DNA from: Acetatifactor sp.
GTDB taxonomy: Bacteria; Bacillota; Clostridia; Lachnospirales; Lachnospiraceae
DNA length: 35,299 bases
Direction of reading: 5' to 3'
Assembly (NCBI GenBank): GCA_029050705.1
Contig: JAIDME010000494.1
Location: 1 to 35,299, forward strand
In this document: positions 1-35,299 of the stretch, piece by piece
Layout of the letters: each line of letters starts with the position of its first letter
Numbering within the stretch: the stretch's first letter is position 1
Position numbers and translations under genes: made by a program
The notes under the pieces: generated by a model
Told to the model about the DNA's origin: nothing
Seen by the model: the letters and a program-made list of their open reading frames with translations, nothing else
Databases searched by the model: none

Positions 1-49
1 CAATCGTCAGCGCACACAGCCCGCGCTTTATCTTCCCTTTTCCCTTCAT
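1..49 (-). CDS. N-terminus of a further CDS running off the left edge (MKGKGKIKRGLCALTI..., possibly a signal peptide or basic N-terminus)
   Basis: ATG at 49 (complement), open to the window edge, AGGAAAGG-like RBS upstream; immediately downstream of the GH43 gene in the same orientation. Too short to identify. Confidence 0.4.
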   Translation of the reverse strand, partial: MKGKGKIKRGLCALTI

Positions 50-117
50 ACTGCAAATCATTCCTTTCCTGATGCCGCCAGTACTCCTGCGTGCTGTCCC
101 GTTCAGTATAAACGTGA

Positions 118-1764
118 TCAGTGCCCGGCCGTGTACGAGAAACTCCTGAAGCAGGCTGCCTGCTCCCTGCTGTCCCTGTCTGCCACCGCGTACATACCCA
201 CGGTACAACCCACAAAACCGCCCGCTACCTCGGTGGAAAGCCCCCGGATATCTATGTTGCCGCACAAAAGACCGGTGCCGGGGATGCTCTGTCCTGTGCC
301 TTCGACGATCCAGTCAGTCTCAAGCTCCACGAATGCGGTAAGTCCCTCCACCTTCATCGTCAGTCTGACCCCGCCGGAGACAGCATCCTCCTTCAGACTT
401 TCTGCATCCTGCCGGATCAGGTGTTTCCCCATGAGCTGATCCTCACCCTCCCGGCAGAGAATGACTGCTGCCTCTAAGCCCTCTTCCCCGCAGCCGACCT
501 CCGCCCGCAGATGAAACTCATTGCTCTGTACCAGTGCAATACCGGCGCGCCTGCCCTCTGTCAGATTCTCCGTCTGAAAGACGGCGGATGCCCGAAAGCT
601 ATGGTGCTGCTGTCTCACGCAGACATAGGAGGGACTGTCCTTCTCCTTTAAAGTAATGCTGCGGAAGGCAAGCTTCAGACCCTCTTTATCCAGAGCGTAC
701 ATATCTTCCCCGGGATTGCGCAGGGTGAGGAATTCGTCCCCCAGCCTGTCCATAGCAGTGAAATCATAGATGCGGCTGCTGCCGGGCACACAGTTGGCCG
801 ATGTGTCATAGGTTCCGTCTCCCACAGGATTCCACTCCGGCAGATCGATCTCCACCTCATCCGTAAGAATTCCCACGCCGGGATTTACCACCGGCCAGCC
901 GTTTTCCCAGACCACCTTTGCCAGGAAGGTCTCTCTGCCCATGGTTGTATAGCCTTCCAGCGGGCGCACCGCCAGCATCACCATATACCACTCCCCCCTG
1001 GGGGTCTCGACCATGTCCGCATGGCCTACGTATTTGACAGGATATGCCTGCCCCAGATGCCTGTGGGTAAGGATGGGATTGCAGAAATTGTTTTCATAAG
1101 GACCGTAAATCTCCCTGCTCCTGCACACAGTCACGGCATGCTCCGGGCCTGTCCCGCCCTCCGCATGCATAATGTAGTAATAGCCGTCCTTTTTATAGAG
1201 ATGGGGGCCCTCCGGCCAATGGACGCCCCGCATGGCACCGTTCCAGACGTTATGTACCTCTCCCACCAGCTTCATCTGTCCGATGTCCAGTTCCTGAATC
1301 CAGATAAAGTAATCGCCGTCATATCTGCAGCCTTCAGGATTGGGATGGGTTCCGATATAATAGCACTTCCCGTCATCATCAAAGAACAGACTGGGGTCAA
1401 TACCGTCCGCTCCCTGCAGGTAATAGGGATCAGACCATGGACCCGCCGGGTTTTCAGCCTTCACAATATAGTTCCCGCCAAAGGACACATTGGTACAGAT
1501 GACGTAATAGGTGCCGTTGTGATAACGCATGGTGGGCGCGAACAGTCCCTGAGAATGCCCCGCATTCTTCAGAGGCAGCTGTTCCTGCCTGTGCATGGCG
1601 TTTCCGATCTGTTCCCAGTGCACCAGATCTCTGCTGTGCAGGATGGGCAGCCCGGGAAAATAGGCAAAAGTTGAATTGATCAGATAATAATCTCCTCCCA
1701 CCGCACAGATGGAAGGATCCGGATAAAATCCCGGCATGATGGGGTTCTTTGCTATGACTGACAT
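118..1764 (-). CDS. Glycoside hydrolase family 43 protein (beta-xylosidase/alpha-arabinofuranosidase type), probably cytoplasmic
   Basis: N-terminal NPIMPGFYPDPSICAVGGDYYLINSTF motif typical of GH43, with DGIDPSLFFDDDGK and GPHLYKKDGYYYIMHAEGG. RBS AGGAGGCGG before ATG; no signal peptide. Confidence 0.93.
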   Translation of the reverse strand: MSVIAKNPIMPGFYPDPSICAVGGDYYLINSTFAYFPGLPILHSRDLVHWEQIGNAMHRQEQLPLKNAGHSQGLFAPTMRYHNGTYYVICTNVSFGGNYIVKAENPAGPWSDPYYLQGADGIDPSLFFDDDGKCYYIGTHPNPEGCRYDGDYFIWIQELDIGQMKLVGEVHNVWNGAMRGVHWPEGPHLYKKDGYYYIMHAEGGTGPEHAVTVCRSREIYGPYENNFCNPILTHRHLGQAYPVKYVGHADMVETPRGEWYMVMLAVRPLEGYTTMGRETFLAKVVWENGWPVVNPGVGILTDEVEIDLPEWNPVGDGTYDTSANCVPGSSRIYDFTAMDRLGDEFLTLRNPGEDMYALDKEGLKLAFRSITLKEKDSPSYVCVRQQHHSFRASAVFQTENLTEGRRAGIALVQSNEFHLRAEVGCGEEGLEAAVILCREGEDQLMGKHLIRQDAESLKEDAVSGGVRLTMKVEGLTAFVELETDWIVEGTGQSIPGTGLLCGNIDIRGLSTEVAGGFVGCTVGMYAVADRDSREQAACFRSFSYTAGH

Positions 1765-1775
1765 ATTGCCGCCTC

Positions 1776-3206
1776 CTAATTCTTTTTCTCTGTAAAGGCA
1801 TAAAACGCAGGCTTCACCTGATAATGCTCATCAAACAGCAAAGGACACTGAGGCAGATTTTCGGTGCTGCCGCCGCCCACGTTGGAACTGCTCTGAAGCC
1901 AGGAATAGTGATCCACCGTCCCCCAGAAGGTAATGCTGGTAACACTGATATCCTCCGCCTCGTTCTCCGTCTGCATCACGTTGTACAGAAGCTTATAGCG
2001 GCCGTACTGCTTCTTGTATTCCGTTTCTTTCGCCTCATCGCTGCCGTCATAGCCTTCGCTGGCCTTCAGGTCAAGCTCCGAGAACTGCACATTCCCAACG
2101 ATGCGCGCATACTGCCGGATAGCATAATCCACCTTATCAAACGTGGGGGATTCCATACTGTAATGCCCCTGCATGCCCATAGCGGTTATCCGGGTTCCAA
2201 CGCCGGGTTCCCCTTCACGGGACTTGATCTCCGTCAAAAGCTCTTTGATATGCTCTATCTTGTTATCCATACACTCGTTATAGTCATTGTAGTACAGTTC
2301 AAGATCCGCAGGTGCATATTTATTGGCATAGATGAAAGCATTGATTATGAACTCGTTGCTCTGATAGACATGCCACCAGCTGGAGTTGCTGCCGTGGCGA
2401 TCCTCAGAGAGGGACTCATTGGGATTCTCGCTGTCGGTGCGGTATACATGGTCTCCATCGCTGCAGGCTTCGTTCACTACATCCCAGCCGTAGAACATAC
2501 CCTTATATTTGCTGTCCTCTCCGGTGAAATGAGTCAGCATGGTGCGAATGTACCATTCCAGACGCTTGTTCATAGTCTCCTTGTCCGCATACTCCTTGTT
2601 CTTGTCATAGTCCACATGAAAGAACCACTCAGGCGTCTGGGCATGCCATAACAGCACATGTCCCTTTACCATAATCTTGTCGTCCGGATGCTCCGCGTTC
2701 CAGTCATAAATCTTATCCAGCATCCTCTCCGCCCGGGAATAGTCCAGTTTCGGCACCACAATCGTCTCGCCGTTCAATTCCGCTTCCTCCGTGCCGGGGC
2801 AGCTTCCCACACTGTAACCCACCATGGCATCCGGCTTCAGCTCATTTCCGAATGTGATGGCATTAAAGTGGGTAGTGATGATCTCCCACACCTTCTCATC
2901 GTTCAGCTCGCCTTCCGTGGCTGCACAGCCAATGCGGCAGCCCATGATATCCATTACCGCATCTTTTAAAACAGGTACTTCCTCCGTTTCTCCCTCCTGA
3001 CCGGAGGTGCTTTCCTCCGATTCCGGTGTACCGGTCTCATCTGTTTCAGACTGTTCCGTTTCAACCTTCTCTGTTTCAGACTGATCTGTGTCTGTCTGCA
3101 CCGGACTCCCGCTGCCCTGTGTTTTATCTGTATCATTGCCGCAGCCGGCAAGCAGGGATGACGCAAGCACCAGTGCAAAAGCTGCACCTGCAATTGTTTT
3201 TCGCAT
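1776..3206 (-). CDS. Endo-1,4-beta-xylanase, GH10, secreted lipoprotein
   Basis: Lipobox LLAGCGN after MRKTIAGAAFALVLASS, then an acidic Ser/Thr/Glu linker. GH10 motifs GHVLLWHAQTPEWF, WDVVNEA, YNDYNE, QFSELDL. Start chosen at MRKTIAG (GGAGGTG RBS) rather than the ORF-track start at 3227. Confidence 0.94.
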   Translation of the reverse strand: MRKTIAGAAFALVLASSLLAGCGNDTDKTQGSGSPVQTDTDQSETEKVETEQSETDETGTPESEESTSGQEGETEEVPVLKDAVMDIMGCRIGCAATEGELNDEKVWEIITTHFNAITFGNELKPDAMVGYSVGSCPGTEEAELNGETIVVPKLDYSRAERMLDKIYDWNAEHPDDKIMVKGHVLLWHAQTPEWFFHVDYDKNKEYADKETMNKRLEWYIRTMLTHFTGEDSKYKGMFYGWDVVNEACSDGDHVYRTDSENPNESLSEDRHGSNSSWWHVYQSNEFIINAFIYANKYAPADLELYYNDYNECMDNKIEHIKELLTEIKSREGEPGVGTRITAMGMQGHYSMESPTFDKVDYAIRQYARIVGNVQFSELDLKASEGYDGSDEAKETEYKKQYGRYKLLYNVMQTENEAEDISVTSITFWGTVDHYSWLQSSSNVGGGSTENLPQCPLLFDEHYQVKPAFYAFTEKKN

Positions 3207-3239
3207 ATTCTCACACCTCCGAGTCATTTTTATATAAAA

Positions 3240-3245
3240 ATTATA
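3240..3245 (-). promoter_or_regulatory. -10 element (TATAAT on minus strand) of the xylanase promoter; no good -35
   Basis: ATTATA at 3240-3245 reads TATAAT on the minus strand, about 25 nt upstream of the GGAGGTG RBS. The -35 region (GGGAAT) is poor, as expected for an activator-dependent promoter. Confidence 0.5.
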
Positions 3246-3267
3246 ACGGATTCATGGAAATAATTCC

Positions 3268-3330
3268 CCATAATTCTTGCTGTTCTCTCCTCATTTATTG
3301 CTTTTTCTTCCTCATCTGTTGCTTTTTGGT
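3268..3330. repeat. Three tandem 21-bp direct repeats, candidate AraC-family operator
   Basis: ccataattcTTGCTgTTctct (3268-3288), cctcatttaTTGCTtTTtctt (3289-3309), cctcatctgTTGCTtTTtggt (3310-3330). The core TTGCT[GT]TT starts at 3277, 3298 and 3319, exactly 21 bp apart. Confidence 0.75.
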
Positions 3331-3332
3331 AA

Positions 3333-3361
3333 TTTACAATTTGAACTTTAAATGCTACAAT
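3333..3361 (+). promoter_or_regulatory. Promoter of the araC-family gene: TTTACA-17-TACAAT
   Basis: TTTACA 3333-3338, 17-nt spacer, TACAAT 3356-3361; followed by GAAAGGAAGG RBS and ATG at 3390. Confidence 0.65.
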
Positions 3362-3389
3362 AAGGATAATTACGAAAGGAAGGCAGATT

Positions 3390-4325
3390 ATGACAACAAA
3401 AAATACTCTGCAGGATCGTCAGATATATTACAGCGTAAATTCAGATACTGCTCAGAGCCGCATTCTTACAGGAACCGGGCAGGAGCTTGTCCAGTACCGT
3501 CAAAATACATTCATGCGCATCTGGTATAACGACTTGTACGCAGACTTCGAGCCTCACTGGCACTCTGCCCTTGAAATCATCACTCCCGAAGAAAACTGGT
3601 ATGATATTACAATTGATGGAACCACCTACCACTCCGTACCGGGCGATATCATGATCATTCCCCCCGGGGAACTGCATTCCCTGCAGGCACCGGAGACCGG
3701 CAGCCGCTTCATCTTTTTATTCGATTTGTCGACCTTTAACAGACTTCACGGTTTTGCCAGCATCCAGCCCATCCTGTCATCTCCCATACATCTCACCCGA
3801 GGCGCTTACCCCAGGATTTATGATGATGCCTACCAGCTCCTTGCGCAGGTTCGGAACGAATATTTTACCCAGAATGAGTTTGCAGAGCTGACAATATATT
3901 CTCTTCTGCTCAGCTTATTTGTCAAACTGGGGACTAACCATATGAGCAGCATTCCTCTCTTTTCCAACAGCAGGATACACAAACAAAAGGAATATGCTGA
4001 CAAGTTCAACACGGTCATGGACTACATCGACACCCATTACATGGAAAATCTGAACCTGAATGATATCGCAGACTCTATCGGTTTCAGCAAATATCATTTT
4101 TCCAGGTTGTTCAAGCAGTACACCAATTATACCTTCTGTAACTATATCTGCCATAGGCGCATCAAAATAGCGGAAGAGCTTTTGGAACAGCCGGATTTAT
4201 CCATCACCGAGGTTGCCCTGCAGGCGGGCTTTCCCAGCATTTCCACCTTCAATCGCCTGTTCAAGCAGACCAAGGGCTGCAGCCCCAGCGAATACAGAGA
4301 GAAAAATAAATCAATGCTTCTATGA
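3390..4325 (+). CDS. AraC-family transcriptional regulator with N-terminal cupin sensor domain
   Basis: C-terminal double HTH: LNLNDIADSIGFSKYHFSRLFKQYTNYTFCNYICHRRIKIAEELLEQPDLSITEVALQAGFPSISTFNRLFKQTKGCSPSEYR. Cupin-like N-terminus (HWHSALEIITPEENWYDI...PGDIMIIPPGELHSL). Confidence 0.95.
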   Translation: MTTKNTLQDRQIYYSVNSDTAQSRILTGTGQELVQYRQNTFMRIWYNDLYADFEPHWHSALEIITPEENWYDITIDGTTYHSVPGDIMIIPPGELHSLQAPETGSRFIFLFDLSTFNRLHGFASIQPILSSPIHLTRGAYPRIYDDAYQLLAQVRNEYFTQNEFAELTIYSLLLSLFVKLGTNHMSSIPLFSNSRIHKQKEYADKFNTVMDYIDTHYMENLNLNDIADSIGFSKYHFSRLFKQYTNYTFCNYICHRRIKIAEELLEQPDLSITEVALQAGFPSISTFNRLFKQTKGCSPSEYREKNKSMLL

Positions 4326-5204
4326 CTCCGGATTGGATATCACAATCTTGCCGTCATGAAGTCCGATACTGACCTTGTTGTCCTTCAGCTGCAGACTCTC
4401 CAGAAATTCAGCGGGGAGCTGCAGTCGTCCCGCACGATCCAGAATGACATACTCATCCTGGGTATCCTCCTGTCTCCAATCGATAGAACTCTCCTGAAGT
4501 CTGTCGGCATAGGCCTCCTTCAGCACTCTCTCGCTGCTGATCTTCCCATCCCTGATGGCAACCACTCTCCTGACCTTCTTTGAGAGCGCCACATCATGCG
4601 TGACGATGAGAATTGTCTGACCGTTCCTGTTCAGTTCGGTAAACACATCAAAAATATAGTTGGCAGTCTTCACATCCACGCTTCCCGTAGGCTCATCCGC
4701 CAGCAGAAGCCTGGGGGAATTGGCCAGAGCGATGGCAATGGCCACCCTCTGCTGTTCGCCGCCGGAGAGCATGTTCATGCGGCTCCGCTTCTTGGCACTC
4801 ATACCTACCATCTCCAGAAGCTCCAGGGCTTTGCCCTTTTTCTTTCGCTGGCTGGAAAGGCTCATGGGCAGCATGATATTCTCCAGCACCGTCAGATAGG
4901 GAAGAAGATTCCGCCCGTTATTCTGCCACACAAACCCAACAGTATTGCGCTTATACAGTACCAGCTGTTTCTCCGTCATGGTAAACAGGTTGCTGCCCGC
5001 CACATGGAGAGAACCGGCGCTGGGTCGATCCAGTCCGCCGATCATATTCAGGAAGGTGGATTTTCCGCTTCCGCTGTTTCCGATGATGGCCGTAAGTTCT
5101 CCCTCCTCCACGGTCAAATCAAGCCCCTGGAGCGCCAGCACCTCCGTCTGCTTCGACTTATAGATTTTTACCAGGCTGTCCGCCTGTATCATTGTCTCCG
5201 GCAT
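4320..5204 (-). CDS. ABC transporter ATP-binding protein (MacB/LolD-like) with C-terminal SpoVT/AbrB-like domain
   Basis: Walker A GNSGSGKST, signature LSGGEQQR, Walker B LLLADEPTGS. C-terminus YVILDRAGRLQLPAEFLESLQLKDNKVSIGLHDGKIVISNPES matches the AbrB swapped-hairpin pattern. Start at MPETMIQ (RBS GGAAGGAG), not the ORF-track start at 5297. Confidence 0.9.
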   Translation of the reverse strand: MPETMIQADSLVKIYKSKQTEVLALQGLDLTVEEGELTAIIGNSGSGKSTFLNMIGGLDRPSAGSLHVAGSNLFTMTEKQLVLYKRNTVGFVWQNNGRNLLPYLTVLENIMLPMSLSSQRKKKGKALELLEMVGMSAKKRSRMNMLSGGEQQRVAIAIALANSPRLLLADEPTGSVDVKTANYIFDVFTELNRNGQTILIVTHDVALSKKVRRVVAIRDGKISSERVLKEAYADRLQESSIDWRQEDTQDEYVILDRAGRLQLPAEFLESLQLKDNKVSIGLHDGKIVISNPES

Positions 5205-5250
5205 TATCTGTCTCCTTCCCACGCTTATCCGCCGCAGGCACGTTCCCTTA

Positions 5251-5949
5251 TCATAGGTTCTCCCCGCCATGAACCTGCTCTCCCGCCTCCAGTTCAATGA
5301 TCATGTCCCCGGCGCCCATCAGCCCTACGTCATGGGTCGTCATGAGGACGGTGATCCCTTCCTTCCTTGTCATCTCCTGAAACAGCTTCGTAACCTGTGC
5401 CGCCATTGCGCTGTCCAACTCCGCGGTAGGCTCGTCCGCCAAAATCAGCTTGGGGCGATGAGCGATGGCTCTGGCAATGGCTACCCTCTGCTGCTCGCCG
5501 CCGGACATTTCCGCCGGCATATGACGCGCACGATTTCCAAGCCCTACCATCTTTAAACATTCCTCCACCCGCTTATCCCGCTCCCGCCCGGCTTTGATGC
5601 CCGCCAACCGCATGGAAAACTCCACATTCTGGAAAGCGTTCATGGTGGGGATCAGGGAAACTGCCTGGAATACGAAGCCCATGTCCTTCCTTCTGAGATT
5701 TTCCCGCGCTTTGTCGGACATTTTGCCCACTGCCCTGCCGTCGATTAAAACTGTGCCGGAAGTGGGATGATCCAGCGCCCCGATAATGTTCATCAGGGTA
5801 GTCTTACCGGAGCCGGAGCGGCCTTTTAAGATCGTCAGGGTGCTCCTCATGACTTTAACGTTTATGTTCTTCAGCGCCTGGAACTCTCCCCCCGGAACGG
5901 AGAAAATACGGTTTACCCCGCTTACTTCAATCAAACAATCATTCGCCAT
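5251..5949 (-). CDS. ABC transporter ATP-binding protein (MacB/LolD-like)
   Basis: GRSGSGKTT, MSGGEQQRVAIARAIAHRPKLILADEPTAELD, H-loop MTTHD. Start overlaps the upstream stop as TAATG. Confidence 0.94.
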   Translation of the reverse strand: MANDCLIEVSGVNRIFSVPGGEFQALKNINVKVMRSTLTILKGRSGSGKTTLMNIIGALDHPTSGTVLIDGRAVGKMSDKARENLRRKDMGFVFQAVSLIPTMNAFQNVEFSMRLAGIKAGRERDKRVEECLKMVGLGNRARHMPAEMSGGEQQRVAIARAIAHRPKLILADEPTAELDSAMAAQVTKLFQEMTRKEGITVLMTTHDVGLMGAGDMIIELEAGEQVHGGENL

Positions 5950-8774
5950 TATTCTTCCCCTAACTTCAATGCCTTCGTTACATTCAACTTAAAGATCAGT
6001 ATGATCAGCACCACCAGACAAAGAAACATCACTCCGGCTATCACACTGTATAACCTGACCATATCCGATGCGTTGACCACCAGATTCATGGGAAGCACCT
6101 GATTTGTAGCCGCATAAGCCTGCTGCAGGATGGGCACGAACATGTCTGACGCCGCCTTTCCTATGCCGATGCCGGCAATTACCGAGAACACTCCTGAGAA
6201 AATCTGCTCATTCAGCAGCATATGGATCAACTCGCCCTTGTGCATGCCGCAGGCTCTTAAAACGCCGAACATCATCTCTCTGGAGCGTATGGACATAATC
6301 CAGTAAATCAGATATCCCACGGCACAGAGCAGGATGGTGACGAGAAATCCCATGGTAAGTACGCCGTTGGTTCCCTGCAGCAGAGGGTCCTCCACCGTTT
6401 TCTTCAATTCCGACGCCTTGTCCGTATATTTGGTGAGTCGGATGTTGTTTTCCTTAAACCATGCGTAAACATCCGCAGAATCATAGCCATCCTTCAGGCC
6501 AATCCACACCTGATAGGGTCTCACACCCAGCTTCTGACGCAGCTTGCTGTAATGTGCCACAACCATCAGATTATCCTCGGTGGTGGTCGTACCGTCCGGA
6601 TTTACCTTTGTAACCATGGGAGCGTACCCCGGCCAATAGCTGAAAAATCCCACGATTTTTCCTGTTATTGTCCTGCCTGAACTGTTTTTCCCATCTGTCA
6701 CGTCTGCTATTCCGTAAGTAATCTTGTCTCCCAGCTTATACCCCAGTTTGCTCCTGAAGTTTTCCGACACCAAAATTCCGTCCGCATCCACGGCAAGATC
6801 GTTGAGATACTCATAATAATGCCGACCGTTCAGCTCGTAATCCACCCAGGTAATCTCACCGAACTCCCGGGTATGTATGCCCATCACCGTGGCATTCTGA
6901 CTGCCCCCATCCGATGTCTCCACATAAGCGTCCTGACTAAGCTGGACTCTTGTATATCCCTCGGCAAAATCCATGGCAGCATACTTAGAATAATCCGGCT
7001 CCGAATAGTCTCCGGTATATGCGCCGTTCCTGTCCGTCACTGCCCGCCAGACCTCCTGAACCACAATATCCGCCCCGTTCATGTATTCCGCGTTTTTATA
7101 GGCGTTCTCCAAAATGGTACGGGCCACGGTGGCATGATACATGCCCAGGGAGATGGTAATGATCAGAAACAGCATGATGAACTGCTGTTTCCTGCCGTTC
7201 TTGGCATTCTCCATGAAAGAAGCATAACTCGCAGGTCTCCAGAAGCGCTTGCCCAATATGTAAACCAACTGCACCAGATATGGCTGCAGCCTGAGAAAAA
7301 ACAGCCCCAGTCCCACAATGAACAAAGACGAGCTTATGTACAGCAGCGGATCCAGAGATTCCCCTGTCAGCACGCTCTCCCCAATCCGGGCGGAATTCCT
7401 GTGAAAACTGTAATAACCGTACAGGGAAACTCCCAGAAGAATCACATCCAGGAAGAGCTTCTCCCACCAGCTCTTTTTTTTCAGAGCCTTCTGCTGCTTC
7501 AGCTTCACAATAGTAATCCGGCTGTGCTTTATGGCGGGAAGCGCCATGATGAACAGAGCTGCCAGCATAGCCGCCGCAGCGTAGATCCATACCTCCCCGG
7601 TAAAGGTCAGCGTCAGCGTATTGAAGCTGTCAAACTCCAAAAAGCTCCTGGCAGACCCAAGAATACGGCTGAACACCATTCCCAGAGGTATGCCGAGTCC
7701 GCCGCCCGCCAGGGTAAGGATCGTGCACTGATACAGATACAGACGGAAAATCTGCCCTCCTGAGCTGCCCCGGCTTTTGATCACCGAAATCTCGTTTCTC
7801 TCCATATCATACATCTGGCCGGAAATCATGAACAGAAACGCACCAAGCATGATAAGGACGGGAATCTGAAGAATCATCAGTGTGGCGCTGATACGTGCCT
7901 GCTTCCTGGTGTAGCTGTCCAGAATATCGCGGTATTCCGGCCTTTTCACAGTGTTGTTGAAAGGCCCCGTCTCCGTGAGGTAATCCGTGGCGGCAATCAG
8001 TTCTTCGACCTGACCCGCCTTAATATCCTCATATTCAAACATCGGAAAATAATTGCAGGTAAAAGAATATTTCCCTGCATTTTCTCCGGTAAACATGCTC
8101 CGGAACAGCTCCATATCCATGAGAACCGTATTGTTCAGGCTCTCCGGCTTTATCTGCCAGTAAAAATCGCTTTTGGACTCAGCGTCAAAGACACCCTTGA
8201 CATACAGCCTGATCCGTTCGCCCTCAGCATCCTTCATGTCATTAAACACCAGCGTCTCGCCTGCCACAATCTTCATGTCTACCATGGCGGACTGGCTTAC
8301 CAGCACCTCGATACAGCCATCCTCCGTCAGCCCGCTCTCCGAAAACGTCTCGCCGCTGAGTATCTTCGCGTGCCGGGTCAGATCGGAAAGGGCGCCCAGT
8401 CGCAGACTGACATCCTCCAGTTCCGTCCTGTTCATTTCAGAGTGAATATTCATGGGCGACATACTATAGAAAGCCACTGTCTCCTTTTCCGTCACACCCA
8501 GGTCGCCGCAGATATTCTCCATCAGCTCCTCCATGCGGGCCACAGTCTTTCCTCCCTTGTCCTTTTTTGAGATCACGGTCAGGCTGTTCATGGCAGGCCA
8601 CTTTCCTTCGGAGGCAACATAATTTTGAAATTCCTCCTGCAGCATCCTGTCATAGGCAGCAGTCTGATAGAGAGGAAAACTGACTACCGTGGCGATAAGC
8701 AGAAGGCTTCCCAGAAGCAGACACAGATTCATCCATTTTTTGTGCCTCAGCTTTTGCAACATTATTCTATACAT
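5949..8774 (-). CDS. FtsX/MacB-like ABC transporter permease (large)
   Basis: N-terminal TM (MYRIMLQKLRHKKWMNLCLLLGSLLLIATVVSFPLY), large extracytoplasmic regions, two TM clusters and a C-terminal FtsX-like TM region. Adjacent to the ATPases. Start at MYRIMLQ preferred (AAGGAATGG RBS). Confidence 0.88.
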   Translation of the reverse strand: MYRIMLQKLRHKKWMNLCLLLGSLLLIATVVSFPLYQTAAYDRMLQEEFQNYVASEGKWPAMNSLTVISKKDKGGKTVARMEELMENICGDLGVTEKETVAFYSMSPMNIHSEMNRTELEDVSLRLGALSDLTRHAKILSGETFSESGLTEDGCIEVLVSQSAMVDMKIVAGETLVFNDMKDAEGERIRLYVKGVFDAESKSDFYWQIKPESLNNTVLMDMELFRSMFTGENAGKYSFTCNYFPMFEYEDIKAGQVEELIAATDYLTETGPFNNTVKRPEYRDILDSYTRKQARISATLMILQIPVLIMLGAFLFMISGQMYDMERNEISVIKSRGSSGGQIFRLYLYQCTILTLAGGGLGIPLGMVFSRILGSARSFLEFDSFNTLTLTFTGEVWIYAAAAMLAALFIMALPAIKHSRITIVKLKQQKALKKKSWWEKLFLDVILLGVSLYGYYSFHRNSARIGESVLTGESLDPLLYISSSLFIVGLGLFFLRLQPYLVQLVYILGKRFWRPASYASFMENAKNGRKQQFIMLFLIITISLGMYHATVARTILENAYKNAEYMNGADIVVQEVWRAVTDRNGAYTGDYSEPDYSKYAAMDFAEGYTRVQLSQDAYVETSDGGSQNATVMGIHTREFGEITWVDYELNGRHYYEYLNDLAVDADGILVSENFRSKLGYKLGDKITYGIADVTDGKNSSGRTITGKIVGFFSYWPGYAPMVTKVNPDGTTTTEDNLMVVAHYSKLRQKLGVRPYQVWIGLKDGYDSADVYAWFKENNIRLTKYTDKASELKKTVEDPLLQGTNGVLTMGFLVTILLCAVGYLIYWIMSIRSREMMFGVLRACGMHKGELIHMLLNEQIFSGVFSVIAGIGIGKAASDMFVPILQQAYAATNQVLPMNLVVNASDMVRLYSVIAGVMFLCLVVLIILIFKLNVTKALKLGEE

Positions 8775-10933
8775 ACTTCCATTCCTTCCGTAAGACCTTC
8801 GATCACCCAATAGTTTTTATCGTCGGAACCGCCCGCCAAAAAGCTCCGGTACAGCACCGAACCGTCTTTCTGCTTCAGCTTCACATAGGTAACACCCCCA
8901 TAGGACGTCACAGCCTTCTTCGGTACGAGCAGCACATTCTCCATTTTCCTTGTGGCTACCGTGACGTCAAACCGGCTCAGGCTCCACCTGCCGTCACTGC
9001 CAAAGACGCTGCCCGACATGTCCCCTGCATCCTCGCCGGATACCCGGATCAGTGCGTAGCCATCTCCGAAGAGCTCAGCGCTGACGCATGCCTGATTCAG
9101 CGTCACCACAAGCCCGGTTGTCTTCCTTTTGCTGCCGTCTGCACCGTTATACTCTATATCCGCCACGTTTCCGTAGGTTAACAGACCGTTTGGATCCTCC
9201 ACCATAATGTAGTTGGACCCCTGTTCGGCCAGCATGAGGAGCGCCTGGTTTTTCTGAAGCAAATCTCCGCTTTCCAGCATGTTCCACCACAGCTCCCAGG
9301 ACAGATCCGTGACAATGCCGTCATAAGGCGCCCGAATCTCTGTCATGGCAAAATCCGCTTTCATCTCTTCCACCAGTTTTTCCAGCTCGGCTATGGTCTC
9401 CTTTCCCTGCTCTATGGCCTTTTTGTTCACCTCCTGATTCTGCTTCTCCAGGTCCGTCAGTCTTTCCCGCTGACGTTGAAGTTCCTGCTCTTTTCGGGCC
9501 AGTTCCACATCATTCGGCTGCACGCGGATCTTAAAGAGCACATCCCCCTTCTTCACCTGCTGATACAAATCCACCATCCTCTCTTCGAAATATACAGTGC
9601 CGTATATATCAGGACAACTAATCCACTCCGAGGTCGGATACACAATGGTTCCCTTCTGGGAAAATTCATGGCTGACGCTGCCCATGCCCAGAACCGCCGT
9701 ATTGTCCGCCGTCTGTGTGTCCTTCCTGGTAAGCACCTTGTCCCCTTCCCCCACGCCGGAAAGAATCTCCACATAGACTCCGTCCTGCATGCCGGTCATA
9801 ACGGGGGTATAGACCCGCTCTCCATCCTTTAACACATAGACATAGGAAGCATCCTCCCCTTTCTCTATGGCATCCTTGGGCACGGAAAGCACATCTCTTT
9901 TCACCTGCTTTATGACTGCCACCACAACATAACTGCCCAACTCCACTTCCCCGGCCTCTTCCGGCAGATAAAATGTTGTGAATACCTTACCGTTCTTCTC
10001 CTCCAGACGCCTGTACTCCTCGCTCTCCATTGGCTGGTATTCCACTTCACAGCGCTTTCCGCCGATTATCGCAAATACCTGCTCTGCGCTGTTGATCTCC
10101 GCCTTGCTGATAAATTCGCACTTCAGCAGCCGTCTGTCCGGGTCTGCCACCGCAGCCATAGAACTGCCCGCGCTTATGTAATCATTGTAATTTAATAAAC
10201 GGATATTTGTGACCACACCCTTTTGTTTCGAAAGCACCCGGCTTTCGTTCAGGTCCTGACGCAGCCGATTTAACAGCACTTCATTATACCCGGCATCCAG
10301 CTGGTAGAGTTCCGTCCGCTGCCTGAGCTGTTCTTCCAGCTTTTGTCTGCCGATAAGCGCATTTCTGTATTTAGTCTCATAAAACAGATTGTCCGATTCC
10401 CACTTTTCGTAAGTCAGGTCCTCCTCAGTATCCTCCTCAGGCTTTTCCTTTGCCCAGTTTTCCACTGCCTGTCCCCAGAATTTCTCGTCGCCCCGATACT
10501 TTTCCAGCGACTCCTCCGCTTCCATGCTGTACTCCAGAAATTCCTCCTCACTTCGTGCGATGGACTTTTCCATATCAGCGATCTGACGTTCCAGATTATC
10601 TACGTTGGTCCGTATCAGCGTCTGTCCCTTTCTGACCGCATCCCCGGGCAGAGCCGCATAGCTGTCAAAATTCATGCTCCTTTCCAGAGAACACTCCTCC
10701 GTATACGGACATATCAGACCGCTGTATATGGCGGCATCATACATGTCCCTTCGGGCCGCTGTCTCATAGCTTTCTCCCACACCCGCCGGCTCCAGCAGCA
10801 TCACATCTTCAGGTCCCGGCACAGGAGCGGGCGTCCCGGCGCATCCGGCTGTAAAAACCGTCAGACATACCAATACGAGCAGCGCTGTCAAAAATCTTCT
10901 GCCCGCCCTTCCTGATATCTTCTTTCTCATCAC
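8762..10933 (-). CDS. Efflux adaptor (HlyD/RND periplasmic-adaptor-like) lipoprotein with two fused adaptor modules
   Basis: Lipoprotein signal LTVFTAGCAG. Two sets of coiled-coil plus barrel-sandwich signatures: PGDAVRKGQTLI...VLSVPKDAIEKGEDASYVYVLKDG...EGDKVLTRK and KKGDVLFKI...IRAPYDGIVTDLSW...VLLVPKKAVTSYGGVTYVKLKQKDG...EGMEVCIE. Confidence 0.85.
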   Translation of the reverse strand: MMRKKISGRAGRRFLTALLVLVCLTVFTAGCAGTPAPVPGPEDVMLLEPAGVGESYETAARRDMYDAAIYSGLICPYTEECSLERSMNFDSYAALPGDAVRKGQTLIRTNVDNLERQIADMEKSIARSEEEFLEYSMEAEESLEKYRGDEKFWGQAVENWAKEKPEEDTEEDLTYEKWESDNLFYETKYRNALIGRQKLEEQLRQRTELYQLDAGYNEVLLNRLRQDLNESRVLSKQKGVVTNIRLLNYNDYISAGSSMAAVADPDRRLLKCEFISKAEINSAEQVFAIIGGKRCEVEYQPMESEEYRRLEEKNGKVFTTFYLPEEAGEVELGSYVVVAVIKQVKRDVLSVPKDAIEKGEDASYVYVLKDGERVYTPVMTGMQDGVYVEILSGVGEGDKVLTRKDTQTADNTAVLGMGSVSHEFSQKGTIVYPTSEWISCPDIYGTVYFEERMVDLYQQVKKGDVLFKIRVQPNDVELARKEQELQRQRERLTDLEKQNQEVNKKAIEQGKETIAELEKLVEEMKADFAMTEIRAPYDGIVTDLSWELWWNMLESGDLLQKNQALLMLAEQGSNYIMVEDPNGLLTYGNVADIEYNGADGSKRKTTGLVVTLNQACVSAELFGDGYALIRVSGEDAGDMSGSVFGSDGRWSLSRFDVTVATRKMENVLLVPKKAVTSYGGVTYVKLKQKDGSVLYRSFLAGGSDDKNYWVIEGLTEGMEVCIE

Positions 10934-12024
10934 CGAATCACCCTTTCCCCTTCTTCCAGGCCGCTCAGGATTTCCACCATCTCATCGCCGGACAATCCGA
11001 TATCTACCCATCTGATCTGCCTCATGCCGTCCTCGTCCGTCACATAGACATAATATCTGTCGTCCGCGCTGTTGACCGCTGACTTCGGCAGACACAGCAC
11101 CTGCTCCCGACTGTCCAGCACGAACTTAATCGTGCCGCTGGTGCCCACCTCGATCCCGGTAGTCATAGGTCCTGCGTGTACGCTGAACTGCTGAATCTCC
11201 CCCCAGTTAGAGATGTCATAGGGCAGCAGCTCATACTGACCCTTAGCGCTGCCGGTAATGACAGACATATCCACCGTTTCCCCCTCTGTGAAACAATCGC
11301 TGTATTCCGGAGCCTCCGCCTCAAACAGACATCTGGAATTATCCACAATCATCATAATGGTCTCTCCGGCTCTGGAGGTAGAATTCTCCAGCCGCTCCTG
11401 CAGCTTGTATATCATCCCGTCCATCCCGGCATAGACGCGGCAGCGGCTCAGTTCCTGCCTGAGCGCTTCCAGTTCCTGCCTGTCCAGCTCCAGCGCATCG
11501 CCGCAATCCTCCCTCTGGTAGCGGTAATTCTTCTCAATGCCGGCGAGGACCTCGTCCAGCCCTTCTTTATTGTAATAGTTGTTGTAGAGATAGTTCACCC
11601 ATGCCTGGGATATGTCCAGCGCTTCGTTCATTTCCGTATACTCCAGAAGCAGTTCGTTTCTCCTGATCCTGTACTCCAGATCCTCTATCTGCTTCTCCAG
11701 ATTTCCGGCGGACAGCTCCGCCAGCAGCGCACCCTTCTTTACAATATCCCCTTCCTCCACATACACCTTATCCACCAGACGCCCCGTCAGGGAAAAACTT
11801 ATCTCCTGCTCCTTCTGCTGTCGATAGGTACAATCCAGCTTTGCAGTCAGAACCACATCTCCGATTCCGGCAATGATGTAATTGTTGGAAAGCGTATCGT
11901 CAGATTCCTCCACCATGATAAGAGGCTCCTCCGGAGTCTGCATCTCACAGCCGCATAGCAGCATCGCCGCCGCGCTGCAGACACAGAATATCTTAAATCC
12001 CGTCTGCGCTCTGTATTTCCCCAT
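10930..12024 (-). CDS. Efflux adaptor (HlyD-like) lipoprotein, single module
   Basis: Lipobox MLLCGCE; GRLVDKVYVEEGDIVKKGALLAELS; coiled coil; VLCLPKSAVNSADDRYYVYVTDEDG; GLEEGERVIR. Start at MGKYRAQ (GGAGGT RBS) rather than 12090. Confidence 0.88.
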   Translation of the reverse strand: MGKYRAQTGFKIFCVCSAAAMLLCGCEMQTPEEPLIMVEESDDTLSNNYIIAGIGDVVLTAKLDCTYRQQKEQEISFSLTGRLVDKVYVEEGDIVKKGALLAELSAGNLEKQIEDLEYRIRRNELLLEYTEMNEALDISQAWVNYLYNNYYNKEGLDEVLAGIEKNYRYQREDCGDALELDRQELEALRQELSRCRVYAGMDGMIYKLQERLENSTSRAGETIMMIVDNSRCLFEAEAPEYSDCFTEGETVDMSVITGSAKGQYELLPYDISNWGEIQQFSVHAGPMTTGIEVGTSGTIKFVLDSREQVLCLPKSAVNSADDRYYVYVTDEDGMRQIRWVDIGLSGDEMVEILSGLEEGERVIR

Positions 12025-12134
12025 CCTTAATACCTCCGATTTCCCTCTCACGGACTTCTGACTGATATTGTACCCTCCGCGGCAAAACAATTCTGCCTAT
12101 TCCTTGTCCTTTTATTATGCAAATTTTGCTATGT

Positions 12135-12165
12135 ATTATATTCCGCTCTGAGGAGCCCCTGTCAG
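12135..12165 (-). promoter_or_regulatory. Possible promoter for the adaptor/ABC operon (CTGACA-19-TATAAT)
   Basis: TATAAT complement at 12135-12140; CTGACA complement at 12160-12165. The 19-nt spacer is longer than ideal. Confidence 0.35.
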
Positions 12166-13064
12166 CTTCTTATGGCCTGCCGGAACCGGGACAGCAGGCC
12201 GTCTATCTTTCCCCTGATGAACTCTCTGCTCTCCTCCTTCACGAGATAATACAGGTAGTTGTCTCTCACAAAATCTCCGGACATTCCCCTTCCCATGATC
12301 TTGAAATTGACAAAGCCCCTGTCTATATAATCCCCGATTTCTTCATTGGAGATAAAAGCAGGACGTTTCATGCAGTCCTCAAGACTTTTTTGTGCCGCCC
12401 GGTTCGGACAGGGAAACTCTGTGGCGCGACCCGCCCCCCCCAGTTGTACCATCGACTGATGCCGATAATGCTCGGCGCGTCTGGTACAGCCCGGAAAACA
12501 GATCTCGTTTACCAGAATCTCCACCCGGCCCGCCTGATCTCCAACAGCCTCCAGCGCCTGCCTGTCATGATTCAGGTCATAGTCCAGAACTACCAGAAAA
12601 TAATCCTTATTCAGTTCCTCCAGAAGTCTTTCCACCCCCGTTATCCGTTTGGTGGTGGAAGAGATCAGCTTGTACTTCGGATATTTCTCCCGAAGATATT
12701 CCTCCAGAACGGGCAGGTTCACCAACACCTGATTGAGACCGTTGTCCGCCATTTCCATGATCAGGTTACAATAGGGATCCTGCAGATGCTTCTCCTCCAG
12801 CAGACTGTTGGTCCATGTGAAGCGGACAGGAACCTCCCTGTCATTATAGATCTTGAGTATGGCCTCTATCTCCTGCCTCCCGACACTTCCCATCACAGCC
12901 CTGCCCCCGTTCCATATTGCTCCCGGAAAGGTTCCGTAAACGGATCCGATCCGATAGCCCTCCCGGAAGCACTCCGGGTAATCCTTCATCAGATTCAGAA
13001 GGATCTGATTCAACAGTCTGAAATAACAAAATCCGGGCAGATGCCAATATATTTCCTTCACCAT
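12162..13064 (-). CDS. U32-like (peptidase U32/UbiU-V-like) TIM-barrel protein, paralog A
   Basis: EILVNEICFPGCTRRAEHYRH, FPCPNR...EDCMKRP, GFVNFKIMGR resemble U32 motifs. Many blocks shared with the adjacent gene (WNGGR, TNSLL, DPYCN, ADNGLNQV, EEYLREKYPKYKLISST, KDYFLVVLDY). Confidence 0.65.
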   Translation of the reverse strand: MVKEIYWHLPGFCYFRLLNQILLNLMKDYPECFREGYRIGSVYGTFPGAIWNGGRAVMGSVGRQEIEAILKIYNDREVPVRFTWTNSLLEEKHLQDPYCNLIMEMADNGLNQVLVNLPVLEEYLREKYPKYKLISSTTKRITGVERLLEELNKDYFLVVLDYDLNHDRQALEAVGDQAGRVEILVNEICFPGCTRRAEHYRHQSMVQLGGAGRATEFPCPNRAAQKSLEDCMKRPAFISNEEIGDYIDRGFVNFKIMGRGMSGDFVRDNYLYYLVKEESREFIRGKIDGLLSRFRQAIRS

Positions 13065-13065
13065 A

Positions 13066-14025
13066 TCATTCCTCCGGTATCCATTTCCTGGGTTTCATTT
13101 GATTCCATGTGATCACCTTGTTCGTCACCAGACTGTTTAACAGCATGATCCTTGCCTTGCCCTGGTGCTCCGGCTTTATCATGTAATGACAGTAGGTCTC
13201 CACAAGGTTAAATGAATTGGCCGTGCGCCCCTCCAGCTTAAAGTTCTTAAACCCCATGGGTACATATTTCTCCCAGATTTCCTCGGGAGAAATGTAGGTG
13301 CTGTAGTCCAGTATGTCGTAAATGGTATTATTCTGCCCGTACTCGCAGTGCCAGCCTTCCAGCGGAATCTGCTTATCCGGCGGCATCCGGCGGTTCTTTA
13401 ACAAAATACGCTGGTTCTTCGCAATGCTCTCATAATGCTTTCCCCTTCTGGGACAATCAGGCGTACAAACGGCATTCACCAGTATTTCACACCGGCCCCT
13501 GTCATGAATTTTCTCCAGCTCCTCAAATTTTCCATTAAAATTGTAATCCAATACAACCAGGTTGTAATCTTTTCCCAGCTCCTCGTTCACAAGATCAATA
13601 TCCCGAATCTCCTTACAGGTGGAGCTGTTCAGCTTATAGCCGGGATAATTTTCCCTGACATACTCCTCCAAAAGCGGCGAGAACACTATGACCTCGTTCA
13701 TCCCGTTATCCGCCGCACGCATACAGAAATTACAGTAGGAATCCTTTAAATCCTCTGCGTTTAACAGCATATTGGTGTAGGTATAACGGATGGGAATCCC
13801 CTTTTCGTTGACGGCCTTCACCACATTTTTCACAAAAGCCCCGTCGCACTGGTCAAAGTTGGACATCCTTCCCCCGTTCCAGAGGGATGTGGGGAACTCC
13901 CCGAAAAAGGATGCAATCCTGACGCCCTCCCTGAAAAAGTCGGGACGCAGCTCCTGAAGCCCGACAAACAGCATATTCAACGGGAAATTCTGCCTCAGAC
14001 CGGGCAGATGAAAATTCACTTCCAT
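13066..14025 (-). CDS. U32-like TIM-barrel protein, paralog B
   Basis: EILVNAVCTPDCPRRGKHYES, GFKNFKLEGRTANSFNLVETYCHYM (U32-like C-terminal motif), blocks shared with paralog A. RBS AGGAG before ATG. Confidence 0.68.
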   Translation of the reverse strand: MEVNFHLPGLRQNFPLNMLFVGLQELRPDFFREGVRIASFFGEFPTSLWNGGRMSNFDQCDGAFVKNVVKAVNEKGIPIRYTYTNMLLNAEDLKDSYCNFCMRAADNGMNEVIVFSPLLEEYVRENYPGYKLNSSTCKEIRDIDLVNEELGKDYNLVVLDYNFNGKFEELEKIHDRGRCEILVNAVCTPDCPRRGKHYESIAKNQRILLKNRRMPPDKQIPLEGWHCEYGQNNTIYDILDYSTYISPEEIWEKYVPMGFKNFKLEGRTANSFNLVETYCHYMIKPEHQGKARIMLLNSLVTNKVITWNQMKPRKWIPEE

Positions 14026-14049
14026 TGCTCTTCTCCTATCCTGATTGAA

Positions 14050-14079
14050 AAAGGACGGTGCCCGGAAACACCGCCCTTT
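14050..14079 (-). terminator. Intrinsic terminator or attenuator hairpin after the SBP gene
   Basis: Minus strand AAAGGGCGGTG-TTTCCGGG-CACCGTCCTTT followed by TT: 11-bp stem with one G.U pair and a U tract. Confidence 0.75.
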
Positions 14080-14104
14080 ACAATAATTCAGAAATTCATT
14101 TCCT

Positions 14105-15601
14105 TTACTTGTTTGCCTCTTCTACAGCTGTATACCACTTGGTCTTGACAGCTTCGATGTTAGCAGCCACATCTGCGCCGGGGTAAAGCTTATAAGTAAA
14201 ATCGTTACCCAGATCGATATCGGGTATGAAGCTCTCATACTTTACGGTTCCGCCTTCGGTGGACATTCTCGCGCAGGTCTCCTCCACGGTACGAATGTTG
14301 TCCGCACAGTCATAGTAACCTGCCAGATGGGGATTAACATCCTCATAACCGGGGATGGGCTCTGTCCAGAGATTGAATGCAAACATGATCTTCCATGCCC
14401 TCTCCTCGTCATAGCATGCAGGAAGCGCCCAGACATTGTCATCGTATGCGTTGACATAGTGACCGCAGTCAGGTCCGATGGGGAACATCAGGAAGCCCAT
14501 TTCATCTTCCATGTTACCGTAATCGCCGTTGGCAGTCATAGCATATGCCTGCTCGCACAGGAATACGAATTTTCCCTCATCTCTGAAAGCTGCTTTGAAA
14601 TAATCCCACTCTGTTCCCTCGGGCTGGGGATACTCATACTTCTCCATAATTTCCACGGCCCAGTTCACAGCCTTAACCGTCTTGGGATCCTCCAGGTTGC
14701 ACACATACTGGCCGTCTTCCATGCCAAACAGGGAACTTCCGTTGGAGTAAACGGCAGCCAGGGCAAACTGTCCTCTGTTACCGCACATGGGATAGATGTC
14801 CTGCACGCCATCGCTGTCAACGTCGCCGCCGGCCATGATCTTATCCATGATCTCTTCCCACTTTTCCCAGGTCCACTCGTTGCTCGCCTGCAGATCATAA
14901 AGGTCATCCGCAGTCATACCCGTAGTCTGCTCCAACAGCCTGATGTTGAAATACATGCCGTCACGGGGCTCCGGCACGCCCGCATAAAAGGCATAGATGG
15001 AATCGCCCTTGGAATACAGGTTACACTGTCCGTTCTGCTGGAACTTTTTCTCTGAGAAATCCAGGCAGTCAAGCGTTGCAACGTCATACATCAATCCCTG
15101 CTTCATGGCGGAAATCATCGCGCCCTGAGTGTTGGTAATAAAAATGTAGTTGTTGTCATCGCCGCCGGTGGTAACGTAATCCACAAAGGATGTATGGCAG
15201 TCGCCCCAGCCGCCCAGAGCCTCCTGACTCATGGTAAAGTTGTAGGTCTCCTGGATCCACTCACGCCATTCTTCCTTTGCCTCGCCGTAGTCATCGTTGG
15301 AGGTTCCCTCTCCGAACCAGGACCAGATCTTAATGTCCATGCCGCCCAGGTCATAGACATTGCCGTTCTCATCCGTGAGAATGGGATACTTGCTCACCTC
15401 ACCCTGCTCTTCGGGTTCGGACTCGCTTCCCTGGCTGTCTGCAGGGCTCTCTGACTGAACCTCGCTGTTCGAGCCTTCAGGTGCATTGCTGCCTGATTCC
15501 TGTGAGGAATCACCCCCCCCATTTCCGCAGGCCGCCATACTTACGGCCATAACGGTTGCGAGAGAAGCTGCCATCAGTTTTCTAAACATTTTTCTCTTCA
15601 T
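14105..15601 (-). CDS. Carbohydrate ABC transporter substrate-binding lipoprotein (family 1)
   Basis: Lipobox SMAACGNGGG, low-complexity linker, SBP-like body (WEKWEEIMDKIMAGGDVDSDGVQDIYPM...FVFLCEQAYAMTANGDYG). Adjacent permeases. Confidence 0.9.
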   Translation of the reverse strand: MKRKMFRKLMAASLATVMAVSMAACGNGGGDSSQESGSNAPEGSNSEVQSESPADSQGSESEPEEQGEVSKYPILTDENGNVYDLGGMDIKIWSWFGEGTSNDDYGEAKEEWREWIQETYNFTMSQEALGGWGDCHTSFVDYVTTGGDDNNYIFITNTQGAMISAMKQGLMYDVATLDCLDFSEKKFQQNGQCNLYSKGDSIYAFYAGVPEPRDGMYFNIRLLEQTTGMTADDLYDLQASNEWTWEKWEEIMDKIMAGGDVDSDGVQDIYPMCGNRGQFALAAVYSNGSSLFGMEDGQYVCNLEDPKTVKAVNWAVEIMEKYEYPQPEGTEWDYFKAAFRDEGKFVFLCEQAYAMTANGDYGNMEDEMGFLMFPIGPDCGHYVNAYDDNVWALPACYDEERAWKIMFAFNLWTEPIPGYEDVNPHLAGYYDCADNIRTVEETCARMSTEGGTVKYESFIPDIDLGNDFTYKLYPGADVAANIEAVKTKWYTAVEEANK

Positions 15602-15654
15602 ATTTTCCTCCTTTTTATTGAAAAGTATCTATATATATCCCTTTCATCCTCCCC

Positions 15655-15679
15655 GAGGGCATTTTTCCGGGATGCCCCC
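15655..15679 (-). other. Intercistronic hairpin between permease and SBP genes
   Basis: Minus strand GGGGGCAT-CCCGGAAAA-ATGCCCTC: 8-bp stem with one G.U pair and no U tract. Confidence 0.45.
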
Positions 15680-15713
15680 TTTCAGAAACCGGGAAATATA
15701 TCATAAGCCGGGC

Positions 15714-16721
15714 TTACATCTTGATTCCTGAACTGCTTAAGCTCTCCACAAATCCCTTCTGCGCAAAAAGGTACAGGATGATAAGGGGTACTATGATCAT
15801 CAGTACACCGGTGGAGAGAATACAGTTTGCCAATGCCTGGGAAACCTGAGTCCCCTGTGCCACGCCAAGCTCCCTGCCGATATATACGCCCAGATTATCC
15901 ACCACCTGGGTCAGCGATGTGCTGAGCAGCTGGGTGGTTCCCAAAAACATACCGGAATAAAAACCGTCCGTCCACTGCCATACAAAGGCGAAGAGGAAAC
16001 AGGATGTCAGGATGGGCTTCGCGTCCGGCAGCATGATCCTGAAAAAGGTCTTTAAAGTGCCGCAGCCATCCACATAAGCCGCCTCCTCCAGCTCCTTAGG
16101 AATATTCCTGAAGAACTGCCGGATCATGTAGATATACAGTCCGTTTTTCAGCCCCATACAGGTAATGCTTAAGAGATAATAAGGGAGCACGGAACCTCTC
16201 ATATTGACTGCACTTCCTGTTATCAGCTTGAAAAGTCCGAATATATCAAAAAACCTGAAATTCAGATACAGGGACGAGGAAATGGTCTGGGGCGGGATCA
16301 GTATCACCAGGATTACGCAGGCAAACCAGAAATTTTTAAAGGGAAACTTAAATCTGGCAAAGCCGTACCCCACCAGCGTACACACTGCAATCTGCACCAG
16401 CGCTATGGTCAGAGATATGGTAAAGGTGTTAAGCAGTCCCTGGCTGTATTTCATGATACCCGCTGCCAGCTTGTAATTGTCCGTTGTAAAATTCTGAGGG
16501 ATGGAGACCACAATGGGATTATACAGGTCATCCTCCGACATAAAGCTGACGGAAATCTTATTAAATATGGGCTGCAGGATCAGAAAACACAAACCGAAAA
16601 GCATGACAAATCTGCAAATGCTGATCCCCCATTCGAGACCCGTCTTCCTGAGCAGATAGCCGCCGGACTTCCTGTTCCTCTCCCAGAAATTACTGTATTT
16701 CCCTGTGTTAACCTTACTCAT
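15714..16721 (-). CDS. Carbohydrate ABC transporter permease (MalG/LacG type)
   Basis: EAAYVDGCGTLKTFFRIMLPDAKPIL (EAA loop), multiple TMs. Start at MSKVNTG with AAGGAGGG RBS. Confidence 0.93.
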   Translation of the reverse strand: MSKVNTGKYSNFWERNRKSGGYLLRKTGLEWGISICRFVMLFGLCFLILQPIFNKISVSFMSEDDLYNPIVVSIPQNFTTDNYKLAAGIMKYSQGLLNTFTISLTIALVQIAVCTLVGYGFARFKFPFKNFWFACVILVILIPPQTISSSLYLNFRFFDIFGLFKLITGSAVNMRGSVLPYYLLSITCMGLKNGLYIYMIRQFFRNIPKELEEAAYVDGCGTLKTFFRIMLPDAKPILTSCFLFAFVWQWTDGFYSGMFLGTTQLLSTSLTQVVDNLGVYIGRELGVAQGTQVSQALANCILSTGVLMIIVPLIILYLFAQKGFVESLSSSGIKM

Positions 16722-17622
16722 AATAGTAAACCCTCCTTGAGATGAGCAGCGAAGATACTCCCACAATGGCAATCACGATCACAAAGTATGCCCACGACAT
16801 GGCAGAGGCAAAGCCGTAATTTAAGTTTATCTTCATCACCTTCTGAATCTTCTCTATGACCTCGTTATCCGAACGCATACAGAAGTCAACCACCGTATAG
16901 ATCCAGTTCACCAGGAACAAAGAGCTTACCATGGGGACGGTTATCTTCCAGAGGCTTTCCCACTTTGTACAGCCCTCTATATCCGCCGCCTCATACATGT
17001 TGCCGGAGATGGTCTGCAGTCCCGAGAGGAAAATAATGATCTGGATGCCCGATGAAATGGCAACGTCATATATGTTGTCAATGATCTCGAAGACCGTCTC
17101 ATAGGCTCTGACGCCCACACCCGCCGTCCGAAGTATCTCCTTTAAGGCGTCTGTTATGCTGATACCCTGTGTCGCCGTCTCTACGGATGCCTGGAGATTC
17201 GCCATGAGGGCGTTGTCTGATTCAAGTCCCAGCATAACGCCGGAGGAAAGGATCACAGGCAGGAAAAACACGGCCCTCACCAGCGCCCTTCCCTTAAATT
17301 TCTGGTTGAGTATCAGCGCCACGAAGAAGCTGAACACCATGATGGCCACGGAATAGAGGAACATTCTGATAATCTCCTCCGTCAAAAGCCTGTTGAATTC
17401 CGGATCCACCCGAAACGCCTGATTGTAGTTGGCAAGCCCTTTCCAGATAGACGAGAAATTTCCCGCCCCAAGCTCTACCGTACAGAAACTCATATAGAGC
17501 GAATGGAAAAGAGGTCTTACCATAAACATCAGAAATCCGATGATAAACGGCGAGACAAACAGATACCCGGATATTGCCTTCCGCCGCTGTAAACCCGCTA
17601 GTTTATTCTTCTGTTTCTTCAT
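16714..17622 (-). CDS. Carbohydrate ABC transporter permease (MalF/UgpA type)
   Basis: EAADIEGCTKWESLWKITVPMVSS (EAA loop), YLFVSPFIIGFLMFMVRPLFHSLYMSF. Confidence 0.93.
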   Translation of the reverse strand: MKKQKNKLAGLQRRKAISGYLFVSPFIIGFLMFMVRPLFHSLYMSFCTVELGAGNFSSIWKGLANYNQAFRVDPEFNRLLTEEIIRMFLYSVAIMVFSFFVALILNQKFKGRALVRAVFFLPVILSSGVMLGLESDNALMANLQASVETATQGISITDALKEILRTAGVGVRAYETVFEIIDNIYDVAISSGIQIIIFLSGLQTISGNMYEAADIEGCTKWESLWKITVPMVSSLFLVNWIYTVVDFCMRSDNEVIEKIQKVMKINLNYGFASAMSWAYFVIVIAIVGVSSLLISRRVYYYE

Positions 17623-17659
17623 ACCTCACTGCCCTTCCTTCTTTTATTTTCCCTAAGCA

Positions 17660-20257
17660 TTACCGAACCACCTTGTAATCCCTTGCCGGCACCATCTCGC
17701 CCGAGGGAGTCACTGTATCCTGATATCCGTAGTTAACATACACCTTTGTGCCGTCCTGGTAAGTGGTGCAGAACACGTTGGCGTCTACCTTCTCATGTCC
17801 TGTCATCTCCTGACCGTAGGTGTGTCCCAGTTCCGCGTTATATCTCCCGCAGAACTCCAGCATTCTATCATACCACACGCTGTAATCGGCGCTGAAGTAC
17901 TTGGTATAAAGCGTCTTCTGAAGGGCAAAGGCATCCTCCTTCATGAGAGTAAAGTACAGACCTGCTCCGTACTCTGCGGAGCGCAGCAGTTCTTCATCCA
18001 CGTCTCCCGCAAGATTCAGGGCTTCGCCGGTATAATTCAGATAACCGTGAATCGCCATCTGATAAAAGGGTACATACTCGTCCAGAATGGTATATTCGCT
18101 GCCCTGCAGATCCATGTTGGTGATCATATCGCTGTAGACTGCGGCGTAATCATTTCCCATGTTGATCATGATATTCATGCCCTCGTCCGCCGCCGCCTTA
18201 AGCTGCGCCGCCTGCAAATCAAGCACCGCCTGTCTGCTGTATACCTTCTTTTTGTAAAAGTCGGAGGACAGATCCTTGCCCACTTCCCGGAACGACACGC
18301 CCGCGCCGTACTTTCTTCCGAAGTTGATAAGGTTATCCGCCATCTTCATGGTCAGATCCGTATGGAGCAGATAATAACTGTCATCCCACTCCGCCTGGCT
18401 GTAGGTTATAGGGCTGTATGTATAAATCTCCGCCCGTTCCTTGGATATAAACCTTGCGGCATCCCGGTAGGAGAAGAAGCCATCGAAAATATTGCTGTCA
18501 TACTCATACTGGGTGACTCCGTCCAGATACACCTCCACACCCAGGCTTTCAGCCGTGTTGATCATGGACTGCAGATCCTTCTTACTGCCCAGATCTGAAA
18601 TTGTTTTCACCTTCGTCAGTATTTTCTGGCTGATACCGCCGTTGCACCAGCCGGAGAGCTTCACGGACAGATTACCGATATCCTGAGCGGAAAGTTCTTC
18701 GATCATGGACTGTGCTTCTTTGTAAGTAGTCAGCTTTAAAGGCAGGGATACAGGCACTCCCACAATCTGCCTGACCTTGTCTACGGCTCCTACCACCTCC
18801 ACCACTACAGGTGCCTCAGTATCATTCCTTTTAACAAAATAGCCGTCATACTTATCCTTCAGGTAATCCTGATAAGCCTTCGCCATATCAGAATAGTCAG
18901 GGCTGTCTACAAACCGGTATCTCCGGGTCAGCGTCTCATCCGGAAGATCCTTCTGATAGACATAGATTGCCGCATTGCTTAAGGCATCGCTCATGCTGTA
19001 CTGCTGTCTGGAACAGATGCTGTATGCAGCATTGGCGTAATTGTAGCTGTTCGACTTTCCGCTGACATCCGCCTGAACGGATACATAGGGCGCACCCTCT
19101 TCCAGGATGCACAGGAAGGAATCCCCGCCGTTGGAAATACCGAAAGCGTTATAATAATTTCTGGTACTGTGAACCACTGCATCTCTGTTCAGACACATAT
19201 CCCAGCCGTACATATTTGCATAATAGCTGCTCTGAAGGGTCTTACCGTTGTTGAAGTTGATAAGGGCACCCCCGCCCTCGGGAACCAGTATATAGCCCTC
19301 GTCCGTCCTTCCTCCCGCTCCGAAATAAGGAAGCGGGGTAATGGTATAGATGGGATATTCATCTTTAAACTCAAGGCTCTGCAGGGGAATCTCCACTACC
19401 AGGTCATTTCCATCCAGACGATAGATCACATCCATGTTAAACACAGGCTTGTCGGAAGTGGCTTCCGCCAGATTCAGCGCCTTATCCGCCTCATAATCTT
19501 CCATGGTATACCCAAGGCTCTCGAAGACCTGTTCCATCTTTGCCTTCATGGCGCCGCTGGCACCCTCACGCATTACATAGATAGGCTCCGTCTCCAAAAT
19601 GGGATAGCTTGCAAGGAGTTCCTCCTTGTCATCCTTTTTGCCCAGGTCATTGATATCATATTTCTTATAGTATCTCTTGGCAAGATTCCTGTCCTCGTTG
19701 GACATGGCCTCAAACCACTTTTCCATATCCTCTGCCCTGCTCACGGGAGGAACAATATACTCTCTCTCAAGATTACCCAGGGAATACATAACGCGGATGT
19801 AATCCTCTCCCGTCTCCAGCTCGTAAAGGCCGTTGGCAATGCTTTGATCCTGACTGTTGAATTTGACCTCCATGCCTCCGGTGATACAATAGGACATGAG
19901 GAGAGTTGATTTCAAATTTGATTTCTCCAGAGAGAGCGCAATCGTATCGGAATCCACATCCTGAGGATTGGAATACCATACCTTTCCCGAGCTTTTCACC
20001 TCCAGAGAAAACTGTGTGGTCAACGGGTCCATGATGAGCTTTAAGCTGTCATTCTCAAGAACGATGGGCTCCTTGCCTCCGTCATAGCCGCGGGGATGGA
20101 TATTCTCCTCCGCCTCTTCCGGCACCGTATAGTTTATGACCACGATGATGCCGATCACGATGACTGCACAGAGAGTCACAGGCAGAATCAAGCTCTTAAG
20201 CTTATTAAGTACCGCTGCTTTCCTCTCGGATTGTTTTACTGATTTATCTTTCTTCAT
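17660..20257 (-). CDS. DUF5696-like membrane-anchored extracellular protein, possible glycoside-hydrolase-like fold
   Basis: N-terminal TM (LILPVTLCAVIVIGIIVVINYTVP); beta-rich ENDSLKLIMDPLTTQFSLEVKSSGKVWYSNP; C-terminal barrel-like region incl. LGVEVYLDGVTQYEYDS, YQMAIHGYLNYTGEALNL. Family assignment from recognition of sequence and gene context. Confidence 0.7.
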   Translation of the reverse strand: MKKDKSVKQSERKAAVLNKLKSLILPVTLCAVIVIGIIVVINYTVPEEAEENIHPRGYDGGKEPIVLENDSLKLIMDPLTTQFSLEVKSSGKVWYSNPQDVDSDTIALSLEKSNLKSTLLMSYCITGGMEVKFNSQDQSIANGLYELETGEDYIRVMYSLGNLEREYIVPPVSRAEDMEKWFEAMSNEDRNLAKRYYKKYDINDLGKKDDKEELLASYPILETEPIYVMREGASGAMKAKMEQVFESLGYTMEDYEADKALNLAEATSDKPVFNMDVIYRLDGNDLVVEIPLQSLEFKDEYPIYTITPLPYFGAGGRTDEGYILVPEGGGALINFNNGKTLQSSYYANMYGWDMCLNRDAVVHSTRNYYNAFGISNGGDSFLCILEEGAPYVSVQADVSGKSNSYNYANAAYSICSRQQYSMSDALSNAAIYVYQKDLPDETLTRRYRFVDSPDYSDMAKAYQDYLKDKYDGYFVKRNDTEAPVVVEVVGAVDKVRQIVGVPVSLPLKLTTYKEAQSMIEELSAQDIGNLSVKLSGWCNGGISQKILTKVKTISDLGSKKDLQSMINTAESLGVEVYLDGVTQYEYDSNIFDGFFSYRDAARFISKERAEIYTYSPITYSQAEWDDSYYLLHTDLTMKMADNLINFGRKYGAGVSFREVGKDLSSDFYKKKVYSRQAVLDLQAAQLKAAADEGMNIMINMGNDYAAVYSDMITNMDLQGSEYTILDEYVPFYQMAIHGYLNYTGEALNLAGDVDEELLRSAEYGAGLYFTLMKEDAFALQKTLYTKYFSADYSVWYDRMLEFCGRYNAELGHTYGQEMTGHEKVDANVFCTTYQDGTKVYVNYGYQDTVTPSGEMVPARDYKVVR

Positions 20258-20287
20258 GATACTCCATCCTCCCGTTTATACCTCATG

Positions 20288-20941
20288 CTAAAGTCTGAAC
20301 AGCAGCTCTTTTCCCAGGGAGATAAAATAGGCAACTCCCTGCAGGATCATGCTGAAAAACAGCATGAGGATAAATACGATTACAAGCATTGCAAACAGGG
20401 TCATCACCATAAACAGAATGTTTTTCCGCGCGGAATATTCATGAATCTGTCCCATGGCCGCCACAAAAAGCAGACCGCACCACACTACCGACAGGGTGCC
20501 GATCGCAAGATAGAACGCCGCCTCGTCCTCCGTCACAAAATTGCTGAAGATCATAAGCGGAAACTGCAGGAGCGGGTACGGGGTAAGGCAGTAGCAGCCC
20601 GCCATGTACACCTGTCCCAGCCTGCCCTTGCCGTCGAACAGGGTTGTCAGCGCCCAGTTTCCCACAACAAACATCAAAAAGGGAAACAAAACACTGGCAA
20701 TATAAAGGAAAATGTTCAGCTGCTCCCAGTAAACATTTAAGAATATAAAGCTGGTATATTTCAGCTTTATCACCCTGACTGCCAGGGTAGCGATCAGAAT
20801 TGTATTTGCCGCGGCATACGTACCTCTCTTCTCATGGGTCAGATCCCAATAGCCGTCAAGGGGATGGGTGATACAGTACAGTGCAAACTTCAATGATGCC
20901 AGATAGTGCTGCCATTTGCTTTTCGTTGTTGAATCCATCAT
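20288..20941 (-). CDS. Yip1-family-like integral membrane protein
   Basis: About five hydrophobic segments; HPLDGYWDLTHEKRGTY N-terminal motif and VGNWALTTLFDGKGRLGQVYMAGCYCLTPYPLLQFPLMIFSN typical of Yip1/YIPF-domain bacterial proteins. Confidence 0.75.
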   Translation of the reverse strand: MMDSTTKSKWQHYLASLKFALYCITHPLDGYWDLTHEKRGTYAAANTILIATLAVRVIKLKYTSFIFLNVYWEQLNIFLYIASVLFPFLMFVVGNWALTTLFDGKGRLGQVYMAGCYCLTPYPLLQFPLMIFSNFVTEDEAAFYLAIGTLSVVWCGLLFVAAMGQIHEYSARKNILFMVMTLFAMLVIVFILMLFFSMILQGVAYFISLGKELLFRL

Positions 20942-20957
20942 ACCCTCCTCCGTTATC

Positions 20958-22457
20958 CTAGCGTCTGAAAATATCAGCGCTGTCTATCTCATGCTTAATT
21001 GCCTTTACCTTGCCGATGGACATGGGGATCAGGAACAGCGCAAGGATCACCAGGACGATGATCGTAATATGCTCTTCCACCCACTCCTTGCGGTACTGTC
21101 TGTATGCCTTGGAGTAATTATCCGCATCATATTTCAATTTAAAATAATCCAGAGACTCCTCATATTTTTCCTGACTGAGAAGTGCACGGCCGATGCCGAT
21201 ATATGCCAGGTCATAATTGCCGTTTATCTCCATGGCTGCCTGCCAGGATGCTCCCGAAGCCTCGTACTCGCCGGCATTAAACTGATCCATGGCCTGGTAC
21301 ACAAGCTTCCCGAATGTCGTAGGCGTAAACAGTGTCAGACTGCAATCCTGGGAATCCAGCACCAGCAGATCCTGACCCATGTGATCCAGTGCGGAAGGCT
21401 TCTTGAAATATCCGTCCATATTGCCGTTCCCGCCGCAGGCGAACATCAGCCTTCCCTGTTCGTCATAGCCGAAGAGCCGGCCTCTGTTATCGTCCATGCA
21501 GACATACACATCGTTATCCATGGCCGTGACATCCTTAAAGCTGGAGGGACCTTCATAACCGCCGCCGCTGCCCATGTACAGGTCACCATAGACAGGCCAT
21601 TCACCGTTTCTGATCAGAATGTCATTCCCCAGAAGGTTCAGTCTGCGGATCGCCGAATCCTTCGACAGGCTGTCTCTGGTCATATCTCCCTCGACCACAT
21701 AGATAAAGCCCTCGTAATCCATATAGAGATTATCATATTCCGTAGGTACAAAGGATTCCATCCTGTCCCGCTGCTCCTGGGTTGCCAGTTTCTTCCAAAT
21801 ATAATCCGTGAAGTCGAATCTTACCTTAGTGGCACCTACAAAGCCGGAGAACTCGCCGTCGGCCTCATACTTGATCAGGCCCTTATTGATGCCGCTCGCA
21901 ACGCAGTACACACGATCTGCCGTGTCGATGGCAATCTTGCTGGGCTGGAAGTCAATTTCCGGATTTAGTGTGGAGTCCACAGGCTTATCAAACTGCATGA
22001 TGTAATTCAGCTCGCTGTCCAGCTTTAAAATGCGCTTGTTTCCCCTGTCGGCAATGAAGAAATTCCCTTCCTCGGAAACCGCAATATCCGTAGGACTTGA
22101 GAAAGTTTTAACCTCCACGTCTCCCTGGAATGAATCAATGACCCGTTTGACCTCAATCCTGTCAAAGGAAGTTCTCTCCAGCTCGATGATACGGTTATTT
22201 CCGGTATCACACACATAGATCAGACCGTCTGATACGAACAGCCCCTGAGGCGACATAAGATTTTTGTCCAGCCCCAGTTCCACTGAGGTGAACGCGCCTA
22301 CCACTGTATAAAAATCCGGCGAGCCCTGTACATCGCCCCACCAATCATAATTATATGTATAATTATATTCCTCTGCGGCGCAGACTGCCATGGAAGAACT
22401 TCCCAGGATCACTGCGCCAAGCGCCAGCGCGCCGATTCGTTTCATCATCCTTTTCAT
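20958..22457 (-). CDS. NHL-repeat beta-propeller protein with TPR-like segment and C-terminal TM anchor
   Basis: Signal peptide; repeats such as SPQGLFVSDGLIYVCDTGNNRIIELE and SPTDIAVSEEGNFFIADRGNKRILKLD; TPR-like GEYEASGASWQAAMEINGNYDLAYIGIGRALLSQEKYEESLDYFKLKYD; TM HITIIVLVILALFLIPMSIG. Confidence 0.85.
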   Translation of the reverse strand: MKRMMKRIGALALGAVILGSSSMAVCAAEEYNYTYNYDWWGDVQGSPDFYTVVGAFTSVELGLDKNLMSPQGLFVSDGLIYVCDTGNNRIIELERTSFDRIEVKRVIDSFQGDVEVKTFSSPTDIAVSEEGNFFIADRGNKRILKLDSELNYIMQFDKPVDSTLNPEIDFQPSKIAIDTADRVYCVASGINKGLIKYEADGEFSGFVGATKVRFDFTDYIWKKLATQEQRDRMESFVPTEYDNLYMDYEGFIYVVEGDMTRDSLSKDSAIRRLNLLGNDILIRNGEWPVYGDLYMGSGGGYEGPSSFKDVTAMDNDVYVCMDDNRGRLFGYDEQGRLMFACGGNGNMDGYFKKPSALDHMGQDLLVLDSQDCSLTLFTPTTFGKLVYQAMDQFNAGEYEASGASWQAAMEINGNYDLAYIGIGRALLSQEKYEESLDYFKLKYDADNYSKAYRQYRKEWVEEHITIIVLVILALFLIPMSIGKVKAIKHEIDSADIFRR

Positions 22458-22475
22458 ATGCCACCTCGCTTATTT

Positions 22476-23384
22476 CTAGTCTTTCAGACCGGAACTGGCC
22501 ATCGTCTCCAGAATCTGGCTCTCAGAGAAGATAAATATCGCAATGGGCACGATCATAAGAACCACCAGCACGGCTGCACCCTGTCCTGTTCTGGCAATAC
22601 CGCCGCTCTGAATCTGCTGCATTGCAAATACGAGAGTCTTCTTCGCCTCTGAATAGATAAACGTAGATGCCCTGTTATTCCAGAGTCCCTGCACGGAAAA
22701 GATGATCAGCGTCATCCATGCAGGCTTAACGTTCGGCATGATTATGACCCGGAACACTCTCCATTCGCTTGCACCGTCTATCTTTGCCGCCTCAATCAGA
22801 GACATGGGCAGGCCTTCCATAAACTGCTTCATCAGGAACAGACCCATGGGAGAAGCGAAGGCAGGAATGATAATAGCCCAATAGGTATCAACCCAGCCAA
22901 GCTTGTTAATGATCAGGTAATTGGGTATCGCCGTAACATATCCCGTAAACATCATCGCAATGGTAACCAGCTTGAAAAAAGCCTGACCGCCGGGAAATTC
23001 ATACTTCGCAAGCACGAATGCCGCCATGGATGCAATGATCAGGTGCCCCGCCGTACCTACCGCCGTGATAAACACTGTATTGAACAGGTATCGGGAAAAA
23101 GTAACCCAGGACTTGCCCATGGTGACGAACAGGTCGGAGAAGTTATCCAGCGTCGGATTCTGCGCCAGAATCTTCGGCGGGAAACGGAACAGTTCATCCA
23201 GGGGCTTCAGCGCGTTGGATACCGCAAATATAATGGGGAAAAACATGATAAATGCCACCAGCAGCAGGAAAAGGTAAAGCGCTATATCTCCCCCTACGGA
23301 ACGGTTGGGCTTTCTCCGCTTGATCAGTTTTTTGCGATACTCTTTTTCGATGATTACATCTTTTTCTTTTTTCTTTCTGCTCAT
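22476..23384 (-). CDS. Carbohydrate ABC transporter permease (MalG type)
   Basis: EAAKIDGASEWRVFRVIIMPNVKPAW EAA loop; typical six-TM layout. Confidence 0.94.
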   Translation of the reverse strand: MSRKKKEKDVIIEKEYRKKLIKRRKPNRSVGGDIALYLFLLLVAFIMFFPIIFAVSNALKPLDELFRFPPKILAQNPTLDNFSDLFVTMGKSWVTFSRYLFNTVFITAVGTAGHLIIASMAAFVLAKYEFPGGQAFFKLVTIAMMFTGYVTAIPNYLIINKLGWVDTYWAIIIPAFASPMGLFLMKQFMEGLPMSLIEAAKIDGASEWRVFRVIIMPNVKPAWMTLIIFSVQGLWNNRASTFIYSEAKKTLVFAMQQIQSGGIARTGQGAAVLVVLMIVPIAIFIFSESQILETMASSGLKD

Positions 23385-23385
23385 A

Positions 23386-24324
23386 TCAGGTCCCTACTCT
23401 TCTCAACAGACTTTGGATTGCTTTGTTACACAGATACATCATTAAGAACAGAATCGTTGCAATGGAACAGGCGTAACCCATCTCAAATCTGGTAAAACCA
23501 TAGTCGAACAGGTGGGTAACAATCGTTCTTGCCGCATAATCCGTACTGGGATAGCCGCACAGCTGCATCGTGACATCGCAGACACCGAAGGCCTGGGTGA
23601 TGGACATGATCGCGCCGAACATCAGCATGGGCTTCATGTTGGGTAGCGTGATATACCACAGTTCCTGCCAGCGGTTCTTGATACCATCCATGTATCCCGC
23701 CTCAAACTGGGACCGATCCACGCCCTGAAGACCCGCCACGAAGGAAAGGAAACCGGTTCCCAGGCTCATCCACAGGATGACCAGCATACATACCGGAAGC
23801 ATATATGTGGGATTGATCAGCCACAGGACGGGCGCGTCGATAACGCCCAGATCCATCAGAAAGGCATTCACATATCCGTATGCGTCTCCTCTGAAGAATA
23901 CGGAGAAAATGGTAAAGAGGTTGCCCGCGATGGAGGGAGCATAAAACACAACCACCGCCACGCTTCGCACCCACCTGGGCAGCTCGTTGATCAGCCAGGC
24001 AAACAGGAAGGACATTATGTAGCCCAAAGGACCCGTGACAATAGCTATCATCAATGTATTTTTGATAGCCTGGAGAAAAATATCATCCTCCAGTATCAGG
24101 CTGATATAATTCTGAAGTCCTATAAATCTGGGAGGCTCCAAAATATTGTAATAGGTAAAGCTGAAGAAAATGGAGATCACTACCGGCGCGACAAAAAACA
24201 GGGCAAACAAAACAGCATAGGGCGCCAGGAACGCATAACACATTTTGCTTTTCTTTGCTTTTTTTACAGCCACCTGCAGATTATGCCTGCGCAGCATGAC
24301 ATACTTTCTAAAATATTCTTTCAT
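23386..24324 (-). CDS. Carbohydrate ABC transporter permease (MalF/UgpA type)
   Basis: FEAGYMDGIKNRWQELWYITLPNMKPML EAA loop; YAFLAPYAVLFALFFVAPVVISIFFSF. Confidence 0.94.
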   Translation of the reverse strand: MKEYFRKYVMLRRHNLQVAVKKAKKSKMCYAFLAPYAVLFALFFVAPVVISIFFSFTYYNILEPPRFIGLQNYISLILEDDIFLQAIKNTLMIAIVTGPLGYIMSFLFAWLINELPRWVRSVAVVVFYAPSIAGNLFTIFSVFFRGDAYGYVNAFLMDLGVIDAPVLWLINPTYMLPVCMLVILWMSLGTGFLSFVAGLQGVDRSQFEAGYMDGIKNRWQELWYITLPNMKPMLMFGAIMSITQAFGVCDVTMQLCGYPSTDYAARTIVTHLFDYGFTRFEMGYACSIATILFLMMYLCNKAIQSLLRRVGT

Positions 24325-24335
24325 TTTTCACTCCC

Positions 24336-27299
24336 CTATTCTTCCAACGGCATGCCGAATTCATTCCGTTTCTTATCTATCTCATCATTGATCTTAATAG
24401 AGTAGTCGATAATGGTATTTCTGACATCTTCCTTTTTATTGATAACTCTGCGGATGGCATTGGCGATGTGGCGTCCCGTATAGTAGCCTCCGGGAACCTC
24501 TCTGATACCCACCGTCTGTCTCCACTGTTCTGTCAGCACCTCAATATCGTCAGAGCTCCAGGACAACTGGCTGAAAGCATCTATATTCGCCGTGTTATAC
24601 CGTGCGGAGGACCCGAGCAGGGCCTCTATCTCTCTTCCGAACTGCACCTGCGTATCCGCGCTTGCCCACCATTTCATGAACTCCCAGGATTTCTGCCTCA
24701 GGCTCTCGTTGTCCGTGGCAATCATCATGGTCGCGCTTCCGGTGATGAAATCGGACCGGTCTATGTAAGTATTGCCGTTCTCATCCGTCCGCTCGGTACC
24801 GGGAATCAGTGTGAAATCCCAGAGTCCTCTGATCTCGGGTGCGGATACCATCAGCGTATTGTAAATCGAGTATGCCTGAACGCCTATGGGCATTTCACCG
24901 GAACGGAATCGGCTCACAAAATCATATATGGGAGGCAGTCCGTAGTCATTGAAATATTTTACATAATCATCAAAGGCCTTGACACCCGCCTCGTCATCCA
25001 CCGTTGTCCTGGTTCCTTTCTCATTATACAGATCACCGCCGTTCTGGAAAAGCAGCGCAAAATACATGGAAAGATCAGGGGCGTTGGAAGCAATGGCCGT
25101 GCTTGCCGCAGCGGTTGTGCTGGAACCGGTAGCCGTAGGCAGACCTACCGAAAGGTTGTTGCCCTGGATCGTAGGCAGCATTTCCTCCAGTTCCTTCCAT
25201 GTCTGGGGAACCTCCAACCCCAACTCTTGCAAAACGTCCTTGCGGTAGAACATAACGTTAAAGGTCTGGGTCTCCGGCAAGCCGTAGATCCCATCATCCA
25301 GCATATATTGTTCATAAGAGCTTCGGGTGTAATGGGAAATCACCTCTTCCCAGCCCTCAAACTGGGTAATATCCTCCGCCGCCTTACGCAGGGCGTAATT
25401 TACAGGCTGATCGGCTCCCACGGAGAGCACCACATTGGGACCTCTTCCCGCAATGACCGCGTTCAGCAGCGCATCCGCCGCCACAATCTCCACGTTCACC
25501 TTGATGCCCGTGTTTGGCGTAAAGGATTCATCCACCAGGGACTTTAAGATCGTTCCCTGGTCCCGGCCGGTGAGGATCCAGACCTTGATGACCTCCTCAC
25601 CACCCTTTTCGTCATATACATCGCCCACTGCGTTATAGTCCACCACGAAAGATGCCGCAAAGGACTTCGCTTCATGCCAGAGCTGCATGAAAACATTGGA
25701 CTTCTTCTTCTCAACCTTGGCATCCACTCCGCTGACCACAAGATAATCAATATCCAGCTTGGTCTCGCTCATAGTCAGAGTCGCCGTGCCCACCGCCGTG
25801 ATATTGTCCTTGAAGGTGGTAAATTCCGTAGTAATCTTTTGGGGTTTTGCACAGAAACGCTCCAGCTGCTGAGCCACGGTCTGAGCCGTTGCGATCTGAT
25901 CAGCCTTCTGGCCGCTGTACGCCACCATATCATCCACAATCTTATAGAGGCGCTTGGATTCCAGATCCATAGCCTCCATGACCTGGGGGTAATTCCGATT
26001 GATCTGATAATCTCTGTAACGATCGGGGTTTGCTCCGGTGTAGACAAGAACCTTTCTGTATATCTGATTCAGCCGGAACGTGGAATCCTCCAGCTGCTCC
26101 AGTATGGGGCCGAGACCTCCCAGCGCCGCTTCCAAACGGATCGTATGCTTCCCTCTCTCCAGATAGATCTGATAGGGCGTACCCTCCTCGTCAGCCAGCT
26201 CCTTATATTCCCAGTCATTTCCATACTCAAAGGAAACGCTCTGCATCTCGGAAAAAGGAACCTGACCATCTATGTATACAATTCTGTTGGAGACACTGCC
26301 TCTTGCATAATTCTGACGGCCCTTGAACATGATATTGTAATAGCCGTCCTCCGGCACTTCAAATTCCCATTCAATCCACTGCCCGGCACTTCTCCACGCG
26401 TCGCCGCCCACATAATTGAGTACTGTCTTCGTAACACTGTTTGGCTGGGTCGTAGGGGAAGATCTGTCATATTTCGCATACAGGGATGATTCGGAGCGCA
26501 GGGTGGAATCCTCCCCCTGTATTACCTGAATATAATTTCTGGCCGCCTCGGAAGTAGCAACCGCAGGCTGCTTTGCCCTGTACTCCTCATAGGAATCTAT
26601 CCGCTGAACTCCGCTGACCACCAGCTTTTTCAGCACCATGGGCTCATTTTCCGCCTCCAGGCCGATTTCATTTACACCCTTCTCCAGATAAAACAGATAG
26701 GGCTCCGTAATATACCCTCTGTCATCTCTGAAATAGGAACTCTGCCAGTCATATACCTCCACCTGGGTGGGGCGGATCTCATTGCCCTGATTGTCAACCC
26801 TGACTTCTCCGCCGTTGGTCCAGATTCTGGTAAAGGAAACATTTCTGGCATCCTCGAAAGGAATCTCGCCGTTTATGTAGATGACCCTTTCCGCCGCCAC
26901 ACCTCGTGACTGGGGAATCAGATATTCCATATAGACATTGTAATAACCTGTCTCCGGTACATCCACCTTCCAGCTCACATAGGAGCCGGTTTCGGTATAA
27001 AGTGCCTCGTCAACACCCTCATACTGAGTGACCCTGTTCACCTCTCCATCGCCGGAAGCCGTGTAATCAAACAGATCGACTTCAACGCTCTGGGTAGAGT
27101 ATACTGCGTCCGCATGGGCATTCAAATACCCCGTATAGGTTCCCTCTCTTTCCATGCCTTCCACGTCGGTGTTCAGATCCACGCCGGCATATTTGTCGTG
27201 ATAATCCTCCACACCCCGCAGCGACATAAGGACAGCGATCAACACGAGCGCTGCCACAACCGCTACTGCTGTAATTACTTTCTTAACAGAACTTTTCAT
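24336..27299 (-). CDS. Membrane-anchored substrate-binding protein with two N-terminal CBM-like beta-sandwich modules
   Basis: N-terminal TM without lipobox (KKVITAVAVVAALVLIAVLMSL). Two modules with parallel motifs: VSWKVDVPETGYYNVYMEYL...ERVIYINGEIPFEDARNVSF and IEWEFEVPEDGYYNIMFKGRQ...NRIVYIDGQVPFSEMQSVSF. C-terminal SBP (VIKVWILTGRDQGTILKSLVDESFTPNTGIKVNVEI...). Start at MKSSVKK with GGAGGAA RBS. Confidence 0.88.
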   Translation of the reverse strand: MKSSVKKVITAVAVVAALVLIAVLMSLRGVEDYHDKYAGVDLNTDVEGMEREGTYTGYLNAHADAVYSTQSVEVDLFDYTASGDGEVNRVTQYEGVDEALYTETGSYVSWKVDVPETGYYNVYMEYLIPQSRGVAAERVIYINGEIPFEDARNVSFTRIWTNGGEVRVDNQGNEIRPTQVEVYDWQSSYFRDDRGYITEPYLFYLEKGVNEIGLEAENEPMVLKKLVVSGVQRIDSYEEYRAKQPAVATSEAARNYIQVIQGEDSTLRSESSLYAKYDRSSPTTQPNSVTKTVLNYVGGDAWRSAGQWIEWEFEVPEDGYYNIMFKGRQNYARGSVSNRIVYIDGQVPFSEMQSVSFEYGNDWEYKELADEEGTPYQIYLERGKHTIRLEAALGGLGPILEQLEDSTFRLNQIYRKVLVYTGANPDRYRDYQINRNYPQVMEAMDLESKRLYKIVDDMVAYSGQKADQIATAQTVAQQLERFCAKPQKITTEFTTFKDNITAVGTATLTMSETKLDIDYLVVSGVDAKVEKKKSNVFMQLWHEAKSFAASFVVDYNAVGDVYDEKGGEEVIKVWILTGRDQGTILKSLVDESFTPNTGIKVNVEIVAADALLNAVIAGRGPNVVLSVGADQPVNYALRKAAEDITQFEGWEEVISHYTRSSYEQYMLDDGIYGLPETQTFNVMFYRKDVLQELGLEVPQTWKELEEMLPTIQGNNLSVGLPTATGSSTTAAASTAIASNAPDLSMYFALLFQNGGDLYNEKGTRTTVDDEAGVKAFDDYVKYFNDYGLPPIYDFVSRFRSGEMPIGVQAYSIYNTLMVSAPEIRGLWDFTLIPGTERTDENGNTYIDRSDFITGSATMMIATDNESLRQKSWEFMKWWASADTQVQFGREIEALLGSSARYNTANIDAFSQLSWSSDDIEVLTEQWRQTVGIREVPGGYYTGRHIANAIRRVINKKEDVRNTIIDYSIKINDEIDKKRNEFGMPLEE

Positions 27300-27398
27300 A
27301 GTTTCCTCCATTAAATTCAGTAATAAATGCCATAGAAAAGTGTAAAGAGCGTAAATACTCCACAAAATATTTCTCTATTTCTTCCGGGAACAGGTTAC

Positions 27399-27427
27399 TT
27401 TATATAGAAAGTATAACATGGTAACAA
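27399..27427 (-). promoter_or_regulatory. Promoter of the importer operon: TTGTTA-17-TATAAA
   Basis: Minus strand -35 TTGTTA (27427-27422), 17-nt spacer, -10 TATAAA (27404-27399), about 100 nt upstream of the SBP start. Confidence 0.55.
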
Positions 27428-27437
27428 AATAACATCT

Positions 27438-27479
27438 CCTCAAATATTGCTTATGTTTAATTAAATTTTGCTCTTTGAA
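27438..27479. repeat. Two 21-bp-spaced copies of the same motif as 3268-3330; candidate AraC operator
   Basis: cctcaaataTTGCTtatgttt (27438-27458) matches the 3289-3309 repeat at 16 of 21 positions; aattaaattTTGCTctttgaa (27459-27479). Cores at 27447 and 27468, 21 bp apart, just upstream of the -35. Confidence 0.65.
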
Positions 27480-27495
27480 CAGACGGTAAACTAAA

Positions 27496-27538
27496 GTTTG
27501 CCGGAAGAAGGCATATGTGAATGCTTCCTCCGGCAAAC
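27496..27538 (-). terminator. Terminator-like hairpin downstream of GH115
   Basis: Minus strand GTTTGCCGGA...TCCGGCAAAC (10-bp perfect outer stem with further partial pairing) followed by TTTAGTTT; weak U tract. Confidence 0.6.
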
Positions 27539-27557
27539 CTCTGATATCGGCTTCTTA

Positions 27558-30524
27558 TTAATGTGCTGATGAAAAACTTGTCTCCTCCGGTCCCAGATAG
27601 GACGGCGCAACATATGTTCCTTTTCTATAGATCAGTATTTTTTCAAGTACCGTCCCTGCCTCCAGCGCACCGATGACCAGTTCCTGCACTCCTTTCCCGA
27701 AGGACAGCGTCACACCGGTCCTGTGCTCCTGATCCAGCGCTGCGTTACACCACCTGCTGTCCCCGCATTCTCCGGCCCGGTAATCCGCGGGGAGAATTTC
27801 CGCTCTGACGGCTTTCTCTTCTCCTCCCGCCACCAACAGGTTCACACTTCCGTGGTTCACCAGAGGATTGGACGGCGCCGTGAATATATCCACCTGATAC
27901 TCGCCGGCCTCCTCCGCAAGGAAGCGGTAGACCAGTTCCGGCTTTTCCTCCTCTTCGGCAAATACCGCCGTGCCGGGGAACACTTTCATACCACAGCCGA
28001 ACTTCCCGTAATCCTCAAGCTTCTGAAAGCGTCCCTTCGCCGTATCCTTTTTCCTGCAGTAGTGCTCCGCACCGATGGCAACTATGCCGTTACGCTCCAG
28101 AAAAGTCATCTCCGGCAATTCCGCCGGACGGTAGCTCTCTTCCCTTCTGTCAAACCCGAGAACTGCTCTGCCCATGATCTCCACCGCAACTCTTGCGTCA
28201 CCATCACATATAATAAGTCTGACTTTCTGCGCTTCCTCCGGCAGCAGTTCTCTGTTACAGGCAAGCGTGACCTCCTGAAGCATCTCCGTTTCTCCGGCCA
28301 TGGGAGATACCGTAAGCCACTCGGGAAATGCATTCCGTTCTCCTTCCCCGCTGCTTCCGCCCTCCGGGGTTATCTCATAGTGCAGACAGCCGCATCCTCC
28401 GTTGGCGATCTCCAAAACTACCTTTTCACATCCGGCATATTGAAAATCAGGAACATGTACCACCATAGGTTCCCCGTAAACTTTTGTGGCCGTCCTTTCA
28501 TCATCACTGCGGGACACGCTCAGACGCGGACGGTGGGCGGGTTCCACTTCCATCATCACCGGATAACGGTAGTCATCATCATTCCACCGGACAAAACCGA
28601 TGTGCTGTTCCATCTGCATACCCTTCCACTTACCGTCCATGAAGGCTGCCCATTCCTTCACATATTCCCTGTCCTTCAGAATGCATTTCCGGGTCAGCTC
28701 CCCGTAGAGATTGGCCACAGGTCTTCCCTGGGCTGCATAATGGTGGTTTTTGCCTGCATAAAGGTGCATTTTCAAAAGATTCATGCTTGCCATGGCAGGG
28801 TAATGTATCATACTGTAATATGCCTTGGTTTCCTCCAGTTCCTCCATTATCTGCAAAGACAGCTTTTCCACTTCCTCCGCCTTTTCCAGCATCCTGTCCG
28901 TCTCTCCGTAATGGCAGGGATGATAAATCCCCGCATGAAGGGATTCCGGCCTGCGCAGACCATTAAGTCTGATGTAATCGGTAAACACCTTTCCGATCTT
29001 TTCTCTGAGAGCGGAATCCGCCGATGGAAATGTCTGTCCCACCCACTGCCTGGTGTACTCCTTATAGCTGTCCGGATTGGGATATCCCCATCTGTCATAG
29101 TCATAGGCCACAGCCAGGAAGTAACCAAGGGGCACTTCATGAAATTTCAGGTCTCCCACATTCACGATCCACACGTCCCTGACCCCGTATTCGTATACCT
29201 GTCCCATCTGTTCCCAGACTTTCGAATAGGGTGTGGAATCCACCCACTCATATGACACGGGACCACCGTGATAGTCAAAGTGATAGTACATGCCGAAACC
29301 GCCCTTGCGGTTCCGCATATCCTCCGTGGGGAGCGTCCGCACATATCCGAAATTGTCCTCGCACAGCATGCAGGTGACACCGTCCAGTCCTTCCCAGTTT
29401 TTAAGCCCTGTCGTTTCCCCATCGCCGTAAAAGTAAGGCTCAACCTCCTTATACAGCGCCAGCAGCATGGGAATTTCCCCGTTTTCCCGCTTTACATATT
29501 TATATATCAGTTCTTTTTGTTTGGTAATAATGTCTTTTAACAGGCTGATATTTTCACTTAAGGAAGCATCCTCCCCCAGCATGGAAGAATCCCTCTCTCC
29601 ACGCATCCCGATGGTAATGATATTCTCATACCCGCCGCTGCGCTTCAGAGCATCCTCCCAATAATTCAGAAGTCCCTGCTCGTTGGTATAGAAGTTCCAC
29701 GCGTTGCCGTATCTTGTTCCCTCTCCCCGCACCTTGTCCCATTCCTCGCTGGCGCGCAGGCAGGGTTCATGGTGGGAATATCCCATGACCACTCCGTAAA
29801 GGTCAGCCAGTTCCTCATTTGCACTTCCCGGCCCGTCCAGCGGAAAGCTGGCGGTCCACATGGCAGGCCACAGATAATTTCCTTTCAAACGCAGTAAGAG
29901 TTCAAACACATGGTCATAGGCTTCCGCGTTAAATCCGCCGAAATGCTCCATAACCCAGCTGCCGAAGCAGGGCCATTCATCATTGATGAAAAAGCCTCTG
30001 TACTTTACGCTGGGTTCTTTGGAAACGGTTTCTATATCTTCCCTGATGATAAGTTCTTCCCGATGAACCGGTTCCGCGTCCCCCCAATAGCACAGCGGAG
30101 ACACACCGATATATTCCGACAGGGAAAACATACCGTAGATCGTTCCTCTTTTATCGCTGCCGCAGATCAGCAGAATACTGTCAACACGGGATCCGCCGCA
30201 AAGAATTCCGCCATCCGGAGAAATCATCTTTATCTGATAGACCTCCCACTTTCTGCGGTTCTCTTCTTTCATGAGTTCACCCGTATCCACCAGACCCTTA
30301 TCGGCAAGCTCGTCAAGCATGGGGCTCTTCCCCAGTGTGGCGCACAAAATAATACTGATTCCGTCCCCCGAAGGAATCTCTTTCTCAGTCACAACCTCCG
30401 GTCTGTTGCCGGTCACCTTTCGAAAATCTTCCGCAACCTTTCCCGCAATTCTCCTGACTCCCTCATAGCCGCAGCTTTCCACCACAACAGTCGGCATATT
30501 TCCCTTTGTGAATTCTATCTCCAT
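27558..30524 (-). CDS. GH115 xylan alpha-1,2-glucuronidase, probably cytoplasmic
   Basis: VKYRGFFINDEWPCFGSWVMEHFGGFNAEAYDHVFELLLRLKGNYLWPAMW, MGYSHHEPCLRASEEWDKV, ITIGMRGERDSSM: GH115 hallmark stretches. No signal peptide. Confidence 0.93.
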   Translation of the reverse strand: MEIEFTKGNMPTVVVESCGYEGVRRIAGKVAEDFRKVTGNRPEVVTEKEIPSGDGISIILCATLGKSPMLDELADKGLVDTGELMKEENRRKWEVYQIKMISPDGGILCGGSRVDSILLICGSDKRGTIYGMFSLSEYIGVSPLCYWGDAEPVHREELIIREDIETVSKEPSVKYRGFFINDEWPCFGSWVMEHFGGFNAEAYDHVFELLLRLKGNYLWPAMWTASFPLDGPGSANEELADLYGVVMGYSHHEPCLRASEEWDKVRGEGTRYGNAWNFYTNEQGLLNYWEDALKRSGGYENIITIGMRGERDSSMLGEDASLSENISLLKDIITKQKELIYKYVKRENGEIPMLLALYKEVEPYFYGDGETTGLKNWEGLDGVTCMLCEDNFGYVRTLPTEDMRNRKGGFGMYYHFDYHGGPVSYEWVDSTPYSKVWEQMGQVYEYGVRDVWIVNVGDLKFHEVPLGYFLAVAYDYDRWGYPNPDSYKEYTRQWVGQTFPSADSALREKIGKVFTDYIRLNGLRRPESLHAGIYHPCHYGETDRMLEKAEEVEKLSLQIMEELEETKAYYSMIHYPAMASMNLLKMHLYAGKNHHYAAQGRPVANLYGELTRKCILKDREYVKEWAAFMDGKWKGMQMEQHIGFVRWNDDDYRYPVMMEVEPAHRPRLSVSRSDDERTATKVYGEPMVVHVPDFQYAGCEKVVLEIANGGCGCLHYEITPEGGSSGEGERNAFPEWLTVSPMAGETEMLQEVTLACNRELLPEEAQKVRLIICDGDARVAVEIMGRAVLGFDRREESYRPAELPEMTFLERNGIVAIGAEHYCRKKDTAKGRFQKLEDYGKFGCGMKVFPGTAVFAEEEEKPELVYRFLAEEAGEYQVDIFTAPSNPLVNHGSVNLLVAGGEEKAVRAEILPADYRAGECGDSRWCNAALDQEHRTGVTLSFGKGVQELVIGALEAGTVLEKILIYRKGTYVAPSYLGPEETSFSSAH

Positions 30525-30550
30525 AACCCGATCATCCTTTCCCGGTCAAC

Positions 30551-32374
30551 CTACTCTACATATCCGAACCCTAAGATAGTAAACTCCCTGCCTTCGTCTC
30601 CCTCTGCCATGCATATTTCCACATGATGCTGCTTTCGCTCCGCGCCGCGGAAACAGATGACGGGATTACAGTGGGTCCATCCGTTGACATGGGGGTCCGC
30701 CGTGAGAACCTTTCTCCCGTCCACCAGGACATCCGCGCATCCTACGCTGCCGCTTCCTGAATCCTTGTAAATAAGCAGCAGTGCAGTACAGGTGATGTCA
30801 ATGGAAAAGGGATTTTCCGTCTCCTCGCCTGTCCCATGCATCCAGTTGTTGGGGAATTGCTTCGTGGGTGTCAGATCCTTGTCCATCTCCACCCCCTGAA
30901 GCTCCTCGTCCGTCCGGTTGAAATCTCCGCAGTCCACATGTATTTCCGGCACATTGCTGCTTCTGTCAAACAGCTTTACGGCCTCGAACTCCCCGCCCAG
31001 GGGAGGCTTTACACTGCTCAGCTGCAGAGTATCCTCCTGCCTTGGCAGCTTATCCACCGTCTGCAATAAATATGCGATACAGTCAGCCATAACGGTGTGC
31101 CCCAGATTCGTGGGATGATAACAATCATAAAAAAACTGGGGTTTGCCGAATACCTTTCCCGAACCGGTCTTTTTATAAAACTGTTCCACCACGGCATCTT
31201 TTACGCTCACCATAGGCAGATCATAGGCTCTGCCAACGGGTGACAGCCGCTCCTGCAGATTCCAGTCATTGTCAAACACCGCAAACAGCAGGATCACCGC
31301 CGGACATTTCGGGGCTCTCAAAATCCTTCTGACCAGAGAGTCATAACATTCTCCCTTTGTCTCATCCCCTTCGTCATTGACGGCAAACTCCACCACCACG
31401 ATATCCGGCTCCACGCTGCCGTCCCTGAGCACATCCCGCTCGTACCGCAGCATTCCCAGCTCGGAGGGGGTTCCCCCCACGCCGGCCTTAATGTAGTGGA
31501 TATTATCCTCTGTACCCCTGCCCGCAAGATCGCATAGCCTCTGAAACGCCTTGTAGGCATAGCATCCGGTGTTGATAGGAACGGCTCCCGCTCCCTGGGT
31601 GATGGACCCGCCGATAAAAGCTATTGTAATGTCCTCTCCCCGCCTTGCCCTGTCAATGGCCTTCTGAAGTCTTGCCGGGTTGCCCGTCTGCATCAGTGAC
31701 TTTCTCCGTACCTCCAGGTAATCCTCCGTCTTCAGATTCACCGGCGTCACCTCTATTTCCTCCGGCGCCTCAAAGCCTTCCTGAAGATAGAGTTTCACTG
31801 TCACACAGGCCAATTCGCCCGGACTCTGGAATTCAAACCGTATCTGCCCCGGCACGTCATCATCCTCTGACCATTCATAGTCCTCAAGCTTTACTGTATG
31901 CTCCGCTCCGTCTGCGGGTACAGGCACCCTTATCTGGGTTCCGGAGGTATAGGAATTCTTTTTCCCGTACATCTGAAACACGAAATCCACAGTCCGGTCT
32001 TTTCCCTCTTCCATTTCCACCGTAACGCCCATGCCGGATACCAGTTTTCGGAATCCTGCCGCCGTCTGCAGCAGCTCCAGCATATTTTCATCCTTCACAT
32101 TGCCCACAACCCGGGCACAGCTGATCATTCTGCCGCCGTCCATATACAGAAACTGAATCCCTCTGCCGTCAGGCTGAACGGAACCCGCAATCTCCTTGTC
32201 CCGCATGATGTAAAAGCCGCCGGGCTTCTTTTGAGGGTCTTTAGGAGCCCTGGGGCCTTCGGGAACCTTCGGCCCCAAGGTGGTCTTTTGGCCCAAGGTG
32301 GTCTTTTGGCCCAAGGTGGCCTTTGGGCCCAAGGTGGCCTTTGGGCCACCTGCCTGTACCGTATTCTCGCTCAT
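30551..32374 (-). CDS. SGNH/GDSL-type hydrolase, probable carbohydrate (acetylxylan) esterase
   Basis: ITIAFIGGSITQGAGAVP (block I), IVVVEFAVNDEGDE (block III-like), DCYHPTNLGH (block V). Esterase role inferred from the xylan context. Confidence 0.8.
   Translation of the reverse strand: MSENTVQAGGPKATLGPKATLGQKTTLGQKTTLGPKVPEGPRAPKDPQKKPGGFYIMRDKEIAGSVQPDGRGIQFLYMDGGRMISCARVVGNVKDENMLELLQTAAGFRKLVSGMGVTVEMEEGKDRTVDFVFQMYGKKNSYTSGTQIRVPVPADGAEHTVKLEDYEWSEDDDVPGQIRFEFQSPGELACVTVKLYLQEGFEAPEEIEVTPVNLKTEDYLEVRRKSLMQTGNPARLQKAIDRARRGEDITIAFIGGSITQGAGAVPINTGCYAYKAFQRLCDLAGRGTEDNIHYIKAGVGGTPSELGMLRYERDVLRDGSVEPDIVVVEFAVNDEGDETKGECYDSLVRRILRAPKCPAVILLFAVFDNDWNLQERLSPVGRAYDLPMVSVKDAVVEQFYKKTGSGKVFGKPQFFYDCYHPTNLGHTVMADCIAYLLQTVDKLPRQEDTLQLSSVKPPLGGEFEAVKLFDRSSNVPEIHVDCGDFNRTDEELQGVEMDKDLTPTKQFPNNWMHGTGEETENPFSIDITCTALLLIYKDSGSGSVGCADVLVDGRKVLTADPHVNGWTHCNPVICFRGAERKQHHVEICMAEGDEGREFTILGFGYVE
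32274..32345 (-). repeat. Four tandem 18-bp repeats inside the SGNH gene (encodes GPKATL/GQKTTL hexapeptides)
   Basis: cccaaggtggtcttttgg x2 (32274-32291, 32292-32309) then cccaaggtggcctttggg x2 (32310-32327, 32328-32345): an A-A-B-B arrangement with identical pairs. Confidence 0.95.
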
Positions 32375-32391
32375 CGCCGCATATCCTTTCC

Positions 32392-34545
32392 TTAACTTAA
32401 TATAGTAAAAGCAATCCCACTGCTGCCGGTCAGTTCCCTGGTTCTCTCATCGGGCTGTCCCAGACCCACGCTCACCAGAAAACGATGGCCGTCCTGCACC
32501 TTTTCGCCTTTTTCGTTTACCACGGTAAAGGCATCCCCGTCCAGCTCCAGCTCAACCTCTTTGCTCCCGCCGCCGGGCACAAAAACCCTGGAAAAGGCAC
32601 AAAGCTTTGCGTTAGGCGCAGCATATGCGGAGTCCATATCTTTTATGTAAACCTGCACCACTTCACCGGTGTCCGTGGAACTGCCGTTGGACACTTTGAC
32701 AGTAAGCTTTACCTTCCCTGATCCGTCCCATTCCAGCTCCTCACCGGCCTTCGTGCCGAACGCACGGCCGCCGCAGCCCACTTCGTCCACGGTCACATCG
32801 CCGTAGGTCAGGCCATAGCCAAAGGGATATAAGGGTTTACCCTCAAAGTACCGATAGGTTCTTCCCTTCATGGAATAATCCTCGAAATCAGGCAGTTCCT
32901 CTGAACTGTTATAAAACGTCACCGGCAGCTTACCGGAAGGAGACAATTCTCCGAACAGAAGCCCGGCAACCGTCCTGCCGCCCCGCGCTCCCGGATACCA
33001 TATCTGCATCACCGCATCCGCGTGCTCCTGCATATACCGCAGATCCATGGCGCTTCCGGTCATATTCAGCACGATCACCGGTTTCCCCACGCCAATTACC
33101 GCTTCAGCCAGCTCGCGCTGAGGCTCCGGCAGCAGCAGATCCGCCTTATCACCGGATGCATAGCTGTTTCCGGTATCGCCTTCCTCACCCTCCAGCGTCT
33201 CGTCAAGCCCCAGACACAGGATCACCACGTCGCTGTTCTTTGCCACATTGACCGCCTCGCTGATACGATCCTGCTTCCATGCCAGGGATTCCACTTTTTC
33301 CTTAAACAGATGACATCCCTCGGAATAATATACTCTCGTGCTCTCCGGCACAAAATCCTGAATGCCTTCTAATACGGTAATGTATCTGGAAGAGGTTCCG
33401 TGGTAATTTCCCACGAGAGCCGCACGGCTGTTGGCATTGGGGCCGATCACCCCGATAGCCTTCAGTGTCTCCTTCTTAAGGGGTAAGATACCGTTGTTTT
33501 TCAGCAGTACCACGCTCTCTGCGGTGGCCCGGTCTGCAAGTTTCAGGTGTTCCGCGCATTCCAGCCTGTCAAATCCGATCTCATCATACTCGGTCTTCTC
33601 GAACAGTCCCAGCAGGAACCTGGTAGTAAACAGCCTTTCCGCCGCCACAGTGATCTCATCCTCCGTCACCAGTCCGTGCTGAACCGCCTCTAACATATGC
33701 AGATAGGTACTGCCGCAGTTTACATCACACCCGTTCTTTAATGCCATGGCCGCGGACTCTTCCGCCGTATCCGTCACCATATGATTAGTGTGGAAATCCC
33801 TGATAGCCCAGCAGTCGGACACAAAATGTCCCTGAAATCCCCACTTGTCCCTTAAGATATCTTTCATCAGCGTTTTGCTGCCGCAGCAGGGTTCGCCGTT
33901 TGTCCTGTTATAGGCTCCCATCACCGCCTCAACATCCGCCTCCTTTACCAGCTTCTCAAAGGCGGGAAGATAGGTCTCGTTCAGATCCTTTTCGGACACC
34001 CTGGCGTCAAATTTGTGCCGCAGCGCTTCCGGCCCGGAATGCACCGCAAAATGCTTTGCACAGGCGGCAGCCGTCATATACTCCCCGTCTCCCTGCATCC
34101 CGTTTACGTATGCCTTTCCCAGTTCTCCGGTAAGGTACGGGTCTTCCCCGTAGGTCTCATGACCTCTGCCCCACCTGGGATCCCTGAATATGTTTACATT
34201 GGGCGACCAGAAGGTTAAGCCCTTATAAATGTCACGGTCACCTTCCGCGCTGCTGGAATTGTATTTTGCCCTCCCTTCCACCGCCACCGTTTTTCCCATA
34301 GCCTCCACTAATTCCGTGTCAAAGGCAGCTGCCATGCCGATAGCCTGAGGAAAGCTGGTAGCCACCCCCGCTCTTGCCACGCCGTGAAGTCCTTCGTTCC
34401 ACCAGTTATAGGCGGGTATCTCCAGTCGGGGAATTGCCGGCGCATTGAATCTTAACTGAGATGCTTTCTCCTCCAGCGTCATCCGGCTGACCAGCTCATG
34501 TGCCTTTTCTCTTGCTCTTTTCCTTGCTTCTTCCCTGTTTTTCAA
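32392..34545 (-). CDS. Glycoside hydrolase family 3 (beta-xylosidase/beta-glucosidase type), probably cytoplasmic
   Basis: MTLEEKASQLRFNAPAIPRLEIPAYNWWNEGLHGVAR, RDPRWGRGHETYGEDPYLTG, VMGAYNRTNGEPCCGS, GHFVSDCWAI, IGVIGPNANSRAALVGNYHG; C-terminal fibronectin III-like region. Confidence 0.94.
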   Translation of the reverse strand: MKNREEARKRAREKAHELVSRMTLEEKASQLRFNAPAIPRLEIPAYNWWNEGLHGVARAGVATSFPQAIGMAAAFDTELVEAMGKTVAVEGRAKYNSSSAEGDRDIYKGLTFWSPNVNIFRDPRWGRGHETYGEDPYLTGELGKAYVNGMQGDGEYMTAAACAKHFAVHSGPEALRHKFDARVSEKDLNETYLPAFEKLVKEADVEAVMGAYNRTNGEPCCGSKTLMKDILRDKWGFQGHFVSDCWAIRDFHTNHMVTDTAEESAAMALKNGCDVNCGSTYLHMLEAVQHGLVTEDEITVAAERLFTTRFLLGLFEKTEYDEIGFDRLECAEHLKLADRATAESVVLLKNNGILPLKKETLKAIGVIGPNANSRAALVGNYHGTSSRYITVLEGIQDFVPESTRVYYSEGCHLFKEKVESLAWKQDRISEAVNVAKNSDVVILCLGLDETLEGEEGDTGNSYASGDKADLLLPEPQRELAEAVIGVGKPVIVLNMTGSAMDLRYMQEHADAVMQIWYPGARGGRTVAGLLFGELSPSGKLPVTFYNSSEELPDFEDYSMKGRTYRYFEGKPLYPFGYGLTYGDVTVDEVGCGGRAFGTKAGEELEWDGSGKVKLTVKVSNGSSTDTGEVVQVYIKDMDSAYAAPNAKLCAFSRVFVPGGGSKEVELELDGDAFTVVNEKGEKVQDGHRFLVSVGLGQPDERTRELTGSSGIAFTILS

Positions 34546-34559
34546 AGTATTTCCTCCTC

Positions 34560-35299
34560 TTATTTGATTACCAGTTTTGTCCTGACCGTACGGTATTCCT
34601 CTTTCAGATCTTTTTCTTCCGTCAGATCCAAAACAGGTTCCCCGTCAATATCGAAATGGACTCTTCTGATTCCGCTGCTGCGCACGCCGTCCACTCCCGG
34701 TCTGGCATGATAGGTGTTCCATATAGTGCCGTTCTCATCTTCCACGTAGGCATTGTGCCCTGTGCCGAATTCTCCTTCCACGCTTCTCGATGTAAGGATC
34801 GGATAATTTTTCTTCTTCCAGCTGTGTACATCCAGCAGGTCCCCGCCTTTTTCAGCCGTGAGCAGCCCCACTACATAGGAAGCGTCCACCGCGGCGCTGG
34901 AAAAGGTCAGATACAGCTTATCCCCCCGAATCAGGGCAAAGGGGCCTTCATCCACAAAGGTGTGGTTATTGGCCCACCCATATTCCGGTTTGGAAAGGAC
35001 TGCCGGATCCGAGAGAAGCTTCCATGGTTCCTCCGGATTCAGCTTTGCAATATAAAGCCATGCCCCCAGGTCTTTGGGCAGAAACTGTCTCTGGGACCAG
35101 ACCGCGTACCACTCTCCCTGCCACTGAAAACAGGTCATATCCAGCGTGATCTCCTTCCCTGCCTCACAGATGTCACTGCCGTCCCGTCTCACCACGCGCT
35201 TAGGTGCCGACCAGTCATCCCTGCAGGCGGGATTGCCGCCTTCCCGAAGCTCCATCACATGGCTTTCTTCCCAGAAAAATTCTCCCGGAGTCGCCGCAT
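34560..35299 (-). CDS. GH43-type glycoside hydrolase, C-terminal part (5' end beyond window)
   Basis: The frame continues upstream of the ORF-track start (...AATPGEFFWEESHVMELREGGN) to the window edge. GWANNHTFVDEGPFALIRGDKLYLTFSS and GEFGTGHNAYVEDENGTIWNTYHARPG are GH43-like. Confidence 0.85.
   Translation of the reverse strand, partial: AATPGEFFWEESHVMELREGGNPACRDDWSAPKRVVRRDGSDICEAGKEITLDMTCFQWQGEWYAVWSQRQFLPKDLGAWLYIAKLNPEEPWKLLSDPAVLSKPEYGWANNHTFVDEGPFALIRGDKLYLTFSSAAVDASYVVGLLTAEKGGDLLDVHSWKKKNYPILTSRSVEGEFGTGHNAYVEDENGTIWNTYHARPGVDGVRSSGIRRVHFDIDGEPVLDLTEEKDLKEEYRTVRTKLVIK

Follow-up and report, generated by a model that had tools for sequence, protein, structure and literature searches.

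Three direct repeats with a period of 21 bp, situated between the gene of an AraC-family regulator and the divergent GH10 xylanase gene of Acetatifactor sp., are very probably the operator of this regulator, which, judging from sequence, would be an AraC/XylS-type activator serving a xylan regulon. They lie in a stretch of 35,299 nt (GCA_029050705.1, contig JAIDME010000494.1, positions 1–35,299, forward strand), hereafter called the window. We infer that the adjacent regulator is the protein that binds, that it activates rather than represses, what its inducer is and what the third unit does. The sequence of the switch, the set of its target genes and the recent duplication behind the third repeat are testable now, and the switch supplies, for xylan use in gut Lachnospiraceae, the explicit DNA code of a local activator along with a list of its targets.

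The repeat array and its flanking promoters

Read directly, the array has TTGCTGTT at 3277 and TTGCTTTT at 3298 and 3319, with steps of exactly 21 bp, as stated in the original prediction, and its two right-hand copies, CCTCATTTATTGCTTTTTCTT and CCTCATCTGTTGCTTTTTGGT, show the predicted identity of 17/21. On the minus strand, i.e. that of the xylanase, the same DNA reads as three direct AGCAA-N4-TGRGRAGA-like units whose GCAA starts are 21 bp apart (cf. Table 1). The three-copy identity at period 21 amounts to 0.74. When the 183-nt intergenic region was shuffled 2000 times with its dinucleotides preserved, no shuffle reached this value, either at period 21 or at any period between 12 and 40, and a chance origin of the array was therefore rejected. 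An exact 5-mer occurring three times at 21-bp steps is found once in the 35.3-kb window, namely in the array, and Tandem Repeats Finder called the array at 3283–3327 with a period of 21. A looser statistic, which accepts every exact 5-mer found three times at whatever period from 10 to 40, was reached by 49 of the 2000 shuffles, so the short cores alone are only modestly surprising.

The flanking promoters also agreed with what had been predicted from the DNA. The regulator is preceded by TTTACA-17-TACAAT, which has in addition an extended -10 TG, while the TATAAT of the xylanase promoter has a poor -35 hexamer 17 bp upstream of it. Since the distance from GCAA to the -10 is fixed at 35 bp, unit 3 covers the place of the missing xylanase -35.

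Table 1. Coordinates of the repeat units, promoters and genes in the window (promoters and roles of units are predicted)
Feature	Position	Strand	Remarks
Unit 1, outermost, adjoins regulator promoter	3308..3323	-	AGCAACAGATGAGGAA; GCAA 3319-3322; lineage-specific extra copy
Unit 2, putative distal half-site of the conserved pair	3287..3302	-	AGCAATAAATGAGGAG; GCAA 3298-3301
Unit 3, putative promoter-proximal half-site over the xylanase -35 place	3266..3281	-	AGCAAGAATTATGGGG; GCAA 3277-3280
Xylanase promoter -10, TATAAT	3240..3245	-	35 bp from unit 3 GCAA
Regulator promoter, TTTACA-17-TACAAT	3333..3361	+	extended -10 TG
AraC-family regulator, 311 aa	3390..4325	+	cupin-type sensor PF02311 and two-HTH DNA-binding domain HTH_18
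GH10 xylanase lipoprotein gene	1776..3206	-	ATG at 3206, GGAGG just upstream
GH43 gene, downstream of xylanase	118..1764	-	same strand as xylanase
Second site, GCAA-21-GCAA pair upstream of ABC-transporter solute-binding gene	27435..27471	-	
Transporter -10, TATACT	27410..27415	-	again 35 bp from second GCAA
ABC-transporter solute-binding protein gene (SBP_bac_8)	24336..27299	-	
Permease genes after solute-binding gene	23386-24324 and 22476-23384		

Other kinds of element were considered for the intergenic region. A structured RNA was rejected, as Rfam gave no match in 3100–3500, and so was an inverted-repeat operator, as the array holds no inverted pair. A CcpA cre site was rejected as well: matches in the window occur at chance level and none is near the array, and a search with the cre consensus, allowing at most one mismatch, gave no match near 3200–3400.

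Conservation of the paired units among relatives

Conservation in orthologous intergenic regions had been set beforehand as the test that could refute the operator. A search for the regulator in 138 genomes of the genus gave matches in 71 (E≤1e-50), from which 50 upstream regions were used: those of the 44 best regulator matches, with at least 52% identity, and of six of the matches with at most 47%. The counted set comprised the 48 that were at least 250 nt long (L016 and L022 were dropped), and the relatives in all promoter counts are not independent of each other. A GCAA-21-GCAA pair was present in 37/48 of these regions, compared with 6/48 for the next best spacing and a single case at 21 bp on the opposite strand. 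The complete geometry, GCAA-21-GCAA-35-TANNNT, was found in 27/48 (next best geometry, 7; mean over 1440 geometries, 0.14); L028 has it too and stands outside the 27 because the geometry scan ended at 450 nt. For the transporter, 30 upstream regions were reduced to 21 by leaving out L108, with its 122 nt, and eight that coincide with a regulator upstream region; among these independent promoters, 19/21 carry the pair, and a TA...T hexamer lies 34–36 bp after the second GCAA in all 19.

Removing redundancy (rows with 75% identity or more across 135 nt) left 27 promoters from the regulator side and 16 from the transporter side. In this non-redundant set, T+8, G+9, A+20, T+29 and G+35 are conserved, though none of them was used for selection, and the same is true of the -10 on the regulator side. 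Each unit consists of GCAA at 0–3, a conserved T/G at 8–9 and A/G at 13–14, that is, an A box and a B box about one turn apart, as in operators of the AraC/XylS family. Two direct units at about 21 bp and a proximal unit at or over the -35 are further features of such operators that these promoters share, the latter, as judged from predicted -10 elements, in the 27 regulator upstreams with a -10 at 35 bp and in the 19 transporter promoters with a hexamer at 34–36 bp.

One might suppose that the repeats are no protein site at all and that they arose by chance or slippage in A-rich DNA, or that they are phased A-tracts which merely bend the promoter. An A-run does precede units 1 and 2, and the loose 5-mer statistic given above is compatible with this idea; however, positions other than A (GC of GCAA, T+8, G+9 and G+35) are conserved in divergent relatives, and the motif recurs at unlinked xylan promoters, so we consider such an explanation extremely improbable.

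The geometry varies to some extent. The units are spaced by 22 bp in L015 and by 20 bp in L092, the distance to the -10 is 36 bp in L032 and L034, and L018 has the pair and no -10 at the expected distance. In L020, L023, L024 and L025 the divergent regulator-GH10 order is kept and the pair is absent; the transporter promoters of these genomes (L105, L106, L107 and L111) retain it.

The regulator and its proposed mode of action

The regulator has the composition typical of the AraC/XylS family. Its C-terminal domain matched HTH_AraC and HTH_18 above the Pfam cut-offs, which provides the two HTHs, and residues 52–173 form a cupin-like N-terminal domain (PF02311, AraC_binding; 35.4 bits vs. a cut-off of 21.1). 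Its matches in the PDB were the DNA-binding domains of MarA, SoxS, RamA and AraC. The recognition-helix regions, which read GFSKYHFSRLFKQYT and GFPSISTFNR in the regulator of the window, are nearly invariant across 30 orthologues, whose sequence there is not shared by the six alignable paralogues of the own genome. As far as sequences can tell, the conserved recognition helices and the conserved boxes fit each other.

In the mechanism we propose, the two HTHs of one subunit would contact AGCAA and TGRGRAGA of a 21-bp unit, boxes separated by about one helical turn, and a pair of direct units would accommodate two adjacent subunits. The proximal unit (3266–3281) would lie over the missing -35, so that the bound regulator could recruit RNA polymerase to the -10 at 3240–3245 and activate the GH10 xylanase and GH43 genes. 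The assignment of one subunit to each unit, with the lower one at the missing -35, follows by analogy with XylS and AraC. The cupin-type domain probably senses a xylan-derived sugar, and activation in response to such a sugar appears, again by analogy, the most likely behavior. The pair at 27435–27471 would play the same role for the ABC transporter, as would a third own-genome site for an esterase-GH39 locus (see below).

The same site at other promoters

A box pattern, GCAA-N17-GCAA-N4-TRNGRRGA, has four matches at three loci of the own genome and none in the reversed controls. Two of them overlap in the xylanase promoter, one is in the transporter promoter and one precedes an esterase gene (PF00756) that is followed by a GH39 gene, so that all are upstream of genes of xylan type. 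With a motif model derived from 33 pairs, from which the window and its sister had been excluded, the scores were 38.0 bits at 3265, 34.5 at 27435 and 33.3 at 3286, with 10.2 for the next match in the window, so that the two window promoters rank first by 23 bits. A looser pattern, AGCAANNNATGNGGA with two mismatches, was useless genome-wide (1382 matches vs. 560 reversed controls).

Throughout the genus, the geometry pattern gave 63 matches vs. 7 reversed controls and occurred in 38/71 genomes with the regulator vs. 10/67 without it (Fisher p 1.4e-6); the corresponding values for the box pattern were 74 matches vs. 5 reversed controls and 39/71 vs. 17/67 genomes (Fisher p 3.5e-4), these p values ignoring the relatedness of the genomes. 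The tie of the box pattern to orthologues at least 50% identical is weak (Fisher p 0.04). In the 67 regulator-less genomes it had 18 matches vs. 2 reversed controls, many of the matches being inside reading frames, where the reversed control is too lenient because a 21-bp period keeps codon phase. Among 30 automatically extracted box loci, 17 immediately precede a gene for a transporter, GH3 or GH10, 12 are inside reading frames with no adjoining xylan gene and one is intergenic before another gene. A further 16 loci were picked by eye and are thus a selected sample; L163 and L168 coincide with two of the 30 (L135 and L137), L160 corresponds to the esterase site of the own genome, and L167 was left out of the domain scan. 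A first scan of these loci revealed a downstream esterase, GH43, GH3, FGGY kinase, GH31, GH10 or GDSL gene in 10/10 cases; in a second one, 3/5 had a GH10, carbohydrate-binding or glycosidase-like domain and 2/5 an ABC exporter and a DNA methylase.

Many transporter promoters contain a second -10-like hexamer at 43–44, in several cases with TNGACA 17 bp before it, which makes the assignment of the transporter promoter ambiguous. The two -10-like hexamers, seen at 27395–27415 and in L103–L114, are 8 bp apart, and the outer one is often preceded by TGC and accompanied by the TNGACA -35.

It is also conceivable that the array belongs to, or is shared with, another AraC-family protein of the own genome, the adjacent regulator being a bystander. 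The own genome holds 16 regulator matches at E≤1e-10, the regulator itself included, and some genomes with the motif at a transporter promoter have no regulator match better than about 45% identity; for the latter reason, more than one orthologue group may use the motif. Against this, the motif adjoins the regulator gene in two gene orders, facing either GH10 or, in one clade, an ABC-transporter gene that replaces the xylanase as the divergent gene, and the recognition helices, conserved among the orthologues, differ in the six paralogues. We accordingly judge a different binding protein quite unlikely and retain the adjacent regulator as the candidate.

The third unit

When the window is aligned with eight relatives, both flanks stay in register, and one additional 21-bp unit is seen in two sequences only: that of the window and that of L009, its nearest sister (93% protein identity). 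The simplest explanation is that the distal unit was duplicated in tandem, and in phase, in the common ancestor of the window and L009. Because the third unit occurs in these two alone among the nine aligned, the units at 3277 and 3298 would form the core operator and the third would be an extra. The predicted operator is consequently borne out as regards the pair, found in 37/48 upstream regions, and has to be refined in three respects: the third repeat (3319) is lineage-specific, the pair also stands in trans before other xylan genes, and it is missing in the four regulator-GH10 regions named above.

The outermost GCAA lies 14–17 nt from GTAAA, the complement of the regulator -35, in seven of the nine aligned sequences (L001, L009, L010, L012, L013, L014 and L017). 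Such proximity would suit a regulator that acts mainly by repression, either of the xylanase promoter or solely of its own, through unit 1 beside the TTTACA -35. We nevertheless regard this as unlikely, since the xylanase promoter has no good -35, the distance from the pair to the -10 is activator-like in 27/48 regulator upstream regions and is 34–36 bp in 19/19 transporter promoters with the pair, and in the transporter-divergent clade the regulator -35 is farther from the pair. Under the activator model, the extra third unit beside the regulator -35 may increase occupancy or provide the regulator with a means of restricting its own production.

Longer arrays were observed elsewhere. L035 has a chain of four 21-bp units about 60–145 nt upstream of the regulator, and its neighboring gene does not match the GH10, GH43 or ABC genes of the window. 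In L015, inspection by eye revealed a further 21-bp array about 100–160 nt upstream of the regulator, the later units of which have ACAA instead of GCAA. With the extra unit of the window and its sister, these two arrays raise the possibility, which we put forward tentatively, that the operators grow by whole in-phase 21-bp half-sites, leaving both divergent promoters undisturbed, and that copy number is an evolving dial. If so, extra units would tune sensitivity or couple the regulator promoter to the array. Two-unit and three-unit versions of one promoter exist in close relatives, so the effect of adding a half-site is directly measurable.

Comparison with known systems

The half-sites of AraC are direct repeats. 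The araI2 half-site recruits RNA polymerase, according to an excerpt of PMC4760080; the window resembles the AraC system in its direct half-sites, in the proposed recruitment of polymerase by the proximal one and in the AraC-type N-terminal domain, but differs in site sequence and inducer. The XylS operator at Pm of the TOL plasmid, TGCA-N6-GGNTA-N6-TGCA-N6-GGNTA, is described in excerpts of PMC4514859 and PMC5481539 as two 15-bp direct repeats, each with an A and a B box, 21 bp apart, and the title of a work cited there indicates an overlap of the activator and polymerase sites. Both systems have a pair of direct units at a 21-bp spacing, and in both the A box lies 5' and the B box 3' within the unit. 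The XylS site proper is absent, however, since the window consensus, AGCAA-N4-TGRGRAGA, differs from it in both boxes (TGCA and GGNTA); moreover, the inducer is another one and the window has a third unit. At PmtlE of Pseudomonas, which responds to mannitol, the MtlR unit is AGTGC-N5-AGTAT, as quoted in PMC4514859. There, too, a promoter for sugar catabolism is preceded by two 15-bp direct blocks resembling each other, with an A-tract next to the first, whereas unit sequence, host and sugar are different. The kind of switch is already known, and the sequence of its unit is unlike those given in PMC4514859 for the sites of XylS, AraC and MtlR.

Xylan-gene regulators of other Gram-positive anaerobes include XydR of Clostridium cellulolyticum, a two-component response regulator with an AraC-type DNA-binding domain, for which the accessible part of the paper gives no consensus site (PMC3572039), and, in Caldicellulosiruptor bescii, XynR and XylR (from an excerpt of PMC8579813). 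XydR shares the AraC-type domain with our regulator and differs from it in being a response regulator, while XynR and XylR belong to other families, LacI and ROK, respectively. As canonical mechanisms for hemicellulase genes, a 2024 review names, in the part available, two-component systems, ECF sigma factors and catabolite repression (PMC10766802). No paper on the regulator or the motif was found in the open-access literature searched, seen partly as excerpts, a coverage outside which most subscription papers fall.

Further repeats in the window

Several other repetitive elements were noticed in the window. Inside the xylanase gene, 15-bp repeats (3039–3089, 3.4 copies) encode an acidic T/S/E-rich linker after the lipoprotein signal. 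The GH115 gene contains a near-perfect cre-like palindrome, TTGGAAACGGTTTCTA, at 30019–30034, such matches being at chance level in the window. Two adjoining minus-strand genes at 12162–14025 encode proteins of 300 and 319 aa that are alike by eye. Where the reading frame of the GDSL esterase begins (32266–32347), an 18-bp unit is repeated about 4.6 times and gives rise to a GPKATLGQKTTLG-like stretch.

Follow-up and report, generated by a model that had tools for sequence, protein, structure and literature searches.

Putative class II AraC-type operators common to the xylanase and importer promoters of an Acetatifactor sp. genome

Introduction

In the Escherichia coli araBAD promoter, as checked in E. 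coli records, the I1 and I2 half-sites of AraC lie 21 bp apart and the AGC of I2 is 36 bp from the -10. XylS acts at the Pm promoter of the Pseudomonas TOL plasmid on two 15-bp direct repeats, with an A box (TGCA) and a B box (GGTA) 6 bp apart that are read by two helix-turn-helix (HTH) motifs, and the sites of activator and polymerase overlap (PMC5481539). Coordination of xylanases, xylo-oligosaccharide import and xylulokinase has been described for XynR and XylR of Caldicellulosiruptor, in another Firmicutes order (PMC12285236). These are LacI and ROK proteins, and XylR is described as repressing its targets (PMC12285236). The xylan loci among the Roseburia Gram-positive PULs carry an ABC importer and an adjacent AraC gene, and a word search of the paper describing them turned up neither promoters nor binding sites (PMC5320581). 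Regulators of xylan loci in gut Lachnospiraceae are usually named by family only.

The window analysed here is a stretch of 35,299 nucleotides from Acetatifactor sp., a gut member of the Lachnospiraceae (contig JAIDME010000494.1). According to an original prediction made from its letters, one AraC protein co-activates a xylanase and an importer operon 24 kb apart.

Results

By Pfam, the GH10 xylanase gene (1776-3227, minus strand) was followed by a GH43 gene (118-1764, minus strand), and an AraC/XylS-family regulator gene (AraC_binding plus two HTH; 3390-4325, plus strand) had a promoter of its own (TTTACA-17-TACAAT at 3333-3361). The first gene of the importer operon encoded a 987-aa solute-binding protein (SBP_bac_1/8; 24336-27299, minus strand) with orthologs in 44 same-genus genomes. 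The remainder of the operon (12162-24324, minus strand) held permeases, NHL, Yip1, DUF5696 (17660-20257), a second permease pair and ORFs without assignment; Pfam gave no family above cut-off for the last two ORFs (12162-14025) or for a 498-aa ORF (14105-15601). About eleven ORFs were counted from 27299 down to 12162, instead of the nine genes originally proposed. Between the importer operon and the regulator gene lay an exporter cassette (4320-12024, minus strand) of an HlyD-like protein, whose gene likely starts at ATG 12024, a 723-aa protein without a Pfam match, an FtsX/MacB permease and two ABC ATPases.

Read on the minus strand, which is the strand of the target genes, the operator unit was AGCAAnAnnTGAGGA. 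The xylanase promoter contained three AGCAA cores, each exactly 21 bp from the next (A at 3323, 3302 and 3281, minus strand), which belonged to a distal (AGCAACAGATGAGGA, 3309-3323), a middle (AGCAATAAATGAGGA, 3288-3302) and a proximal half-site (AGCAAGAATTATGGG, 3267-3281). The proximal core (3277-3281) had been overlooked in the original prediction; in relatives, the equivalent site was 36 bp from the -10. The importer promoter contained two AGCAA cores exactly 21 bp apart (A at 27472 and 27451, minus strand), and this tandem was kept in importer orthologs. Its proximal half-site AGCAATATTTGAGGA (27437-27451, minus strand) was identical to AGCAANANNTGAGGA, which had four exact matches in the 4-Mb genome, three of them inside the window; the fourth (on C80) sat within an ORF and was rejected as a target. 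The distal importer half-site AGCAAAATTTAATTA (27458-27472, minus strand) had a weak B box, and its weakness in this genome counts against the preferred explanation given below.

The proposed similarity of the two promoters was reproduced: the 21-mer CCTCAAATATTGCTTATGTTT at 27438 was identical to the copy at 3289 at 16 of 21 positions, the TTGCT cores at 27447 and 27468 were spaced by exactly 21 bp, and the motif had the same direction relative to the target gene at both promoters. The 16/21 identity was by itself moderately rare, with one other such place in the window. AGCAA-N16-AGCAA occurred three times in the window, always within the xylanase and importer promoters, compared with a mean of 0.04 pairs in the shuffled window (three pairs reached in 0/100 shuffles). 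The tandem score of each upstream region was equalled in none of 2000 dinucleotide shuffles.

The extra (middle) half-site of the xylanase array (3267-3323) was present in this genome and in G036 and absent in G073, which suggests a recent 21-bp duplication. G067 had a triple array of its own (L070), and in G048 another tandem site preceded the importer operator by about 100 bp (L133: 4433-4498 and 4536-4582).

The xylanase -10 was TATAAT (3240-3245, minus strand), and the proposed importer -10 was TATACT (27410-27415, minus strand; TGTTATACT), with an upstream TG as in an extended -10. The A of the proximal AGC and the first -10 base were 36 bp apart in both promoters (importer, 27451 to 27415; xylanase, 3281 to 3245). 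G036 and G073 both retained TATACT, which in other orthologs lined up with a TATAAT at 36-37 bp. The importer promoter had been placed earlier at TTGTTA-17-TATAAA, the letters of which are present (TATAAA 27404-27399). In the 87% identical G073 ortholog, both hexamers were replaced, by GGCCCG and CACAAA, with TATACT retained, and this promoter was rejected as not conserved. An 11-bp difference in spacing, originally read as one helical turn that keeps the helical face, disappeared with it: TATACT as the -10 gives 36 bp at both promoters, so that no offset is left to account for, and helical-phase compensation was discarded. At a spacing of 17 bp, the hexamers preceding the two -10s were GAGATG and GGGAAT; each matched TTGACA at two of six positions and overlapped the end of the proximal half-site. 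Both promoters thus had the two features of class II AraC sites, i.e., two head-to-tail half-sites about 21 bp apart, and a proximal site adjoining or overlapping a poor -35 at a fixed distance from the -10 (36 bp in the window, 36-37 bp in orthologs).

Phylogenetic footprinting of close orthologs of the first importer gene (44 same-genus genomes) gave 28 AGCAA pairs at the peak spacing of 21 bp, against 4 at the runner-up, and the peak was restricted to the sense strand. In 35 of 41 tandem sites a -10-like hexamer lay 36 bp (21 sites) or 37 bp (14 sites) from the proximal AGC. GCAA was invariant in the distal and proximal half-sites of a 43-sequence alignment, and the observed tandem score was matched by 0/100 shuffles in 33 of 42 upstream regions. 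Strong model matches occurred in 43/44 genomes with the importer and in 1/44 without it; the former figure is partly by construction, because many of these importers had been used to train the model, and the near absence elsewhere is not.

A genome-wide scan had been called for with the original prediction. The strict tandem pattern, which contains no -10, had three matches in this genome (a 4-Mb, 552-contig MAG, 90% complete, from which further AraC proteins or targets may be missing), all upstream of hemicellulose-related genes (xylanase, importer, and an esterase/GH39 pair on C420), and the reversed pattern used as control had none. In 91 same-genus genomes it had 56 matches against 1 for the reversed control. 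A sequence-only model from which this genome and its closest relative G036 had been left out gave its best match in the 4 Mb at the importer promoter (31.1 bits, E 1e-6). The C420 site (esterase + GH39) came second, a half match upstream of a GH2 gene on C518 third, and the xylanase promoter fourth. Matches were thus concentrated at related genes above background. The C420 site was kept only in G036 and not in other esterase orthologs, and lacked a good -10; the C518 match is doubtful. The stretches before the C420 esterase gene (L138, ~1566-1700) and the C518 GH2 gene (L139, ~1449-1700) were alike, their translations sharing AGLxSAxxESLYHT, and they look like a dispersed intergenic repeat.

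Of forty further model matches inspected in relatives, about 22 preceded GH3, GH43, GH8, GH10, GH31, GDSL or other esterase, GH115 or FGGY-kinase genes, 8 preceded genes for HlyD and the 723-aa protein, 3 preceded ABC permease genes and about 7 were unclear; the genes preceded by matches included xylulokinase-like ones. A -10-like hexamer lay at exactly 36 bp in 26 of the 40, a figure partly selected because the model includes the -10. Matches at GH88/GH38 genes in G070 and at a transaldolase gene in G057 were weak or within coding sequence and are doubtful.

An inverted repeat (GTTTGCCGGAAGAAG/CTTCCTCCGGCAAAC, 27496-27538) that separates the GH115 operon from the importer promoter is probably the terminator of the GH43-GH3-GDSL-GH115 operon. 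The GH43 gene of this operon (34560-35297) ran past the contig end, which places the operon promoter outside the window. Upstream of the same operon in G036, where the contig stops short of the promoter, there was no model site; the orthologous GH43 gene of G039 had an AraC-type site (L170).

Upstream of the exporter cassette, model R1 placed a weak candidate for a third operator (12067-12130, minus strand), with AGCAAAATTTGCATA (12130), GACAAGGAATAGGCA (12108) and a TACAAT -10 at 36 bp from the proximal core. The match (12087-12130, just before the HlyD-like gene) was the third best in the window and weak (11.1 bits, E 0.017). Equivalent AraC-type sites preceded homologs of the first two cassette genes (HlyD and 723-aa protein; 8762-12024 of the window) in eight relatives.

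The regulator matched PF00165 (two stretches), PF12833 and PF02311, all above cut-off, with a C-terminal HTH pair (HTH_AraC/HTH_18) and an N-terminal ligand-binding domain, as in AraC/XylS-family proteins. Its nearest solved structures by sequence were the DNA-binding domains of RamA, SoxS and MarA. Orthologs at >=50% identity were found in 32 genomes. In 15 of these they were divergent from the importer and shared with it the intergenic region that holds the motif; in 14, all of one clade, they were divergent from the GH10 xylanase. The ortholog adjoined one or the other in 29/32, and two of the remaining three were at contig ends. The recognition helices (GFSK[YF]HF[SA]RLF and SxSTFNR) were near-constant, with whole-protein identity down to ~50%. 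In one clade the ortholog adjoins the xylanase, and almost everywhere else the importer, which makes the protein encoded at 3390-4325 the best candidate for binding the sites. In the xylanase-adjacent clade, 9/14 genomes had the site at the xylanase promoter; it was absent in one subclade (G005, G087, G035, G084 and G042), which makes the xylanase a less constant target than the importer.

Thirteen genomes had the importer and its motif with an AraC homolog only 41-46% identical to the regulator, so that another AraC protein would act there, which counts against the preferred explanation. A second AraC subgroup (L209-L221; 41-46% identical; HTH FSKFYFTRLF / SSLSSFNR) was present in genomes with the importer motif and without the ortholog, and in a few beside the ortholog. 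Replacement of the regulator by this subgroup is possible.

Discussion

The sites are very probably class II AraC-type operators bound by the regulator encoded at 3390-4325, which would coordinate the xylanase and the importer. The sequence comparisons indicate that this AraC-like protein switches on a small xylan-use regulon. A single AraC protein for both promoters was supported by the strict scan, by the rank of the importer promoter with the independent model, by the tracking of the site with the importer, and by the ortholog beside importer or xylanase. Of the co-activation originally proposed, the common site and regulator withstood the genome-wide test; activation itself is read from promoter geometry.

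To the observed site, spacing, geometry, conservation, co-occurrence and regulator context, the proposed mechanism adds binding by the regulator, activation and an inducer. Two AraC monomers, or one dimer, would bind head to tail on half-sites 21 bp apart, each with its A box (AGCAA) toward upstream and its B box (TGAGGA) toward the promoter. The proximal half-site would end on the -35 region (GAGATG, GGGAAT); as this is a poor hexamer, RNA polymerase would need the bound activator to use the -10 lying 36 bp from AGC. The trigger would probably be a xylan-derived sugar, so that the secreted xylanase, the importer, the products of other hemicellulose genes and possibly those of the exporter cassette would be made together.

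At the importer, another AraC-family protein encoded in this genome might act on genuine AraC-type operators, the likeness of the sites then being a subfamily consensus. There are many AraC homologs per genome, and the thirteen genomes that retain the importer motif with only the 41-46% homolog have related helices (FSKFYFTRLF / SSLSSFNR). This is nevertheless unlikely, as no other homolog in the genome of the window reached E 1e-45 and the true ortholog was divergent from the importer, with the motif in between, in 15 genomes. It is more improbable still that, as long as sugar is absent, the bound protein acts as a repressor, to be released by an inducer. The overlap of the proximal site with the -35 region would allow occlusion, but those hexamers match only two of six consensus positions, the geometry is the same as that of activators, and the 36-37 bp from site to -10, which activation requires and repression does not, was held across orthologs. 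Chance likeness of the two promoters in AT-rich intergenic DNA, suggested by the 16/21 identity met once elsewhere in the window, is already refuted by the shuffles (0/2000, and 0/100 for three tandem pairs), the deep conservation and the 56 matches against 1 genus-wide.

Whether the regulon of the AraC protein also takes in the conserved HlyD/723-aa/FtsX/two-ATPase export cassette, as a part co-induced in xylan use in the genus, is an even call. If it does, an export or envelope-extrusion machine would be a co-induced part of xylan use, and the cassette would gain a probable physiological context.

No paper describing the AGCAAnAnnTGAGGA operator, nor a published operator for the regulator of a gut Lachnospiraceae xylan locus, was found in the open-licence literature. 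A specific operator, a promoter geometry, a candidate protein and a target list are proposed here, each of which is directly testable. The regulator gene adjoins the importer in some genomes and the xylanase in others, usually with a site at each of the two promoters, which illustrates how the wiring of a local regulon can change.

The regulon is new, and the type of activator is already known. As with E. coli AraC at araI1-I2 of araBAD, the direct repeats are 21 bp apart in the same orientation, AGC is 36 bp from the -10, and a poor -35 is overlapped by the proximal site. Unlike in araBAD, the B box is TGAGGA instead of TCCATA-like, the targets are xylan rather than arabinose genes, there is no evidence of a looping site, and the xylanase promoter has a third half-site. 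The general operator design is that of XylS at Pm, with different boxes, organism and effector. The first HTH of the regulator has a recognition helix of the SK[WY]H type, as in the DNA-binding domains of MarA, RamA, SoxS and Rob, and the A box of the marbox includes GCA. Those proteins are single-domain or differently built and bind one 20-bp marbox, whereas a cupin-type sensor domain and tandem sites are found here. As with XynR and XylR, a regulator would link xylanase and import genes, but the families are unrelated and the operators different: the regulator beside the sites is an AraC-family protein and not of the LacI or ROK family.
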